From NCBI RefSeq assembly GCF_035917335.1, contig NZ_CP109067.1:6013001-6077000 (forward strand): a stretch of 64,000 nucleotides of DNA, read 5' to 3'. Shown in pieces: positions 1-64,000 of this stretch. Under the pieces are notes generated by a model. That model had not been told where the DNA came from. It was given only the letters and a program-made list of their open reading frames with translations, and did not search any database. Position 1 is the first letter of the stretch. Every line of letters begins with the position of its first letter. The DNA comes from Micromonospora sp. NBC_01813. GTDB taxonomy: Bacteria > Actinomycetota > Actinomycetes > Mycobacteriales > Micromonosporaceae. The position numbers and the translations under genes were made by a program.

Positions 1-2
1 CG

Positions 3-302
3 AGCCGGTCGGCGTTGGCCGTGGTGCTGGCCGACGCACTGCGCTCGACCGAGGCGACAACCCTGGTCACCGCCGGAGTCCCTGGCGTCGCCTCCGGCCT
101 GCCTGGCGTACGGGAGACGGCAGACGCCGCCGCCGCGCTCGCCGTACCGGTGCTCACGGTGTTGCTGGAGATCGCCGAGCAGGGCGAGGAGTTGCTGGCG
201 CAGTGGCGTCCCCGGCTGGCCTTGGCGGGTGCGGCGGGTGTGGCCCCGGCACCGGGCGCAGTCGGGATGCGGCTCGACGGCGTGACCCGCCTGCGCTACT
301 GA
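3..302 (+). CDS. C-terminal fragment of an unidentified protein (5' end outside window)
   Basis: An open frame runs in from the left edge and stops at TGA 300-302, giving about 99 residues. The visible part is rich in alanine, valine and leucine and ends in D-G-V-T-R-L-R-Y. It lies 271 bases upstream of the PSP1 gene on the same strand. I expected the C-terminus of a DNA polymerase III delta-prime subunit, which often sits next to PSP1 proteins, but the residues do not clearly match that family, so no function is assigned. It could also be a chance frame in GC-rich DNA. Confidence 0.45.
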   Translation, partial: SRSALAVVLADALRSTEATTLVTAGVPGVASGLPGVRETADAAAALAVPVLTVLLEIAEQGEELLAQWRPRLALAGAAGVAPAPGAVGMRLDGVTRLRY

Positions 303-560
303 CGGCGGTGTACCGGTGCGTTGTAGACGCCGTACGGTGCAGATGCCAACGGCGCCGCGCTCGGGAGCCAGGCTTTGCGCCTATTGCTCCGGCTGCGACG
401 CCGTGGCCTTTCCCTGCACCCCCCGCAGGCTCTTGATACCGGTCTGAACGTGGCCGGCCGGGCACAGGTAACGGGGCCGCCGCCGGTTTCGTCCCTTCGG
501 CCGACCCCGGTCGGCGGATCGGCCAGCACCGCTCGCCTTCTCGACGGACGTACGCCGACG

Positions 561-566
561 TAGGGT
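561..566 (+). promoter_or_regulatory. -10 box (TAGGGT) of a probable leaderless promoter for the PSP1 gene
   Basis: TAGGGT ends 7 nt before the ATG at 574. A TANNNT box at this distance places transcription start at or next to the start codon, a frequent arrangement in actinomycetes. No ribosome-binding site is visible in between, which fits a leaderless message. Confidence 0.5.
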
Positions 567-573
567 AGGGCCC

Positions 574-1407
574 ATGGGGATGCTCTGCGCGGTCAGTTTC
601 AACCGGTACGGGCGTCTCTTCTACCTCGATCCGGGCGACCTGCGGCCGGCCGTCGGTGACAAGGTCCTGGTGCCCACCGAGGACGGCACCGAGGTCGCCG
701 AGTGCGTATGGGCGCCGCAGTGGGTCGACGAGGAGACCGACGGGTTCCCCCGGGTCGCCGGGCTGGCCACCGACCAGGATCTGCACCGTGACGAGGTGCA
801 GCGCAAGCGCAAGGCCGAGGCGAAGGTGGCGGCGAAGCGGCTGATCCGCGACCACGGGTTGCCGATGAAGGTGGTCGCCGTCGATCACGTGTTGGAGCCG
901 GGCACGCTCAGCAGCGCCCGCGCCACCATCTACTTCACCGCCCCGCACCGGGTGGACTTCCGGTCGTTGGTGCGTGACCTCGGTGCCACCCTGCACTGCC
1001 GGGTGGAGCTGCGGCAGCTCTCCGCTCGGGATTCGGCCCGGGTGCAGGGCGGGATCGGCTCCTGCGGGCGCGATCTGTGCTGCGCCACCTTCCTCACCGA
1101 CTTCGAGCCGGTGACGATCCGGATGGCCAAAGACCAGGATCTGCCGCTGAACCCGCTGCGGATCTCCGGTGCCTGCGGGCGGCTGATGTGCTGCCTGAAA
1201 TACGAACATCCGCTGTACGCGGACAGCGCCAACTACCCCACGTCCGGTCAGCGGGTCGAGACCGACCAGGGGACGGCGAAGGTGGTGTCCCGGCATCCAC
1301 CGAGCGAGACGGTCACCGTACGGCAGATTTCCGACGGGTCGGTCAAACGGTGCGCCCTGTCCGAGGTCTGCGGCCCCCGCCAGGCGTACGAGAAGCGCGA
1401 AGCGTAG
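574..1407 (+). CDS. PSP1 domain protein (RicT/YaaT-like)
   Basis: 277 aa, close to the usual length of the family. It starts MGMLCAVSFNRYGRLFY and carries the cysteine-rich core of PSP1/RicT proteins: CGRDLCC at about residues 165-171 and CGRLMCC at about 202-208, followed by K-Y-E-H-P. In Bacillus the homologue RicT (YaaT) belongs to the Ric complex that acts with RNase Y on RNA maturation and carries iron-sulfur clusters; in actinomycetes the role is not established. ATG 574 was chosen because of the TAGGGT box just before it and the family-typical N-terminus. It reads toward tRNA-Thr, a common chromosomal neighbourhood. Confidence 0.9.
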   Translation: MGMLCAVSFNRYGRLFYLDPGDLRPAVGDKVLVPTEDGTEVAECVWAPQWVDEETDGFPRVAGLATDQDLHRDEVQRKRKAEAKVAAKRLIRDHGLPMKVVAVDHVLEPGTLSSARATIYFTAPHRVDFRSLVRDLGATLHCRVELRQLSARDSARVQGGIGSCGRDLCCATFLTDFEPVTIRMAKDQDLPLNPLRISGACGRLMCCLKYEHPLYADSANYPTSGQRVETDQGTAKVVSRHPPSETVTVRQISDGSVKRCALSEVCGPRQAYEKREA

Positions 1408-1429
1408 GCCCTGCATAGCCCTGGGTAGG

Positions 1430-1622
1430 CCTCGGGGTGAGCGTGACCGCCCGGATCTCCCATCCATCCCCCGGATGCGACGGGGGTGCGGTCTTGCTCT
1501 GACCGCGTACCTCGCTGTTCAGGTGTTTCCTCCCGGGGGGCAACGGGAAGGCCCGGAAGGTGCCGGCACCGTGAGCAGCGAGTGCGGGGAGCGGTGAGGC
1601 GTGACGCACGCTCACCCCGAGG
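1430..1622. repeat. 16-bp perfect inverted repeat enclosing about 160 bp
   Basis: Positions 1430-1445 (CCTCGGGGTGAGCGTG) and 1607-1622 are exact reverse complements. They lie between two converging genes, 22 bases after the PSP1 stop and 2 bases before the stop of the minus-strand gene. I see no target-site duplication outside the arms. It could be a small non-autonomous element or an extended shared terminator. Nothing coding is evident between the arms. Confidence 0.5.
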
Positions 1623-1624
1623 TG

Positions 1625-1933
1625 TTACTGCCCCGGAACGCGAGCCGAATCGGGTTCAGGCTCACGCCCCGGGGGCTCAATGGGTTTGGTGACTGCGCCG
1701 TTCCTGGCGAGCGCGTCCCGGTAGGCGCGGACGCTGACGATTGCGCCGTCGCGGTCAGGGTCCTCGCTGTTGATCTCCCGGCCGTAGAGCGTCACCCAGG
1801 ACCGCCAGTCCGGGGACGGCCAGACCTCCTCGACCCGCAGGCGGATCGGGCGTCGACCGTCCAGGTGGTCGCATTGGCGCAGCGCCACCAGATCTCCCGG
1901 GCAGACCACCACCGGGGGTGTGGGCTCAGGCAT
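1625..1933 (-). CDS. Small hypothetical protein next to an HTH/DUF397 locus
   Basis: 102 aa starting MPEPTPPVVVCPGDLV at ATG 1933. The body has a conserved look (charged surface, aromatic W-R-S-W-V-T-L-Y-G-R-E, then Y-R-D-A-L-A-R-N-G) and the tail is rich in proline and glutamate. I do not recognise a named domain. The start overlaps the end of the upstream minus-strand gene by 8 bases, so the pair is probably translated together. The pair is divergent from a DUF5753 regulator, an arrangement often repeated in Micromonospora relatives, so it may belong to that module's regulon. Function unknown. Confidence 0.6.
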   Translation of the reverse strand: MPEPTPPVVVCPGDLVALRQCDHLDGRRPIRLRVEEVWPSPDWRSWVTLYGREINSEDPDRDGAIVSVRAYRDALARNGAVTKPIEPPGREPEPDSARVPGQ

Positions 1934-2264
1934 CGTCGAGTGCTCCGTACGACTCGGCGGATTCGGTCGTGCGGTGCGGGAGGTGGGTCCGGGCCGTCGC
2001 GTTGGCGTCCCGGATCGCTCGGGCCAGGTCCGGGGAGTACGCCGGGGGTGCGCCGGTCGGGGCTGCGGCGACCGCTCGGGCCCCGGTAAGCCGAAAGCGC
2101 GAATCCTTATCGATGTCCGTCTCTCCGGGAATCCGTTTCGGCAGCGGCGGCCGGCCCGGGGTCGGGTCCGAGGTCGGGTCTCCGGCGGAGCCCGCCGGAC
2201 TCGTGCAGAAAGATCGATAGCGAGCAAGGCGGGGTTCTCCGCCGATTCCGTCGTTTCTGAGCAC
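1926..2264 (-). CDS. Small hypothetical protein, first gene of the divergent pair
   Basis: 112 aa from GTG 2264. The start is supported by a GAGGGGG ribosome-binding site 5 bases upstream. The N-terminal half is proline- and arginine-rich and probably disordered; the C-terminal half (D-L-A-R-A-I-R-D-A-N-A-T-A-R-T-H) could form a helix. No domain recognised. It overlaps the following gene by 8 bases and is separated from the HTH regulator by a 126-bp divergent promoter region. Confidence 0.5.
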   Translation of the reverse strand: MLRNDGIGGEPRLARYRSFCTSPAGSAGDPTSDPTPGRPPLPKRIPGETDIDKDSRFRLTGARAVAAAPTGAPPAYSPDLARAIRDANATARTHLPHRTTESAESYGALDDA

Positions 2265-2390
2265 TGATCCCCCTCGGGTGAAGTTGATCGAGGTCTTTGT
2301 CTACTTCCACCCTGGACTCTCAAGCCATTTCCCAGCAAGATAGAACCAGCCATCCACCGGCGATGGTGCAATCTCGACCGACCATTCGGG

Positions 2391-3185
2391 GTGATAATCG
2401 TGAATGATCCAACGTCTCTGCCGTCCCGCCTGCGTGAGCTGCGCACCGGGCGCAAGATGGCTCAGGACAGGCTCGCGGCGGCGATCGGTGTCTCGAAGTC
2501 CTTGGTCCAGTCCTTCGAGTCGGGGAAGCTCATTCCGCAGGAAGGCACCGCCGAGCGGCTGGACGGATTCTTCGGGACCGGGGATGAGATCCAACGTGCG
2601 GCCAAGATCGAGCGGGAGGACCGGCAGCCGTGGCTCCGCTCGTGGTTCGAGCAGGAGCGTCGGGCGGCCCTCCTACGCAGCTGGGCACCGATGCTGGTGC
2701 CGGGGCTGTTGCAGTGCGAGGCGTACATGCGCGAGGTCTTCGCCGCCGTGCCGTCGAACGCCGGGAAGGTCGATGCGCTGGTCGCCAAGCGGCGGGAACG
2801 TCAGGCGGCCACGATCGACCGGAAGGACCCGGTGGGGCTGTCCGCGATCATCAGCGAGGTGGTGCTGCGGCGTGGGCCGAGCGAGGTGCTGAAAGACCAG
2901 CTCGGGCATCTGGTGGACGTCGGCCACCGGCCGCATGTGCGCGTCCGGGTGATCCCGGCCGAGTCGGAGAGCATCCACGTCGGGCTCGCTGGTGCCTTCA
3001 TCATCGCCGGCATGCCGGACGGTCGCCGGGCCGCCTACATGGACGACCAGCTGACCGGCCACGTGGCGAACGCCCCTGGTGATCTGGCACACCTGGAACT
3101 AGCCTGGGAGGAGATTGACGCGCTGGCCCTGCCCGTGGTCCAGTCCCGAGACCTGATCCTGAGGACGCTGCATGAACACAAATGA
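2391..3185 (+). CDS. XRE-family DNA-binding regulator with DUF5753 domain
   Basis: 264 aa. Residues about 8-62 form a helix-turn-helix of the XRE type (LRELRTGRKMAQDRLAAAIG, then V-S-K-S-L-V-Q-S-F-E-S-G-K). Residues about 85-255 are the DUF5753 domain typical of actinomycete regulators that are paired with a small DUF397 protein; here it overlaps the DUF397 gene by 14 bases. Such pairs (BldB/AbaA-orf or Scr1-like) are linked to development and antibiotic control and have been likened to toxin-antitoxin pairs; the role here is inferred. Start GTG 2391 is the longest; GTG 2400 in the same frame is an alternative. The C-terminal coding segment of this gene is repeated twice downstream. Confidence 0.88.
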   Translation: MIIVNDPTSLPSRLRELRTGRKMAQDRLAAAIGVSKSLVQSFESGKLIPQEGTAERLDGFFGTGDEIQRAAKIEREDRQPWLRSWFEQERRAALLRSWAPMLVPGLLQCEAYMREVFAAVPSNAGKVDALVAKRRERQAATIDRKDPVGLSAIISEVVLRRGPSEVLKDQLGHLVDVGHRPHVRVRVIPAESESIHVGLAGAFIIAGMPDGRRAAYMDDQLTGHVANAPGDLAHLELAWEEIDALALPVVQSRDLILRTLHEHK

Positions 3186-3360
3186 GCCACGCTGGCGGAA
3201 GAGCACCCGAAGCACCGGCACCGGCGAATGTGTCGAGGTCGCCGACAACCTTCCCGGCCGGATCCTGGTCCGGGACACCAAGGACCGCGACGGCGGGACC
3301 CTGACGTTCACCCCGGCTGGTTGGCGCGGCTTCGTCGAGCTGGCGAAGCAGCACGGCTGA
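3172..3360 (+). CDS. DUF397 protein, copy 1
   Basis: 62 aa, the usual size of DUF397 proteins, with the family signature W-R-K-S-T-R-S at the N-terminus, C-V-E-V-A in the middle and the V-R-D-T-K-D and F-T-P-A-G-W blocks near the end. It overlaps the DUF5753 regulator gene (ends 3185), so it is the cognate small partner. Two further copies of this gene lie at 3639-3827 and 6436-6624 and differ at only a few residues, showing local duplication. Confidence 0.88.
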   Translation: MNTNEPRWRKSTRSTGTGECVEVADNLPGRILVRDTKDRDGGTLTFTPAGWRGFVELAKQHG

Positions 3361-3381
3361 CCCGACCAGACAACCCGAAGC

Positions 3382-3410
3382 AGGGCCCCCGGCGCGCCGC
3401 CAGGGGCCCT
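3382..3410 (+). terminator. GC-rich hairpin after DUF397 copy 1
   Basis: AGGGCCCC and its complement flank a GGCG-CGCC core, forming a strong stem 22 bases after the stop codon. There is no T-run, as is common for actinomycete terminators. The same hairpin follows copy 2. Confidence 0.55.
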
Positions 3411-3419
3411 CTTCGCTGT

Positions 3420-3544
3420 CTGCTGTCCAGCTCCCCCCCGGCAGATCAGCGGCGAAGAGTTCGTTGACATTGACGTTGAAGCGCTGGCCAGCAACAGATA
3501 CCCGGCGGTCAATTGGGTGGCGACCCAGCCCGGCGACCGGGCAT
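3420..3544 (-). pseudogene. Duplicated 3' fragment of the metallophosphoesterase gene
   Basis: The bases from about 3441 to 3542 closely match about 6831-6930, inside the phosphoesterase gene near its 3' end (shared GGCGAAGAG, TCGTTGAC and GGCGGTCAA blocks), but with small deletions that break the frame. A shorter, more decayed piece of the same region lies at about 3912-3965. These are leftovers of a duplicated gene junction, not working genes. Confidence 0.7.
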
Positions 3545-3652
3545 GGTGACCTGGGCCACCTGGAACTAGTCTGGGAGGAGATAGACGCACTGGCCCTGCC
3601 CGTGGTCCAGACCCGAGACGTGATGCTGAGGATGCTCGATGACTACAGATGA
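3545..3652 (+). pseudogene. Duplicated C-terminal fragment of the DUF5753 regulator
   Basis: The frame encodes G-D-L-G-H-L-E-L-V-W-E-E-I-D-A-L-A-L-P-V-V-Q, nearly identical to the last 35 residues of the regulator ending at 3185. No helix-turn-helix part is attached. It overlaps DUF397 copy 2 by 14 bases, exactly as in the intact pair, so a segment containing the end of the regulator plus the partner gene was copied. An apparent longer frame from 3464 joins this piece to the phosphoesterase remnant by chance. Confidence 0.75.
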
Positions 3653-3827
3653 GCCCTGTTGGCGCAAGTCGACCCGCAGCAATGGCACCGGTGACTGCGT
3701 CGAGGTCGCCGACAACCTTCCCAGCCGGATCCTGGTCCGGGACACCAAGGACCGCGACGGCGGCACCCTGACGTTCACCCCGGCCGGCTGGCGCGGGTTC
3801 GTCGAGCTGGCGAAGCAGCACGGCTGA
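3639..3827 (+). CDS. DUF397 protein, copy 2
   Basis: 62 aa, starting MTTDEPCWRKSTRSNGTGDC; differs from copy 1 at a handful of positions in the first 25 residues and is otherwise almost identical. The gene is intact but its partner regulator is only a C-terminal stub, so it may be expressed from a neighbouring promoter or be silent. It is followed by the same GC-rich hairpin as copy 1. Confidence 0.75.
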   Translation: MTTDEPCWRKSTRSNGTGDCVEVADNLPSRILVRDTKDRDGGTLTFTPAGWRGFVELAKQHG

Positions 3828-3847
3828 TCGGACCAGACCCACGAAGC

Positions 3848-3876
3848 AGGGCCCCCGGCGCGCCGCCAGGGGCCCA
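3848..3876 (+). terminator. GC-rich hairpin after DUF397 copy 2
   Basis: Same GGGCCCC/GGGGCCC stem as at 3382-3410, carried along in the segmental duplication. Confidence 0.5.
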
Positions 3877-4038
3877 CTTCGTGCCTACTGTCCGCCGCCC
3901 AGCTCGCCCGCCCGGCAGATCAGCGGCGACAAATTGGTTGACGTTGACGTTCAAGCTCTGCAACGGACTCGTCACACCGTTGACGTCGGCTCGAATGCCG
4001 GTCCGTTGTCGCTCACACGACCGGCCGCCATCATGATC

Positions 4039-5569
4039 CAATGCCGTTCAGATAGGGCACGTGTCGGGGTCGGCGTGGTGAGCTGACGTCGATTGTGGAG
4101 GCCGGTACGGTGGCTGGCCGTGACGTCATCGGTGGAGGAACGGCCGCAGGGTCGGTTGACCGACCATATCGGGTTGGGTGTGGTGTCGGCCCGGTTCGGC
4201 CGTGACCTGCTGGAAGAGATCCTCAACCGCACGGGGCGGCGGGAGAAACGCTCGCGGCGGCTACCGGCACACGTGATGGTCCGGTACGTGATCGCGATGG
4301 GGTTGTTCTTCGCCGAGTCGTATGACGAGGTGATGCGCCGGCTGGTCGGTAACCTGCGCAAACTCGGCTCGTGGGACGACGACTGGCAGGTCCCGACCAA
4401 GTCCGCGATCACCCAGGCCCGGCAGCGACTCGGGCCCGAGCCGATGAAAGCGTTGTTCGAGCGGGCCGCGGTGCCCCTGGCCGGTCCGGGCACGAAAGGT
4501 GCCTTCATCGGCCGGCGCCGGCTGATGGCGATCGACGCGACCAGCTTCGACGTGGCCGACACCCCGGACAACGCGCAACGGTTCGGCCGGCTGGGCTCGG
4601 GGCCGAAAGCGTCGGCGTATCCGAAACTGCACGTCGCCGCTGTGGCCGAGTGCGGCAGCCACGCCATCGTCGGCGCGGTCCTCGGCGGGTGCCGTACCGG
4701 GGAACGGACCCTGGCCGCCGACCTCACCGGCACGGTCGGGCCGGGCATGCTGGTGATGGCCGACGCCGGCCTGTACTCCTACGACCTGTTCAACCGGTAC
4801 GCGGCCACCGGCGCGGACCTGGCCTGGCGCATCGGCGCGTCGGTGTCGGTCGGGCACCTGAACTGGCTTGCGGACGGCTCCTACCACGCGCTGATCTACG
4901 CCCCCGGGCTGAGCGCCGCCCGTCGGGCGAGGCTGGCCGAACAGGCCAGAGCCGGCCACCAGGTTCCCGCCGAGCTGGCCCGCCTCGTGCGGGTGGTCGA
5001 GTACACCGTCCCGGACCGCAACCCCGACGGTGACCTGATCGTGGTGATCACCACCGTCACCGACCCGCACGACATCGACGCCCTCACCCTGGCCGAGGCG
5101 TACCACCAGCGCTGGGAAGAGGAATCCGCCCTCGACGAGATCAAGACCGACCTGCGCGGACGCGGTGAGGTCCTCCGTTCGAAGACCCCGGACCTGGTCG
5201 AACAACAGATGTGGGGACTGCTACTCGCCCACTACGCCATCCGTGCTCTCCTGCTGGACGCCGCCGACCCCGCCGGCTACGACCCGGACCGCATGTCGTT
5301 CATCAAAGGCCTCCGCGTCGTGCGCCGCCAGGTCACCGACCAGGCGGCCATCACCCCCTGAGGACCTTTCCGAGGCCCTGACCGACGCGCTCACCGAGAT
5401 CCGCCACCAGCCCAACCCGCCCCGCCGCCACCGGACCTGCCCCCGCGTCGTCAAACGCGCCCGCCACAACTCCTACCGCGTCAAACGCCCGACCGATCGG
5501 ATCACCCGTCACCCCGCCCCACCCACACCGCACCTGGCCTGCCCAGACACCTCTATCTGAACGGCATTG
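4039..5569 (+). mobile_element. IS4-family insertion sequence, copy 1 (1531 bp)
   Basis: Terminal inverted repeats CAATGCCGTTCAGATAG (4039-4055) and its complement (5553-5569) are perfect over 17 bp. The element is flanked by a 10-bp target duplication CATCATGATC at 4029-4038 and 5570-5579, typical of the IS4 family. A second copy of identical length sits in the opposite orientation at 45080-46610. The only base difference I found between the copies is at 5428, so transposition was recent. Confidence 0.95.
4093..5361 (+). CDS. IS4-family transposase, zero-frame product (copy 1)
   Basis: 422 aa DDE transposase that cuts and joins the IS ends. An IS4 N-terminal domain (D-H-I-G-L-G-V-V, residues about 20-110) is followed by the catalytic core: A-I-D-A-T-S-F-D (first Asp, about 150), V-M-A-D-A-G-L-Y (second Asp, about 220) and Y-H-Q-R-W-E-E-E-S-A-L-D-E-I-K near 337-351, which fits the IS4 signature Y-x2-R-x3-E-x6-K exactly. 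The frame ends at CCC TGA (5356-5361). A 66-codon tail in the +1 frame, including R-A-R-H-N-S-Y-R-V-K-R, a block usually found at the C-terminus of this family, continues to a stop at 5558-5560 inside the right inverted repeat. The full protein may need a +1 frameshift (488 aa). Confidence 0.92.
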   Translation: MWRPVRWLAVTSSVEERPQGRLTDHIGLGVVSARFGRDLLEEILNRTGRREKRSRRLPAHVMVRYVIAMGLFFAESYDEVMRRLVGNLRKLGSWDDDWQVPTKSAITQARQRLGPEPMKALFERAAVPLAGPGTKGAFIGRRRLMAIDATSFDVADTPDNAQRFGRLGSGPKASAYPKLHVAAVAECGSHAIVGAVLGGCRTGERTLAADLTGTVGPGMLVMADAGLYSYDLFNRYAATGADLAWRIGASVSVGHLNWLADGSYHALIYAPGLSAARRARLAEQARAGHQVPAELARLVRVVEYTVPDRNPDGDLIVVITTVTDPHDIDALTLAEAYHQRWEEESALDEIKTDLRGRGEVLRSKTPDLVEQQMWGLLLAHYAIRALLLDAADPAGYDPDRMSFIKGLRVVRRQVTDQAAITP

Positions 5570-6109
5570 CATCATGATCCGCCGTCCGTCCGTATTCGCC
5601 GTGCGCGCGTTCGTGCCTGTTCGGGCGGCGTTGCCGAGCACGCGGAACAGCCCCGCGTGGGCTACAACAAGAACTACGGAGGCAAGGCCGGTAGCGGCTT
5701 GCAGGCCACGAAGAACCCGAGCGGCGAAGACATCAAATGGCTCGCTGTCGCCAGGAAGGTCCGTCGATGTGCCGTCTCTCCAGGCAGCCAGCGCACCTGG
5801 AAATTTCACCCCAATCTCCTCGACCGCAAGTCCCGTAATCGTCCTACTCCAACGTTCGCGAAGGTCCGGAAATTCTGCCGGACGGTCAAGCTCAAGAGCC
5901 TGGGCGAAGATGAGGCCCGTCTCTCGCGCACGACTCAGATCGGACGTGACCGCGGCGCCGATCTCCGCGCCGCGACAGCGCTGGGCAAGATCGACAGCTT
6001 GCCGTCGACCAAGATCAGTAAGTGGCGGATCTGCTTGCCCGGCCCAACGTCGCTCGCTGTTCCAAGTTGACTGCCCATGGCGAACGACGATGAGCTCTCC
6101 AAAGGTCAC

Positions 6110-6352
6110 CAGCCCATGCTCGCACAACGCTCCAGAGGGATTCCGGCGTGCTGGTGTGCGCGGACCACGGTCGAGTCCACGCCCAGCGTCCAGTCGTCGC
6201 CCTCCTCGGCGTCGCAGTCGATGCGCAGCGCGTCGCAGACCGCCGCCTACGTCCCGTTCAGAGAGCCCAGCGGCGTTTGCGCTGTTAGACGGTCTTCCAC
6301 GGGACGTCCAGTCACGACAAACGTGATACCAGCTCACGCCCCACAGATCCAC
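6110..6352 (-). pseudogene. Degenerate IS5-like transposase fragment
   Basis: Reading the minus strand gives, across stops and frame changes, W-K-T-V, R-R-W-A-L, then C-D-A-L-R-I-D-C-D-A-E-E-G-D-D-W and L-G-V-D-S-T-V-V-R-A-H-Q-H-A-G. The last block is the first catalytic Asp region of IS5-family transposases from actinomycetes. At least two stop codons interrupt it and no terminal repeats are visible, so it is a dead remnant between the histidine phosphatase start and the third DUF397 copy. Confidence 0.7.
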
Positions 6353-6362
6353 GAGACACGCC

Positions 6363-6449
6363 CTAGTCTGGGAGGAGGTAGACGCGTTGGCCCTGCCTGT
6401 GGTCCAGACCCGAGACGTGATGCTGAGGATGCTCGATGACTACAGATGA
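6363..6449 (+). pseudogene. Third copy of the DUF5753 regulator C-terminal end
   Basis: About 28 codons (L-V-W-E-E-V-D-A-L-A-L-P-V-V-Q-T-R-D-V-M-L) match the end of the regulator gene at 3104-3185 and the stub at 3560-3652. The upstream part is missing and replaced by IS5-like remnant sequence. It overlaps DUF397 copy 3 by 14 bases. Confidence 0.7.
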
Positions 6450-6624
6450 GCCCCGCTGGCGCAAGTCGACCCGCAGCACCGGCACCGGCAACTGCGTCGA
6501 GGTCGCCGACAACCTTCCCAGCCGGGTTCTCGTCCGGGACACCAAGGACCGCGACGGCGGCACCCTGACGTTCACCCCGGCCGGCTGGCACGGCTTCGTC
6601 GAGCTGGCGAAGCAGCACGGCTGA
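6436..6624 (+). CDS. DUF397 protein, copy 3
   Basis: 62 aa, almost identical to copies 1 and 2 (one visible change near the end, G-W-H-G instead of G-W-R-G). It converges on the metallophosphoesterase gene with only 5 bases between the stop codons, which matches the junction seen as remnants after copies 1 and 2. This copy probably keeps the ancestral right-hand junction, while copy 1 keeps the intact regulator. Confidence 0.75.
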   Translation: MTTDEPRWRKSTRSTGTGNCVEVADNLPSRVLVRDTKDRDGGTLTFTPAGWHGFVELAKQHG

Positions 6625-6629
6625 GACCG

Positions 6630-8393
6630 TCAGCGGATCGTGATCGGCTCCTCGGCGAGCCTCGCGGCCAGCGGTTGCTCCGGCACGATCCACGGGTCGT
6701 GCGGTGCGCCGCCCGGGTCGGCCCGCCAGCGCCGGCAGACCCGGTCGACCGCCATCGGGAAGATGGTCAACGAGCCGTCCGCGGCGATCCGCATCCGGAC
6801 GAAGCTCTTCGAATCCTCGATGCCCTGCCCGGCGAAGAGCTCGTTGACGTTGACGTTGAAGGCGCTGGCCAGCACCAGGTAAGCGGCGGTCAACTGGGTG
6901 GCGACCAGTCCGGCGACCGGGCCGTAGACCACGGCGGCGGCGACCACCGGCAGCGGCCAGGGCCAGTCGACGAACGGCAGGTCCAGCCAGATCTCCGCGC
7001 CCACCCAGGCGAGCGCGATCTGCGCGACGCCGTGCCCGATCCCGAGCAGCCAGTGCCGGGAGTTTCGCACCCCGCTGGCGCTGGGTGGCTTGGCGAAGAC
7101 CACCGAGGCGGCCAGGGTGAGCAGCACCATGGCGGCCAGCGGGATGCTGAACAGCCGCTGGTTGTCGGGGTTGCTCCAGGAGACGATCACGCCGGCGATG
7201 GCGAGCATCAGCAGGACCTGCAGGGTGCCGAGCAGGGCCGCGAAGCCAGGATTGCGGCGCGGCAGCAGGTGGAAGATCCCCCAGCGGTAGCGGCGTGACC
7301 TGGCCGGCTCCGGGTAGCGGCTGGCGAGGTCGTACTCGCGTCGTGGGCTGGCGTTGCGGGTGATCGTGTCGACCGGCGGCACGGTGATCTGCTCCGGCAG
7401 CGTGTGGGTCGCGGAGAGGTAGGCGCCGCCCCCACCGCAGGTGATCAGCTGGCGGTCCGGGTGCGCGTACCGGGCATAGTGGTGCATGTCGCCGGAGATC
7501 ATCACCGGCACCCGGGCACCGGTCGGTTTGATGATCGTACGGATGAAGTAGTCCACCGCGTCGTAGGCCTGATGGTCGACGGCGGCCTTGACCCAGGTCG
7601 GCTCCGGCACCGCCAGGATGACCCGGTCATTCGGGCCGAGCTGCTGCGCCGCCTTCTCGAAGTACATCAACTGCGGATCATCCAGGTACGCGCCGAACTG
7701 CTCGTCGATCGCGTACAGCCACCAGTTGTTGGGCAGCCGGGCCGCGAAGTAGGACCGCTTCTGCTCGGTCCGCCAGCCGCCGATCGAGGCGTCCTTACGG
7801 CGGGCGAACAGCCGCAGGAAGGCGGTCAGTCCGTCGTACCAGTCGTGGTTGCCAGGGATCGCGTACAGCGTCGGTTGGGGCCGGTCGGTCGGGGCCTTCG
7901 GGAACGCCGCCTGGTACGGACCCTTGCAGCGGTCCTCGTACGCTTCGCCGCTGGCCGACGGATAGACCTGGTCGCCGCCCATCACCAACAGGTCCCCGCG
8001 GCGCAGCCGGCCGGCGCCGGCGACGTCGAGGTCCGGCTGCGCCAGCAGGTACGCCATGGAGTAGGTCGCCGGGAACCCGTCACCGAGGTCGGCCACGTAG
8101 TCGATCCACAGTTCACCGTCGACCGCGTCGTGGGAGTGCAGGTCGCTGGGGAGCGCGCCCTGCAACTCCCGCTTGTCCAGGTACGCGCCGAGCAGGATGG
8201 CGAGCAGGGTGCGCAGTCCGGTGCCGAGCAGCAGCATCGGGGCCAGCCAGGGCACTGGCGGCTGCGGGGTGAAGCCGAGCTCTTTCGGGTCGAGTGACTC
8301 CGGTCGGTGGTGACCGACGCTGGTCGGATCGGCAGGGCCGTCGGGGCCGGCTGGGCCGGCAGTGGGCACGGGCGTGGTCGGATCGTCCGTCAC
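6630..8393 (-). CDS. Membrane-associated metallophosphoesterase
   Basis: 587 aa calcineurin-like phosphoesterase. Metal-binding motifs are visible: G-G-D-Q-V-Y-P (about 153-159), P-G-N-H-D-W-Y (about 204-210) and S-G-D-M-H-H-Y (about 299-305). A hydrophobic stretch near residues 50-75 and several C-terminal segments (about 385-500) suggest membrane attachment. The substrate is unknown. The start GTG 8393 follows a TAGGCT box by 8 bases, consistent with a leaderless transcript. Fragments of its 3' end are found after DUF397 copies 1 and 2. Confidence 0.85.
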   Translation of the reverse strand: MTDDPTTPVPTAGPAGPDGPADPTSVGHHRPESLDPKELGFTPQPPVPWLAPMLLLGTGLRTLLAILLGAYLDKRELQGALPSDLHSHDAVDGELWIDYVADLGDGFPATYSMAYLLAQPDLDVAGAGRLRRGDLLVMGGDQVYPSASGEAYEDRCKGPYQAAFPKAPTDRPQPTLYAIPGNHDWYDGLTAFLRLFARRKDASIGGWRTEQKRSYFAARLPNNWWLYAIDEQFGAYLDDPQLMYFEKAAQQLGPNDRVILAVPEPTWVKAAVDHQAYDAVDYFIRTIIKPTGARVPVMISGDMHHYARYAHPDRQLITCGGGGAYLSATHTLPEQITVPPVDTITRNASPRREYDLASRYPEPARSRRYRWGIFHLLPRRNPGFAALLGTLQVLLMLAIAGVIVSWSNPDNQRLFSIPLAAMVLLTLAASVVFAKPPSASGVRNSRHWLLGIGHGVAQIALAWVGAEIWLDLPFVDWPWPLPVVAAAVVYGPVAGLVATQLTAAYLVLASAFNVNVNELFAGQGIEDSKSFVRMRIAADGSLTIFPMAVDRVCRRWRADPGGAPHDPWIVPEQPLAARLAEEPITIR

Positions 8394-8530
8394 ACGTCCG
8401 GAGCCTACTGGCGGTCATCGAACTCTGTCACCTGGCGGTTGTCCACGTTTGTGCCCACTTGACCGGTGAACCGGTCCGGGGCGGGCGGCGGGCGGGGCGG
8501 CCGTCAGGTGCCGTACACTGGTTGATCGTT

Positions 8531-8603
8531 GCCGCCTTAGCTCAGTCGGCAGAGCGACGCACTCGTAATGCGTAGGTCGACGGTTCGATTCCGTCAGGCG
8601 GCT
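8531..8603 (+). tRNA. tRNA-Thr (anticodon CGT)
   Basis: A 73-nt cloverleaf. The acceptor arms GCCGCCT (8531-8537) and AGGCGGC (8596-8602) pair fully, the anticodon loop reads CTCGTAA, and the T-arm contains GGTTCGATTCC. The anticodon CGT reads ACG (Thr). No CCA is encoded. Its 3' part is duplicated at 39723-39760, marking it as an integration site. Confidence 0.97.
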
Positions 8604-8607
8604 CAGA
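8570..8607 (+). repeat. Putative attL: tRNA-Thr 3' end direct repeat
   Basis: The 38 bases from 8570 (GCGTAGGTCGACGG...) to 8607 (...GGCGGCTCAGA) recur without mismatch at 39723-39760. Weaker similarity continues through a downstream hairpin and the TTTTCATCGATG and CCCCGAAAACC blocks for about 110 bases. Duplication of a tRNA 3' end is the usual trace of site-specific integration; the 31.1 kb between the copies hold the peptide cluster. Confidence 0.85.
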
Positions 8608-8649
8608 TGAGGCACTGACCAGCAGATTCGCTGGTCAGTGTCTCATTTT
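8608..8649 (+). terminator. Intrinsic terminator after tRNA-Thr
   Basis: TGAGGCACTGACCAGC and its complement form a 16-bp stem with one G-U pair, a 6-base loop and a TTTT tail, starting 5 bases after the tRNA. Confidence 0.88.
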
Positions 8650-9450
8650 CATCGATGGAGTTTTGAATTACCCCCCGAAAACCTCCAGGATGACGGTTGA
8701 GTGGAGCCGCCCGAGCTTGATGTCGAGGTCACGTAGGGGCGCTATGATCTTGGTGTTTCTCTCGCCTGATTCGGCTGGGTCTCACTGCATCTAAGCGGGT
8801 TGGTGCCGACAGTGCCGCGACGCTGCTCGTCGTTGCAGTCGACAAACCTGAAACGGCGGCCTGCGGGCGGCCTTCGCGGCTCGGTGTGGGGTGAGTCCGG
8901 CGCTGGGATCTTGGAGTCAGAGGCGGCGCCACCGGATCGACTGCGGCGGATGCTTCGGGCAGGCATATCGGGCCGCTGCCGACGGGCTGATCGTAGGCGA
9001 CCGCCTGCGGCGCACGCCCGCAGGCCGCCTCTGCGAGGCGTCCGGGCCGTGACCGGCTGTCAGTCCCAGAGCCGGCGTCGGCGGCGATGCATCCGGCGGT
9101 GGTCACGGTGCCGAGGGCGCCGCTGGCAACCGGAGATGACCGGCAGCGGCTTCGGCTGTTGTGGGCGCGCTCATGGCGGGCAGTGTCGCGATGGCAGTCT
9201 TCGGTGGCGAGTAGGCTCGAGGCGACGTCGATGCCGATGGGCGTGTCGTCCATGCCCAACAAACGCGTAGGACCGGGGAGGAACTGGCGACGCGCCTGGC
9301 GGAGGTGGATCAGGACGGGCGCTCGCCGTCCTGGCCGGCATGGTGTCCCGACCCTCGCCTACGGGGCGCCGGGCAGTACCCAGCCGACAAGGCTCGACAG
9401 GTAATCGAAAGGTGCACTCGCAGCAGCCGCCCGAGCCGGGTTGGCCACCC
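8650..9450. other. No supported gene; degraded DNA at the left end of the island
   Basis: Several overlapping frames exist on both strands, including a 177-codon one on the minus strand (8729-9262), but none has a recognisable motif, a good ribosome-binding site or a protein-like composition. A CCCCCCGAAAACC block just inside the left end also occurs near 39594, just inside the right end. The stretch probably contains decayed mobile DNA. Confidence 0.5.
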
Positions 9451-10443
9451 TCACCGCTGGGCCTCTCCCTCAAAGAGCAGCTCACCGGGGCGGATCACCT
9501 GATGCCGCAGCAGGCGCGCACCGGCCCGGACAAACAGGCTCTCATACTCCTCCATCGTGCGCAGCCGCCCGCCGGAGAAGACCATCAGCTGCAGATCCTT
9601 GAGTAGCGCGGGCAGCCCGGCGTCCGCGAGCACCTCGTCGACGACCAGCACCCGCTCTCCGTGCGCGAGGCAGCGGCGGATTAGCCGAGCTGAGTCGTCG
9701 TCGCTCCAGCTATGCACGACCGCCGACAGGAGATAGACATCTCCGTCAGTGGGCACACCAGAGCGGAAGTCTCCGGCGATGACGTCGCATCGGTCCGCGA
9801 CGCCTAACTCATCGAGCACGGAGGCCGCGCCCTCGACCGCGTACGGCAGATCGGTCAGCGTCCCACGCAGGTGCGGATGCCGGCCCAGGACCACACCGAG
9901 GATCGCACCCCGGCCGCCGCCGACGTCCACGAGATGCCGCGAGCCGGAGAAGTCGAACGCGTCCGCGATCGCCGCGCCGCGCAACCTCGCCTCGTCGGTG
10001 ACCCTCGACATCATCGTGTCGCCGGTGCCGGGCGTGCAGTCAAAATAGTCGAACGAGTTGGCGCCGTACTCGGTCTCGAACGCCGACATGCCGGAGCTGA
10101 CCGTCTCCAGTAACCGGCCCCACGGACCCCAGTGCCAGGGCTCGCCAACGGCGCGCACCCGCCCCCACTGCGAGCCCTCAGCAGCCTTGCGCAGCAACCG
10201 GCCGCGGTCCGTCAGCTCCTGCAGACCGCCGCACCCCTCGACGACCAGGCCCATCGCGCCCGCGACCCGCAGCAGGCGCCGCAGCGACGGCGGGTGGACA
10301 CCACAGCGGCCGGCCAGCGTATCGGGGGTGGCCGGGCCGGCGGCGAGCAGGTCGGCGACGCCCAACTCGGCGAAGACGTACAGCGCCTGGCTGAGCCGGT
10401 AGCCGAGCGCCACCGACCGGAGGTATGCGATATCGGACGTCAT
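9451..10443 (-). CDS. SAM-dependent O-methyltransferase
   Basis: 330 aa of the plant-type/acetylserotonin O-methyltransferase group. An N-terminal winged-helix dimerisation region (about 10-95) is followed by a Rossmann domain with L-V-D-V-G-G-G-R-G (about 168-176) and an acidic D-L-P-Y-A after strand 2. These enzymes methylate hydroxyl groups of small metabolites. ATG 10443 is chosen because GAGGGA lies 7 bases upstream; a TTG at 10446 is less likely. It is the last gene of the minus-strand operon, 4 bases after the carrier protein, so its substrate may be carrier-bound or a late intermediate. Confidence 0.88.
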   Translation of the reverse strand: MTSDIAYLRSVALGYRLSQALYVFAELGVADLLAAGPATPDTLAGRCGVHPPSLRRLLRVAGAMGLVVEGCGGLQELTDRGRLLRKAAEGSQWGRVRAVGEPWHWGPWGRLLETVSSGMSAFETEYGANSFDYFDCTPGTGDTMMSRVTDEARLRGAAIADAFDFSGSRHLVDVGGGRGAILGVVLGRHPHLRGTLTDLPYAVEGAASVLDELGVADRCDVIAGDFRSGVPTDGDVYLLSAVVHSWSDDDSARLIRRCLAHGERVLVVDEVLADAGLPALLKDLQLMVFSGGRLRTMEEYESLFVRAGARLLRHQVIRPGELLFEGEAQR

Positions 10444-10447
10444 CAAC

Positions 10448-10726
10448 TCATCCCTCCGCCGTCACGGGCGCCAACGGGGTAGCACCGGCGTCGGCCAGCA
10501 TCTTCCACAGGCCGCCGACGTTGGTGGTGACAAAGTCCATCAGCCTGTCGTCGGCGATCGTCACCGCGTACTCGCCCTCCAGGTCGAGCAGCAGGCTGAC
10601 GGTGGCCATCGAGTCGAGGCCGTGCTCGGCGAGGCTCATCTCCGGGGTGAGCTCGGCACCCTCGTCGATGGTCAGGTACGTGCGTAGCAGGTTCTCGAAG
10701 CCGGGCGGCCACCGTGTGTCGGTCAT
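10448..10726 (-). CDS. Free-standing acyl/aminoacyl carrier protein
   Basis: 92 aa with the phosphopantetheine site G-L-D-S-M (Ser39), the usual size and helical pattern of a carrier protein. It holds an acyl or aminoacyl group as a thioester. ATG 10726 overlaps the ligase stop by 4 bases (ATGA), so the two are translationally coupled, and the partnership of a tRNA-synthetase-like ligase with an adjacent carrier protein is known from amino acid:carrier-protein ligases. A longer frame to 10837 runs inside the ligase gene and is not used. Confidence 0.9.
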   Translation of the reverse strand: MTDTRWPPGFENLLRTYLTIDEGAELTPEMSLAEHGLDSMATVSLLLDLEGEYAVTIADDRLMDFVTTNVGGLWKMLADAGATPLAPVTAEG

Positions 10727-11919
10727 CGGGGATCCCCAAGCATCTCGGCGCGCAGCCGCGCGGGCCATCCGGCGATGTCGGCGCCGTACCGACAGAAGAA
10801 CGCGAAAGTAAGGCGCTCCAAGCCGAAACCGGCGCACGCGGTGTGCGCGATCGCGCCGTCCGGCAGCAGGATACCGTACGGCTCACCAAACGTGGTGCCG
10901 TGCACGTTGAAGGACGCGACCGAGATCATACGCCCCTGCTCGGCCGGTAGCCGCAGCTCGTACTTGAGCCGGTTGAGCCGCTGGGCCAGCGCTCGACGCG
11001 GCACGGCCGGACCGGCGAAGAACGGGTCTTCCGCCGACTCCGCAGTGCCAGCCAGACCCAGTTCCTCGGCCAGCTCGCAGGCGGCGGCCAGCATCTCCGC
11101 GCGTATCCCAGCGGCGGAGGCCTCGTCGCTGATAACGACGATCTCCCGGATCGTGAAGTCCCACAGCCGTTCCAGGGATCGGTGGTAGCGGGACTCGAAA
11201 CGGAAGGACTTGCCACGGGCGGTGATCACGGTGGTGCCGACGGGCAGCGTCTGGCCACTGAACTGTTTATACGTGTGGAAACACATCGTCGGTGGCAGGC
11301 AGTAGCCGGTGTGCGTGCCGTACCGCTGCAGCAGGTTGGCGGGATCGTCGCCACGCTCCAGCGCGGCCACGAACGCGCGGTAGACGTCGATGTCGGCACA
11401 AAGCCGTCCGGCCGACATGATCAACTGCGGGAAAGAGTTCAGATACCCGCCCCGACGCAGGGTGTCCGTACTGATCAGAGTGGGGTAGCGGTACTCCACC
11501 GCGCCGAACCGCTCGACCGCGATCCGGGTCACCCGGGCGTCCAGCGCCGCGAGCACGGTCGTGAACGGCGGTCCTACGGCGATCGCGCCGTCGCCCATCT
11601 GGTGCACGATCCCGCCCGTGACCAGCGCGTCGAAGACCCCGTCGGCCGGCTCCACTGCGTGCGGGGAGCGCCAGGCGACCTCGGGTGTGACGAGCCGCTG
11701 CGGCCGGACCTCGGCGTCGTTGACCTCGTCCAGCCGTCGGGCCAGCATCGCAGGGTCGGCGTCGCCGGTCGTGGTCACCCGGACCCCGACCACCTCGTCG
11801 CCGTGGTGAACCAGGTCGAATGTGTCGATGTCGGGGGCCAGGTAGTACACGCGTCGGGCGAGTTGCTCGCCGTGCGCCGCAGGGACCGGCCTGGCCAGCT
11901 CCACCACGTAAGTGGGCAT
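10723..11919 (-). CDS. Amino acid:[carrier protein] ligase (class II aaRS-like)
   Basis: About 398 aa. It resembles the catalytic domain of archaeal-type seryl-tRNA synthetases that lack tRNA-binding parts. Visible features: C-F-H-T-Y-K-Q-F (zinc Cys), R-F-E-S-R-Y-H (class II motif 2, with the zinc Glu) and T-A-C-A-G-F-G-L-E-R-L (zinc Cys plus motif 3). Known members (such as Bradyrhizobium Bll0957) activate Gly or Ala with ATP and load it on a dedicated carrier protein; here the carrier protein overlaps by 4 bases. Which amino acid is used cannot be read from sequence by eye. ATG 11919 has GAAGGTGA upstream; ATG 11937 is an alternative. Confidence 0.88.
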   Translation of the reverse strand: MPTYVVELARPVPAAHGEQLARRVYYLAPDIDTFDLVHHGDEVVGVRVTTTGDADPAMLARRLDEVNDAEVRPQRLVTPEVAWRSPHAVEPADGVFDALVTGGIVHQMGDGAIAVGPPFTTVLAALDARVTRIAVERFGAVEYRYPTLISTDTLRRGGYLNSFPQLIMSAGRLCADIDVYRAFVAALERGDDPANLLQRYGTHTGYCLPPTMCFHTYKQFSGQTLPVGTTVITARGKSFRFESRYHRSLERLWDFTIREIVVISDEASAAGIRAEMLAAACELAEELGLAGTAESAEDPFFAGPAVPRRALAQRLNRLKYELRLPAEQGRMISVASFNVHGTTFGEPYGILLPDGAIAHTACAGFGLERLTFAFFCRYGADIAGWPARLRAEMLGDPR

Positions 11920-11936
11920 GTCACCTTCTCGGATCA

Positions 11937-13076
11937 TCAGATCAGCGTGACCGACCTGTCTAACATGGACAAAACACCCACGCCGACCAGCAGCGCGTCG
12001 TTGGCGTGGTTGAGGCTCGCCGAGCGCAGGTCGCGGAAGTGCCGCTCCAGCGGGATGGGGGAGTTCCGCAGGTAGCCGGTCCGCAGACCGGCGATCTGGA
12101 TCAGCTGGTTGACTGCCTGAAAGGTCAGCTCCGAGGCAGCGATCTTCAGTGTGTTGAGTTGCAGGCGCACCTGCGAGCCGCTCAGCGAGGTGCCGTCGGT
12201 CCGGGCACGCTCGACCTCCTCGCGCATGCGGGTGAGGTAGGCGCTAACCAGTTCCAGCGACACCCGAACCCGGCCGATCCGGGCGTACTCCAGGTCCGAG
12301 CGGGCACCCCTGGCCTGCGCACGGACCACCTCGGCGAGCGCGCCGCGGGCCGTTCCCAGCCAACATGCCGACCAGCCCAGATGCGACAACGGCACCATCG
12401 ACTCCCGGGCCACCTCGGCGAAACGACCGGGTGCCCCGACCACGTGGTACCGCGGCACCGACCCCTTGAGCGTCATGCCGATGCTGGCGGTGCCGCGCAC
12501 CCCGAGGGAGTGCCAGTCGCTGGTGATCTCCGTCCGCAGGTCGCTGCGGTCGGCGTAGACCAGCGAGACCTCCGATTCGGCGGCGTCCGGCGCCGCCCGC
12601 ATGGTGACCAGGTAGCCGTCCGCGTGCTCGCCGCCGGTGACGACAGGCGCGCTGCGCTCGATGAGCAGCCGGTCGCCGTCGACGTGCAGCGGCGTGCCGG
12701 CGCTGAAGAGGTCCGCCTTGCGGCCCCGCTCGCTGGTCACAGACGCGATGTAGACTTCGCCGGCGGCGACCCGGGGGAGCAGGGCGGCGCGCAGCTCGGG
12801 CGTGCCGTGCCGGACGATCGCGTCGACCTGAAAGCAATGCATCGCCCAGATCTGCGCGGTCGACAGGCAGTGTGCGGCGAGACCCGTCGCCACCTCGACG
12901 AACGTGGCCAATTCCGCGCCCAGGCCGCCGTACTCGCCCGGGACCAGCAGGCCGAGCAGCCCGTGCGTGCGGATCGCGCTCATCGCCTCGCTGGGGAAGG
13001 TCGCGCTCTCGTCGTGCGAGGACGCGTGCGCACGCGCCACCGGCGCGACTGGCGCGAGCAACTCCTCGGCGCTCAT
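11937..13076 (-). CDS. Acyl-CoA dehydrogenase-like flavoenzyme
   Basis: 379 aa, a full-length acyl-CoA dehydrogenase fold: N-terminal helical domain with L-L-V-P-G-E-Y-G-G-L-G-A-E (about 49-61), middle beta domain with L-G-V-R-G-T-A-S-I-G (about 209-218), and C-terminal four-helix domain with Q-L-I-Q-I-A-G. In natural-product clusters such flavoproteins often oxidise substrates tethered to carrier proteins, for example prolyl- or seryl-carrier substrates. With the amino acid ligase and carrier protein directly downstream, an aminoacyl-carrier substrate is the natural proposal. It overlaps the pyruvate-kinase-like gene by 4 bases. Confidence 0.85.
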   Translation of the reverse strand: MSAEELLAPVAPVARAHASSHDESATFPSEAMSAIRTHGLLGLLVPGEYGGLGAELATFVEVATGLAAHCLSTAQIWAMHCFQVDAIVRHGTPELRAALLPRVAAGEVYIASVTSERGRKADLFSAGTPLHVDGDRLLIERSAPVVTGGEHADGYLVTMRAAPDAAESEVSLVYADRSDLRTEITSDWHSLGVRGTASIGMTLKGSVPRYHVVGAPGRFAEVARESMVPLSHLGWSACWLGTARGALAEVVRAQARGARSDLEYARIGRVRVSLELVSAYLTRMREEVERARTDGTSLSGSQVRLQLNTLKIAASELTFQAVNQLIQIAGLRTGYLRNSPIPLERHFRDLRSASLNHANDALLVGVGVLSMLDRSVTLI

Positions 13077-14110
13077 GACCCGGCCGCCGTGGCCTGGCCC
13101 CGCACATCGACGCCGTCGTGCTCGGTGCGTTCGATGATCCGGCGCAGTACGTCGACCACGTGCACCGGATGCCTGCCGTACCCGGTCTCGCCGGTCAGCA
13201 TGAACGCCGTCGCGCCGGTCTGGATCGCGTGCGCGACGTCGGCGACCTCGGCGCGGGTGGGCCGCAGGTGGGCGCGCATCGAGTACAGCACCTGGGTGGC
13301 AACCATGCCGGTCTTGCCGCGGGCGGCGCACGCGGCAAGGATCCTGCGCTGCGCGGCCGGCACGTCCTCGAACGGCAACTCCTGGCCCAGATCGCCGCGG
13401 GCGACTATCAGACCGTCGAACGCGTCGGCTAGGGCGTCCAAGCGCTCGAGTGCGGCCCTGCTCTCGACCTTGCCGATAACCATGGCCCGGTCGCCGGCCA
13501 GCGCCCGTACCGCCTCATGGTCCTGGGGCGTCTCGGCGAACGACAGGGCAACCTCCTCCACGCCGAGCTCCAGCGCGAAACGCAGGTCGTCGGCGTCCCG
13601 CTCGCTCAGCCCAGGCGTGAAGACGGTCGCGCCGGGCAACGTGACGCCCCGGCCATCGGTGACCGGCCCCCCATCGGCGACCACGCAGCGCAGCAGGCCA
13701 TGGCGCACCTCGCGTACGGTTAACACAATCGTCCCGTCGTCGATCAGGACCGTCGCACCAGTGCGGACCTTCGACGGGTTCCACGGGTGGGTGATCCAGG
13801 TGCGGTCCCCCGCGAGCGGACCGGGCCACGCGGTGAGCGTGACTTCGTCGCCGGTGGCCCAGTGCGACCGTCCGTCCAGAAACCCGCCGAGGCGGTTCTT
13901 GCGGCCCTGCAGATCGGCTAGCAGGCGCACCTTGCGGCCGTTCGCGGCGGCTGCCTCACGGACCATCCGGGCCGTGGCGCGGTGCCGGTCCCGGCTGCCG
14001 TTGCTCATGCTCAACCGGACCACGTCGATGCCGGCTGCGACCAGCCCGTCAACGCAGGCCGGGGTCTCGCTGATCGGCCCGAGCGTAGCGACGATCTCGA
14101 CGGTACGCAT
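13073..14110 (-). CDS. Short pyruvate-kinase-like protein without the C-terminal domain
   Basis: 345 aa, against about 470 for bacterial pyruvate kinases. It keeps the TIM barrel and B domain (L-I-D-D-G-T-I, about 122-128), the catalytic block G-K-V-E-S (Lys214, Glu216), V-A-R-G-D-L-G (Asp240), A-T-Q-V-L-Y-S-M and R-P-T-R-A-E, and ends where the allosteric C-terminal domain would begin. The usual R-x-N-F-S-H-G loop is R-L-S-M-S-N-G and D-T-K-G-P-E-I-R is D-L-Q-G-R-K-N-R, so cation and nucleotide binding probably differ. It may transfer a phosphate or use an enolpyruvyl substrate in the pathway; function not established. Coupled to both neighbours by 1- and 4-base overlaps. Confidence 0.8.
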   Translation of the reverse strand: MRTVEIVATLGPISETPACVDGLVAAGIDVVRLSMSNGSRDRHRATARMVREAAAANGRKVRLLADLQGRKNRLGGFLDGRSHWATGDEVTLTAWPGPLAGDRTWITHPWNPSKVRTGATVLIDDGTIVLTVREVRHGLLRCVVADGGPVTDGRGVTLPGATVFTPGLSERDADDLRFALELGVEEVALSFAETPQDHEAVRALAGDRAMVIGKVESRAALERLDALADAFDGLIVARGDLGQELPFEDVPAAQRRILAACAARGKTGMVATQVLYSMRAHLRPTRAEVADVAHAIQTGATAFMLTGETGYGRHPVHVVDVLRRIIERTEHDGVDVRGQATAAGS

Positions 14111-14871
14111 CACCGGTCCGCCCTTCGAACGCTGCACCGGTGGTACTCCCGGACGTAACCCTCCGGGTCGGTGACCTCGACTGGGGTCGCGCCGTGCAGG
14201 ATGCCGGCGCTGGGAAGGTTGTTGACGAAGAGGATCTCGCCGGGGCCGAGCGGGCCGACGTTGGCACCGCACTCGGCCAGCACCGCGGACTCGTGCTCGG
14301 CGCGCAGCACCGGCTTGCTGCCCGGAGTCGGCTCCTGCGACCAGTCGAAGAGGTCGGTGAAGCCAGCGCTGTGGAGGCCCATGTAGGCGCGTACATCGGC
14401 CAGCAGCAATGCGCCGCCGTCGAAGCCGGCCGTAGGGCCGTACAGGTGCGAGAAGATAAGCGCGTCGCGATCCATGTGCAGCTTCTTGAAGCTCCACGCA
14501 TTGCCGTAGAGCTCTAGCGGAATCGCTCCGTCGGCGATCACGTTCATCTTGACCTTGTAACCGTTCCCCGGCACCTCGTCGCCGGCGGCTGGCTCGACCA
14601 GCTCCCAGACCGCTGCGAAGAGCTCCTTGTGGAACTTCCTCGCCTCCGGTATGTCAGAGGTCGCGTCGAGGCCGGTCACCAGCGCGGCACCAGGGCCCCC
14701 GTCGCGCAGCAGACGGTCCCGCACCGCCACGGCCAGCGTGCCGGGATCCGGTTGCGAGCCGGCGTCGATCCGGATCGCCTCGACCGAGAGCGCGCCGGGT
14801 GGCTCAGGCAGACCGGCCATCGCGTCCAACGCAGCCCGGCGCATCGCCTGTATGTCTATCGTGGACTGCAT
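14110..14871 (-). CDS. Putative Fe(II)/2-oxoglutarate-type oxygenase
   Basis: 253 aa. It has an H-x-D motif (His132-Met-Asp134) in K-L-H-M-D-R-D-A-L-I-F, a later His226 in I-L-H-G-A-T-P, and an Arg (241 or 245) near the end. The order and spacing match the double-stranded beta-helix oxygenases of the TauD/clavaminate-synthase group, which hydroxylate or desaturate amino-acid-like substrates. Overall similarity to a named member is not obvious, so the call rests on this triad. The start ATG 14871 has GGAGAGG upstream; the stop overlaps the next ATG by 1 base. Confidence 0.6.
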   Translation of the reverse strand: MQSTIDIQAMRRAALDAMAGLPEPPGALSVEAIRIDAGSQPDPGTLAVAVRDRLLRDGGPGAALVTGLDATSDIPEARKFHKELFAAVWELVEPAAGDEVPGNGYKVKMNVIADGAIPLELYGNAWSFKKLHMDRDALIFSHLYGPTAGFDGGALLLADVRAYMGLHSAGFTDLFDWSQEPTPGSKPVLRAEHESAVLAECGANVGPLGPGEILFVNNLPSAGILHGATPVEVTDPEGYVREYHRCSVRRADR

Positions 14872-14886
14872 AATGATCCTCTCCGG

Positions 14887-15534
14887 TTAGGTGTTCAACA
14901 GCAGGTTTCGCAGTTTGCGCCGGACGTCGAGCTCGCTGCCAGTGCCGTCGACCAGGCGCAGCAGTCGGCACTCGTCGAAGTACGCGCCGACCTCGGCGAT
15001 CAGCCGCCGGAAGTCGTTGAGCCGGGCGGCCAGCGAATCCATCGCATCGTCGCCGCGCCGGGTGACCGGCCCGCCGCAGGTCGCGCAGCCCGGCGCTGGT
15101 CCAACCGGCACGGGCCGGCCGCAGGCGGCACAGATCCGTCGGTCCGCGACCCGGGACCAAACCAGGTCGTCGGGCACATCGACCACGACGAACGCGCCGA
15201 CCCGCGCCCCAGCCGCCTCGACAACCTTCTCGAAGTCGACGCACTGGGCCTGGTCCCGGGGGTAGCCCTCCACCGCCACGACCTGAACGCCGCCCGGCAG
15301 CCGGGCGAGGAAGTGGGCGAACTCCTCACGGACCACGTCGTTGGCCAGCAGCCGCCCGCGCAGCAGCGAGTCGCGCATGGCGAGGCCGAGCGGATTACCA
15401 GCCGCAGCCAGGTCGAGACCGTAGTCGCGGACGCCGAACCGGGCCAGCCAGTCATGCTCGTCGGCCAGCGACAGCAGAGCGGTCGTCTTTCCCGCCCCAG
15501 GCGGCCCGGTGACTGGGCAGACACGCACCTTCAC
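14887..15534 (-). CDS. Adenylate-kinase-like P-loop protein with zinc-type lid
   Basis: 215 aa. A Walker A motif G-P-P-G-A-G-K-T-T (residues 10-18) is followed by helical parts and a lid-like segment with two C-x2-C pairs (C-A-A-C-G and C-A-T-C-G-G, about 138-159), as in zinc-bearing adenylate kinases. It may phosphorylate a nucleotide or a small-molecule phosphate, or act as a general P-loop kinase on a pathway intermediate. GTG 15534 overlaps the radical SAM stop by 4 bases (GTGA). A housekeeping adenylate kinase is unlikely in this location and sequence form. Confidence 0.72.
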   Translation of the reverse strand: MKVRVCPVTGPPGAGKTTALLSLADEHDWLARFGVRDYGLDLAAAGNPLGLAMRDSLLRGRLLANDVVREEFAHFLARLPGGVQVVAVEGYPRDQAQCVDFEKVVEAAGARVGAFVVVDVPDDLVWSRVADRRICAACGRPVPVGPAPGCATCGGPVTRRGDDAMDSLAARLNDFRRLIAEVGAYFDECRLLRLVDGTGSELDVRRKLRNLLLNT

Positions 15535-16817
15535 AGCTTGACCCCGTGCTCGGCCAGCATCGTCCACGCCTGGTGCAGCAGCGCGGCATCTCCGGTGACC
15601 CGGCCCTCAGCCATGTGCAGGTCGAGGGCACGGAGCATGGCGTACATCCGCTTCTGCGGGGTGTCGAGCAGAAGCTCGGTGAGGTGGTAGAGCTGGTTGG
15701 TGTCGGACGCGACCCGCACCGCCTCCGGAAAGGCCGGCGCGATCAGCCCAGCCAACGACTGCGGGCCCTCGTCGACCAGGTAGACAGTGATCGGGTCGGC
15801 GTAGAGGAACGTGATCGCGTCGTCCCATCCGGAGACCCGGCGCACGTCGGGACAACGGCGCGGGTCGTTGCCCTCCAGAATGCGCACCGAGCCGTCGTCC
15901 AGGATCAGGCATGCCAGGCCGTCGAGGTGCTTGACCGTCGGCCCGTTGTAGGTGCGGGCCGGCACGTGCTTGCCGGCGTCGTCGACGAACCGCTTGCCAA
16001 AGACATCCGCGTGCGACTCGGTGGGCAGACTGACCGGCAGCCGGTTGAGCTTGCGCTGGTTCATCCGCCCCTCGACGATCAGATTCTTGTAGTAGACGAG
16101 CACGCTCCGGCCGTCCGGAAGCCGAATCTCCTGCTGGTAGTCCTCCAGCGCGCTCAACTCGCCGCCGAGCCGCTTGGCCAGGTCCGGCATGGTGCTGTCA
16201 CCGTCGAGCAGCACCGAGCGGAGGTAGCAGCCGACATCGCTCATCTCCGACTCGCCGAGCATCTCGATCACCCGGGCGGCCGGCTCGACGCCGATCCGCT
16301 GCGCGTGGAACCAGTCAAGGCTGATCCGGATCGCGAAGGCTGCCGTTGTCAGGTGTGATCCACGGGTACGCCACGCGTCCACCAGACCGCTCAGGCGCCG
16401 CCGGGTCTCGGCCGCGTCGGCGGCGAAGTGCGCACTGGTGATCAGCTCTATTTCCTCCAGGTCCGGCGAGTCGATCTCGTTCACGAACCGCTCGCAGAAC
16501 TCTGGCTCCACCATTGGCTCGCCGCCGCCGGAGAGCACCGCCTTCCACAGTCGCATCCCGTTCATCACCCGCAGCACCGGCTCCGGATCCCGGGCCACGG
16601 TGTAGCGGGTCAGCCGGTCTAGCGACATCGGCGAGGCGTAGTTGCAGTGACCACAACCGACCGGGCATTCCGACGACGGCCAGACGTAGCATGTCGAGGC
16701 ATGCACTGGACCGTGCCGGCGGTACGGTGTCAACGAGTCGATGATGGAATCACGAAGCCGGTCGAGCGGCTGGCGCGCAGGCGTGAGCGCGATCTGTCTG
16801 AACAACGAGTCCGGCAA
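15531..16817 (-). CDS. Radical SAM enzyme
   Basis: 428 aa. The [4Fe-4S] cluster motif C-x3-C-x2-C is at Cys51, Cys55 and Cys58 (E-C-P-V-G-C-G-H-C-N-Y), followed by S-G-G-G-E-P (about 95-100), the SAM-binding GGE motif. No extra SPASM-type cysteine cluster is obvious in the C-terminal half. Radical SAM enzymes start difficult C-H chemistry such as epimerisation, methylation, cyclisation or rearrangement; the substrate is not evident. TTG 16817 is the first available start, with purine-rich GGAAAGAGAG upstream. It lies in the middle of the coupled operon. Confidence 0.85.
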   Translation of the reverse strand: MPDSLFRQIALTPARQPLDRLRDSIIDSLTPYRRHGPVHASTCYVWPSSECPVGCGHCNYASPMSLDRLTRYTVARDPEPVLRVMNGMRLWKAVLSGGGEPMVEPEFCERFVNEIDSPDLEEIELITSAHFAADAAETRRRLSGLVDAWRTRGSHLTTAAFAIRISLDWFHAQRIGVEPAARVIEMLGESEMSDVGCYLRSVLLDGDSTMPDLAKRLGGELSALEDYQQEIRLPDGRSVLVYYKNLIVEGRMNQRKLNRLPVSLPTESHADVFGKRFVDDAGKHVPARTYNGPTVKHLDGLACLILDDGSVRILEGNDPRRCPDVRRVSGWDDAITFLYADPITVYLVDEGPQSLAGLIAPAFPEAVRVASDTNQLYHLTELLLDTPQKRMYAMLRALDLHMAEGRVTGDAALLHQAWTMLAEHGVKL

Positions 16818-16842
16818 GACGCTCTCTTTCCGTTCGTCGTGG

Positions 16843-18006
16843 TCAACCCAGGGATCGTGGCCCTGGGACTTTGCTGCGCGCCGCCACCTCGTCGATTCGG
16901 CGCGGGTCGAAGAGACGCTCGGCGAAGGTGCGCTTCCACGTGAACCGGCCGCCGTCGAAGGCGCCGTACTCGTTCAGGTAGGCCGTATCGGCCGGCCGGA
17001 ACTCGTCAACGAGCTTCTCCGGTACCAGATCGGGATAGAGCTGCCAGGTGTGCACGAGCGAGTAGTAGGCACTGGCCCCGCAGTTGAACCTCGCCACCCG
17101 GGCGCGCAGGTCGTCAAGCGTCTCCGGGCTCGCGGCCAGTAGCAGGTGCACGAGGTCGAGGAAGTTGCGAACCAGCAGGTCCTTGCCGCTCTCGATGTAG
17201 TAAAAGAGCGTGGCCCGTAGATGGATCTGGATGCAGGCGTCGAGGATCTGATCGGCCGGGTGCAGCATGCGGGCCGGCACGCCGTACAGGCTGATCAGCA
17301 CACTCCGGTCGAGGAAGCCGTCGGCGTCGTCTCTAATGTCGAGCATCGGCTGAAAGAGGCTGAACATGGCCGAGACCAGGTACGACTCGACCAGGTCACG
17401 GTCACCGACCCGGGCGTACGGCAGCGACGTGTTGGTGAGGTTGACCTTCCAGTAGAGCTCGGTGCGCCGGTCGAACGGCACGATCGACGAACCGGTGGCA
17501 TCCAGCTCGCCCGTCCGGTAGCCGAGGCCGGTCACGACTTCCTGCAGCCTCGGGTAATCACTGCGGCGCAGAAAGACGTCGATGTTAGAAATCCGTCGTG
17601 CGGCCTGGTCGTGGTAGTAGTGCTCGCCAAGCACTGGGCCCTTGCGGATCAGGTAGCGCACGGCAGCGGTGTTGAGGGCGCGCAGAACGCGGGCGTACTC
17701 GTCGGCCAGCACCTGGTTGCGTCGCCGGCTCCCTTCGTAGACGTCCGAATAGATCCACCGGTACGGCACGAGCGGCTTGCCCGCGTCGGAGTGGGTCAGC
17801 CGCAGCCTGGAGAGGTGCCGGCCGATCAGCGGCAGCATCTGGTGGCGGCACGCCTGGTCGAGGAACTCGCCCCAGTCGATTTCGGTGCCGTGTGCGGCCA
17901 GGAATGCGCGGATCTCTTGCTGTTTTTCGATGGACAGGTCGGGCCTCGATAGCGCGAGCAGCAATTCGTGTTCGTGGCGCAATGAACCGAGCGCTGTTGT
18001 CTCCAT
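16843..18006 (-). CDS. NTP_transf_5-family nucleotidyltransferase-like protein A
   Basis: 387 aa. The region Y-L-I-R-K-G-P-V-L-G-E-H-Y-Y (about 131-144) and I-S-N-I-D-V-F-L-R-R-S-D-Y (about 151-163) matches the NTP_transf_5 family (nucleotidyltransferase fold, common in peptide natural-product clusters). The usual D-x-D pair is N-I-D here, so one metal ligand is missing and catalysis may be lost or altered. A second member (protein B, 19037-20407) keeps D-L-D; the two could act together. ATG 18006 or GTG 18009 follow GGGAG. The function of these proteins in clusters is not settled. Confidence 0.68.
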   Translation of the reverse strand: METTALGSLRHEHELLLALSRPDLSIEKQQEIRAFLAAHGTEIDWGEFLDQACRHQMLPLIGRHLSRLRLTHSDAGKPLVPYRWIYSDVYEGSRRRNQVLADEYARVLRALNTAAVRYLIRKGPVLGEHYYHDQAARRISNIDVFLRRSDYPRLQEVVTGLGYRTGELDATGSSIVPFDRRTELYWKVNLTNTSLPYARVGDRDLVESYLVSAMFSLFQPMLDIRDDADGFLDRSVLISLYGVPARMLHPADQILDACIQIHLRATLFYYIESGKDLLVRNFLDLVHLLLAASPETLDDLRARVARFNCGASAYYSLVHTWQLYPDLVPEKLVDEFRPADTAYLNEYGAFDGGRFTWKRTFAERLFDPRRIDEVAARSKVPGPRSLG

Positions 18007-18074
18007 CACCAGAACTCCCGTCGCGGGTGGCGAAAAGCCGTGCGTCTGTCAAACCGATTCAGATATGTGTGTCG

Positions 18075-19040
18075 TCATGTCGAGAGGAATTCCTCGTGCA
18101 GCAAGGCCAGGATTTCGGCGGCCTTTTCCGCCTCGGCCACGGTCGCGCCGGAGAAGGAAAGCCTTATCGACGCGACGTCGCTGAGGAATGCGCGGCCGGG
18201 CGAGACCATCACGCCGTGCCGGGTCAGCGCGTCGACGGTTTCGGGTTCGGGCCGGGTGATCTCCAGCAACAGGGACGGACCGCCGCCGGTGATCGTCCAG
18301 CCGGTGAGGTCGTGCATCCGGCCGGTGAAGGTGCGCCGCGCATCGAGGGTGGGCTCCACGCACTCCTGCCGTAGCGTCCGCAACGTCGCCGGGGTCAGGA
18401 AGTCCGCCCAGGCCCGCTGCCATGCGGTCGGCGGTGCACCGGCCGTGGACTCCCAGCCCAGGGCGGCGTCCTCGGGGGCGGTCACCCAGCCGAGCCGGAC
18501 ACCGCCGCCCGCGATCTTCGCCAGCGACGTCACCGTCCATGCCCCGTCCGACGCGACATGTTCGTCGGCGTACCAGCGGTAGACCTCGTTTATGACCACG
18601 GTGTGTCCGCCAGCGACCAGCGCTCGGATGACGCCCGCGTCCAGTGATCGGCCGTCCGGATTGCGGAACGGGCTGGTGAGCCAGATCGTGACCGGCTCGG
18701 ACCGCGCGGGAAGCGCCTCCCACGCCGCGCAGACGACCGGCCCCCGGGCACCGATGATCTCCGGTATGTCAGCGAACGTGGGCGTCTCGACCACTGTGAC
18801 TGTCGGGACTGTCGGCCGCCCTGCCCAGGCCGACGCGAACTGCCGCACCCCCGAGACGACCGCTGTGCGCTCCGGCGGTGCCCCGGCGAGCTCGGCCAAC
18901 TGGTCGAGCAGCGCCGGCTCCCCTTGCGGCGCGGGCGTGCGCCACCAGGACGTCGCGCGCAGAGCGCGCTCGTGCGCCGCGGCGAAGCGGGCCACCAGTC
19001 GCTCCGGCCATGGGCGGATCGGCCCCGTGAGGTCGATCAT
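18075..19040 (-). CDS. PLP-dependent aminotransferase-like enzyme (fold type I)
   Basis: 321 aa. The PLP lysine is Lys175 in T-S-L-A-K-I-A-G-G-G-V-R-L-G-W, the standard S-x2-K...R-x-G signature of class I/II aminotransferases. Two departures: the conserved D-E-x-Y, whose Asp contacts the PLP ring nitrogen, reads I-N-E-V-Y (Asn151), and N-P-x-N-P-T-G reads S-P-F-R-N-P-D-G. At 321 aa it is shorter than most class I enzymes (about 390). The Asn change suggests chemistry other than plain transamination, or a weakened enzyme. It overlaps the upstream gene by 4 bases. Confidence 0.8.
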   Translation of the reverse strand: MIDLTGPIRPWPERLVARFAAAHERALRATSWWRTPAPQGEPALLDQLAELAGAPPERTAVVSGVRQFASAWAGRPTVPTVTVVETPTFADIPEIIGARGPVVCAAWEALPARSEPVTIWLTSPFRNPDGRSLDAGVIRALVAGGHTVVINEVYRWYADEHVASDGAWTVTSLAKIAGGGVRLGWVTAPEDAALGWESTAGAPPTAWQRAWADFLTPATLRTLRQECVEPTLDARRTFTGRMHDLTGWTITGGGPSLLLEITRPEPETVDALTRHGVMVSPGRAFLSDVASIRLSFSGATVAEAEKAAEILALLHEEFLST

Positions 19041-20407
19041 TGCGTGCGGACCGCCGCCGCCGCCCGGGCCTGGCGGATCACGTCGGCGGACAGGTCGTAC
19101 TCGACGGTGCCGACAAAGAACTCGTCGCCGACCCGGAAGTACATACCGGCGGCGGTGTCGAACCGCTCGAACTCCTTATCGCCGCCGATGAAGCTGCTGG
19201 CCGGATTGGTGTACGCCGCCTCGCCGGGCTGTTCCAACAGGCCCGTCGCCATCTTTAGCGGAACCAGACGCACGCAGGTCCACGGATTCCACTCGGCAGC
19301 CCGGGCATTGCGCCCGCCGCCGGGCACCGCGCGCAGCTGCAACCGTTTGCGGTAGTAGGAGAACGCGTTAGCCGCCGTCCGACCGGCCGCGATCACGCCC
19401 GCGTCCCGGCGCACGGCGAAGGCATGCAACGTGGTACCCAGGCAGCGCAGGGTCCAGCTCGGCGCGTCCGGCCGTGGCGGCGGCTCTACGGTCAACGCCA
19501 GCGGGATCTCGCGGAAGCGCCGTTCCTGCTCCTCGGTCAGCACCGTCGTCTCGCGCAGCGTGCGGATCATGAAGCCGAGGAAGCCGTCGAGCCGCGCCTG
19601 GCGGATCAGGCCCAAGAAGCGGGGTAGGTCAAAACCCGGCGCCGTGATACCCAGCAGCAGGTCGTTGGTGTCCTTCGCGGTCACGAAGTAGTCGCCGGCC
19701 GCGTTGTTAACCACGCAGGCCAGGTTGTCCTCCGGGGCGAGAAGGTGCAGGCCGGGGGTGTCCCGGGTGAGGCTACCGGCGATCCGCAGCCGGCCGCAGT
19801 GGCGGACCGAGTAGTCCCCAAAGTGGATATCGATGTTCAGCATGTCGCCGGCCCCTGGCGGCGCCACGTGGGCGATCTGGCCGTACACCATGCCGTCGGA
19901 AGGGTCGACCTTGAGCCAGGGCAACTCGTTGTTCTGGAATGTGTAGCCGAACTCGCCGCGTAGCACCGCGGCGAGTCGGAACGCGTCGGTGTGGTTACCG
20001 ACGAACAGGTCGAGATCGTTGAAATCGCGGATCGACCGGTCCGGGTACCTCGTGTGAGCCACGAGCCCCTTGCCGACGACAATTGCCAGCCCGGTGTCGC
20101 GGGCCACGCGTTCGAGCTGGTCCAGGTTGGCTTGCAGTACCGTGTGCATGTGGGCCAGCGAGGTGACCTTCGTCGCCAGAGCGGCCTGGCAGTCGCGCAC
20201 GGCGTTATTCGGCGACGGCAGGTCGCCGAGCCGGCGGCTGACCAGCGTGCGCATGCGGAGTGTGTGGATGAATCGGCTCGCCTCGGCGGCACCGAGGGCG
20301 TCGATCGCTGCGACGGACCGCTCGATGGTGAAGAGCGGCTGGACGCTGGCGAGACTGCGCAATGCGCGCAGATGTGCGATTCTCTCCGACCTTTTCAATG
20401 CCGACAA
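19037..20407 (-). CDS. NTP_transf_5-family nucleotidyltransferase B
   Basis: 456 aa. V-V-G-K-G-L-V-A-H-T-R-Y-P-D-R-S-I (about 118-134) and N-D-L-D-L-F-V (about 138-144) are the conserved core of NTP_transf_5 proteins, with the D-x-D metal site intact, unlike protein A. This family has a nucleotidyltransferase fold and often appears in ribosomal and nonribosomal peptide clusters; substrates are unknown. TTG 20407 has GGGGG immediately before it, too close to serve as its ribosome-binding site, so TTG 20398 (9 bases after GGGGG) is a good alternative. First gene of the long minus-strand operon. Confidence 0.75.
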   Translation of the reverse strand: MSALKRSERIAHLRALRSLASVQPLFTIERSVAAIDALGAAEASRFIHTLRMRTLVSRRLGDLPSPNNAVRDCQAALATKVTSLAHMHTVLQANLDQLERVARDTGLAIVVGKGLVAHTRYPDRSIRDFNDLDLFVGNHTDAFRLAAVLRGEFGYTFQNNELPWLKVDPSDGMVYGQIAHVAPPGAGDMLNIDIHFGDYSVRHCGRLRIAGSLTRDTPGLHLLAPEDNLACVVNNAAGDYFVTAKDTNDLLLGITAPGFDLPRFLGLIRQARLDGFLGFMIRTLRETTVLTEEQERRFREIPLALTVEPPPRPDAPSWTLRCLGTTLHAFAVRRDAGVIAAGRTAANAFSYYRKRLQLRAVPGGGRNARAAEWNPWTCVRLVPLKMATGLLEQPGEAAYTNPASSFIGGDKEFERFDTAAGMYFRVGDEFFVGTVEYDLSADVIRQARAAAAVRTQ

Positions 20408-21020
20408 CCCCCGTTGGCTCTGCTGCTCTGTTTGAACGTGTTACATGCCCCGAAAATGGCGTGCCGCATGCCTGAACGACCTTAAGGTCACGCGAACTGT
20501 TTCTGGGAAGCATTGGTCTTCGCGGGCGGTCGCGCCACTGAGGACGGTTCTCGTCCAATATTGGGGCTTGACGTAAGCGCACCTACGGCTGCAACTACCG
20601 CCCGCAAGGTCTGAATCGAACGTTTCCGGGTGGTGGGTCACCTCCATTTCCCAGGAGAACGCATTAACAAGGAAACGTATCGACGATCCTGACTGAAAGA
20701 TTAGCATGCCTCTTAGGCGACGGCAAGCACTTGATCGTCGCCGATGCGCCGAACCCGTATCCCGACACACTTTCTGCTTGATGGTGGGGCTTCCCGAGCT
20801 GATCTTGAACCCCGAGACGGGTGCAGGGCCGCATCCATCCCGCAGTGCCTCGGCACCTCACGCGGCCCCGGGTCGGTGTCCGGCCGCTGACGCCTCCGGG
20901 TCAGCGTGAGTCCGACCGCACGCCCCGACGCCGGCCACTTCGTGTCACGCACGGGTGCCGCCGAGCACCATCCCTGTAGGATCTGGCCGCCCGCCGGGTG
21001 GCGGCCGTACCCTGCCACCT
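20408..21020. other. Divergent intergenic region (613 bp) between the large operon and the HAD gene
   Basis: No convincing gene. The stretch 20480-20720 has lower GC than the surroundings and probably carries the promoter of the minus-strand operon, but I could not place its boxes with confidence. On the plus side, TACCCT at 21008-21013 ends 7 bases before ATG 21021, a possible leaderless promoter for the HAD gene; TAGGAT at 20976-20981 is an alternative. Confidence 0.45.
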
Positions 21021-21674
21021 ATGACGATTCGGCGGGCACCACGCGGCGCGGTCGTGTTCGACTGCGACAACACACTTGTCGCCACCCTCGGGGCCTGGGA
21101 GCGGGCCTACAAGGCGCTGTTCGCCGGGTGCGGACGCGTCTTCGACCCGGCTGTCCACCTGCGAGGACTGGTCGGTATGCCGCTGGAGCCACTCGGGCAC
21201 GCGCTCGCGACGCTGCTCGACCGGCACGGCGAGCACGCTGCGCTGAGCGCCGGCATGGTTGCCCTGCTCACCGCCGACGAGATCCGGCCGATGCCGGACG
21301 CGGTGGAGCTGATCGCCGCGCTGCGCGGCAGCCGGCCGCTGGCGGTCGCGTCCAACACGCCACGGGTGATCGTGTGGCATTACCTGGCCGCTGTGGGGCT
21401 GGCCCAGGCATTCGACGCGGTGCTCGGCTGCGACGACGTCGCCGCGCCGAAGCCCGCGCCGGACATCTACCAGGCGGCGTGCGCACTCCTCGGCGTCGAC
21501 CCGACCGATGCGGTCGCGGTGGAGGACTGCCCGTCCGGGCTCGCGGCCGCGAGCCGGGCCGGTCTCTTCGTGATCCGGGTTGGCGAGACCGCCGCGCCGG
21601 CGGATCTGGCGGTCGCCAACCTCGGCGACCCAGCGCTGTGGCGGGCGCTCGGCCTGCCCGCCGCACAGTCGTAG
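21021..21674 (+). CDS. HAD-superfamily phosphatase (PGP/beta-PGM-like)
   Basis: 217 aa. Motif I is V-V-F-D-C-D-N-T-L-V (catalytic Asp pair about 14-16), motif II is A-V-A-S-N-T-P (Ser/Asn about 113-114), the lysine is in A-A-P-K-P-A-P-D (about 149), and motif IV is A-V-E-D-C-P-S-G (about 174). It should remove or move a phosphate on a small molecule. With a pyruvate-kinase-like and an adenylate-kinase-like protein in the neighbouring operon, a phosphorylated intermediate in this pathway is plausible. ATG 21021 is preferred over the upstream in-frame 20955 because of the domain start and the TACCCT box. Confidence 0.85.
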   Translation: MTIRRAPRGAVVFDCDNTLVATLGAWERAYKALFAGCGRVFDPAVHLRGLVGMPLEPLGHALATLLDRHGEHAALSAGMVALLTADEIRPMPDAVELIAALRGSRPLAVASNTPRVIVWHYLAAVGLAQAFDAVLGCDDVAAPKPAPDIYQAACALLGVDPTDAVAVEDCPSGLAAASRAGLFVIRVGETAAPADLAVANLGDPALWRALGLPAAQS

Positions 21675-21705
21675 ACATCGCATGAACAGGACCTCGACGG
21701 CCGGC

Positions 21706-22620
21706 CTACGTGATCCTGCCGAAAGGCCCTTCGATGTCCAACCCGTCAAGCGCCGCACGCACCTGCCGTACGGCCCAGGCGTCAAGTCTGTTCCCGTCCA
21801 GTCGCAGAATCCGCGCGCCGGCGAGAGCCGAAGGGTGGACCTCAGATGTGTCCGGCCCGAGGCCGAGCACGCGACCGGCCTTGAAGTTCCAACGGTCGGG
21901 TAGTTCCCCGACCCGGATCAGATCGCGTAGCTCCCACAACGCAATCGAGAGGCTGAGTTCGTCCTTGGTGAACATCGAGGGTCGCGTGAGTGCGCCGAGC
22001 ATACGACGATGCAGCTCCAACCACCGGTTTCCGAGCAGCCGCAGCGCGTTGCCTGACCCGTAGACCACGTCACTGTCCCAGCCTCTGAGCTCGCCCATCA
22101 CCGAAACGGGCAGGGAGAGGGCGTATGTCTCGTTCAGAAGGCGGATGGCGATCTCCTTGTTGATCTCCGGATCGTCGAAATAGCGCTGTCTGTTCGCCCA
22201 CACCGTCGGCTCCGGCCGGTGCGGGACCATGAACACGTCGGCCTGACCACCCAGCTGTTGATCAAGCTCGGTCTCGACGTCACCGACGTCGCCGAGCACC
22301 AGGCTTTCCTTGTCCAGATAGAGATATCGATCATGACTCGTCCGAACAAGCGACTTGATTTTCAGTAGTTGGGCGGATATCGACTCTCGCTCGGCCGGCG
22401 ACGGCGCCCACACGTTCTCCGTGCCGGTGACGACCCGCTCCAGGTGCAACGCCAGCACCGGCGCGAGGAGCTGCAACCCCGGGCTTGCCTCGTCGATGTA
22501 CACCGTGACCGGGACGTGCGGATTGTGCTGTCGCAACGACGCGACGGCGGCGGCGGCGAAGGCAACGATGGTTGGGCCGCTCACCAGCCCCACCCCGAAC
22601 GACGTACCGATCGGCCTCAT
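21706..22620 (-). CDS. GT8-like glycosyltransferase or nucleotide-sugar-fold protein
   Basis: 304 aa. A-A-A-A-V-A-S-L-R-Q-H-N-P-H-V-P-V-T-V-Y-I-D (about 22-43) and R-Y-L-Y-L-D-K-E-S-L-V-L-G-D-V (about 97-111) resemble the GT-A fold of family 8-like glycosyltransferases. The usual D-x-D is L-D-K-E-S here, so metal binding may differ. It would attach a sugar to the product or an intermediate. A TAGGGT box ends 7 bases before ATG 22620, supporting this start. It converges on the HAD gene, with 31 bases between the stops. Confidence 0.6.
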   Translation of the reverse strand: MRPIGTSFGVGLVSGPTIVAFAAAAVASLRQHNPHVPVTVYIDEASPGLQLLAPVLALHLERVVTGTENVWAPSPAERESISAQLLKIKSLVRTSHDRYLYLDKESLVLGDVGDVETELDQQLGGQADVFMVPHRPEPTVWANRQRYFDDPEINKEIAIRLLNETYALSLPVSVMGELRGWDSDVVYGSGNALRLLGNRWLELHRRMLGALTRPSMFTKDELSLSIALWELRDLIRVGELPDRWNFKAGRVLGLGPDTSEVHPSALAGARILRLDGNRLDAWAVRQVRAALDGLDIEGPFGRIT

Positions 22621-22627
22621 GCCTGGC

Positions 22628-22633
22628 ACCCTA
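22628..22633 (-). promoter_or_regulatory. -10 box (TAGGGT) of a probable leaderless promoter
   Basis: On the minus strand TAGGGT is followed by 7 bases and ATG 22620, the same geometry as before the PSP1 gene. Confidence 0.45.
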
Positions 22634-22796
22634 TCCCCCACCGAGGCCGCGAAGTAGGCACCGCCTGCCGCAAGACGGCGTCGTACTCCGGCCCGGGGAT
22701 CGTGATCACGGCAGGATGAGGGCCCGTCGGGTGGGACGGCCCCTCCGACGGACACCCTCCCGAGCTGCCCACAGCCCCTCCGGCCTGGGACGTCCG

Positions 22797-23021
22797 TCAA
22801 ATCGGGTCAGCCTGGTCGGCCATAGCTCGGCGCAGGCTCGCCGGCCGCATGTCAGTCCAGCGCCGCTCCACGAAGGCGAGGCAGTCCGCCCGGTCGCTCT
22901 CGCCGTGTACCCTCGTCCAGCCCTCCGGAACCTGCGCGAACGCCGGCCACAACGAGTACTGTCCCTCGTCGTTCACCAGCACCAGGTAACGGCCGGTCTC
23001 GTCCTCGAACGGGTTGGTCAT
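22797..23021 (-). CDS. MbtH-like protein
   Basis: 74 aa with the family pattern [22 protein letters not shown] and W-T-D-M-R-P-A-S-L. MbtH-like proteins bind and activate NRPS adenylation domains, so it should serve NRPS1 and NRPS2. ATG 23021 has AGGTG 5 bases upstream. The intergenic gap of 241 bases to the condensation gene (23263) holds no visible gene. A decayed second MbtH-like sequence may lie between the NRPS genes. Confidence 0.95.
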
Positions 23022-23262
23022 CGTTGCACCTGTTCCTTGATCCATGAGCCCGCATCGGACTGCACGGGCGCCTCGATATGATCGAGCGGGCACGCACGGC
23101 CGCTCCGATTGGCAGGTCGGTCGACCATGCACATCGGGCGGCCGGGGCAGGCTCGCCGAGGCAGCATCACGAGCGCTCCGTTACGGTCGAAGACGACGGC
23201 AACGCGGGGGGCGACTGGCGGACACTCTGGCGTTGCCCACCTCATCTTCGGTGTCTAAACCG

Positions 23263-24609
23263 TCACTTTCCGGACGCGACGAGCGCGTGACCGACGCCGG
23301 CCGGGGAATCCTCGGCGAGCCGCCGCAGCGTCCGTGCGAACCACCACATCAGCTCCTCCAGCGCAGGTCTGCCGAGAAGCGTCGGATCCGCTCTCACCAC
23401 CACGGACAGCTCGTTCCCGTTGCGAACCTTGATGTCGAACCGGGGACCGATCTGGCGCCTCGGCCGGTTCCACACCACACGCTCACCGGGGTCGTCCCAC
23501 TCGGCGCGTTCTTTAGCGTTGACGTCGTCGCCCAGGTAGTTGAAGAAGTGGTCAAAGCTCGGAGGAGCGCCACGTTCCTGCGCCACCAGATCCCAGATAG
23601 CGTCCACGTCGTAGCAACCGTGCCGGTAGGCGATGATCCCCTTCGTGTGGACGTCCCGGACGAAGTCGGCGAACGACCGGTCGGGGGCGGGTATCGGCAC
23701 GACCAGCGGGGAGTACTGGTTCATCGAGGTCACCACGTCCTGCCAGGGCCCGTGGCGGTTGCTGGCCTGCAATGTGAGCACCACCAGGTCGGTCCCGACA
23801 ACCTGATGCACGGACAGGGCCGCGAGCGCGAGCATCACGGTCTGCTGGGAAACCTTGTTGCGTTGCGCAACCACCGCGAGCGCGGCGCGGGCGGCCGACG
23901 AGCGCAGCTCCGCCTCGATCCTGCCCTCGTCCCCACCGGATGCGACCGGGATCGGGAAGGCGTCTGCCGGCAGGGTCGTGAGTAGGTTACGCCAGTATCG
24001 CGCCACTCCGTCACGCCGTGCCCGCCACCTGTCCGAACGCTGCAGCAGGGCGATCTCGGATGGCTGCGGGGCCGGCGTCGCGATCCACCTCCGCCCGGCA
24101 GGGTCGTCGACGCCGAGGTCCGCCCGCAACTCGGCGACGAGCCGCAGCAGGCCCCACCCGTCAGCCACGACGTGGTCGATCACCAGTCCGAGATAGGTGG
24201 GCCGGCCTGCGTCACACAGGAGCAGGACCCGCCAGCTGAACTCGGTCTCCCAGGAGAACCGTTGGCGGGCGGTCGATACGGTCAGGGCCAGCGTGTCGGA
24301 TTCCGTGTAACCCGACCGCTCCGTCACGACGAGGTTCACGACTGGGTGCGGGTCGACCAGTTGGCGTCGCCCGTGACCGTCATCGACGAATCGGGTCCGC
24401 AGTGCCTCGTGCCGGTTCGAGATGCCGGTCAGCGCCGCGCGGACACGGTCGACCGTGACCTGCGCTGGCAGGGCGACCGGATAGGCCAGGTACGTCTCCG
24501 ACCACCGATCGAGCGGGTACGTCTCGTTGATCCGCTGCACCGAGACCTGACCGAAGGCGAGCGGTGCCGACACCGGCTGGATGCGTAGGTCGGTGGATAG
24601 CTCGGTCAT
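23263..24609 (-). CDS. Free-standing NRPS condensation protein
   Basis: 448 aa, one complete condensation domain. The active-site motif is D-H-V-V-A-D-G (about 150-156): the catalytic second His and the Asp-Gly are kept, the first His is Asp, a tolerated change. Later blocks (V-T-S-M-N-Q-Y-S-P-L-V-V-P and Y-D-V-D-A-I-W-D-L) agree with the C fold. It forms an amide or ester bond between two carrier-bound or free substrates. NRPS2 begins with an adenylation domain and lacks a loading C domain, so this protein could join the free-carrier-protein unit to that end. ATG 24609 follows AGAGGTG. Confidence 0.85.
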   Translation of the reverse strand: MTELSTDLRIQPVSAPLAFGQVSVQRINETYPLDRWSETYLAYPVALPAQVTVDRVRAALTGISNRHEALRTRFVDDGHGRRQLVDPHPVVNLVVTERSGYTESDTLALTVSTARQRFSWETEFSWRVLLLCDAGRPTYLGLVIDHVVADGWGLLRLVAELRADLGVDDPAGRRWIATPAPQPSEIALLQRSDRWRARRDGVARYWRNLLTTLPADAFPIPVASGGDEGRIEAELRSSAARAALAVVAQRNKVSQQTVMLALAALSVHQVVGTDLVVLTLQASNRHGPWQDVVTSMNQYSPLVVPIPAPDRSFADFVRDVHTKGIIAYRHGCYDVDAIWDLVAQERGAPPSFDHFFNYLGDDVNAKERAEWDDPGERVVWNRPRRQIGPRFDIKVRNGNELSVVVRADPTLLGRPALEELMWWFARTLRRLAEDSPAGVGHALVASGK

Positions 24610-25496
24610 ATCGCACCTCTGGCTGGCACCGACTGTTCCTCCTCGACGGTGGCGCGGACATCCATGGGGCGTGCCTCGGTGGATGGGTTCGACCAATCGA
24701 CGTAAGTCACGGACCTTCCTCGCGGTCGTGCGGCTTTGACATCGAGCACGGGCGGCAGGAGCGATGCGGCGGGCCCTGCCGTTGCAGTGGGGCCACGGGT
24801 GGCAGCCACAAAGGCTGATTTATCAATATGATGTGAGGCTAGACGGTCCCTGGCAATGCAGTCAAGAGCCGCATCGTCCGTATCGAGTCAGGGCTTTCAT
24901 CTGGTCGGCCCGATAGGCGACCCGCAGCCCTTGACATAGACAGGCGATGATGCAATAGTAGTGAAACCTCCTGTCGTACCACGCATCAGGACCTAACGGG
25001 GGATCAGGATGCCTGCTGTCGTCAAATGTGAATCTCGACACTCTAGAAGTCGGTATCTGGTGGCGTCCGGTCGCGACCGACGACGAAGCGAGCTGTGCAA
25101 TCTCCGTCCTGGGACCTGGTTGATCGGTGTGCTGTCCTCGGCTGTTCGTCGCCGTCGTGTGCCCGATCCTGGCAGCCCTCGAGGTGGCGCTACACGCTTG
25201 CTGTCTGGTGGCCAGCCGCCGTCAGTGGGTGTATGCCGGTGCAGAATGTTTCAGGCGCAGCGATTCTAGAAACGGAATGAGTGGGAGTCGTCGATTGTCT
25301 GAGGGACGACATCCTGATATTTCGCCGCTACCCGGTGTTTCACCTCCATCTGTCGGTCGATTGTCTCTCCGGGGAACCGTGTTAAGGCGTTCTGTCAGGT
25401 GGCGTCGCACCTATCCGCAGGCGCTTCCTACACTTGGCGGGCTGTCGCCGTGCCCGAGACGTGACCAAAACGCCCCGGCCGGCCAGCGAGAGGACG
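24610..25496. other. Divergent control region between the condensation gene and NRPS1 (887 bp)
   Basis: No gene is supported. The segment includes an AT-richer patch near 24810-24840 and a plus-strand promoter at 24931-24959. No regulator gene is present here or elsewhere in the island, so control may come from outside. Confidence 0.5.
24931..24959 (+). promoter_or_regulatory. Sigma-70-type promoter upstream of NRPS1
   Basis: A perfect -35 TTGACA (24931-24936) and AATAGT (24954-24959) are 17 bases apart. This would give a leader of about 530 bases before the NRPS1 start, long but not unusual for such clusters. Confidence 0.5.
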
Positions 25497-28400
25497 ATGG
25501 TGCTTCCACTTTCCTACGCCCAACAACGATTGTGGTTCCTCGACCGTCTGCAGGGTGCCGACGCCACGTACCACCTGCCGGTGGCGCTGCGCCTGACCGG
25601 CCCACTGGACATACCCGCGCTGCAGGTGGCGCTCGCCGACGTCACAGCGCGGCACGAGTCGCTGCGCAGCGTCTTCCCCGAGGTCGACGGCGAGCCGGTC
25701 CAGCATGTTCTCGCGGCGGAGCAAGCGCGACCGCAGCTGCTGGTGACTGACGCCAGGACTGGCGAGACCGAGCCGGCTATACGCCGGGCCGTGCTCGAGC
25801 CGTTCGACCTCGGACGCCAACCACCGCTGCGGGCGACGCTGTTCCTCCTCGAAACTGAACAGGCGATCCTGCTGCTGGTCCTGCACCACATCGGGGCAGA
25901 CGGTTGGTCTATGGCGCCGCTGCTGCGCGACCTGTCGGCCGCCTACCGGGCACGTGCCGAACACCGCACCGCACCAGATTGGCCCGAGCTTCCAGTCCAG
26001 TACGCCGACTACGCGTTATGGCAACGTGAGCTGCTGGGCGACATCGACGACCCGGACAGCCAGTACAGCCGGGAGGTGGCCTGGTGGGTCCAGGCGCTCA
26101 ACGGCCTTCCGGAGCCGCTGCCGCTGCCGACCGACCGGTCACGACCGGCAGTGGCGAGTCGGCGGGGCGCAGTGGTTCCTATCCGTTGGAGCCGGGACCG
26201 GCACCAGCGGCTCCTCGCGTTGGCGCGGGCGCACGACTGCACGCTCTTCATGGTGATACAGGCCGGGCTGGCGGCACTCCTCTCCCACCTCGGTGCCGGA
26301 ACCGACATTCCGATCGGTACCGTCGTCGCCGGCCGTACCGAGGAAGGGCTCGAAGACCTTGTCGGCTTCTTCGTGAACACCTTGGTACTACGCACGGACG
26401 TGTCCGGTGACCCGGACTTCGTGCAGGTTCTGCGGCGGGTACGGGACATGGACCTCGGGGCGTACGCCCATCAGGACCTCCCCTTCGACTGTCTGGTTCA
26501 GGCGCTCAACCCACCGCGCACATTGGCGCACCACCCACTGTTTCAGGTGCTGCTCGTGCTCGAGAACGTCACCGCGGTCGCCCCGGACTTCGGTCCGGTC
26601 TGCGCGGTGGCGTGGGAGGTGGAAAACCCGGCGGCCAAGGTCGACCTGACCTTCCAGCTCCGGGACACCTACGACGCCGACGCAACGCCCGCCGGCCTGG
26701 TGGGCTCGCTGGAGTACGCCACGGACCTGTTCGACGAGACCAGCGCCGAGGCATTCGTCACCCGGCTCACCCGGTTGCTCGACGAGGTCGCCGAAACGCC
26801 GGGCATCCCGATCCGGCAGATCGATCTGCTCGGCCTGCACGAAAGACGGCAGATCCTAGCCGAGTGGAACGCCACCGAGCGACGCCTGCCGGAGACGACA
26901 CTGCACGCGGAGTTCAGCCGACAAGCGACCCGTACGCCGCGGCGTACGGCCCTGCTAGGCGACGGGATGGCAATCGGGTACCGCGAGCTGAACGCGCGTG
27001 CCAACCGGCTGGCGCACCACCTCACCCGGGTCGGCGTCCGACCAGGCGACATTGTGGCGGTGGCGGTCGAACGTTCGCCCGCCCTTGTCGTATCCCTGCT
27101 GGCGGTCCTCAAGGCGGGCGCGGCCTTCCTGCCGCTGGACTCCGCGCACCCGGCCGACCGGCTCGCGTACGTCGTGAGAGAAGCCCGGCCGACGCGCGTG
27201 TTGGCCGACTCAGCCGCCCGGGAACTGCTCAGGCTCGATCCGTCGACGATGGTGACGGTCAACGACTCCGTCTTTGACGATTCCCTGGCCGAGCTCCCGG
27301 ACGACGACCCGTCGCGAGATCTCACTCCGGACCACCCCGCCTACCTGCTCTACACGTCCGGATCGACCGGCCGGCCCAAAGGGGTGCTCGTCTCGCATGG
27401 CGCGATCGCCAACCGCCTGCGCTGGATGCAGGCGATGTACCCGCTGACCGGAGATGACCGGGTCCTGCAGAAGACCCCGTCCGGATTCGATGTCTCGGTC
27501 TGGGAGTTCTTCTGGCCGCTGCAGGTCGGGGCAACGCTGGTGCTGGCCGGACCGGCTGAGCACCGCGATCCGGCCCGAATCGCCCACAGAGTGCGCGAGC
27601 AGAGTGTGACCATTGCGCACTTCGTGCCGTCCATGCTGCGGCTGCTCCTCGCCGAGCCAGCGGCTGCCACCTGCACCGGCCTGCGGCGGGTCTTCTGCAG
27701 CGGGGAGGCCCTGACGAGGGAGACAGCCGACGAATTCCACCGAGTCCTGCCCAATGCGTCGCTGGAGAACCTGTACGGCCCCACGGAGGCGGCGATCGAC
27801 GTCACCGCCCACACCTGCCGACCCGGCGAGCGCGGACCGGTTCCGATCGGGCGACCCGTCGACAACACCCGGGTCTTCGTGCTGGACGACAGCTTGCGCC
27901 CAAGCCCCGTCGGTGTCCCGGGCGAGCTCTACCTGGCCGGCGTCCAACTCGCGCAGGGCTACCTGGGACGTCCCGCACTCACCGCCGCCAGTTTCGTCGC
28001 CAATCCGTACGGCGCGGCGGGGGAGCGCATGTACCGCACCGGCGACGTCGTCCGCTGGCTGCCCGGCGGCGTACTCGGCTATCTGGGGCGCTCGGACCGT
28101 CAGGTCAAGCTCCGCGGACAGCGGCTGGAGCTCGGTGAGATCGAGAGCGTGCTGGTCGGCGACGAACATGTGGCCGCCGCGCACGTCCTGGTGCGCGAGA
28201 GCCGGCCGGGCGAGCCGACGCTCGCCGCGTACGTCACCCCGGCCCAACACCCGGCGGGCGGCCGTTTCGACCCGGCCCGGCTGCGACGACTGCTCGTCGA
28301 ACGGTTGCCCGAGTACATGGTGCCGGCCACCGTCACCGTCGTGGAGAGCTTCCCGCTCACTCCCAACGGCAAGCTCGACGTCGCCGCGCTACCCGTGCCG

Positions 28401-29507
28401 TCACTCCCCACGACCACTGCCGCCCATCCCGGTACGCCCCTGGAAGCGGCGCTCGCCCGGCTGTTCGAGGAGGTCCTCGACCTGCCCAGGGTCGGCGTCG
28501 ACGACGACTTCTTCACTCTCGGCGGACACTCCATGCTGGCGGTACGCCTGGTCCGGCGCGTATGTCAGGACCTCGGCATCGACATCGGGGTGCAGAACCT
28601 GTTCCGCCAACCGACCGTGCGCTCGCTCGCCTACGAACTGTCCCAGGGCGAACCAATGGACGCCTACGGCAGGATGCTGCCGCTGCGTCGCACGGGTGGC
28701 GGCGTTCCCCTCTTCTTCGTGCCCCCCGGTTCCGGGCTGAGCTGGTGTTACTACCGGATGCTGGGGCACCTCGACAAGGACCGGCCGGTGTACGTGCTAC
28801 AGGCGTACGGCTTCGGGGAGGAGGCCACGCCCACCGCCACGCCGCAGTTGCCGACCTCGACCGACCAGATGGCTGAGGACTACCTCGAACATGTCCTGAA
28901 GGTGTGGCCCGAGGGACCATACAACCTGCTCGGCTGGTCCTTCGGCGGGATCATGGCACACGTCATGGCGACCCGGCTGCAACAGGCGGGACGCGAGGTG
29001 GCGCGGCTGGTCGTCTTCGACAGCCACCCCGATCCGCCCACCGCCGCGCGAGCCGCCCTCCGTGCTGAGGACCTGCTCCAGGCTGCTCTGGGCAACATGC
29101 TCGGCCGGCCAGCGGGCCGGGACGTCCGGCCGGAGGACCTGCAGGCACTCGGCGCAGACCTCGTCGAGGAGATACGGCAGGGGTTCCCGGCGCTGGCCGG
29201 AGCGCCGCAGTGGCGGATCCGGGCGGCACTGCGGGTCGGGATGAACAACCTGCGGCTGCTACACCGCGCCCAACTCGGCGTCTATCAAGGCGACCTGACG
29301 TTGATCCCCGCTGCTCGCGGAAGCTCGACCGGATCGTCCGCTGAGGCCTGGCGGGACTACGTCACCGGCCGAGTACACGTCTATCCGGTCGACAGCCACC
29401 ACCACGAAATGTTCACCACCGCCGCCCCGGCCACCAGCTCGCTGCTGGCCGACATCCTGCGGACCCCCAGCACTCACATCAGGCCGACGTCAGGGGAGCC
29501 AAAATGA
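25497..29507 (+). CDS. NRPS1: C-A(Ser)-T-TE termination module
   Basis: About 1336 aa. Condensation domain 1-430 (H-H-I-G-A-D-G at about 129); adenylation 460-970 ([18 protein letters not shown]); carrier domain around Ser1011 (L-G-G-H-S-M-L); thioesterase 1061-1335 (G-W-S-F-G-G near 1146). Aligning by eye to the PheA pocket gives D-V-W-H-F-S-L-I-D, the serine code (EntF type). The thioesterase makes this the last module although its gene comes first in the plus-strand operon. No epimerisation domain, so L-Ser is expected. ATG 25497 has GAGAGG close by; GTG 25461 would add 12 residues. Confidence 0.92.
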   Translation: MVLPLSYAQQRLWFLDRLQGADATYHLPVALRLTGPLDIPALQVALADVTARHESLRSVFPEVDGEPVQHVLAAEQARPQLLVTDARTGETEPAIRRAVLEPFDLGRQPPLRATLFLLETEQAILLLVLHHIGADGWSMAPLLRDLSAAYRARAEHRTAPDWPELPVQYADYALWQRELLGDIDDPDSQYSREVAWWVQALNGLPEPLPLPTDRSRPAVASRRGAVVPIRWSRDRHQRLLALARAHDCTLFMVIQAGLAALLSHLGAGTDIPIGTVVAGRTEEGLEDLVGFFVNTLVLRTDVSGDPDFVQVLRRVRDMDLGAYAHQDLPFDCLVQALNPPRTLAHHPLFQVLLVLENVTAVAPDFGPVCAVAWEVENPAAKVDLTFQLRDTYDADATPAGLVGSLEYATDLFDETSAEAFVTRLTRLLDEVAETPGIPIRQIDLLGLHERRQILAEWNATERRLPETTLHAEFSRQATRTPRRTALLGDGMAIGYRELNARANRLAHHLTRVGVRPGDIVAVAVERSPALVVSLLAVLKAGAAFLPLDSAHPADRLAYVVREARPTRVLADSAARELLRLDPSTMVTVNDSVFDDSLAELPDDDPSRDLTPDHPAYLLYTSGSTGRPKGVLVSHGAIANRLRWMQAMYPLTGDDRVLQKTPSGFDVSVWEFFWPLQVGATLVLAGPAEHRDPARIAHRVREQSVTIAHFVPSMLRLLLAEPAAATCTGLRRVFCSGEALTRETADEFHRVLPNASLENLYGPTEAAIDVTAHTCRPGERGPVPIGRPVDNTRVFVLDDSLRPSPVGVPGELYLAGVQLAQGYLGRPALTAASFVANPYGAAGERMYRTGDVVRWLPGGVLGYLGRSDRQVKLRGQRLELGEIESVLVGDEHVAAAHVLVRESRPGEPTLAAYVTPAQHPAGGRFDPARLRRLLVERLPEYMVPATVTVVESFPLTPNGKLDVAALPVPSLPTTTAAHPGTPLEAALARLFEEVLDLPRVGVDDDFFTLGGHSMLAVRLVRRVCQDLGIDIGVQNLFRQPTVRSLAYELSQGEPMDAYGRMLPLRRTGGGVPLFFVPPGSGLSWCYYRMLGHLDKDRPVYVLQAYGFGEEATPTATPQLPTSTDQMAEDYLEHVLKVWPEGPYNLLGWSFGGIMAHVMATRLQQAGREVARLVVFDSHPDPPTAARAALRAEDLLQAALGNMLGRPAGRDVRPEDLQALGADLVEEIRQGFPALAGAPQWRIRAALRVGMNNLRLLHRAQLGVYQGDLTLIPAARGSSTGSSAEAWRDYVTGRVHVYPVDSHHHEMFTTAAPATSSLLADILRTPSTHIRPTSGEPK

Positions 29508-29640
29508 TCGACTCGTCCGACCACGCCACGCCCGGTTCCACGTCGTCCTCAACGAGGACGTGTCCTGCCCGCTCCCGCCGGGCCGCTCGGGACGCCCGAC
29601 CAGCCCACGTGGCCACCCGCGGCGGGAACGATGACGACCG
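29504..29640 (+). pseudogene. Possible decayed MbtH-like sequence between the NRPS genes
   Basis: An ATG at 29504 overlaps the NRPS1 stop (ATGA) and would start M-I-D-S-S-D-H-A. In the next frame the DNA reads R-F-H-V-V-L-N-E-D, which resembles the core of MbtH-like proteins, and then drifts. A frameshift would join the two. The evidence is short and may be chance; an intact MbtH gene exists at 22797-23021. Confidence 0.25.
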
Positions 29641-32600
29641 TTGACAGCGCGTCGGGCACCCGCACCCCGGTCGAACTGTTCGAGCGGCAGGCGGGCCGGA
29701 CACCAACCGCCACCGCGGTCGAGTGCGGTGGCGACGTGCTCACCTACGCAGGGCTGGACACCAGGGCGAACCGGCTCGCCCGGCTGCTCGTCGAACGTGG
29801 TGCCGGCCCGGAGCGGTTGGTCGCACTCGCGGTGCCCCGGTCGCTGGAGCTGGTGGTGACGCTGCTAGCCGTCGCCAAGACCGGCGCCGCGTACCTCCCG
29901 CTGGACCCCGCCCACCCCGCCGGGCGGAACGCGCACATCCTCAGGGAGGCGCGACCGGTGCTCCTGGTTGTCCACTCCGACGCCGACGTGCTCAACCTGC
30001 TCGACACCGGCGTACCCGTGCTGGCGGTCGATACCATCGACGTGTCGACGCCGGCCGGTGGCGCGCCCCAGGACCAGGTTCCCGTACCTGACCGGCACCC
30101 GGAGCACCCGGCGTACGTGCTGTACACCTCGGGTTCCACCGGAACGCCCAAGGGCGTGGTGGTGACCCTGGCGAACTTCGGCAATCTGCTGGCGGCGTTC
30201 CAGGAGCGGCTGGCCCTGGCACCGGCCGACCGGTGGCTGTCCGTCACCACCATCGGGTTCGACATCTCGGGACTGGAGATCTTTGCTCCGCTGTTGAGTG
30301 GCGCGCAACTCGTGCTGGCCACCGCAGAACAACAGCGCGACCCGGCCCGACTCGCAGCCGTCATCGAGCAGGGTGACGTCACCGTCATGCAGGCTACGCC
30401 GGCGCTGTGGCAGGCGTTGCTGGACGGGACGCGGGTACGGCTGTCGGGGCTGCGCGTGCTGGTGGGCGGCGAGGCGCTACCGAGCCGCCTCGCCGGGCTG
30501 CTGCACGAGGGCGCCGCTGAGGTGATCAACGTCTACGGGCCGACCGAGACGACCGTGTGGTCCACCGCCAAGACGATCGGCCCTGCCGACATCACCGCGC
30601 CGCCTATCGGCACGCCCATCCGGCAGACCAGATCGTACGTGCTGAACCAGGACCTGCGCCCCGTCGGGCCCGGGGTAACCGGCGAGCTGTACCTCGCCGG
30701 TTCGGGCGTCGCCCGGGGGTACCTGCACCGCTCCGGATTGACCGCCCTGCGGTTCGTGGCCGACCCGTTCGGTCCTCCGGCGTCCCGCATGTACCGCACC
30801 GGGGATCTGGTGCGGTGGCGGACCGACGGCGAGCTTGAGTTCGTCGGCCGTGCGGACCGGCAGGTGAAGATCCGGGGGTTCCGGATCGAGCTGGGGGAGG
30901 TCGAGGTAGCTGCCCTCGCGCTGCCGGGGGTCGCTCAGGCGGTGGCTGCCGTCTGGGAAGAACGCCGGCAGGATCGCCGGTTGGTGCTCTACGTGCTGGC
31001 CAACCCGGGAACGGCCCCTGACCCGCTGGCGCTACGCCGACGACTCGCCATGGAACTACCCGACTACATGGTCCCCTCCGCCGTCCAAGTGCTCGACCAG
31101 CTCCCGCTGACACCGAACGGCAAGGTGGACCGGGCGGCCCTACCGCCCCCCGATTACCGCGTCGCGTCCGGCGGCGAGACGGCACGGGACGAACGGGAGA
31201 CGCGGCTCTGTCGGCTCTTCGCCGAGACGCTGGGCGTCGCGACGGTCGGAGCCTCGGACGACTTCTTCGAGTTGGGCGGGCACTCGCTGCTGGCGAACCG
31301 GCTGATCAGCCGAGTCCGCTCCGAGTTGGGCCTCGACCTGGGCATCCGAGAGTTTTTCGACGGCGCGACCCCCCGGGCGGTGGCCCGAAGACTCACTCGT
31401 CCGGCGGTCGCCCGTCCGGTGCCGGCGCCAGCACCGAGGCCGGACCGCGTCCCGCTCTCCTTCGCCCAGCGCCGCCTGTGGTTCCTCCATCGGTTGGAGG
31501 GCCGAAGCGCGACGTACAACATGCCGCTGACGCTGCGGCTGCGCGGACGGATCGAGCCCGGTGCGCTCTGGGCTGCGCTGAGTGACCTGGTGACGCGGCA
31601 CGAGGCCCTGCGTACGGTTTTCCCGGACTGCGGCGACGGAGAGCCCTGGCAGCAGGTGCTGTCCAGCGCCGCCGTTATCGTGCCGGCCGTCGTGACCGTC
31701 ACCGACCGGGAACAGGCACAGGCGGTACGCGATAGGTTCATCAGTGACGGGTTCGACCTGAGCACCGAGGCACCCCTTCGGGCGCTCCTCGTCACGGTGG
31801 CCCCCGACGAACACCTCCTGGTGCTGGTAGCACATCACATCGCGGCAGATGGCTGGTCGATGGCACCGCTGGCCAGGGACCTTCTCGAGGCGTACGCCGC
31901 GCGCCGTGCCGGGCGGGCGCCGACCTGGCCACCACTCCCGGTGCAGTACGCGGACTTCAGCCTCTGGCAGCGGGACCTGCTCGGCGACCCGAACGAGCCG
32001 GGCAGCGTCTATGCCCGGGAGCTAGCCTTCTGGAGGGCGGCATTGGCCGGCATACCCGAGGGACTGGCGCTGCCCTACGACCGTCCCCGCCCGGCCCGGG
32101 CCTCGTACCGCGGCGGGCGCGTGTCCATCAGACTCGACGCCACCCTGCACGGGGACGTGGTGCGCTTGGCGCACCGCACCGGCACGACCGTCTTCATGGT
32201 GATCCAATCCGCACTCGCCGCCCTGCTGACCCGGCTTGGCGCGGGTACCGACATCCCGATCGGCAGCCCCGTCGCTGGCCGCGCAGACAGGGCCTTGGAC
32301 AACCTGGTCGGCTTCTTCGTCAACACGCTCGTGCTGCGTACCGACACCTCCGGCAACCCGTCGTTCCGGGAACTGCTGAACAGGGTGCGCGAGGTCGACC
32401 TTGCCGCCTACGCACACCAGGACCTGCCGTTCGAATCCCTGGTGGAGGCGCTGAATCCGGCCCGATTACTCGCACGTCACCCGCTTTTCCAGGTGTTGCT
32501 GGTCGCGCAGAACAACGAGACACCGGCATTCGGGCTTGACGATCTCGCGGTCACCGTCGACGAGTCCGGTCCCGACGTCGCGAAGTTCGACCTATCGTTC

Positions 32601-34679
32601 AGCATCACCGCGCGGCACACCCCCACGCGCGCCGTGCAGGGGATCGACGTGCTTGTCGAGTACTCCATCGACCTGTTCAATCACACCACCGTCGAACGGC
32701 TGACCGGGTACTTCGTGGAGCTACTACGGGCCGCCGTGACCGACCCTGATCGACCGATCGGTTCCCTGGACCTGATGCCGGGCGCTGAACGCCACCGGAT
32801 GCTGTTCGGGTGGAACGACACCGCTCGGGCGGTGACCCGTGATCGGTTACCCGAACTCTTACGAGACCAGGCAGCCCGGACCCCGGACGCGGTGGCGCTG
32901 CGGTACGAGGACGAGTCTGTCACCTACGCCGACCTGGACGCGCGGTCGAACCGGATGGCGCGCCTTCTCTCGGCGCGTGGCTGCGGACCGGAGCAGACGG
33001 TGGCGTTGGCGGTGCCGAGGTCGGTGGACTTGGTCGTCGCGCTGCTGGGTGTGGTCAAGTGCGGTGCCGTATACCTGCCGCTCGACCCCGACTACCCGGC
33101 AGAGCGGATCGAGTACATGCTGCGCGACAGTGCCCCCGTCTGCGTGCTGACCACTCAGGCGATGGCCGCGCGGATACCACGCGAAGCGCCCCGGATCCTC
33201 CTTGACACCACCCAGGTGGCGGAGGAACTGGCCGGGTGGTCCGACGCCGAGTTCACCGACGCGGACCGTACCGCACCGCTGCAGCAGACCCATCCGGTCT
33301 ACATCATCTACACCTCGGGTTCCACCGGCCGCCCCAAGGGAGTCGTATTCCCCTCCGAAGCGTTGGTGAACCTCCTCGCCTGGCATGCGGAGATCATGCC
33401 CTACCGGCCCGGGTTGACCACGGCACAGTTCGCCTCGCTCAGCTTTGACGCGGCGGCACAGGAGATCTTCTCCGCGTTGACCTCCGGCAAGACGCTCGCC
33501 ATACCAAGGGACGACGTGCGCAGAGACACCGAGGAACTCGTGCGCTGGCTCGACCGGTACGCCGTGAACGAATTGTTCGCGCCCACCTCCGTAGTCGATG
33601 AGATCATCACGACCGCGCTGGCGCTGGGGATCGAGCTAGCGGACCTCGTCGATGTCGCGCAGGCCGGTGAGGCGCTGATCCTTCGCCAGCCGCTGCGCAC
33701 CTTCTACGCGGCGCGGCCGGGCCGGCGGCTGCACAACTACTACGGTCCCACTGAGACACACGTCGTCACCGGCTGGACCGTCCCAGACGACCTGTCGACG
33801 GTCGACGTCTCGCCGCCGATCGGGCCGCCGATCTGGAACTGCCGAACCTACATTCTCGACGCGTCCCTGCAGCCGGTCCCGGCCGGTGTGGTCGGCGAGC
33901 TGTACATCGCCGGTGAGCAGGTTGCTCGAGGCTACCTGAACCGGCCAGGGCTCACCGCGCAGCGGTTCGTGGCGAATCCGTACGGTGCCGAGGGGACCCG
34001 GATGTACCGCACCGGGGACCTGGCGCGCTGGCGTCCGGACGGGGCGATCGAATTCCTCGGACGTATCGACTTCCAGGTCAAAATCCGGGGACTCCGGATA
34101 GAGCTGGGGGAAATCGAGGCCGTGCTGGCCGGGCTGCCCGAGGTGGCCCGCGCGATGGTGCTGGCCCGTGAGGACCGGGCCGGGGACAAACGACTGGTCG
34201 CGTACGTGGTCGCGCACCCCGGCAGCGATCCGGACCCGATCGAGCTGCGGCGAGCGAGCGCTAGGACGCTGCCGCAGTACATGGTCCCTTCCGCGGTGGT
34301 GGTACTCGACTCCATCCCGTTGACCCCGAATGGCAAGGTGGATCGGGCGGCGCTGCCCGCACCGGACTACCTGTCGGCGGTACGGGGCCAGGCTCCTCGG
34401 GATGCCCGCGAGGAGGTGCTCTGCCGCCTCTTTGCTGACGTGCTCGGTGTCGCCCACGTGGGTACCGACGACAACTTCTTCGAACTCGGCGGGCACTCCC
34501 TGCTGGCGACCCGTTTGATCAGCAGGATCCGCGCCGAACTCGGCTGCGATCTAGGCATCGGCGATCTGTTCGACGCGCCCACGGTGCTGAGCGTGTCGCA
34601 ACGGTTGACAGCCGGACCCTCCTCCCGCCCGGCCCTGCGTCGGATGCGACCTGTCGCCGGTACCGGTGGGCACCAGTAG
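29631..34679 (+). CDS. NRPS2: A(Gly-like)-T-C-A-T dimodule
   Basis: 1682 aa. A1 10-510 with pocket residues by eye D-I-L-Q-L-G-V-V-W, close to the glycine code; carrier domain with L-G-G-H-S-L-L near 549; C 603-1050 with H-H-I-A-A-D-G near 735; A2 1062-1567 with pocket D-A-Q-F-A-A-Y-V-V, which matches no code I know firmly though its Q-F...V-V pattern recalls proline-type codes; second carrier domain near 1620 (L-G-G-H-S-L-L). No loading C domain and no epimerase. It should build Gly-X and pass it to NRPS1. ATG 29631 lies 123 bases after the NRPS1 stop with only a weak ribosome-binding site. Confidence 0.92.
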
Positions 34680-34706
34680 CACCGCGCCACCAGGAAGGAC
34701 TTGCTC

Positions 34707-35528
34707 ATGTTGTCGCACGAGAGTGTCGACCTGTATCGCGAGGACGGGTTTCTGTTCGCGGACCCCCTTACCGAAAAGGAGACAGACATTCTACGCGAAC
34801 AGGCCGATCGTGAGTTTCTGCGGGATTCTCCCGGCCGGATGTTGGAAAAGGACGGTTTTACGGTGCGCGGGGTGCATGGTTCGCATGTGGTGAACAGTAC
34901 GTTCGCCCGGCTGGTGCGGCACCCGAAGATCGTCACACCGGCCATGCGATTGCTGGGCGGCCCCGTATATGTGCACCAGTTCAAGATCAACGCAAAGAAG
35001 GCGCTGGCCGGCGACGTGTGGCCCTGGCACCAAGACTACATCTTCTGGAACCGCGGTGACGGAATGCGTCGCCCCGACGTGGTGAACGTGGCCGTTCTGC
35101 TGGACGAGGCGACCGACCTGAACGGACCACTCCTCTTCCTGCCCGGCTCACACAAGTGCGGCTCTCTGGAAGCCGCGAGGCGACCGACGACCGAGGGCGG
35201 CGACGAGGCGTGGCGGTCCGACATCTCTGCGGATCTGGCCTACGCCATCGACGCGCCGCTGCTGGCCAAGCTCACCGAGCATACCGAAGTTACGGCGGTC
35301 AAAGGGCCGCCCGGCTCCATGATCTTCTTCGATCCCCTGCTCGTGCACGCCTCGGGCGCGAACATGGCCCCCTACGATCGCCGAATGATCCTTGTCACTT
35401 ACAATCGGGTGGACAACCGACTCGGGGAGGTACCCAGCCCTCGACCGGACTTCCTCGCCGCCCGGGACAACACGCCGGTCAGACCTCTCGATCCCGGTGC
35501 CGACCTCTTCGCCGGGTCGTCTGCCTGA
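34707..35528 (+). CDS. PHYH-family Fe/2OG dioxygenase, ectoine/proline hydroxylase-like
   Basis: About 273 aa. W-P-W-H-Q-D-Y-I-F-W (iron-binding H-x-D near 109-111) and N-G-P-L-L-F-L-P-G-S-H-K (near 139-150) are very close to the EctD-type hydroxylases, which include ectoine 5-hydroxylase and some free L-proline 4-hydroxylases; the distal His is in L-L-V-H-A-S-G-A-N (near 215). It likely hydroxylates a cyclic amino acid, perhaps the X residue selected by A2 of NRPS2. ATG 34707 has AGGAAGGA 7 bases upstream. It follows NRPS2 by 27 bases in the same operon. Confidence 0.85.
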   Translation: MLSHESVDLYREDGFLFADPLTEKETDILREQADREFLRDSPGRMLEKDGFTVRGVHGSHVVNSTFARLVRHPKIVTPAMRLLGGPVYVHQFKINAKKALAGDVWPWHQDYIFWNRGDGMRRPDVVNVAVLLDEATDLNGPLLFLPGSHKCGSLEAARRPTTEGGDEAWRSDISADLAYAIDAPLLAKLTEHTEVTAVKGPPGSMIFFDPLLVHASGANMAPYDRRMILVTYNRVDNRLGEVPSPRPDFLAARDNTPVRPLDPGADLFAGSSA

Positions 35529-35856
35529 GCATCTGATCTTCGGCAGGTCGGCGAGTCAGCGCTCCGCCACGAGGCCACCCCACCAGCGGCTAATCGGAAC
35601 CTCTTCGACCGCACCGGCGCCGACATGGCACGGTTGGCGCCGGTGGATACGAACGGCAACCGATCATGGGGGTCGCCGTACGCTCATAGCGTAGCGGATC
35701 GTATTGATAGCGCCGTTGAGGGCAGTCAAAATGTTTGTGCACCGTCTCCAGCGGTGTGCCAGGCAGATCCACGCCAAGTCGTTCGTGCTCGCTGTCCCAT
35801 TGCGGGAGTCACCCAGCCGCAGCTCAACGCAGAGCGATGTCAGTAAGGAGCGCGTC

Positions 35857-37635
35857 CTGACAACCGCAACGACTGTCGGCGACCCGACCAAGGTGGGCCT
35901 CGCCACCCTGGTACGACTGCTCGCCACACGCGCGCGGCCGTACCGGAACACCGTGGTCGCTGTGATCGTCCTCCAGGCTCTCCAGGCTGTCGCGCTGCTC
36001 TACCTACCGCTTCTGAACGCCGACATCATTGACCACGGCGTCCTGAAGGGCGACACCGGTCACATCATCCGCATCGGCTCCCTGATGATCGCCGTGACTG
36101 TGGTGCAGGGCTTGACCACGGTCTACGCGGTCCATCTGAGCGCGCGGGTGGCGATGGCCATCGGCCGGGACCTACGGGAAGCCGTTTACCAGCGAGTGCA
36201 GCGCTTCTCGGCCCAGGAGATGCAGCGGATCGGCGTCCCCTCGCTCATCACGAGGACGTCGAACGACATCCAGCAGGTGCAGACATTCCTGCTCTCGACG
36301 CTGACCCTGGTCGTCACCGCGCCCGTCATGGGCCTGGGTGGATTCGCGCTCGCGATAGCCCAGGACGTGACCCTGGCACTAGTGCTGGCGGCGCTGCTCC
36401 CGGTCCTCGGCCTCATCGTCGCGCTGCTGATCCGGCGGATGCGCCCACTATCGGCGATCATGCAGGTCCGGATTGACGGTGTCGCCCGGGTGCTGCGCGA
36501 GCAGATACCGGGCATCCGCGTGACGCGGGCCTTCGCCAGACACGACTTCGAGCAGGCCCGCTTCGCGCACGCCAACCAGGAGTTGACCGACGTCTCGGTG
36601 CGCCTCGGGCGGGTCAGCACATTGCTGTTGCCGCTCGTGGTGAACACGGTCAACGTCTGCGGAGTCTTCCTCGTCTGGATCGGCGGCTTCCGGGTGGAGA
36701 GCGGCGCGATGCAGATCGGGGCGTTCGTTGCGCTGCTCACCTACCTGGTCATGATCCAAGGGGCGGTACTGACGGCAGCTTTCGTAGCGATCGGCCTGCC
36801 GCGTACCGAGGTTTGCGCCGGCCGGATCGACGAGGTGTTGTGGACGCGGCCGAGCGTCGTCCCGCCTGCGGAGCCCGTCAGGACCTTCAGCACCCCCGGC
36901 CACGTCTTGCTCGACGGGGTGTCTTTCCGATATCCGTCAGCCGAGAAGGACATGCTGCACAATGTCGATCTCGTGGCCTCCCCAGGCACGACTACCGCGA
37001 TCGTCGGCTCGACCGGCAGTGGCAAATCTACCCTGGTCAGCCTAATCTGCCGGTTGTTCGATCCGACCGGGGGCCGCGTGCTGGTCGGCGGGGAGGATGT
37101 GAAGACACTCGACCCCGGACTGCTCACCACGGCCATTGCCGTGGTACCGCAGCAGGCGCACCTGTTCTCCGGCACAGTGGCATACAACCTGCGCTACGGA
37201 CGACCCGACGCAACCGACGAGGAACTCTGGCGCGCCTTGGACATCGCACAGGCACGCGACTTCGTCTCGGCTCTCGACGGCAAACTTGAGGCTACCATCG
37301 CCCAGGGCGGGACGAACCTTTCTGGCGGGCAGCGACAGCGACTGGCAATCGCGCGCGCCCTGGTGCGGCGACCGCAGATCTACCTGTTCGACGACTGCTT
37401 CTCCGCGCTGGACCACAACACCGACGCGGCGCTGCGGAAGGCGCTGGCATCGCAGATCGCCGACGCCACCACCATAATCGTCGCGCAGCGCATCAGCACG
37501 ATCGCGCAGGTCGAGCGGATCGTGGTGCTTGACGAGGGCAAGGTTGTCGGCGTCGGCACGCACGAGGAGTTGTTACGGCACAGCCCGGTCTACCAGGAGA
37601 TCATGCAGTCGCAGCACGGAGAGGCTCCACAGTGA
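35857..37635 (+). CDS. ABC exporter half-transporter 1 (fused TM and ATPase)
   Basis: About 592 aa if translated from CTG 35857, which has a textbook AAGGAG site 6 bases upstream; in-frame ATG 35731 would add an unusual N-terminus. Six membrane helices (about 20-310) precede the ATPase domain: Walker A G-S-T-G-S-G-K-S-T, canonical signature L-S-G-G-Q-R-Q, and Walker B L-F-D-D, where the catalytic Glu is Asp. That change marks the degenerate half of a heterodimeric ABCB-type exporter. It overlaps the second half-transporter gene by 4 bases and presumably exports the cluster's product and confers self-resistance. Confidence 0.88.
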   Translation: MTTATTVGDPTKVGLATLVRLLATRARPYRNTVVAVIVLQALQAVALLYLPLLNADIIDHGVLKGDTGHIIRIGSLMIAVTVVQGLTTVYAVHLSARVAMAIGRDLREAVYQRVQRFSAQEMQRIGVPSLITRTSNDIQQVQTFLLSTLTLVVTAPVMGLGGFALAIAQDVTLALVLAALLPVLGLIVALLIRRMRPLSAIMQVRIDGVARVLREQIPGIRVTRAFARHDFEQARFAHANQELTDVSVRLGRVSTLLLPLVVNTVNVCGVFLVWIGGFRVESGAMQIGAFVALLTYLVMIQGAVLTAAFVAIGLPRTEVCAGRIDEVLWTRPSVVPPAEPVRTFSTPGHVLLDGVSFRYPSAEKDMLHNVDLVASPGTTTAIVGSTGSGKSTLVSLICRLFDPTGGRVLVGGEDVKTLDPGLLTTAIAVVPQQAHLFSGTVAYNLRYGRPDATDEELWRALDIAQARDFVSALDGKLEATIAQGGTNLSGGQRQRLAIARALVRRPQIYLFDDCFSALDHNTDAALRKALASQIADATTIIVAQRISTIAQVERIVVLDEGKVVGVGTHEELLRHSPVYQEIMQSQHGEAPQ

Positions 37636-39554
37636 CCGCACAGACGTCCACAAGGACGCCGGGCCAGACATCCAAGGCCGAACCGTCGCAGGACCTAGTG
37701 GCAGAGACGCCAGCCGGTTTCCGGCAGACATCGCGTCGACTAATCGCGATGCTGCGTCCATACCGCAGGCTCGCCGGAGTCGGGGCGCTCGGCCTCGGTA
37801 GCGTCGTGCTGAACGTGAGTGGACCCTGGCTGCTGGGCCGGGCCACGAACCTGATCTTCGCGGGCTACCTCGGTCTGCGGTTTCCATCAGGTGAGACTAA
37901 GGAGGAGATCGCCGAGCGGCTCCACAGAGAGGGCGCCGACGTCCTGGCCGCACTAGTCGGTACGGTTGACTTTACACCCGGCCGCGGCATCGACTTCCGC
38001 GCGCTAGGTCTGACGCTCCTCGCGGTCTTGGCGGCGTACGTGGGCTCGGGCCTGTTCTGGATCATGCAAGGCCGCCTCACCACGAACCTTGTCCAGAAGG
38101 CACTCTTCGGCCTCCGCCAACAGGCGGAGGCGAAACTCTCCCGACTACCGCTGTCCTACTTCGACCAGCGGCCCCGTGGTGAGCTGCTGAGCCGTACGAC
38201 GAACGACATCGACAACATCGCCCAGGGCCTGCAGCAGACGATCAGCCAGATCACCAACTCGCTGCTTCTCTTGATGGGCGTTCTGGGGATGATGGTGTGG
38301 ATCTCCCCACTGCTCGCCGTAGTGGCTCTCGTCGCGGTGCCGATGTCGATCTACCTCACGAAGGTGATCGGCAAACGGTCGCAGGCACAGTTCGCCCAGC
38401 AGTGGAAAACCGTGGGTGACCTTAACGCCCACGTGGACGAGGTCTACACCGGCTACGCGCTGGTCAAGATGTTCGGACACGAGCGGGAGAGCCTGGCTAC
38501 TTTCCGGACGCACAACGAGCGGCTCTACCGGTCATCGACTCGGGCGCAGTTCATCAGCGGCACCATCGGGCCCGTGACGACCCTGATCGGGAACGTTAGC
38601 TACGTCCTGATCGCTGTGATCGGTGGCCTGCAGTTGGCCTCGGGCGCACTGTCGGTGGGTGCGGTACAGGCGTTCATCCAGTACTCCCGCCAGTTCACTC
38701 AACCGTTGATGGCTCTGGCGAACCTGTCGAACCTGGTGCAGTCTGCGGTCGCCTCGGCGGAACGGGTCTTCGTATTCCTGGACGCCCCCGAAGAGACCCC
38801 TTCAGCAGCGACGGAAGAGCGGCCAACCCGGGGCCGAGTGTGTTTCGAGGCAGTCTCGTTCCGGTATCAAGACGACAAACCACTGATCGAGAACATCTCG
38901 CTGGCCGTCGAGCCGGGCCGATCGGTGGCCATCGTCGGCCCGACAGGCGCCGGTAAGACGACGCTGGTAAACCTCCTCATGCGGTTCTACGACGTAACCG
39001 CCGGCCGGATCACTATCGACGGAGCCGACATCCGGGATATGGACCGCGACCAGCTTCGGTCCGCCATCGGTATCGTCACCCAGGAGCCGTGGCTGTTCGG
39101 CGGCACGATACGCGAGAACATCGCCTACGGACGCGGCTCGGCGACCGATGGCGAGATCGTCGCCGCGGCACGCGCCGCACACGTCGACCACTTCGTACGG
39201 ACCCTGTCTAACGGCTACGACACGGTGATTGATACCGAGGGCGGGGGAGTGAGCGTAGGCGAGCGACAGCTGATAACGATCTCCAGGGCGCTCCTCGCCG
39301 ACCCAGTGATTTTGGTCTTGGACGAAGCAACCAGCTCGGTCGACACCCGCACCGAGTTGCTGATTCAGCAGGCGATGGCCCGGCTCAGCGCGGGCCGGAC
39401 CAGCTTCGTGGTGGCACACCGACTCTCCACCATCCGCGAGGCCGACCTCATCCTGATGATGGAAGACGGCGCGATTGTCGAGCAGGGCACGCATAGAGAA
39501 CTACTGGCCGCAGGAGGGCCGTACGCACGAATGCACGCCGCGCAGAGCGCCTAG
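37632..39554 (+). CDS. ABC exporter half-transporter 2 (fused TM and ATPase)
   Basis: 640 aa from GTG 37632, overlapping the stop of half-transporter 1 (GTGA). A longer cytoplasmic N-terminus precedes six membrane helices, and there is an extra loop after the first helix (F-P-S-G-E-T-K-E-E). The ATPase domain has Walker A G-P-T-G-A-G-K-T-T and Walker B L-V-L-D-E-A with the catalytic Glu, but the signature L-S-G-G-Q is replaced by V-S-V-G-E-R-Q. Together with half 1 this gives one working and one degenerate ATP site, as in BmrC/BmrD or TM287/288. Confidence 0.9.
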   Translation: MTAQTSTRTPGQTSKAEPSQDLVAETPAGFRQTSRRLIAMLRPYRRLAGVGALGLGSVVLNVSGPWLLGRATNLIFAGYLGLRFPSGETKEEIAERLHREGADVLAALVGTVDFTPGRGIDFRALGLTLLAVLAAYVGSGLFWIMQGRLTTNLVQKALFGLRQQAEAKLSRLPLSYFDQRPRGELLSRTTNDIDNIAQGLQQTISQITNSLLLLMGVLGMMVWISPLLAVVALVAVPMSIYLTKVIGKRSQAQFAQQWKTVGDLNAHVDEVYTGYALVKMFGHERESLATFRTHNERLYRSSTRAQFISGTIGPVTTLIGNVSYVLIAVIGGLQLASGALSVGAVQAFIQYSRQFTQPLMALANLSNLVQSAVASAERVFVFLDAPEETPSAATEERPTRGRVCFEAVSFRYQDDKPLIENISLAVEPGRSVAIVGPTGAGKTTLVNLLMRFYDVTAGRITIDGADIRDMDRDQLRSAIGIVTQEPWLFGGTIRENIAYGRGSATDGEIVAAARAAHVDHFVRTLSNGYDTVIDTEGGGVSVGERQLITISRALLADPVILVLDEATSSVDTRTELLIQQAMARLSAGRTSFVVAHRLSTIREADLILMMEDGAIVEQGTHRELLAAGGPYARMHAAQSA

Positions 39555-39722
39555 TTGTCCGCTGCGGCCGGCACCGGTCACGTGCCCCCGTTTACCCCCC
39601 GAAAACCCGTGCCAGGTGTTGGTCAGCACCGGCAAGTGTTGATCAGTTGACGGTCATGTCTGTGCAGGCGAACAGGCGGTTCCGACTACTAATGACAAAT
39701 CTGGGAGCTTGACGTTCGGTAA

Positions 39723-39760
39723 GCGTAGGTCGACGGTTCGATTCCGTCAGGCGGCTCAGA
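39723..39760 (+). repeat. Putative attR: tRNA-Thr 3' end direct repeat
   Basis: Exact 38-bp copy of 8570-8607. The 5' half of the tRNA is absent, so this is not a gene. It is followed by a variant of the tRNA terminator and by the TTTTCATCGATG-AGTTTTGAAT blocks also found after the real tRNA. Just inside it, at 39592-39606, a TTACCCCCCGAAAAC block repeats one found just inside the left end. Confidence 0.85.
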
Positions 39761-39761
39761 G

Positions 39762-39802
39762 AAGGCCCTGATCGGCAGGTTTGCTGGTCAGGGCCTTATT
39801 TT
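39762..39802 (+). terminator. Hairpin terminator after attR
   Basis: AAGGCCCTGATCGGC and GCTGGTCAGGGCCTT pair around a 6-base loop and are followed by ATTTT. It is the counterpart of the tRNA terminator at 8608-8649 with a different stem sequence. Confidence 0.75.
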
Positions 39803-39889
39803 CATCGATGTAGTTTTGAATCGCACCCCGAAAACCCCCCATAAACGCCTACCGGCGATCAGGTTCAGCGCACCTGTAGCGGCGCAAGG

Positions 39890-40010
39890 TCAGGTCTACC
39901 TGGCCCGGCGGGGCCGGTGGTGGCGGTCCTGGCACTGGTCCAGGCCGAGGTGGTCCTTGCCGAACCCGAAGCATTCCTCGACCGGCCACCGCAGGCCGGC
40001 GGTGCGGATC
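39890..40010 (-). pseudogene. Transposase C-terminal remnant beside attR
   Basis: The minus strand encodes A-G-L-R-W-P-V-E-E-C-F-G-F-G-K-D-H-L-G-L-D-Q-C-Q, a well-known block near the C-terminus of actinomycete DDE (IS701-like) transposases. The frame then runs into unrelated residues and stops. No terminal repeats were found. It is a dead fragment next to the island boundary. Confidence 0.65.
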
Positions 40011-40084
40011 GGGCGGCGACACGGCCGCCGCCTGCCTGCCGGGCAGGCCCGTGCGTCAGGGATTGATCTTACGCGCTCCATGGG

Positions 40085-40136
40085 TTGATTCTCGCTAGCT
40101 AGCTGTGTTAGCTTTTTGGCTACAAGAGCTAGCTAG
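40085..40136 (+). promoter_or_regulatory. Promoter with 9-bp inverted repeat, probable TetR operator
   Basis: TAGCTAGCT (40096-40104) and AGCTAGCTA (40128-40136) are a perfect inverted repeat around a 23-bp centre. TTGATT (40085-40090) and TAGCTT (40109-40114) make a plausible -35/-10 pair 18 bases apart, so repressor bound to the arms would cover the promoter. The TetR gene two positions downstream is the obvious candidate. Confidence 0.55.
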
Positions 40137-40168
40137 ATGGCGAAGCTGGAATGACCCCGGAGATTGTC

Positions 40169-40999
40169 ATGACTCAGTTCCTGAACGTCGAGGCCGGCAC
40201 GATCGCGTACGACGTGAGCGGTGAAGGCCCGCTGGTGGTGCTCGCTCACGGCATGGGCGACAGTCGCCAGGCCTACCGGTTCCTCGCCCCCGCCCTGGTG
40301 CAGGCCGGCTACCAGGTCGCCACGATGGACCTGCGCGGCCACGGTGAGTCCAGCGTCGGATGGGCTTCCTACACTCGTACCGCTATCGCCGGTGACCTGG
40401 TCGCCCTGGTAAGGCACCTCGGTGGGCCGGCGGTCCTGGTCGGGCACTCCATCGCCGGTGGTGCGGTCACGATCGCCGCGGCCAAGGCCCCGGAACTGGT
40501 CACCGCACTGGTCGAACTCGCCCCTTTCACCCGCAAGCAGCAGATCAAGCTCGGTGACATGCGGGTGGCCGCCTACCGCCGCGGCGTGACCCATCTGATG
40601 GGCATGGCCATGCTCGGCAGCACCAAACAGTGGGCCAAGTACCTCGATGCCGCGTACCCCGGCACCAAGCCCGCGGATTGGGACGCCCGCCTGCGGCAGA
40701 TCACGGCGATGCTGCAGGAGCCGGGCCGGATGAAGGTCCTGCAGAAGATGGGCACCATCTCCCCCGTCGACGCCGGTGAGCAGCTCGGCAACGTCACCCG
40801 CCCGACGCTGATCGTGCAGGGCACCCTGGACCCCGACTGGGTCTCCCCGCAGGCTGAGGGTGAGGCGATCGTCGCCGACCTGCCCGCCGGGCTGGGCCGC
40901 CTCGAGATGATCGATGGCGCGGGACACTACCCGCACGTGCAGTACCCCCAGCAGACCCTCGCCGCGGTTCTGCCCTTTCTGGCCGGCGTCCGTGCCTAG
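40169..40999 (+). CDS. Alpha/beta hydrolase
   Basis: 276 aa. H-G-M-G-D-S-R (oxyanion hole, about 29-35), nucleophile elbow V-G-H-S-I-A-G (Ser about 95), a late acidic residue after V-Q-G-T-L-D-P-D and a final His in G-A-G-H-Y-P-H. A general hydrolase of small molecules; substrate unknown. ATG 40169 has GGAGA 5 bases upstream; ATG 40151 is a possible longer start. The first gene of an operon with the TetR regulator (8-base overlap), probably induced by the compound it degrades. Confidence 0.85.
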   Translation: MTQFLNVEAGTIAYDVSGEGPLVVLAHGMGDSRQAYRFLAPALVQAGYQVATMDLRGHGESSVGWASYTRTAIAGDLVALVRHLGGPAVLVGHSIAGGAVTIAAAKAPELVTALVELAPFTRKQQIKLGDMRVAAYRRGVTHLMGMAMLGSTKQWAKYLDAAYPGTKPADWDARLRQITAMLQEPGRMKVLQKMGTISPVDAGEQLGNVTRPTLIVQGTLDPDWVSPQAEGEAIVADLPAGLGRLEMIDGAGHYPHVQYPQQTLAAVLPFLAGVRA

Positions 41000-41600
41000 G
41001 GCGGGCTTGAACTCGGCCAAAGTCGTCGCGGCCGGCGCTGCGCTCGCCGACGAGGTCGGCTTCGCCGAGCTGACCATGGGCCGGCTGGCCGAACGGGTAG
41101 GAGTGCGCGTCCCGTCGCTGTACAAGCACGTCGTCAGCCAGGAAGACCTGAACCGGCGGATCGCGGCGCTCGCCCTCGCCGAGGCCGCCGACGCGATCGG
41201 CGCGGCCACCCAAGGCCGCTCCGGGCATGACGCCCTGGCCGCTGCTGCCCGTGCGTTGCGTGACTTCGTGGTCGCCCACCCCGGCCGCTACGCGGCCACC
41301 ATCGGCATCACACCAACAGGCCCCGACGACCCGATCGTGGTCGCCGAACGGCGCGGTCTCGCACCCTTCGAAGCGGTCCTGCGGGGATACGACATCGCCC
41401 CGCAGGACATGACCCACGCGCTGCGCGCGCTGCGCAGCATCTTCCACGGCTTCGCCACCCTGCAGGCCAACAACGGATTCCAATGGTCCACCAACATCGA
41501 CGAAAGCTTCGAGTGGCTCATCAACCTCGTCGACCGCGGACTGCGCACCACCTCAGCCGCCAGCCCCACGCCGGACACCGGCCACACCGATCACCGGTAA
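40992..41600 (+). CDS. TetR-family transcriptional regulator
   Basis: 202 aa from GTG 40992, overlapping the hydrolase stop by 8 bases. An N-terminal helix-turn-helix, F-A-E-L-T-M-G-R-L-A-E-R-V-G-V-R-V-P-S-L-Y-K-H-V (about 25-48), is followed by a ligand-binding domain of the TetR C-terminal type with W-S-T-N near the end. It probably represses its own operon through the inverted repeat at 40096-40136. Confidence 0.88.
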   Translation: MPRAGLNSAKVVAAGAALADEVGFAELTMGRLAERVGVRVPSLYKHVVSQEDLNRRIAALALAEAADAIGAATQGRSGHDALAAAARALRDFVVAHPGRYAATIGITPTGPDDPIVVAERRGLAPFEAVLRGYDIAPQDMTHALRALRSIFHGFATLQANNGFQWSTNIDESFEWLINLVDRGLRTTSAASPTPDTGHTDHR

Positions 41601-41645
41601 CCACCCGCACGCTGAACCGCCCGCCGCCTCCAGAGTGGAACCAGC

Positions 41646-42083
41646 ATGAAGCCAGTAATCACCTCCGTCATCGACATCGACGCCACCCCGCAATCGGTGT
41701 GGGACGTCCTCACCGACTTCGCCTCCTACGGCGAGTGGAGCACCTTCACCAAAGCCGAGGGCACTGCCCGAGTGGGCAGCCGGCTCACCATGAAGATGCC
41801 GGGCATGACCTTCCGGCCGACCGTCACCGTCGCCACGCCCCACCAGGAATTACGGTGGGAAGGCAAAATCGGCGTGAAGCAAATCTTCCACGGCCAGCAT
41901 TCCTTCATCCTCACGAAAAACCCCGACGGCACCACCCGCTTCACCAACCACGAGGAATTCTCCGGCGTTCTGGTCACCCTGATCGGACCCCTGCTCCCGA
42001 CGCCCAAGAACGACGGGTACGCCACCTTCAACAAAGGCCTCAAGCAACAGGTGGAAGGACGCACCGATCGCAGGGCACGGTAA
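41646..42083 (+). CDS. SRPBCC-domain protein
   Basis: 145 aa. A helix-grip (START/SRPBCC) fold is suggested by I-D-A-T-P-Q-S-V-W-D-V-L-T-D-F-A-S-Y-G-E-W (about 11-31) and by the pattern of short beta strands ending in a long helix. These proteins bind small hydrophobic ligands; some are cyclases or stress proteins. It follows the TetR gene by 45 bases and may be co-transcribed with it. Confidence 0.82.
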   Translation: MKPVITSVIDIDATPQSVWDVLTDFASYGEWSTFTKAEGTARVGSRLTMKMPGMTFRPTVTVATPHQELRWEGKIGVKQIFHGQHSFILTKNPDGTTRFTNHEEFSGVLVTLIGPLLPTPKNDGYATFNKGLKQQVEGRTDRRAR

Positions 42084-42152
42084 CTACACCTCAGTCGCGA
42101 CCCTCGTCGGCGCTCGATCATGGACGGATCACCGGCGAGAGGGACCGGGGCA

Positions 42153-42278
42153 ATGAGCACACCGCTGAGGCCGCATGATCCGCGCGAGGTCGGGCCGTAC
42201 GAGCTGCTCGGCCGGCCAGGCGCGGGCGGCATGGGCACCGTCTACCTCGGCCGAGCCCCTGCTGGACGCCGACGCTGA
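42153..42278 (+). pseudogene. N-terminal stub of a Ser/Thr protein kinase
   Basis: 41 codons: M-S-T-P-L-R-P-H-D-P, then V-G-P-Y-E-L-L-G and the glycine-rich ATP loop G-A-G-G-M-G-T-V-Y-L-G-R-A, cut off by TGA. This is the start of a PknB-like kinase with everything after the loop missing. A GGGACCGGGG site lies upstream. Not functional. Confidence 0.75.
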
Positions 42279-42327
42279 GGGTGGCTTGATCGCTGCATCG
42301 AGCGATCAAGCCACCTCGTCGTAGTCG

Positions 42328-42795
42328 TTAGCTGGCGCCAACCTGCAGCTGGGTCATGAGGTCGAGGGTGTCGGCGTTGAGCCAGTATTCGACGACCTGG
42401 TTGTTCGCAACTCGCAGAATGTCCGTGCCGTGGAAGGTGACGGCGGTGCCCACCGGGGCGCCCGCGCCGGGAACGCCGCCGCCGTAGTGCCCGCTCGCCA
42501 CCCAGCGGACCACGACGTGGTTACCGTCGACGATGGGGCCGACGTCAATGGTGAAGACGAGGTCGGACATGAGTGACCTCATCATCGTGACGAAGCCCTT
42601 CAAGCCGGAGACGCCGCCGACGGCGCTGCCATCGCCCCCGTCGAACATGGCGGCATGTACGCGGTTGTCCTCGGAGATGATCTTCTCGGCGATCTCGTAG
42701 TCGCCGTTCCATAGGGCGACCCAGTCCGTGGCGAGCGCGGTCGCCGCGGCCCGGTCGGTGTTGCTGTTGTTTGCGTTTTCCACGATTTTCTCCAT
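42328..42795 (-). CDS. SnoaL/NTF2-like protein
   Basis: 155 aa. The pattern W-V-A-L-W-N-G-D-Y-E-I-A-E-K-I-I-S-E-D (about 25-43), a central F-V-T-M-M-R-S-L-M-S-D and the final V-V-E-Y-W-L-N-A-D fit the SnoaL-like polyketide-cyclase/ester-cyclase group of the NTF2 fold. In other genomes many such proteins are stand-alone with unknown substrates. The last quarter would form the beta sheet of the cavity. No neighbour explains its role. Confidence 0.8.
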   Translation of the reverse strand: MEKIVENANNSNTDRAAATALATDWVALWNGDYEIAEKIISEDNRVHAAMFDGGDGSAVGGVSGLKGFVTMMRSLMSDLVFTIDVGPIVDGNHVVVRWVASGHYGGGVPGAGAPVGTAVTFHGTDILRVANNQVVEYWLNADTLDLMTQLQVGAS

Positions 42796-42812
42796 CAGTC
42801 TAGTCGAATTTA

Positions 42813-43008
42813 TTAGGGGTTTTGGGATGGCCTGGCGAGCCCCTTCCGGTCCGGTTGACTGGCAGTGAGGACGGCGTCGAGCAGGCCGGGAAACCTGGCG
42901 TTCAGGTCGTCGCGCCGCAGCGAGTGCACGATCACCCGGCCCTGCCTGCGGGCGAACAGCACTCCGCTCTCACGCAGGACGCGCCAATGATGGGTCGATG
43001 AGGACGCG
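42813..43008 (-). pseudogene. ArsR-family regulator, C-terminal remnant
   Basis: The minus strand encodes S-S-S-T-H-H-W-R-V-L-R-E-S-G-V-L-F-A-R-R-Q-G-R and S-L-R-R-D-D-L-N-A-R-F-P-G-L-L-D-A-V-L, the recognition helix, wing and last helix of an ArsR-type protein. The N-terminal part is missing. The piece ends at TAA (42813-42815), directly downstream of the SnoaL-like gene start. Confidence 0.7.
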
Positions 43009-43215
43009 GGCGACGGCGCTGTTCAGGGGCTCCTTGGGGATTCATCGCCCCAGCCTGTCGATGTCGAGGCCGCGAATCCTCACACCGGGGAGGGTCTGTA
43101 TCTCACCCGAGAGAGGGAGGAGGCACTCCCGCCGGTGATGGACGACGTGGCCGCCGCGTACGCCGAGGATGGATCTCGTCAAGTCGAAAAGCCACATCGG
43201 ACGCAGAGGAACCTC

Positions 43216-44721
43216 ATGGAGAAGAAACGATTCGCCGCCGCCCTGACCGCAGTGACTGCGGTGACCGCGGTCGTCACCGGAGGTGCCGCCGTGCCGATGG
43301 CCACCGCCGGTATCCAGTCCACACTGACCGCCTCCACCGAAACCGTGCGGGCCCTGGCCGAGTGCCCGGAGCTGCCCGGCCTGCCGACCGCGCGCTGCGG
43401 ACACATCACCGTGCCCCGCGACCGCACCAACCCGGGTAAGGGCACGATCGACATCGGGTTCGCGCTGGTGCCGCACACCGACACATCGCAGCCGGGACTG
43501 GGCACGATCGTGCCGAACCCGGGCGGCCCCGGTACGTCCACGATCGACCTGGCGGGCCAGTCGTTCGCCGAATCCCTCGAGCCCCTGCTCGACCGTCGTG
43601 ACCTGCTGCTGATCGACACCCGCGGGGTCGGCCGCTCGACCCCGCTGACCTGCGCGGCGCTCGACGGCCCGAACCGGGTCTTCGCGTCCTTGCCCAAGCA
43701 GCGTCAAATGATCGGTGAGTGCGGTACGCAGCTCGGCGACGCCGTGTCCGACTACAGCAGCATCGCCATCGCCGACGACATCGACGCCGTGCGCGCGACG
43801 CTGGGCCTGAGCCGCCTCGACCTGCTCGGCATCTCGTACGGCACCTACCTGATGGCCACCTACGCGCAGCGGTACCCGCAGCACGTGCGCACGGTTACCA
43901 TGGCCGGCGCGTACGCGATCAATGTCGACACCGTCGGCGAGGTCGGCGCTGTCGCGTTCCGGCGAGCGGTGCACCTGGTCTGTGAGCGAACCGGCGAGTG
44001 CAGCGGCAACCAGGTGATCTCCGACCTGGCCGCGCTGATGAAGCGGCTGCGGAAGAACCCGGAAAAGCTCACCGTCACCTACGACGGCGTCAAGCACCGG
44101 GTCACCCTGGACGAGTGGCAGATGACCTCAGTGGCCGGCCAGGTCTACGCGAACCAGCCGGACACCAAGGCCGCGCTCGCCCTGGCGAACGCCGCCGCCG
44201 CGCGTCACGGCGATCTCACCCCGGTACGCGCTCTGGTCCGCAAGAGCCTGCGCGCGTCGGCGGAGAACTACTCCTACGGCCCCGCCCTGCTCTCCGACGC
44301 GCAGTCTTGGGCCGTCACCTGCCACGATTACCTGCGCGACTTCGATTACGCCGACCCGATCGCGAAGCGCACCCGGCAGTACAACGCGGCTCAGGCGAAG
44401 CTGAATGATGCCGACTTCCGGCCGTTCTCCGCAACGGTGTGGGTCTCCCGGGCCGACTACGACACCGGGGCGTGCCTGCGCTGGCCGGCCGATCCCACCG
44501 CGCAGCCCCCGTTCGCGCCGGGCGCACCGATGCCCGACGTGCCGGTCCTGGTACTCAGTGGTGACCTCGACGCGAACACCCCGATCGAATCCGGGGACGC
44601 CGCCGCCGCGCAGTTCCCACACGCTACTCACAAGGTGATCGCCGGCGCGGGACACACCCCGGCCAGCACCCCTGAAGGCGTCAACGAGATCATCAGGTTC
44701 ATCCGCGACGCGAAGGTCTGA
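43216..44721 (+). CDS. Secreted alpha/beta hydrolase, tripeptidyl-aminopeptidase type
   Basis: 501 aa. An N-terminal Lys-Arg start and hydrophobic segment (about 6-32) form a signal peptide. The oxyanion region N-P-G-G-P-G (about 96-101), nucleophile G-I-S-Y-G (about 208-212) and the C-terminal TAP-like domain with V-L-V-L-S-G-D-L-D-A-N-T-P (about 443) and G-A-G-H-T (about 475-479) are those of the SlpD/Tap family, exported peptidases of actinomycetes. ATG 43216 has AGAGGA upstream. It stands 25 bases before the broken histidine-kinase gene. Confidence 0.88.
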   Translation: MEKKRFAAALTAVTAVTAVVTGGAAVPMATAGIQSTLTASTETVRALAECPELPGLPTARCGHITVPRDRTNPGKGTIDIGFALVPHTDTSQPGLGTIVPNPGGPGTSTIDLAGQSFAESLEPLLDRRDLLLIDTRGVGRSTPLTCAALDGPNRVFASLPKQRQMIGECGTQLGDAVSDYSSIAIADDIDAVRATLGLSRLDLLGISYGTYLMATYAQRYPQHVRTVTMAGAYAINVDTVGEVGAVAFRRAVHLVCERTGECSGNQVISDLAALMKRLRKNPEKLTVTYDGVKHRVTLDEWQMTSVAGQVYANQPDTKAALALANAAAARHGDLTPVRALVRKSLRASAENYSYGPALLSDAQSWAVTCHDYLRDFDYADPIAKRTRQYNAAQAKLNDADFRPFSATVWVSRADYDTGACLRWPADPTAQPPFAPGAPMPDVPVLVLSGDLDANTPIESGDAAAAQFPHATHKVIAGAGHTPASTPEGVNEIIRFIRDAKV

Positions 44722-45079
44722 CCGATCGATGCGGAAAGGGGGCGTCATGCGTGCCGGAGACGACGAGAACGCCGCACTGCGCCGGCAGTCGCTGCTGATC
44801 GCGATCGGATGCGTGATCGCCGACGGCGCCCCGTTCCTGCTCAATGTGACGCAGCACCCGCCGCACCCGGCCATCTGGGTCGCCGGCCTGGCGATCCTGC
44901 TGGCCGACCTCGCGCTCGCGCTGCCGGCCCGGACCGCCGGGCCGGTGGCGGTCGCGCACGCCGTCGTGCGGGTGGCGGTGGCCGCCGTGTTGTTGGCCGT
45001 CATCGGCGACCGCGACGGCATCGGCAACGCGACCGGTCTGGTCGTCGCCGGGTACCGGGCCGGAGCCTGGGTCGAGGGG

Positions 45080-46610
45080 CAATGCCGTTCAGATAGAGGT
45101 GTCTGGGCAGGCCAGGTGCGGTGTGGGTGGGGCGGGGTGACGGGTGATCCGATCGGTCGGGCGTTTGACGCGGTAGGAGTTGTGGCGGGCGCGTTTGACG
45201 ACGCGGGGGCAGGTCCGGTGTCGGCGGGGCGGGTTGGGCTGGTGGCGGATCTCGGTGAGCGCGTCGGTCAGGGCCTCGGAAAGGTCCTCAGGGGGTGATG
45301 GCCGCCTGGTCGGTGACCTGGCGGCGCACGACGCGGAGGCCTTTGATGAACGACATGCGGTCCGGGTCGTAGCCGGCGGGGTCGGCGGCGTCCAGCAGGA
45401 GAGCACGGATGGCGTAGTGGGCGAGTAGCAGTCCCCACATCTGTTGTTCGACCAGGTCCGGGGTCTTCGAACGGAGGACCTCACCGCGTCCGCGCAGGTC
45501 GGTCTTGATCTCGTCGAGGGCGGATTCCTCTTCCCAGCGCTGGTGGTACGCCTCGGCCAGGGTGAGGGCGTCGATGTCGTGCGGGTCGGTGACGGTGGTG
45601 ATCACCACGATCAGGTCACCGTCGGGGTTGCGGTCCGGGACGGTGTACTCGACCACCCGCACGAGGCGGGCCAGCTCGGCGGGAACCTGGTGGCCGGCTC
45701 TGGCCTGTTCGGCCAGCCTCGCCCGACGGGCGGCGCTCAGCCCGGGGGCGTAGATCAGCGCGTGGTAGGAGCCGTCCGCAAGCCAGTTCAGGTGCCCGAC
45801 CGACACCGACGCGCCGATGCGCCAGGCCAGGTCCGCGCCGGTGGCCGCGTACCGGTTGAACAGGTCGTAGGAGTACAGGCCGGCGTCGGCCATCACCAGC
45901 ATGCCCGGCCCGACCGTGCCGGTGAGGTCGGCGGCCAGGGTCCGTTCCCCGGTACGGCACCCGCCGAGGACCGCGCCGACGATGGCGTGGCTGCCGCACT
46001 CGGCCACAGCGGCGACGTGCAGTTTCGGATACGCCGACGCTTTCGGCCCCGAGCCCAGCCGGCCGAACCGTTGCGCGTTGTCCGGGGTGTCGGCCACGTC
46101 GAAGCTGGTCGCGTCGATCGCCATCAGCCGGCGCCGGCCGATGAAGGCACCTTTCGTGCCCGGACCGGCCAGGGGCACCGCGGCCCGCTCGAACAACGCT
46201 TTCATCGGCTCGGGCCCGAGTCGCTGCCGGGCCTGGGTGATCGCGGACTTGGTCGGGACCTGCCAGTCGTCGTCCCACGAGCCGAGTTTGCGCAGGTTAC
46301 CGACCAGCCGGCGCATCACCTCGTCATACGACTCGGCGAAGAACAACCCCATCGCGATCACGTACCGGACCATCACGTGTGCCGGTAGCCGCCGCGAGCG
46401 TTTCTCCCGCCGCCCCGTGCGGTTGAGGATCTCTTCCAGCAGGTCACGGCCGAACCGGGCCGACACCACACCCAACCCGATATGGTCGGTCAACCGACCC
46501 TGCGGCCGTTCCTCCACCGATGACGTCACGGCCAGCCACCGTACCGGCCTCCACAATCGACGTCAGCTCACCACGCCGACCCCGACACGTGCCCTATCTG
46601 AACGGCATTG
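45080..46610 (-). mobile_element. IS4-family insertion sequence, copy 2 (1531 bp)
   Basis: Same 17-bp terminal inverted repeats (45080-45096 and 46594-46610) and length as copy 1, in opposite orientation. The target duplication GGTCGAGGGG is at 45070-45079 and 46611-46620. The single base change I found relative to copy 1 is silent in the +1-frame tail. With two near-identical inverted copies 39.5 kb apart, recombination could invert the whole segment that includes the island. Confidence 0.95.
45288..46556 (-). CDS. IS4-family transposase, zero-frame product (copy 2)
   Basis: 422 aa, identical in sequence to the copy 1 product, with the same DDE core and Y-x2-R-x3-E-x6-K signature. It also ends at CCC TGA and has the same intact 66-codon +1 tail, ending within the terminal repeat. 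The two copies therefore share the frame arrangement, either because it is normal for this element or because both stem from one recent parent. Confidence 0.92.
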   Translation of the reverse strand: MWRPVRWLAVTSSVEERPQGRLTDHIGLGVVSARFGRDLLEEILNRTGRREKRSRRLPAHVMVRYVIAMGLFFAESYDEVMRRLVGNLRKLGSWDDDWQVPTKSAITQARQRLGPEPMKALFERAAVPLAGPGTKGAFIGRRRLMAIDATSFDVADTPDNAQRFGRLGSGPKASAYPKLHVAAVAECGSHAIVGAVLGGCRTGERTLAADLTGTVGPGMLVMADAGLYSYDLFNRYAATGADLAWRIGASVSVGHLNWLADGSYHALIYAPGLSAARRARLAEQARAGHQVPAELARLVRVVEYTVPDRNPDGDLIVVITTVTDPHDIDALTLAEAYHQRWEEESALDEIKTDLRGRGEVLRSKTPDLVEQQMWGLLLAHYAIRALLLDAADPAGYDPDRMSFIKGLRVVRRQVTDQAAITP

Positions 46611-47495
46611 GGTCGAGGGGCGCCGCTCCTGGGCGGCGCTCGCCGCCCTCATCACAGGTATGACCGTGACCCAGATGATCCAAGGCTTCGACGGGACCGC
46701 CGAGAACATCCTGGTCACCCTCTCCAACACCGTTCTGCCGTGGATGATCGGCCGGCACACCACCGGTCGCAGCGGTTACATCGCCGAAGTCCGCCGCCAG
46801 GCTGAGCACATTCTGCGGGAAGCAGAGGAACAGCGGCGCGCCGCGGACCTCGCGCTGACCCAGGCGGTCGAAACCGAACGTGCAGCGATCGCCCGCGACC
46901 TGCACGACACGATCTCGCACCACGTCAGCGCTGTAGGGGTGCACGCAGCTGCCGCCCGCCTCGGCCTGAGATCGGGTCTTCCAACCAATCAGGACCGGAC
47001 GGTGACGTCGCTGGAACAGGTCGAGAGGTCGAGCCGGGCTGCGCTCGGCGACCTGCGGCGCATGCTCGACCTGTTGCACGGCAACGACACAGACGGGGTA
47101 CGCCAGCCGGGCCTCGACGGTATGGATGACCTCATCGATGGCAGCCGCCGCGCCGGTCTCATCGTGAACCTGACCATGGGCGATGCCATACCCCGGACCC
47201 TGCCGAAGTCGCTGAACCTCGCGGCCTACCGCATCGTTCAGGAACTGCTCACCAACGCCCTGCGACATGGCAACGGCACCCTCGACCTCACCCTCTCCCG
47301 GACCCGCGGCGAATTCCGGATTACCGCAAGCAACACCACCAACCCCCGAGCCGGTACGAGTTCCGGCACCGGACGAGGCCTGGACGGCATCCGCCACCGG
47401 GTCGGCGTCTTCGGGGGATCCGTCACGATCGGCCCCTCACCGACAGCGCCCGGCACCTGGCGCACCGGCATCACCATCCCGCTCCAGGAGTCCCG

Positions 47496-48149
47496 TTGAC
47501 CGCGATCCGTGTCCTGCTCGCCGACGACCACGAGTTCTTCCGATCCGGGTTTCGCAACGCCCTGGAGACCCAGCCGGACCTCGAATGTGTCGGTGACGTC
47601 GGCGACGGGCAGGCCGCCGTGACCGAGATCGAGAGGCTCCGCCCGGACGTCGCCGTCCTGGACGTACGCATGCCCCGGATGGACGGCCTTACGGCAGCCG
47701 AAACCGTTCTGTCGCGCGGCACCGAAACCCGCATCATGCTGCTCACCACCTACGACGACGACAGCTACATCTACCGCGGCCTACGCGCCGGGACCAGCGG
47801 CTTCTGCCTCAAGAACATGCCCGTCGAGGAACTCCTCAACGCTATCCGGGTCGTGGCCCGTGGAGACGCACTTATCGACCCGTCAGTGACGCGCCGCCTG
47901 GTGACTCAATTCGCCGACGGCCTCGCCCCGGCAGCCGTGAACAAGCCTCCGGCACTCGACCGGCTGACCACACGGGAACGCGAGATCCTTCTCGAGGTGG
48001 CCCGTGGCTACTCCAACGCCGAGATCGCGAAACGCCTGTACGTCGGGGAACAGACGGTCAAGACGCACGTGTCACACCTGCTGACCAAACTCGGGCTGCG
48101 CGACCGGGTCCAAGCCGTCATCTACGCCTACGAGAACGCGCTGCTCTGA
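47496..48149 (+). CDS. NarL/LuxR-type response regulator
   Basis: 217 aa. The receiver domain has A-D-D-H (acidic pocket about 9-12), phosphorylated Asp in V-L-D-V-R-M-P (about 54) and L-T-T-Y (Thr about 83); the LuxR-type DNA-binding domain has L-T-T-R-E-R-E-I-L-L-E-V-A-R-G-Y-S-N-A-E-I-A (about 156-177). The TTG start at 47496 overlaps the kinase stop by 4 bases. Because the IS splits its kinase, its signal input may be lost. Confidence 0.92.
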   Translation: MTAIRVLLADDHEFFRSGFRNALETQPDLECVGDVGDGQAAVTEIERLRPDVAVLDVRMPRMDGLTAAETVLSRGTETRIMLLTTYDDDSYIYRGLRAGTSGFCLKNMPVEELLNAIRVVARGDALIDPSVTRRLVTQFADGLAPAAVNKPPALDRLTTREREILLEVARGYSNAEIAKRLYVGEQTVKTHVSHLLTKLGLRDRVQAVIYAYENALL

Positions 48150-48430
48150 TCCAGGGTGATTGTCTCGCCCGCTCCCGGCCGACCAGCGCATGGGATGCCA
48201 ACGCCAACCTCGGCGTACTCCGCATCAAGATGGAACCTGTCCACCGCTGACGTCGACTCTGCAGTCCGCGACAAGCTCCTCCGTGCCGGGTCCGTTGGCG
48301 GGGAACCGGGCGAGGCGACGGGCGGCAAGCGGGATATGGATGCCGGTGAGCGCTCTCGGCAGGCGCGCCAGCTGGCCCGGTCACGGATCCCGGTATGCGT
48401 AGCCAGCGGCTTCGGCGTTGCCCCCGTTTC
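48150..48430. other. Intergenic stretch between converging regulators
   Basis: 281 bases between two converging response-regulator genes. Short frames exist but no motif, start site or hairpin stands out. Confidence 0.5.
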
Positions 48431-49075
48431 TCAGCCCTGCAGGTAGGCCAGGACCGCCAGGATCCGGCGGTTGTCGTCCTCGGAGGGCTTGAGACCGAGC
48501 TTGGTGAAGATGCTGTTGCTGTGTTTGCTGACGGTCTTCTCGGTGACGAACATCCGGGCAGCGATCGCAGCGTTCGACCGGCCCTGGGCCATCAGCGCGA
48601 GGACCTCATGCTCTCGTGGGCTCAGCTCCAGGAGCTGAGGGTCGGCGGAGCGGTGGGTGAGCAGTGCACTCACCACGTCGGGATCCATGACGGTGCTCCC
48701 GGAAGCGACCTGCCGGACACTGGCGATGAACTGGCCGACGTCCGTGACCCTGTCCTTCAACAGATAGCCCACCGCGCCCGCGCGATCCGACATCAGCTCC
48801 CGAGCGTAAATCTGCTCGACATACTGCGAGAGCACCATGATGGGCAGCCCTGGAATCTGCCGGCGGGCCTCGATCGCGGAACGCAGTCCCTCGTCGGTGA
48901 AGGTTGGCGGCAACCGTACGTCGACGATGGCGACGTCGGGACGGTGCGTCGTCAGCGCCCGGATCAGGGCGGCCCCGTTGTCAACGGCTTCCACGACCTC
49001 GAACCCATTGGCCCGCAGGATCCTGATCAGGCCCTCACGGAGCAGGGCGAGGTCCTCGGCTATCACGATACGCAC
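48431..49075 (-). CDS. NarL/LuxR-type response regulator (second system)
   Basis: 214 aa. Receiver domain: I-A-E-D-L-A-L-L-R-E-G, phospho-Asp in I-V-D-V-R-L-P (about 52), and L-L-K-D near 111. LuxR domain: L-S-P-R-E-H-E-V-L-A-L-M-A-Q-G-R-S-N-A-A-I-A (about 151-172). It overlaps the kinase gene by 13 bases, so the pair forms one operon that converges on the first system. Confidence 0.92.
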   Translation of the reverse strand: MRIVIAEDLALLREGLIRILRANGFEVVEAVDNGAALIRALTTHRPDVAIVDVRLPPTFTDEGLRSAIEARRQIPGLPIMVLSQYVEQIYARELMSDRAGAVGYLLKDRVTDVGQFIASVRQVASGSTVMDPDVVSALLTHRSADPQLLELSPREHEVLALMAQGRSNAAIAARMFVTEKTVSKHSNSIFTKLGLKPSEDDNRRILAVLAYLQG

Positions 49076-50418
49076 GGCAGCGACATCCTCACCTCGGTAG
49101 GTCCGCCCGGCGGACTGTCAACGGTCAGCGTGCCGTCGAAGGCCGCCAGCCGACGCTGGATGCCACGCAGGCCGGTGCCGGAATCGATCGAAGCACCCCC
49201 ACGGCCGTCGTCGGACACCAGCATCGTCAACTCTCCTGCAGCGCCGCCCCGATGGGGTGCGAACTCCACGGTGATCCGGATCTGCCGGGCCTGGGCGTGC
49301 TTGATGGCGTTCGACAACGCCTCGGCGACGGCGAAGTAGGCCGCGGACTCGATCGGGGCCGGCAGCCGTCCTGGTAGGCGGGTCACCACCGTCGTCGGGA
49401 TCGGATTGACCAGGGCCAAGGCCTTGAGTGCGCCCTCCAGGCCACGGTCGGCCAGTACCGGCGGATGGATGCCTCGTACCAGGTCGCGCAGCTCGGTCAA
49501 AGCGCTGGAGGTCGACTCCCGGGCCTCGGCCAGCAGTTGCTGGGCGGCCTGCGGATCCTTGGGCAGCAACTGTTCGGCCAAGCCCAGGCTCATACCCAGC
49601 GACACCAGCCGGGCCTGCGCGCCGTCGTGCAGGTCGCGTTCGATTCGGCGCAGCTCGCCGGCCTGGGTGTCGACGGTCTCAGCTCGCGAGGTCGCCAACT
49701 GTTGGACGCGGGCCCGCAGACGCGCCTGCTCGGTGGGGCCGAGCAGAGCGCGGATCACCCGAGCGTTGAGGTTCGCCAGGCGCGCCGCAGTGGTGTACCA
49801 GAGCAGAAGGAAAACCGGACCGAGCGGTACCAGCGCGAAAGACTGCGCGACGCTGTGCAGCCGGAAGGCCTCCCCCATCGGAGTACGGAACACCTGAGGA
49901 GGCGTCAGCTGATAGATGAGCGGATAGGTCAGGTAGAGGACTCCGAAGGCGAAGAACAGCAGCGACAGTCCGGAACTGAACCAGATGGTGATCGAGTTGA
50001 CCACCAACCAGATCCAGTCCCGCCACGTCGCCGGGTCGCGCAGGATCGTCCAGAGCCGCACCAGCCACCCGGCGTCCGGCGTCGGCTGATAGGGCCGGGC
50101 GGGCACCGGTACGCCGAGCCGGTCGGCGGCCCACTGGCGGTGCAGGTCGGCAAACCAGCGCACCAGCGCGGTGGTGAGCAGAATCAGGGGGATCCCGACG
50201 CCGAGAGCGGTGATTGACATCGAGGTGATCCAGACCGTGGCCAGCACGGCACCCAGGATCGAACCCGTCAGCAGCACCAGCGACCAGCCCAACAGGCTCA
50301 TCCGCAGGCCCAGCGCGGAGCGCGGAGCTGGACCGTTGCGTGCGACGGGACCAGGCCCGGAGCGCTCCCGCGAGGGCGAGGAGCCGCCGGGAAGGGTGGT
50401 TCCGCTGGAATCGGTCAT
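49063..50418 (-). CDS. Sensor histidine kinase with N-terminal membrane sensor domain
   Basis: 451 aa. A proline- and glycine-rich leader (1-35) precedes two pairs of membrane helices (about 40-90 and 135-215). The kinase core has R-R-I-E-R-D-L-H-D-G-A-Q-A-R-L-V (phospho His near 262) and an HATPase domain with E-A-L-S-N-A-I-K-H and D-D-G-R-G-G-A. This is the architecture of actinomycete NarL-type kinases with a putative sensor domain. Stimulus unknown. Partner regulator is downstream. Confidence 0.9.
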   Translation of the reverse strand: MTDSSGTTLPGGSSPSRERSGPGPVARNGPAPRSALGLRMSLLGWSLVLLTGSILGAVLATVWITSMSITALGVGIPLILLTTALVRWFADLHRQWAADRLGVPVPARPYQPTPDAGWLVRLWTILRDPATWRDWIWLVVNSITIWFSSGLSLLFFAFGVLYLTYPLIYQLTPPQVFRTPMGEAFRLHSVAQSFALVPLGPVFLLLWYTTAARLANLNARVIRALLGPTEQARLRARVQQLATSRAETVDTQAGELRRIERDLHDGAQARLVSLGMSLGLAEQLLPKDPQAAQQLLAEARESTSSALTELRDLVRGIHPPVLADRGLEGALKALALVNPIPTTVVTRLPGRLPAPIESAAYFAVAEALSNAIKHAQARQIRITVEFAPHRGGAAGELTMLVSDDGRGGASIDSGTGLRGIQRRLAAFDGTLTVDSPPGGPTEVRMSLPCVS

Positions 50419-50636
50419 CTCACTCCCTCATCGCGCATCGTGCCGAATCGACGGGACTGGCGGTCGGTCCATATCGGCCCCGGGCGATCAGCAATTTCCG
50501 CGGTGGGGTTTCCTGAGCCGTCGACCGGCGCACACCTTACCCGTCGCGCAAGCAGTGTCGGCCCGCTCTCGGAATCTCTGCCGGGAGCGGGCCGCCATCG
50601 AGATCCGGGCCCCTGTCACCCGCTGGCACGATGCCG

Positions 50637-51566
50637 TTACTTGACGGTGGCGGTCATCTTTTCGATTTCGTTGAGCACCAGGGCGGGCTCGTCCTGGGGA
50701 ACGTCGTGCGAGCTGCCCTCGGCGATGACCAGGGTGCGGTCGGGCCCCGCCTCGACGAACGCCGCTGCCGCGTCGCGCCAGGCCTGAGAGTCCTGCGGAG
50801 ATCCGTCGAAGGGCGTCTTGTCCGACACGACATAGCTGACGGGGACGCTGTCGGGCCAGGAGACCTTGTGGTACGCCTGGTGCGTGGGACCGAAATTGTC
50901 GGCCGTGGCGATGAGCTGGCGGTTCGCCTTCGTCGACGGTGCCTTCTTGAGCTCTTCGATTTGCGGCCCGGTCAGCGTCACAATGCGTTGGATCTGGGTG
51001 TCGGTGAAGAATTGCGGCACGTTGGCGTCGATGAGCACCGCCCCGGAGACAACGCCGGGGTTCGCGAGGACGAAGTAGTGGGCCACCTCCCCTGCCTGCG
51101 AGTGGCCCGCGAGGACCACGTTCTGGGTGACGCCGAGTTCACGCAGACCTGCCTGCAGGTCGGAGGCGGCGGCCTGGGGGTCCCATGGGCCCGGCACCTC
51201 CTCGCTGGCGCCCATACCGGCCCGGTCGTAGGTGATGATCTGCGATCCGGTGGCCTGCGACAGCTGCGGCACCAGGGCATCCCAGTACGAGGAGTCCTCG
51301 CCGCCGCCGGCGTCCAGCACGATGGTGGGAGAACCTCCGGGCGTGACGTGGAAGGCAAGCTGATGCCCGTTGTTGGCGATCATATGCAAGCCCGCCGCAG
51401 GCGCCGCGCCTGTCGAGGTCGAGGGAACCGCGGCTTCCGGACTGGCCGCGGGCTCGGCCTTCGGCGCCGCCGAGTCAGCACAGGCGGCGAGTGCCCCTAT
51501 CACGGCGACGGGAAGGACGAGGGCCAGGCCGGCCCGATGGAACCGGGAGATTCTCTGTGTGGTCAT
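50637..51566 (-). CDS. Exported lipoprotein alpha/beta hydrolase
   Basis: 309 aa. The signal sequence ends in G-A-L-A-A-C (lipobox, Cys about 29), so it is attached to the outer face of the membrane after a linker rich in Ala, Pro and Ser. The hydrolase fold has D-A-G-G-G-E-D-S-S (oxyanion side), Y-D-R-A-G-M-G (about 113-119), nucleophile A-G-H-S-Q-A-G (Ser about 154) and a late His in G-S-S-H-D-V-P. Substrate unknown. It is transcribed away from the kinase gene's upstream region as a single gene. Confidence 0.87.
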   Translation of the reverse strand: MTTQRISRFHRAGLALVLPVAVIGALAACADSAAPKAEPAASPEAAVPSTSTGAAPAAGLHMIANNGHQLAFHVTPGGSPTIVLDAGGGEDSSYWDALVPQLSQATGSQIITYDRAGMGASEEVPGPWDPQAAASDLQAGLRELGVTQNVVLAGHSQAGEVAHYFVLANPGVVSGAVLIDANVPQFFTDTQIQRIVTLTGPQIEELKKAPSTKANRQLIATADNFGPTHQAYHKVSWPDSVPVSYVVSDKTPFDGSPQDSQAWRDAAAAFVEAGPDRTLVIAEGSSHDVPQDEPALVLNEIEKMTATVK

Positions 51567-51789
51567 GGAAATGAGCTTCTACGGTTTCTGGATCTTGTGC
51601 GATCCTGCTATCCCCCCGATCGGGTTGGGAGTTATCTCCACCTTCCCCGGAGGCGATTCAGGCTGCCGTTCCAGCCGCGCCAGGTGCGCCTGCGAAGGAT
51701 CTCGCGGGATCAGCGAGTCCTGCCTGCGCAACTGGCGTGGCCCAAGCTGATACCGACGACCCCGGTGGTGGTACGGGCCGGCCGACACT
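51567..51789. other. Intergenic stretch without a supported gene
   Basis: 223 bases between the lipoprotein hydrolase start and the end of the membrane protein gene. Minus-strand frames here carry no motif. Confidence 0.4.
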
Positions 51790-52398
51790 TCATCGATGCA
51801 TCTCGGGCGGGACTCTCCGGTCGTCAGGTCTGGCATGGGCGGCAAGCCACCCTGGCGGCAAGGCGAGGGGGAAGTACGACTTGTTCGGTACTTCGCTGTG
51901 AGCCGGCGCCTCGGCAAACGACGCTCCTCCGCCGAACCGGGCGACCGCTGCGGCAGCTCGGTCGACGTTCAACCGCCAGCCGGTCACCGCCCGGAAGGTG
52001 ACGACTCTGCCGCCACGGACGACACCGACGTACCGGTGCTTAGTCCAGCGGACATCCGTCCGCCGCTCCATGCCGGTGAAGTGGACCACACAGTCGACAC
52101 CGGACCACGGTTCGTGCTTCGCCGGCCGACCAAACGCATCCGGGCCCAGGTGGACTCCCTGCTCGTCGATGACGAAGAGTCGCTCCCGCCGCACCGCGCT
52201 GCGGATGCGACCGAACATCATGGCGACCTGGATCGCCTCGAACACCAGTCCAATGAGGAAGAACGGATAGCGGCTGGCCAGGTCCCACAGGCCCACCACC
52301 ATGAACAGAACCGGCAACAGGCTGTACAGCGCCAGTAACAGTGCGGTCCGGAGCCGGCTCTGTCGAACCTCGTACGGCGTAGCTTCATCCGCTCTCAT
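51790..52398 (-). CDS. Two-helix membrane protein, function unknown
   Basis: 202 aa from ATG 52398. Two adjacent hydrophobic segments (about 20-40 and 45-62) are followed by a cytoplasmic domain of about 130 residues with W-S-G-V-D-C-V-V-H-F and F-R-A-V-T-G-W. The arrangement (two helices then a PH-like beta domain) resembles small actinomycete membrane proteins with bacterial PH domains, but I cannot name the family with confidence. The longer frame up to 52425 is not needed. Confidence 0.6.
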   Translation of the reverse strand: MRADEATPYEVRQSRLRTALLLALYSLLPVLFMVVGLWDLASRYPFFLIGLVFEAIQVAMMFGRIRSAVRRERLFVIDEQGVHLGPDAFGRPAKHEPWSGVDCVVHFTGMERRTDVRWTKHRYVGVVRGGRVVTFRAVTGWRLNVDRAAAAVARFGGGASFAEAPAHSEVPNKSYFPLALPPGWLAAHARPDDRRVPPEMHR

Positions 52399-52453
52399 CG
52401 CTACAAGATAGCGGCAACCGGCCACCGCCCGGTCCCGAGACCTGACCTGCTGC

Positions 52454-53719
52454 TCACATTTTCAGCAGCCCGCCGTTGCGTACGGTGTCGTCCTTGATCG
52501 CGATGAGATTCGCGGAGACGTACGGAATGTTGTGCTTCTGATGCCACTCGCTTGGGAAGTACGTGACCAATCGCGACGGCTGGAACCGGCATTTGATCTC
52601 AGGCACGAACCGAGAATAGTTCGAGTCAGTGAAATACCAGAACGAGTTCTCGTTATAGAACGCCACATGCGTCGGATCCTGGTATGCGCCCCGGCCATCG
52701 GTGCTAGGTGTCAGCGACAACAGCATCCCGTTCGGCGCAAGCAGCCGGTACAGCTCGTTGAAAAGTGCGACCTTGTCCGGAATGTGTTCCAGGAAATCCA
52801 CAGCCCGAATGACTCCGACGCTGTTGTCTGGTAGGTCAACTCCCTTCGTGATGTCGCAGACCATGTCGACGCCGGAGCTGTCGTGGAAGTCCAGACCGAG
52901 ATATCCTTCCGGCTTGTTGTGGGCGGCGCCCAGGTCGAGCGCCATGAGTCCCTGTCGTCGCGACCAGGTCAGCGCATTGTGTTGGATGTTTCGGTCGTAG
53001 ATCTCCACTGTGCGCTGCTGGATCCGTGCGTTGAAATCAGGAATGCGCTGCGTGTTCTTGGCGTGCATTCGTTGCAGGTACAGGCACTTCTGAATATGGT
53101 GAAACTCGCTTATCTGATAGATTCGAGCCATCAGATCGGCGTCGTCCGCGACGTCGAGCGACTCGTCGTATCCGCCGACCTTCTCGTAGATGTCCCGGCG
53201 GAATGCCCGCACATGGTTCGGTGCGTACCAGATATAGCTCACATTGTGTGGTGTTGGTGGCAGCGCCCGGCAGGCCAGCACCTCGCGGCCGTCCACCTTC
53301 TCGTCGTAGTACCGCCAGCCGAATGAACTCGAGAAACGGTCCTCGCAGCGGCCGCCGTCCTCCTGGATCTGCGCGGTGTCGCTGTAGACGAACCCAACCT
53401 CCGGGTTGGAGTCGAAAGCATCGACGATTTCTTGCAGGCAGTCGCTGCTCAGTAGATCGTCGTCGTCAAGCTCGACTAGGATGTCCCCGGCCGCCTCGGA
53501 ACAGGCGTAACCCTTCACAGCGCCAACGCCGTTCAGGTTGTCTTGGACAATTAGCCGGATCCGATCGTCGTGCCTTTCAGGTCGCCACCGAGATCCCTGA
53601 TTGAGAACGACTACCCATTCCCAATCGGTAAAAGTCTGTGCGGCCAGTGATCGGAAACACTCGTCGATGAAGCGGGTGCGGTTGCTTCCTGTGAAGACGG
53701 TTACGCGCGGTGTACGCAT
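52454..53719 (-). CDS. Glycosyltransferase family 2 fused to a SAM methyltransferase
   Basis: 421 aa. Residues 1-250 are a GT2 domain: V-T-V-F-T-G-S-N-R-T-R-F, L-V-E-L-D-D-D-D-L-L (D-x-D near 84-88), and a conserved V-A-D-D-A-D-L-M-A-R. Residues about 260-410 are a class I methyltransferase: A-L-D-L-G-A-A-H, then I-R-A-V-D-F-L-E-H-I-P. Such a fusion would add a sugar and methylate it or its target. It is the third gene of a minus-strand set with a TPR lipoprotein and a collagen-like protein, which may be the substrate. GC content is lower than in the flanks. Confidence 0.82.
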   Translation of the reverse strand: MRTPRVTVFTGSNRTRFIDECFRSLAAQTFTDWEWVVVLNQGSRWRPERHDDRIRLIVQDNLNGVGAVKGYACSEAAGDILVELDDDDLLSSDCLQEIVDAFDSNPEVGFVYSDTAQIQEDGGRCEDRFSSSFGWRYYDEKVDGREVLACRALPPTPHNVSYIWYAPNHVRAFRRDIYEKVGGYDESLDVADDADLMARIYQISEFHHIQKCLYLQRMHAKNTQRIPDFNARIQQRTVEIYDRNIQHNALTWSRRQGLMALDLGAAHNKPEGYLGLDFHDSSGVDMVCDITKGVDLPDNSVGVIRAVDFLEHIPDKVALFNELYRLLAPNGMLLSLTPSTDGRGAYQDPTHVAFYNENSFWYFTDSNYSRFVPEIKCRFQPSRLVTYFPSEWHQKHNIPYVSANLIAIKDDTVRNGGLLKM

Positions 53720-53732
53720 CTGAGCCAATCAC

Positions 53733-54344
53733 CTACTCTGCCGAATCCGTGGACGGAGCGGTCAAGGTCGCTCGGTACTCTTCCGGAACCGCTGAGGTGA
53801 GTCCGTTGTCGAGCCGGACTGCCGCGTTGAAGGCGTCCCGTGCTTCCTTATCGTCACCGGATCGGGACAACAGAATGCCTAGTCGCAGGTAGGCGGTTGA
53901 CGACTTGTTGTCAATCGACACGATCCTGCGGTAAATGTCCACCGACGTCGCCGGATCTTCGCTTTCCAGCGCGATGGCCTTGTTGTAAAGGGCCGGCTTG
54001 TAGTTGGCGTCGACCTCCAACGCCTTGTCGTAGTTGCTGATCGCCTCGTCGACCTGGTTGCGCGACTGGGCGATAAAGCCCAGGTTGAACCAGGCGAACT
54101 TGTTGTTGGTTTCTGCTTCCAGCACCTCCTCGAAGGTGACCTTTGCCTCGTCGAAGTTGCCGGCTTGGCCCTGCTCGACACCGAGATTCAGCAGATCCGC
54201 TGGCGCGCCTTCGTCATTCGACTGGTCGCTGTTGCCGGAGCTGCTCGTCTGCGGCTTGTCATCAGGCTCCTCGCTGCATGCCGCGACTCCGGTCAGCAGG
54301 ACCGCGCCACAGGCGAGTGACCCGAATATCTGACGCATGCTCAT
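53733..54344 (-). CDS. TPR-repeat lipoprotein
   Basis: 203 aa. The signal peptide ends in T-G-V-A-A-C (lipobox Cys about 23), followed by a Ser/Asn/Asp-rich linker and at least four tetratricopeptide repeats (about 48-180: N-L-G-V-E-Q-G-Q-A-G-N-F-D-E-A, F-N-L-G-F-I-A-Q-S-R-N-Q-V-D-E-A, Y-N-K-A-I-A-L, A-Y-L-R-L-G-I-L-L). It probably scaffolds proteins at the outer membrane face. ATG 54344 has a strong AAGGAGG site. It lies between the collagen-like gene and the glycosyltransferase fusion. Confidence 0.85.
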   Translation of the reverse strand: MSMRQIFGSLACGAVLLTGVAACSEEPDDKPQTSSSGNSDQSNDEGAPADLLNLGVEQGQAGNFDEAKVTFEEVLEAETNNKFAWFNLGFIAQSRNQVDEAISNYDKALEVDANYKPALYNKAIALESEDPATSVDIYRRIVSIDNKSSTAYLRLGILLSRSGDDKEARDAFNAAVRLDNGLTSAVPEEYRATLTAPSTDSAE

Positions 54345-54446
54345 TTCTCCTCCTTGGACGGTAACGAGGCGTTTCGACTCTCTTTTTGGTCGCCTTGCGT
54401 TGCTGTTGTTTTGTTCCTACCTGGGCCGACGTGTTGGCCGGAACTG

Positions 54447-56522
54447 TTACGGCACCGGTGTATCGGTCGAGATGCAGGACACCCAGATGTCGGCACCTCC
54501 GCCGGTGAAGGTGAACTGGTAGCCACTGGTCGAGAGTGGTTGGATTAGCACCGGATTCACTCCCGCACCGGAAAGTTGGTAGCCGGTTCCGACAGCGATA
54601 TCTCCCACCTCGCACCCGAAGTTGACGGGCGTGTCCGCAATGACGGTCAGCGGTCCTTGGATATAGGCGGCGTCGATTCCGTTGCTCGCCACCCCCTGCG
54701 CTCCCTGCACACCCTGGGGCCCTTGTGCGCCGGTGTCGCCTTGGGCGCCTTGGAGGCCTTGTGCGCCTGCGTCGCCTTGGGTGCCTTGTGCGCCTGCGTC
54801 GCCTTGGGTGCCTTGTGCGCCTGCGTCGCCTTGGAGGCCCTGGGGGCCTTGTACGCCGGTATCGCCCTGTGCACCTTGGAGGCCTTGTGCGCCCGTATCG
54901 CCTTGGGTGCCTTGGGTGCCTTGGGTGCCTTGTACGCCGGTGTCGCCTTGTGCGCCTTGGAGGCCTTGCGTGCCGCTATCACCTTGGGTGCCTTGGGGGC
55001 CTTGTGGCCCGGTGGCGCCTTGTGCGCCGGTGTCGCCTTGTGCACCTTGGAGGCCTTGCGTGCCCGTATCACCTTGGGGGCCTTGCGTGCCTGTATCACC
55101 TTGGGTGCCTTGTGGCCCGGTGGCGCCTTGCGGTCCGGTCTCGCCCGGGGTGCCTTGTGCGCCGGTGTCGCCCTGGGTGCCTTGTGGCCCGGTGGCACCT
55201 TGCGGTCCGGTCTCGCCCGGGGTGCCTTGTGCGCCGGTGTCGCCTTGGAGGCCTTGAGGGCCTTGCGGTCCGGTGTCGCCTTGTGCACCTTGTGGTCCGG
55301 TGTCGCCCGGGGTGCCTTGTGGCCCGGTGGCGCCTTGTGGTCCGGTCTCGCCCGGGGTGCCTTGTGCGCCGGTGTCGCCTTGGAGGCCTTGAGGGCCTTG
55401 CGGTCCGGTGTCGCCTTGTGCGCCTTGTGGTCCGGTGTCGCCCGGGGTGCCTTGTGCGCCGGTGTCGCCTTGGAGGCCTTGAGGGCCTTGTGGTCCGGTG
55501 TCGCCCGGGGTGCCTTGTGCGCCGGTGTCGCCTTGGAGGCCTTGGGGGCCTTGCGGTCCGGTGTCGCCTTGTGCGCCTTGTGGTCCGGTGTCGCCCGGGG
55601 TGCCTTGTGCGCCGGTGTCGCCTTGGAGGCCTTGAGGGCCTTGCGGTCCGGTGTCGCCTTGTGCGCCTTGTGGTCCGGTGTCGCCCGGGGTGCCTTGTGC
55701 GCCGGTGTCGCCTTGGAGGCCTTGGGGGCCTTGCGGTCCGGTGTCGCCTTGTGGGCCGGTTTCGCCAGGGGTACCTTGCGGTCCGGTGTCGCCTTGTGGG
55801 CCGGTTTCGCCCGGGGTACCTTGCGGTCCGGTGTCGCCTTGTGGGCCGGTTTCGCCCGGGGTACCTTGCGGTCCGGTGTCGCCTTGTGCGCCTTGTGGTC
55901 CGGTGTCGCCCGGGGTGCCTTGTGCGCCGGTGTCGCCTTGGGGCCCTTGGAGGCCTTGTGCGCCGGTGTCGCCTTGGGTGCCCTGTGGTCCGGTCTCGCC
56001 TTGTGCGCCGGTGTCGCCCTGGGTGCCCTGCGGTCCGGTCTCGCCTGGGGTGCCCTGTGCGCCGGTGTTGCCTTGGGTGCCCTGCGGTCCGGTGTCGCCT
56101 TGGAGGCCTTGTGCGCCCGTGTCACCTTGAGCACCTACGTCGCCCTGCGGGCCTTGCGGGCCCTGGGCACCGTGCGGGTACTGCTTGCCCTTGTCATGCC
56201 CACCCCACGGGCCCTGCCAACCCTGCGGGCCGTAGTCCGGTGTCCCCCCTGGGTGGTCGTCCCAGGAGTCGTGATGCCCACCGTCGTCGTCCCGGACAGG
56301 CGCCCATGCCAACGGCCATCCGCCGTACTGGCCGATCGGACCGGGCGTACCGATTTGTACGTCCTGGGCAGCTGATGCCGCCTCCACCGGTTGTGCTGCG
56401 GCTGCGGGTCCACCTGTCATCCCGACTGCCAGCAGGACAGAGCTCAGCCCTGAGGCGGCACTCAGCCCGGAGGCGGCGCGGCCATGCGTCGGACCTCGCC
56501 GCAACCGTCGGTTGTTGTTCAT
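54447..56522 (-). CDS. Collagen-like repeat protein
   Basis: 691 aa. A signal-like N-terminus (about 15-45, ending in A-A-A-A) and a His/Asp/Gly/Pro-rich linker lead into roughly 160 uninterrupted Gly-X-Y triplets (about 115-612), dominated by [12 protein letters not shown] and G-E-T. A C-terminal domain of about 80 residues ([10 protein letters not shown] to the end) may set trimer formation. Such proteins form triple-helical fibres on the cell or spore surface, as BclA does in Bacillus, where G-x-T threonines are glycosylated. Downstream genes supply a glycosyltransferase. The DNA repeats are near-exact and prone to length change. Confidence 0.9.
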
Positions 56523-56827
56523 GATCCCCCCATAGAGCCGCCCCCGATATGCCCATAGCCACTCATCGGTTACCCAAGGTCACCTGCGGCAGATTTGCAG
56601 CGTAACCACCCATTTGTCTAGTGGGCGCGGATTTGGAGTAATCTGTGCCTATCAGGAGCAAAGTGGATTTTCTTCGTGATCGGGTGGGATAAGCCCGACT
56701 CGGCGCCGCGCGCCTGGCTCGTCGGGGTTTGCGGCACCGATCCACGGGTATGCGGCGGGATGTTGCCCCAGTGTCCGGGCGGGTCCACCCTCCTGCCCGG
56801 TGCGGACCGTACCGGAGGTGTCGTCGG
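56523..56827. other. Divergent intergenic region upstream of collagen-like and Hsp20 genes
   Basis: About 305 bases with no supported gene. The part 56590-56680 is AT-richer than the surroundings and probably holds the divergent promoters. Confidence 0.4.
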
Positions 56828-57436
56828 ATGAGTCAACCTCGCGACCAGATGCAGGACCGTGGCTGGGATCCGATCGGCAACCTGCAGATGCTCTGGTCGG
56901 AACTCGGCCGGGTGCTCGGCGGTGACTCCGGCCCGCCCGACGTCGAACTGCAGGACACCGACGAAGGCTGGCGGATGATCGCCCGGCTGCCCGGGGTCGC
57001 CCCGGAGGAAGTGGCCGTCGAGATCGACGGTGCCGACCTGTGCCTACGGGCCCGATCCGAGCAGGAAGTCAACATCGACAACGGGATGCCGGACACCGGG
57101 TCGACCGAACGCGGCTTCGAGTACCGGCTGAGCCTGCCCAGCGGGGTCGACGTACAGCGGATGGACGCGGTGATGGACCACGGCCTGCTCACCGTCACCA
57201 TGCCGCGCGCCGAGCCGGGCGGGCGGCGGTCGATCACGGTCGGCCGGCCGCAGCATCAGCAGCCGACGGCCGGTTCGGCGGCGGCCCGGTCCGATCGGGC
57301 CACGTCGGTGCAGATCACCACCGACGGTGCCGGGATCGCCGCCGAGGAGATCGACCCGGCGGTGGACCGGGAGATGCATCACCCGCACACCACCGAGGCG
57401 ACCATGCACCGGCAGCAGGCCAGCACCGCACGATGA
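56828..57436 (+). CDS. Hsp20/alpha-crystallin-type small heat-shock protein
   Basis: 202 aa. The alpha-crystallin domain spans about 40-140: W-R-M-I-A-R-L-P-G-V-A-P-E-E-V-A-V-E-I-D, then L-S-L-P-S-G-V-D and the closing H-G-L-L-T-V-T-M-P-R. Hsp20 chaperones hold unfolded proteins. The C-terminal 60 residues are Gln/Ala/Thr-rich and unusual for the family. ATG 56828 has GGAGG 9 bases upstream. Its stop overlaps the start of the GT9 gene. Confidence 0.9.
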   Translation: MSQPRDQMQDRGWDPIGNLQMLWSELGRVLGGDSGPPDVELQDTDEGWRMIARLPGVAPEEVAVEIDGADLCLRARSEQEVNIDNGMPDTGSTERGFEYRLSLPSGVDVQRMDAVMDHGLLTVTMPRAEPGGRRSITVGRPQHQQPTAGSAAARSDRATSVQITTDGAGIAAEEIDPAVDREMHHPHTTEATMHRQQASTAR

Positions 57437-58635
57437 TGCTCGGCGACCCGCAGGACCTGGTGCCGGACGTACGCCGGATCGCGGTGCTGCGCGCCAACGC
57501 CCTCGGTGACTTCATTTTCGCCGTACCGGCGTTGACCGCGTTGCGGGCCGCGTACCCGCAGGCGGAGTTGGTGCTGCTCGGGGCGCCCTGGCATGCCCGG
57601 TGGCTGAACGCCCGCGTGGTGGCCGACCGGCCCGGCCCGGTGGACCGGGTCCTGGTGGTGCCGGCGGCAGACGGGATCCGGGCCGCCGAGCCGACCGACG
57701 AGCCTACGACGATGGCCGAGTTCCTGGCCGCCGCCCGCCGCGAGCGGTTCGACCTCGCGGTGCAACTGCACGGCGGCGGACGCAACAGCAACCCGCTGGT
57801 CGCGCAGCTGGGTGCCCGGGTCACCGCCGGGCTGCGGGCCGTCGACGCCCCCGCGCTGGACCGCTGGGTCCGCTACGTCTACTACCAGCCTGAGGTGTTC
57901 CGTTACCTGGAGGTGGCTGCGCTGCTGGGTGCCGCACCGGTGACCCTGCTGCCGCACGTGCCGGTGACCAGCGCGGACCGGGCCGAGGCGGACCGCGTAC
58001 TCGGGCCGGTCCGTCAGCCCCGGGCGGTGCTGCACCCGGGGGCCAGCGATCCGCGCCGACGCTGGCCCGCCGAGCGGTTCGCGGCGGTCGCCGACGCGCT
58101 CACCGACCGTGGCTTCGAGGTGCTGGTCACCGGCACCGGCCCGGAGCGTGAGGTCGTCGAGCAGGTCGCCGCGGCCGCGACCCGTCCACTGCGGGTCGTG
58201 CTCGACGAGCTGAGCCTGGGCGGGCTGGCCGGTCTGCTGACCGGCAGCGCCGTCCTGGTCGCCAACGACACCGGGCCGCTGCATCTGGCGGCGGCGGTCG
58301 GTACCGCCACGGTCGGCGTCTACTGGATCGGCAACCTGCTCAACGGGGCCCCGCCGGTGCGTGGCCGGCACCGGCCGTTGGCGGCGTTCACCATCCACTG
58401 CCCGGTGTGTGGGCAGGATGTCAGCACGGTCGGCTTCCCGGCCCGGGGCGGTGCGGACAGTTGCGGGCACCGCGACTCGTTCGTCACCGACGTGCCGGTC
58501 GCCGAGGTCCTGGAGGCGGTGCTGGAGCTAACCAGCACCGGGACCAGCACCAGCGGGATCAGCGGCACCGACACCGGCGGCGTGCAGGCGGATCTGGTCC
58601 GGGAACAGTTCGCGGATGTCGTCGGGCAGCGGTAG
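57433..58635 (+). CDS. Glycosyltransferase family 9 (heptosyltransferase-like)
   Basis: 400 aa. N-terminal R-A-N-A-L-G-D-F-I-F-A-V-P-A-L (about 19-33) and C-terminal N-D-T-G-P-L-H-L-A-A-A (about 277-287) with H-P-G-A-S-D-P-R-R-R-W (about 197-207) are the GT9 hallmarks. These enzymes transfer ADP-heptose. A heptose kinase/adenylyltransferase lies 1.3 kb away, so a heptosylated cell-surface glycan is likely. Start ATG 57433 (or 57436) overlaps the Hsp20 stop. The last about 35 residues overlap the convergent gene. Confidence 0.88.
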   Translation: MMLGDPQDLVPDVRRIAVLRANALGDFIFAVPALTALRAAYPQAELVLLGAPWHARWLNARVVADRPGPVDRVLVVPAADGIRAAEPTDEPTTMAEFLAAARRERFDLAVQLHGGGRNSNPLVAQLGARVTAGLRAVDAPALDRWVRYVYYQPEVFRYLEVAALLGAAPVTLLPHVPVTSADRAEADRVLGPVRQPRAVLHPGASDPRRRWPAERFAAVADALTDRGFEVLVTGTGPEREVVEQVAAAATRPLRVVLDELSLGGLAGLLTGSAVLVANDTGPLHLAAAVGTATVGVYWIGNLLNGAPPVRGRHRPLAAFTIHCPVCGQDVSTVGFPARGGADSCGHRDSFVTDVPVAEVLEAVLELTSTGTSTSGISGTDTGGVQADLVREQFADVVGQR

Positions 58636-58956
58636 CTGCACCCGGTAGAGCACCCCGGCCGGGCAGTATCCGCCGATGCGGTCCAACGCGGACCGGACCT
58701 CGTCGCGGACCGTCCGGTCGTCGGCGTCGTACCGCGCGGCGCGTCGGCGTACCCGCCGGATCAGCTCGTCGGCGTCGAACGTCGCAGGCAGGTCCGTGCT
58801 GTCCGGGTCCGGTCGCCCGGCCATCGCCAGCAGCGGCGGTAGCGCGTCGACCAGCAACGCGGCCTCCCCGCTGGGCAGCCGTTCGACGAGCGTACGCAGC
58901 ACCGCCACGTCCAACTGCCAGATCGTCGTGGTGGGTCGCGCCAGCCGTACCGTCAT
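58528..58956 (-). CDS. DUF2267-like protein
   Basis: 142 aa. The core V-A-V-L-R-T-L-V-E-R-L-P-S-G-E-A-A-L-L-V-D-A-L-P-P-L-L and V-R-D-E-V-R-S-A-L-D-R-I-G-G-Y-C-P-A-G resembles the helical DUF2267 family, but I am not certain. Function unknown. GGAGG precedes ATG 58956, which overlaps the stop of the GT2 gene by 4 bases. Its 3' end overlaps the convergent GT9 gene by about 108 bases. Confidence 0.6.
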   Translation of the reverse strand: MTVRLARPTTTIWQLDVAVLRTLVERLPSGEAALLVDALPPLLAMAGRPDPDSTDLPATFDADELIRRVRRRAARYDADDRTVRDEVRSALDRIGGYCPAGVLYRVQLPLPDDIRELFPDQIRLHAAGVGAADPAGAGPGAG

Positions 58957-59888
58957 CGGGTCGCCTCCTGTTGCCGCTGTCGCGCCGACCTGTCGTCGGT
59001 CGGTGCCGCGGCCGCTGATTCGGCCGCCGATTCCTCGTCGAACAGCACCTGCCAGCATTCGACCCGCCGGTCGGTGACCGTGGTCGGCGACTCCAGGTGG
59101 TAGGCGCCGCTGGGCACGATGCCGGCGGCTCCGTAGCGGCGTTGTACCGCGAGTTGGGCGGCGACGTCCTCGCCCTGGTGGTCGGGGGGCATCCGGCGCC
59201 AGAAGTCGAAGCCGCCGGCGGCGACCAGCTTGGCCCGGTCGAACAGCACGCAGCCGCCGATCCAGGAGATCCGGTACGCCCGCCATTCGTCGGGGCCGAG
59301 GCGGAGCCGTTCGGTGACGTGCAGCAGGTTCGCGGCCGAATGCAGCCGGGCCCGGGACCACTGGGCGGTGCCGGGAAGGATCCGCTCCGGCTCGGGACGG
59401 CCGTCCCACTCGACGTACGCGTCCTGGTCGGCCGGCCGCACATCATCGGAGTAGGACAATCCGTGTACGGCGTTGCCGACGAAACCGCAGCGCAGTTCGC
59501 CGATCGCGGTGACCAGCCGGGACACCGCGCCGGGCGCCAGCCACACGTCGTCGTCGAGCAGCAGCACCAGCCGGGCCGTGGAGAGACTGAGCAGGTACGC
59601 CCGGTGCTCGGCGAGACCGCGTCGGGGCAGTCGCCGGGTGAGCAGCACCGGATGGCCGGTGTGTCGCAGCGCCCGCACCATCGTCGCGGCGGCCGGCTCG
59701 GCCCAGGCCGGCCCGCCGTCGGACTGGTCGCTGACCACCACCCCGAACCCGTCCGGCAACTCCTGGGCGGCCAGACCGGCCAACGTGGTGGCGAGCTCGG
59801 CCGGCCGGTTGCGGGTGGGGACGAGGACGTCGAGTAGCCGGTTGCGGCGGAACTCGGCCGGATCTCCCGGCGGCAGCGGTCGGTTCAT
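58953..59888 (-). CDS. Glycosyltransferase family 2
   Basis: 311 aa. D-V-L-V-P-T-R-N-R-P-A-E-L (about 19-31), L-V-L-L-L-D-D-D-V-W (D-x-D about 111-114), and W-I-G-G-C-V-L-F-D-R near 222 with H-Q-G-E-D-V-A (about 250) give a GT-A fold glycosyltransferase. It is coupled to the heptose kinase gene upstream (4-base overlap) and DUF2267-like gene downstream, so it probably acts in the same surface-glycan pathway. Confidence 0.88.
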   Translation of the reverse strand: MNRPLPPGDPAEFRRNRLLDVLVPTRNRPAELATTLAGLAAQELPDGFGVVVSDQSDGGPAWAEPAAATMVRALRHTGHPVLLTRRLPRRGLAEHRAYLLSLSTARLVLLLDDDVWLAPGAVSRLVTAIGELRCGFVGNAVHGLSYSDDVRPADQDAYVEWDGRPEPERILPGTAQWSRARLHSAANLLHVTERLRLGPDEWRAYRISWIGGCVLFDRAKLVAAGGFDFWRRMPPDHQGEDVAAQLAVQRRYGAAGIVPSGAYHLESPTTVTDRRVECWQVLFDEESAAESAAAAPTDDRSARQRQQEATR

Positions 59889-61543
59889 CCGCCGCCCCGG
59901 ACGTCGACGTTCTCGGCCCGGATCCGTTCGATGATCGCCGAGGTGGACCGGTCGGCGACGTAGCCGAGGATGTGCACGTCGCCGCCGAGCCGGCGGACCA
60001 GCGGGGCCTCCGGAACCATCTCCGGCGGGTAGTCGCCGCCCTTGACGTACACGTCGGGCCGGACGGCTTCGATCAGCCCGGCCGGCGAGTCCTCCTCGAA
60101 GATCACGACGTGGTCGACGCAGCTCAGCGCGGTCAGCACGGCGACCCGGTCCTCGACCGGGTTCACCGGCCGGTCCGGCCCCTTCAGCCGCTGGACGCTG
60201 TCGTCGGAGTTGACGGCGACGATCAGCAGGTCGCCGAGGGCGGCCGCTTCCGCCAGGTAAGCGACGTGGCCGCGGTGCAGTACGTCGAAGCAGCCGTTGG
60301 TGAACACGATCCGGGCTCCGGCAGCGCGCTCTACGCGTACCTGCTCGACGAGGTCGACCGGGTCGGTGCCGCCGGCCGGGGTCGCGGCCCGCGCTGCTGC
60401 GGAACGCTGCCCGCCTGGTTCGGCGGCGGGTTCGGCGGACAACTCGGCGAGCAGGACGTCGCGTCGGCAGACGCAGGTGCCCATGTGGCGCACGGTGAGC
60501 GTGGCGGCGAGCTGGGCGAGTTCGGCGGCGGCCGGCAGGGCCGCGCCTGCGGTCACGGCGAGGGTGAGCGCGGCCAGGTAGGCGTCGCCGGCGCCGACGG
60601 CCTGGCTGGCCGGGACCGGCTCGGTGTGGCAGCGGTGCGGTTCGTCGCTGCCGTCGCACACGATCGAGCCGTCGACGTCCAGGGTCACCGCGACCACCTG
60701 CGCGCCGGTGGTGGCGCGGAGCCGGGGCAGCAGCCGCCGCGCCAGGTCGGCCCGGTCCTGGGCCCGGCTGTCTGCGTCCTCGGCCCGGCTGTCTGCGTCC
60801 TGGGTCCGGCTGTCGGCCTGGTCCACGGCCAGGGCGGCCTCGGCGATGCTCGGGGTGATCACGCTCGGCCGCAGCCCGGACCACCGTCGCAGGTCGTGGG
60901 CGTCGAGGGCGACGGTGCCGTACCGGTCCCGGTTGTCGATCAGCCAGCGACGGATCGGCTCCGGCAGCGCGCCGAGGCCGTAGTCGCAGATCACCAGGTC
61001 GGGCCGGTCCTGGCCGGTGTCGCCGTCAGGGCGGTCCTGACCGTCGGTAGCCGGGCCGAGTCGGATCTGCTCGGTGCTGGCGACGATCGCCGCGAGCAGC
61101 CGATCGACCTGTTCGGCGGGCAGTGGTGCGTCCGGGCCGCCCTCGTCCTCGCGGAGCAGGATCTGGTCGGCGGCGAGCAGCCGCCGCTTGACCGGGGTAC
61201 GGGTGCCGGGTTGGGCGACCATCCGGTCCTGGACGCCGGCCCGGTGCAGGCAGTGGGCCACCTGGTCGCCGATCGGGTCGACGCCGATCGGGGCGACCAG
61301 CAGCGGTCGGGCACCGAGCGCGGCAAGGTTGACGGCGGTGTTCGCGGCACCGCCGGCGGCCAGCTGCCGGTGGTCCAGGGTGAGTACTGGCGCGGGCGCC
61401 TCCCGGCACAGCCGGGCGGAGGTGGCGAACCGCCATTCGTCGAGCATCGCGTCGCCGACGACGAGGATCGGCCGCCCGGACCACCGCCGTACGAGCGCGG
61501 TGAGGGCGGCGAGGTGCCGTTGATCGGTGACCGACTGCCCCAT
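59885..61543 (-). CDS. hldE: Bifunctional heptose 7-phosphate kinase / heptose 1-phosphate adenylyltransferase
   Basis: 552 aa from ATG 61543. Residues about 1-340 are a PfkB/ribokinase-type kinase (A-A-G-G-A-A-N-T-A-V-N-L-A near the start, G-A-G-D-A-Y-L-A-A-L near the end). Residues about 400-550 are a cytidylyltransferase-fold domain with T-N-G-C-F-D-V-L-H-R-G-H. The two steps make ADP-heptose for the nearby GT9 enzyme. A three-fold near-repeat of S-R-x-x-D-A-D inserts into the kinase part, encoded by 60764-60815. GTG/TTG starts further upstream exist. Confidence 0.9.
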   Translation of the reverse strand: MGQSVTDQRHLAALTALVRRWSGRPILVVGDAMLDEWRFATSARLCREAPAPVLTLDHRQLAAGGAANTAVNLAALGARPLLVAPIGVDPIGDQVAHCLHRAGVQDRMVAQPGTRTPVKRRLLAADQILLREDEGGPDAPLPAEQVDRLLAAIVASTEQIRLGPATDGQDRPDGDTGQDRPDLVICDYGLGALPEPIRRWLIDNRDRYGTVALDAHDLRRWSGLRPSVITPSIAEAALAVDQADSRTQDADSRAEDADSRAQDRADLARRLLPRLRATTGAQVVAVTLDVDGSIVCDGSDEPHRCHTEPVPASQAVGAGDAYLAALTLAVTAGAALPAAAELAQLAATLTVRHMGTCVCRRDVLLAELSAEPAAEPGGQRSAAARAATPAGGTDPVDLVEQVRVERAAGARIVFTNGCFDVLHRGHVAYLAEAAALGDLLIVAVNSDDSVQRLKGPDRPVNPVEDRVAVLTALSCVDHVVIFEEDSPAGLIEAVRPDVYVKGGDYPPEMVPEAPLVRRLGGDVHILGYVADRSTSAIIERIRAENVDVRGGG

Positions 61544-61691
61544 GGTTCGGCGGGTGCCCGGGACCGGCCCGCTCAAACGTCGCGGACCGGGTCGGTCGAA
61601 CGCCGAGGCATCGCCAGGTCGAACGCTGCGGCACGGGGCATGACGGGGATCACCGGCAAATCAGTTGGCAATCGCCAGCCACGTGGCAGAA

Positions 61692-61706
61692 TGCTTGTAG
61701 CAAGCA
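61692..61706. promoter_or_regulatory. MarR-type operator palindrome
   Basis: TGCTTG-TAG-CAAGCA is a perfect 6-3-6 inverted repeat 26 bases before the MarR start. A TTGGCA (61665-61670) lies upstream as a possible -35. Position and form fit an autoregulatory MarR site. Confidence 0.6.
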
Positions 61707-61731
61707 ACCATCGGATGGAGTGAAGGCGGCA

Positions 61732-62238
61732 GTGCAGACCGACCCACCAACCGGCCCTGACGCCGAACTCATCGCCCTCGGCAAGCAGTTCGGTGCCTTC
61801 CACCGGGCGGTGCACCTGTTCTACCAGCGGCTACGGTTCGATCCGCCGCTGGAGCGGGCGGCGTACACGCTGCTCGTGCGGATCGCCGGCGAGCAGCCGA
61901 CCCGGCTCAGTCTCCTCGCCGAGGATCTGGGGCTGGACCTGTCGACGATCAGCCGCCAGGTCGCCGCGCTGGAAGCCGCCGGCCTGGCCACCCGGACGCC
62001 GGACCCGAGCGACCGACGGGCCAGCGTGATCGCGCCGACCGAGCTCGGCTGGCAGGTGTTCACCCGCAACCGGGCGATCTGGGTGGACGCCGTGCGCGAC
62101 CTGCTCACCGACTGGACGCCGGACGAGATGGCCGAGTTCCAACGCCTGCTCACCCGGCTGAACGAGACGATAACCACCCGATACGGGGGAACGGACCCAG
62201 CGGATCGCTGTCTGCGGGTGGAAGAGGAGAAACCGTGA
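61732..62238 (+). CDS. MarR-family transcriptional regulator
   Basis: 168 aa. Winged helix with L-S-L-L-A-E-D-L-G-L-D-L-S-T-I-S-R-Q-V-A-A-L-E (about 54-76) and the wing D-P-S-D-R-R-A-S-V-I (about 84-93). It probably represses itself and the following MFS gene, released by a small-molecule ligand. Start GTG 61732 (AAGG 5 bases upstream) or GTG 61720. Its stop overlaps the MFS start by 4 bases. Confidence 0.9.
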   Translation: MQTDPPTGPDAELIALGKQFGAFHRAVHLFYQRLRFDPPLERAAYTLLVRIAGEQPTRLSLLAEDLGLDLSTISRQVAALEAAGLATRTPDPSDRRASVIAPTELGWQVFTRNRAIWVDAVRDLLTDWTPDEMAEFQRLLTRLNETITTRYGGTDPADRCLRVEEEKP

Positions 62239-63818
62239 CAACCACCGAGGAACGGGTCGCACCCGCCCTCAGCCAGCGGCAGATCATGCTGCTGATGGCC
62301 AGCCTGATGACCGGCATGCTGTTGGCCGCGCTGGATCAGACCATCGTCGGCGTGGCGCTGCCCACGATCGTCGGCGAGTTGGGCGGGATCAACCACTACT
62401 CGTGGGTGGTGACCGCGTACCTGCTCGCCTCGACGGCGTCGACCCCGCTCTACGGCAAGACCGCCGACCTGCTGGGTCGACGCCCGGTGTTCCTCTTCGC
62501 GATCGGGACGTTCCTGCTCGGCTCGCTGCTGGCCGGCATGTCGCAGGACATGACGCAGCTGATCGTCACCCGCGCGATCCAGGGTATCGGCGCCGGCGGT
62601 CTGATGACGTTGGCGTTCACCATCATCTCCGACGTGGTCTCGCCGCGGGAGCGCGGTCGCTACCAGGGACTGTTCGGCGCGGTCTTCGGCTTGTCCTCGG
62701 TGGCCGGCCCGCTCGCCGGCGGCTACTTCGCGGAGACCAACTGGCGGTGGATCTTCTACATCAACGTGCCGCTGGCGATCGTCGCGATGGTCATCTGCTG
62801 GTTCGTGATGCGGCTGATCCCGTTCCAACGGCGGGACCACGCAATCGACTGGCTCGGCGCGACGCTGCTGGTCGCCGGGGTCAGCGCGATCCTGCTGGGG
62901 CTGAGCTGGGGTGGCGGCGAGTACGCCTGGAGCTCCCCGACGATCATCGGGCTGTTCGTCGCCGGAGCTGTGCTGTCCCTGCTCTTCCTGGCGCAGGAGT
63001 CCCGGGTCGCCGAGCCGATCCTGCCGCTGAAGCTGTTCCGCGAGCGCACCGTCGCACTGGCCAACGCGGCCGGCTTCGTACTCGGCCTGGTGATGTTCGG
63101 CTCGATCATCTTCATTCCGCTGTACCTGCAGATCGTCAAGGGTGCCTCGCCGACCGCCAGCGGTCTGCTGATGCTGCCGATGATGGCCGGCATCATCGTC
63201 ACCTCGGTGGTCGCGGGGCGGGCGATGACCCGCTACGGCCGGTACAAGTGGTTCCCGGTGGCCGGCTCGGTCTCGTTGGTCACCGGCGGTCTGCTCTTCA
63301 CCCAGCTGGAGGTCGACACCTCGTTGTGGCTGGCGTTCCTGATGATGGTGATCATCGGTGTCGGGCTGGGACTGTCGATGCAGTCGCTGGTCCTCGCCGT
63401 GCAGAACGCGATTCCGCTGCGGGACCTGGGCGCCGGCACCTCGGCGGTGACGTTCTTCCGGTCGCTGGGCGGCTCGTTCGGGGTGGCGATCCTCGGTGCG
63501 GTGCTCAACTCGCGGCTCAACGGGGAGCTGGCCGAACGGATTCCGGGGGCGATCGCCCAGCTACCACCGGACCAGGCCGCCGAGGTGGCCGCCGCCGGGG
63601 GCGCGGAGATCTCGATCGACCAGCCGTCGGCGATCCTCGCCCTGCCTGATCCGGTACGCGAGGCGATCCAGTACGCGTTCGTCGAGTCGCTGCACACCGT
63701 GTTCCTGGTGACCGGGCTGGTCGGGCTGATCGCCGTGGCCATCACGCTGGTGCTGCCCGACCGCGAGTTGCGTAGCGGGGTGGAGGAGGCCAGCTCCCCC
63801 GCCGACCTGGCCGCCTGA
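62235..63818 (+). CDS. MFS multidrug efflux transporter, DHA2 (14-TM) type
   Basis: 527 aa. The N-terminal motif L-D-Q-T-I-V-G-V-A-L-P-T-I (motif D1), G-K-x-A-D-L-L-G-R-R (motif A, about 75-84) and R-A-I-Q-G-I-G-A-G-G-L (motif B, about 115) are typical of EmrB/QacA drug:H+ antiporters, with 14 hydrophobic segments visible. Coupled to the MarR regulator by a GTGA overlap, so expression is probably drug-inducible. Confidence 0.92.
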   Translation: MTTTEERVAPALSQRQIMLLMASLMTGMLLAALDQTIVGVALPTIVGELGGINHYSWVVTAYLLASTASTPLYGKTADLLGRRPVFLFAIGTFLLGSLLAGMSQDMTQLIVTRAIQGIGAGGLMTLAFTIISDVVSPRERGRYQGLFGAVFGLSSVAGPLAGGYFAETNWRWIFYINVPLAIVAMVICWFVMRLIPFQRRDHAIDWLGATLLVAGVSAILLGLSWGGGEYAWSSPTIIGLFVAGAVLSLLFLAQESRVAEPILPLKLFRERTVALANAAGFVLGLVMFGSIIFIPLYLQIVKGASPTASGLLMLPMMAGIIVTSVVAGRAMTRYGRYKWFPVAGSVSLVTGGLLFTQLEVDTSLWLAFLMMVIIGVGLGLSMQSLVLAVQNAIPLRDLGAGTSAVTFFRSLGGSFGVAILGAVLNSRLNGELAERIPGAIAQLPPDQAAEVAAAGGAEISIDQPSAILALPDPVREAIQYAFVESLHTVFLVTGLVGLIAVAITLVLPDRELRSGVEEASSPADLAA

Positions 63819-63864
63819 CCCGCCCCGCCCTGGCTCCCCGCCCTGATTCCCCGCCCTGGTTCCC

Positions 63865-63928
63865 CGACGATCTTGCAGTTATCGAGAGCATTTGTCCAAA
63901 ATGTCCATCGATAAGTGCAAGATCGTCG
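63865..63928. repeat. Palindromic intergenic repeat (21-bp arms)
   Basis: 63865-63885 and 63908-63928 are inverted copies with one mismatch (core ACGATCTTGCA) around a 22-base centre. It follows the MFS gene by 46 bases. It could act as a terminator and looks like a dispersed REP/MITE-type element. Confidence 0.65.
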
Positions 63929-63938
63929 TGATCTTGGC

Positions 63939-63967
63939 GGGGGCGGGGGCGGGGGCTGGGGCGGGGG
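63939..63967 (+). other. G-run array with G-quadruplex potential
   Basis: Five runs of four or five G separated by one or two bases (GGGGGC repeated, then CT, GGGG, C, GGGGG) on the plus strand, directly after the palindromic repeat. Confidence 0.55.
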
Positions 63968-64000
63968 AGAGGGCGGCGGCGGGGGTCACTTGAGGACGAG

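Follow-up and report, generated by a model that had tools for sequence, protein, structure and literature searches.

The Locus and Its Surroundings

The stretch of DNA analyzed here (the window) comprises 64,000 nt of Micromonospora sp. NBC_01813 (Actinomycetota; Mycobacteriales; Micromonosporaceae), positions 6,013,001–6,077,000 of the forward strand of NZ_CP109067.1 in assembly GCF_035917335.1. Eleven minus-strand genes form an operon at 9451..20407, beyond which the cluster extends to about 39554:

9451..10443, minus strand, O-methyltransferase (PF00891, 115.8 bits)
10448..10726, minus strand, carrier protein with a GLDSM motif (PF00550, 32.6 bits)
10723..11937, minus strand, long-form SerRS-like amino acid–[carrier protein] ligase (PRK07080, 164.9 bits, cut-off 357; 3mey, E 2e-34)
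11937..13076, minus strand, acyl-CoA-dehydrogenase (ACAD)-fold flavoprotein without the catalytic glutamate positions (PF02771, 60.4 bits; PF08028, 32.9 bits; PF00441, 23.2 bits)
13073..14110, minus strand, pyruvate-kinase-like (PK-like) protein without the C-terminal domain (PF00224, 248 bits)
14110..14871, minus strand, putative Fe(II)/2-oxoglutarate (2OG) oxygenase (OX; H132-x-D134 ... H226)
14887..15534, minus strand, adenylate-kinase-like (AdK-like) P-loop kinase with a Cys4 zinc-lid motif (PF00406, 48.7 bits)
15531..16817, minus strand, radical SAM enzyme (CxxxCxxC), 428 aa (Pfam, 21.7 bits)
16843..18006, minus strand, NTP_transf_5 protein NTP5b (PF14907, 90.9 bits, cut-off 31.2)
18075..19040, minus strand, PLP enzyme, CobD/aminotransferase class I/II like, possible decarboxylase (PF00155, 41.7 bits)
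19037..20407, minus strand, NTP_transf_5 protein NTP5a, 456 aa (PF14907, 41.8 bits, cut-off 31.2)
20955..21674, plus (divergent) strand, HAD-family hydrolase, possible phosphatase (PF00702, 94.3 bits)
21706..22800, minus strand, protein without a match in the Pfam or NCBIfam profile searches
22797..23132, minus strand, MbtH-like protein (PF03621, 98.5 bits)
23263..24696, minus strand, stand-alone condensation (C) domain (PF00668, 73 bits)
25434..29507, plus strand, NRPS C-A-T-TE (A-domain code DVWHFSLIDK)
29631..34679, plus strand, NRPS A-T-C-A-T (codes DILQVGVVWK and DAQLAAYVVK)
34701..35528, plus strand, PhyH-family oxygenase (PF05721, 118.9 bits)
35704..37635, plus strand, ABC1, exporter half with fused ATPase (homolog in 11/11 loci)
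37632..39554, plus strand, ABC2, partner exporter half (homolog in 11/11 loci)

The operon is confirmed as real. The original prediction had described most of its genes as coupled by 1- or 4-base overlaps, and such overlaps were indeed found at 6 of the 10 junctions (NTP5a/PLP enzyme, radical SAM/AdK-like, OX/PK-like, PK-like/ACAD-fold, ACAD-fold/ligase, and ligase/carrier protein); the count drops to 5 of 10 should translation of the ligase begin at its second ATG, in frame at 11919, close to where similarity to its homologs sets in. The other four junctions have gaps of about 68, 25, 15, and 1–4 bases. All 11 reading frames are intact and in coding phase. The original prediction overlooked the NRPS, the lone C domain, and the ABC exporters next to the operon.

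Membership of the HAD hydrolase in the cluster is uncertain: the related composites compared hold no match to it, and a generic HAD (33%) lies about 10 kb from the Actinacidiphila core. The MbtH-like protein is likewise without a match in those composites. Judged by eye, the 21706..22800 protein may resemble a family-8 type glycosyltransferase. The lone C domain is 31% identical to that of the Longispora cluster. Reading the adenylation codes by eye against reference codes, we take DVWHFSLIDK to specify Ser and DILQVGVVWK Gly, and know of no match for DAQLAAYVVK; the predicted NRPS product would be Gly-X-Ser.

Conservation across Related Loci

Eight further genomes were found by searching with the radical SAM protein alone, and a smaller form of the cluster occurs in two Micromonosporaceae genomes (G867 and G887). 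The 11 loci compared are thus nine radical SAM loci, the window included, and these two small clusters. A conserved core (radical SAM, AdK-like, 2OG-oxygenase-like, PK-like, ACAD-fold, carrier protein, NTP_transf_5, and the ABC pair) is nearly whole in the eight other actinomycete loci, at identities of 47–73% (30–53% for the carrier protein). Because the core genes recur together in eight further genomes, their co-occurrence, for which the original prediction had suggested a search, is beyond chance, and the cluster family is rare but recurrent.

OX, NTP5b, ABC1, ABC2, the carrier protein, and the ACAD-fold gene are each present in 11/11 loci; the Longispora carrier protein is counted from looser searches and gave no match at the stricter limit of the 11-locus comparison, and the ACAD-fold gene of G867/G887 is only 35% identical to that of the window. 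The radical SAM, AdK-like, and PK-like genes each occur in 9/11. In this comparison, the clusters of Kutzneria and Amycolatopsis lack the PK-like gene, and those of G867/G887 lack the radical SAM and AdK-like genes but keep OX, PK-like, and NTP5b; therefore, one fixed sequence of steps cannot account for all the clusters. A loading enzyme is found in every locus, as a long ligase (three loci), a stand-alone A domain (six), or a short ligase (two). It has been exchanged between clusters, while most of the kinase/oxygenase/nucleotidyltransferase kit has been kept; both a loading enzyme and the ABC pair belong to the conserved set. OX immediately precedes the PK-like gene wherever both occur (9/9 loci). 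In 8/11 loci, NTP5b is next to the ABC pair.

The O-methyltransferase and NTP5a are confined to ligase-type clusters, with homologs in L045 and L051 (for NTP5a in these two only, at 55–56%), where the PLP enzyme also has homologs. Among the nine radical SAM loci, eight have a decarboxylase-like PLP gene (CobD-like in three, Orn/Lys/Arg type in two, LysA-like in three) and six a stand-alone C domain, which Pfam detects in the window, L045, L047, L049, and L051 and sequence similarity in L046. Streptomyces MJM8645 has a large NRPS at a distance of about 20 kb from its core.

Probable Loading of the Carrier Protein

The ligase has a class II SerRS-like catalytic core and no match in the Pfam search; because its PRK07080 score falls below the curated NCBIfam cut-off, it represents a divergent subfamily. 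Aligned to 3mey, it has the zinc ligands Cys, Glu, and Cys, at positions that we take from Bradyrhizobium Bll0957, and these are kept in 9/9 long-form ligases aligned. It thus shares with the Bll0957-type amino acid–[carrier protein] ligases the core, the three zinc ligands, and a partner carrier protein; the conserved zinc ligands and its adjacency to that carrier support the earlier notion of a dedicated aminoacyl thioester. It differs from them in its score, in an additional N-terminal region of about 100 aa, and in being embedded in an operon with kinases and a radical SAM enzyme. In an order-wide survey, the ligase has an ACAD-fold gene no more than about 1.5 kb away in at least 11 of the 29 other loci read.

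By analogy, the amino acid loaded may be serine, with L-serine the likeliest candidate. Of the eight further loci examined that encode a long-form ligase, seven have a 3-hydroxyacyl dehydrogenase plus an ACAD, resembling the aminomalonyl-ACP cassette; serine is suggested because long-form ligases sit in such cassettes, of which the zwittermicin one has a seryl-AMP synthetase as its loader (PMC6395733). The stand-alone A domains of other clusters have, by eye, non-serine pocket codes, so that either serine is wrong or those clusters load another amino acid. Ligases of the core clusters also have HG where aminomalonyl-type ligases have HE, which counts against the pathway favored below.

The Oxidative Enzymes

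The ACAD-fold protein has the family's domain architecture, and its aligned residues are H/Y/F and S/G at the SCAD/MCAD and IVD positions of the catalytic glutamate, the IVD position being one that we assigned by equivalence. In both small clusters its 35% relative lies one gene from a flavin reductase (PF01613, Pfam-tested in G867). Because both glutamate positions are non-Glu and a flavin reductase is near this relative, the protein is more likely a flavin monooxygenase than a dehydrogenase, contrary to the dehydrogenase-type oxidation on the carrier originally proposed. Group D flavin monooxygenases (DszC, a nitrososynthase, and DnmZ) have an ACAD fold without the catalytic Glu, and its PDB matches include all three (5xb8, 3mxl, and 4zxv). 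They differ in that they are not its best-scoring matches, acyl-CoA dehydrogenases (93.4 bits) scoring above DszC (79.0 bits), a point against our preferred explanation, and in that its substrate is probably carrier-bound.

OX has no Pfam or NCBIfam match; H132, D134, H226, and R241/R245 are invariant in nine sequences, and this motif, its HxD...H triad assigned by eye, suggests an Fe(II)/2OG enzyme, for which support from the double-stranded beta-helix fold is weak. The radical SAM enzyme has the CxxxCxxC motif and fold and scores under the Pfam gathering cut-off of 29.5; it is divergent.

Kinase-like Proteins, NTP_transf_5 Proteins, and the PLP Enzyme

In a phylogenetic tree the PK-like proteins, which lack the C-terminal domain, form a clade apart from eight housekeeping-type pyruvate kinases (support 100/100). 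K214, E216, D240, R32, and T272 are invariant among them and have been aligned to 5wrp; we take these to be the catalytic Lys, the metal-binding Glu and Asp, the phosphate-binding Arg, and a catalytic Thr. The window's protein (345 aa) covers positions 2–336 of the 476 of TIGR01064 and scores 318.7 against a curated pyruvate kinase cut-off of 306.4; ordinary pyruvate kinase activity is therefore possible, which counts against the favored pathway. The AdK-like protein keeps the P-loop, the Cys4 lid, and a DGFPR-xxx-Q type motif (first D replaced by E), and scores under the NCBIfam adk cut-off (80.1 against 168). A separate adk is carried elsewhere in the genome. Using what we take to be the adenylate kinase numbering, equivalents of R88 and Q92 are retained, whereas the AMP contacts T31 and R36 are changed to V and to L (M in L051) in the four sequences aligned. 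The Q92 equivalent suggests a nucleotide acceptor, again a point against the favored pathway. Phosphorylation by this kinase group is plausible; in the open-licence PMC literature searched, no role of pyruvate kinase or adenylate kinase duplicates in such pathways was found.

The two-Asp metal motif of NTP_transf_5 proteins is D-h-D. NTP5a keeps it in 3/3 loci, as D-L-D in the window; NTP5b has N-I-D in the window where most others have D-L-D, and N-h-D in all three ligase-type clusters. The N-I-D of the window's protein counts against the favored pathway. No paper naming PF14907, a domain of unknown function, was found in the open-licence literature searched. The PLP enzyme scores 32.4 bits against the CobD model, far under its cut-off of 290.55.

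A Possible Pathway

From the observed gene set, its integrity, conservation, domain families, and motifs, we tentatively propose, at somewhat less than even confidence, that the operon is the core of a specialized-metabolite cluster whose carrier protein bears an amino-acid unit that becomes oxidized and phosphorylated. Judging from the families, the ligase would activate the amino acid, most likely L-serine, and pass it to the carrier protein; the ACAD-fold flavoprotein would oxygenate the bound residue at N or C, with no desaturation; the 2OG-type oxygenase would hydroxylate it; and the radical SAM enzyme would add a further change, dispensable in the smallest clusters. More speculatively, the PK-like protein might phosphorylate the hydroxyl or N-hydroxyl so formed, perhaps drawing the phosphate from PEP, the AdK-like protein might put a second phosphate on the first, and the NTP_transf_5 protein(s) might cap it with a nucleotidyl or glycosyl group. 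The lone C domain, equally speculatively, might transfer the unit to an amine, either the PLP-enzyme product or, in this genome, the Gly-X-Ser NRPS peptide, and the ABC pair would export the product. The order of the steps and their substrates are also speculative. Against this pathway, the search for a lone C domain found none in Streptomyces MJM8645 and SPB162 and, in Amycolatopsis, a candidate that Pfam does not match; that of Kutzneria reads, by eye, ARFAVDG at the expected catalytic His motif. The fullest version, in which a PEP-dependent PK relative adds phosphate to a carrier-bound amino acid hydroxylated at N or C, an AdK relative makes the diphosphate, and NTP_transf_5 caps it, yielding a family of amino-acid metabolites that carry a nucleotidyl- or glycosyl-diphosphate and have interchangeable loaders, we consider decidedly unlikely.

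The original prediction knew of no described pathway with this gene set, and none was found in the open-licence PMC literature searched. Butirosin side-chain biosynthesis uses an aminoacyl-ACP, a LysA-like decarboxylase, and flavin monooxygenase logic, to which the SPB162 and Streptantibioticus clusters may be likened; its ligase is of a different type (ATP-grasp), and we know of no kinases or radical SAM enzyme acting on that side chain. The kinase PsmK of pseudomycoidin is of the HPr-like family and is neither a pyruvate nor an adenylate kinase. PsmK and then the annotated nucleotidyltransferase PsmN act on a serine of this lasso peptide (PMC9266682); the pairing of a kinase gene with a nucleotidyltransferase gene offers a precedent for our proposal, although the peptide is ribosomal.

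Alternative Explanations

The second building block might instead be a modified nucleotide: the radical SAM enzyme and 2OG oxygenase would alter an NMP, the AdK-like protein would make the diphosphate, the PK-like protein (PEP + NDP) the triphosphate, and NTP_transf_5 would transfer the altered nucleotidyl group to a carrier-made amino acid or peptide. We regard this as unlikely: G867/G887 lack the radical SAM and AdK-like genes yet keep OX, PK-like, and NTP5b, two residues of the NMP pocket (T31 and R36) differ, and the window proteins scanned include no nucleoside-biosynthesis enzyme. A little less probable is transient phosphorylation of serine or a hydroxyamino acid, the phosphate then leaving in an elimination or a ring closure (to a dehydroamino acid, cyclopropane, aziridine, or N-N bond), with NTP_transf_5 providing self-resistance. 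Hydroxylation followed by phosphorylation is a general route to leaving groups, and the invariable OX/PK-like order and the frequent adjacency of NTP5b to the ABC pair fit it; but the scan of window proteins identified neither a dedicated cyclase nor a lyase, and two kinases plus, in ligase clusters, two NTP_transf_5 proteins exceed the needs of one leaving group.

That the flavoprotein is a true aminoacyl-carrier dehydrogenase of the prolyl-carrier type, its unit being a desaturated amino acid as first proposed, seems improbable. The fold, the best solved relatives, and weak matches to the models for RedW (48.6 bits, cut-off 650) and PigA (33.7 bits, cut-off 500), both far under threshold, speak for it, whereas the replaced glutamates, the best named NCBIfam models (FadE16 and SfnB), and the flavin reductase by the G867 homolog speak against it. 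Hardly credible is a zwittermicin-like aminomalonyl-ACP type extender pathway: the ligase subfamily is shared and a carrier protein is present, but no 3-hydroxyacyl dehydrogenase match exists in L045–L052 or among the window proteins scanned, which also include no polyketide synthase, and the ACADs of L045–L052 match the window type at 53–71% and the aminomalonyl type at 22–27% or not at all. With the zwittermicin cassette (PMC6395733), the cluster shares a loader probably specific for serine, a carrier protein, and an ACAD-fold enzyme, the last of a different family; no 3-hydroxyacyl dehydrogenase match and no PKS was found.

Significance

In this cluster family, the loading step is interchangeable and most of a kinase/oxygenase/nucleotidyltransferase kit is constant, a kit that holds duplicates of pyruvate kinase and adenylate kinase, PF14907, and a divergent radical SAM enzyme. 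With 11 loci, two of them having a minimal gene set, the family is testable. The identity of the product could assign a function to PF14907 and could show whether glycolytic kinases get drawn into natural-product chemistry. If the proposed carrier-bound pathway is true, two kinases of central metabolism would have been re-used as natural-product tailoring enzymes.

The operon and the extent of the cluster

The genome that holds the window is a single contig of 7.63 Mb. Reading of the sequence found the operon's eleven genes to be intact, all on one strand and with real reading frames:

9451..20407, minus strand: eleven-gene operon encoding an O-methyltransferase (OMT), carrier protein, ligase, acyl-CoA-dehydrogenase-fold (ACAD) flavoprotein, pyruvate-kinase-like protein (PK-like), oxygenase (OX), adenylate-kinase-like protein (AdK-like), radical SAM protein, NTP5b, PLP enzyme and NTP5a (NTP5a and NTP5b being NTP_transf_5, PF14907, proteins)
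14110..14871, minus strand: OX, a putative Fe(II)/2-oxoglutarate oxygenase

The same reading places overlaps of 1 or 4 bases at six of the ten junctions, or at five if the ligase starts at the ATG at 11919; at the remaining junctions the genes stand about 68, 25, 15 and 1-4 bases apart. Pfam and NCBIfam searches assigned the other operon proteins to families and gave no match for OX. Chance assembly or decay of the operon is ruled out by the intact frames together with the core common to other loci.

The minus strand continues upstream with genes for a lone condensation domain, MbtH and a protein without a family match, and a HAD hydrolase diverges from the operon. The plus strand carries, in order, an NRPS (C-A-T-TE), a second NRPS (A-T-C-A-T), a gene for a PhyH protein and the genes for the two halves of an ABC exporter (ABC1, ABC2). 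No modular NRPS was matched in the composites of the ligase-type clusters of Actinacidiphila and Catenulispora. The adenylation domain codes, compared by eye with what we take to be the reference codes, suggest Ser for the first NRPS and Gly plus an unknown residue for the second. Because ABC1 and ABC2 are part of the core conserved at other loci, the cluster here extends over at least 9451-39554 and encloses the NRPS genes. Neither HAD nor MbtH was matched in the related composites, except for a generic 33% HAD match about 10 kb from the Actinacidiphila core. An IS4-family transposase at 4093-5361, some 4 kb past the operon's end, is a possible sign that the region is mobile.

Conservation and rarity of the core

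When the radical SAM protein was used to scan a collection of 84,980 species once, 16 stretches matched, eight of which encode a relative (69-73%). Their neighbourhoods were compared as 61-kb composites (51 kb for Catenulispora), together with 40 kb from each of two genomes of the window's family (G867 and G887), which have a smaller form of the cluster and were found via a second pyruvate-kinase-like copy. With the window counted, OX, NTP5b, ABC1, ABC2, the carrier protein (for Longispora, counted from separate comparisons) and an ACAD-fold gene (homologs of just 35% in G867 and G887) are present at all 11 loci. The radical SAM and AdK-like proteins occur at nine of the 11, as does the PK-like protein, missing from Kutzneria and Amycolatopsis; NTP5a, the CobD-like PLP enzyme, OMT and the long ligase occur at three (window, Actinacidiphila, Catenulispora).

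The core cluster family is rare. The window's own genome was the only one with OX among 298 genomes of the order, and the only one with the OX profile or the radical SAM protein among 396 of the phylum, although rare clusters escape samples of 298-396 genomes, as the 84,980-species scan shows. A second pyruvate-kinase-type gene (E 1e-60 or better) was found in 4/354 family genomes (the window's, G867, G887 and G811, which shares contig coordinates with the Longispora genome of locus L046 and is counted once) and in none of the six other genomes of the genus.

In Streptomyces sp. SPB162 the radical SAM gene (L050:10001-11294) is read in two overlapping frames, possibly a frameshift or sequencing error. 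Near the core, Kutzneria (L073:14844-18488) and SPB162 (composite 41365-47139) share a second gene set, comprising an ornithine-decarboxylase-like protein, DUF6271 and two proteins that by eye resemble PhyH and an MFS transporter.

Spread of the core by plasmids is rejected: OX had no match in a plasmid collection, and the radical SAM and ligase relatives found there lie in other contexts. The former is a single 24% match on a Rhizobium plasmid; the latter, at 45-54%, are on three Streptomyces plasmids, where the 33 kb read held no radical SAM, AdK, OX, PK or NTP5b. On a Streptomyces anulatus plasmid (L086:15085-17152) a 38% NTP5b relative adjoins an inositol monophosphatase family gene, and such a gene is also near the radical SAM relative of the Rhizobium plasmid (L085:13959-17152).

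The loading enzyme and its amino acid

Comparison with a solved relative gives the window ligase a SerRS-like core, and the three positions that are presumably zinc ligands are kept in all nine aligned long-form ligases. Stand-alone adenylation domains occur at six other core loci; they are of two kinds, and Amycolatopsis has both. The ligase of G867 and G887 is short (in G867 it scores 282.9 bits with PRK07080). SerRS-like amino acid--carrier ligases were found in 43 of 298 genomes of the order, with an ACAD-fold gene beside the ligase in at least 11 of the 29 loci read.

Eight long-form ligase loci outside the core family were taken, namely the best five of the order survey after the window's own (genomes G286, G076, G069, G126 and G015) and the best three Streptomyces plasmid matches. 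Seven of them (L032, L034, L036-L037, L038, L039-L040, L088 and L089) carry a 3-hydroxyacyl dehydrogenase (HADH) and an ACAD of aminomalonyl type. At G015 the matches reach no more than 31-33% and the dehydrogenase lies some 6 kb off, and the NBC_01237 long-form ligase locus has neither HADH nor ACAD of this type. In zwittermicin, an aminomalonyl-ACP cassette is reported to be loaded by a seryl-AMP synthetase (PMC6395733); in the aminomalonyl-type loci, the long-form ligase is likely a SerRS-derived alternative to such loading. By this analogy, our first guess for the amino acid loaded by the window ligase would be serine, a guess weakened by an HG-for-HE change in the aligned core-cluster ligases and by sister-cluster A-domain codes unlike serine's. 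A zwittermicin-type aminomalonyl unit is itself disfavoured, there being no HADH match at the eight loci L045-L052 or among the window proteins scanned, and an ACAD of other type.

The flavoprotein and the kinase-like proteins

The original prediction had the ACAD-fold protein oxidise a substrate on the carrier as a dehydrogenase. Its best named models, FadE16 and SfnB, fall far under cut-off, and among solved relatives acyl-CoA dehydrogenases score best (93.4 bits), ahead of DszC (79.0), prolyl-ACP dehydrogenase (63.7) and a nitrososynthase (50.8), so that by scores alone the dehydrogenase name would be favoured. In alignment to solved relatives, however, H/Y/F stand where the SCAD-type glutamate would be, and S/G at what we take to be the equivalent IVD-type position. 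The loss of both glutamates, and a flavin reductase one gene from the 35% homolog in G867, lead us to read the protein as a putative monooxygenase; with the glutamates missing, dehydrogenation on the carrier is not the first choice. Between the reductase and this homolog, G867 encodes a 370-aa protein (L081:14970-16082) without a Pfam match, perhaps an acyl transferase that stands in for the lone C domain; a suspected likeness to BtrH found no Pfam support.

In a tree of nine PK-like and eight housekeeping-type sequences, the PK-like proteins group as a separate clade (support 100/100). They keep the catalytic residues, lack the C-terminal domain and differ at sites that include N34S in 8/9 and P70R, I72N and K154R in 9/9, yet still score above the curated NCBIfam cut-off for pyruvate kinase. 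The AdK-like protein keeps the P-loop, a Cys4 lid and what we take to be the equivalents of R88/Q92, but not those of T31/R36. Separate pyruvate kinase and adenylate kinase copies exist elsewhere in the genome. The hydroxylamine-kinase side activity of pyruvate kinase and a guanitoxin-like N-O-phosphate are both candidate ideas for the pathway. Sequence searches of the PDB gave no significant relative of OX, the radical SAM protein or NTP5b, and an OX model had no Foldseek match at E 0.001.

The proposed pathway

In the open-licence PMC literature, we found no cluster with this gene set, which does not prove its absence in print, no known product by producer names and no paper on PF14907. Loading and amine-supplying enzymes differ between clusters; the kit that is kept suggests that a substrate, carrier-bound or a nucleotide, is oxidised, phosphorylated and then capped by NTP_transf_5. 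A precedent is pseudomycoidin, in which a kinase and then a nucleotidyltransferase homolog are reported to act on serine (PMC9266682). The two leading readings differ chiefly in the substrate that the kinases would use. That a modified nucleotide serves as a second building block is rather unlikely; the better-placed reading, which we hold tentatively, is that an oxidised, phosphorylated amino-acid unit would be made on the carrier protein.
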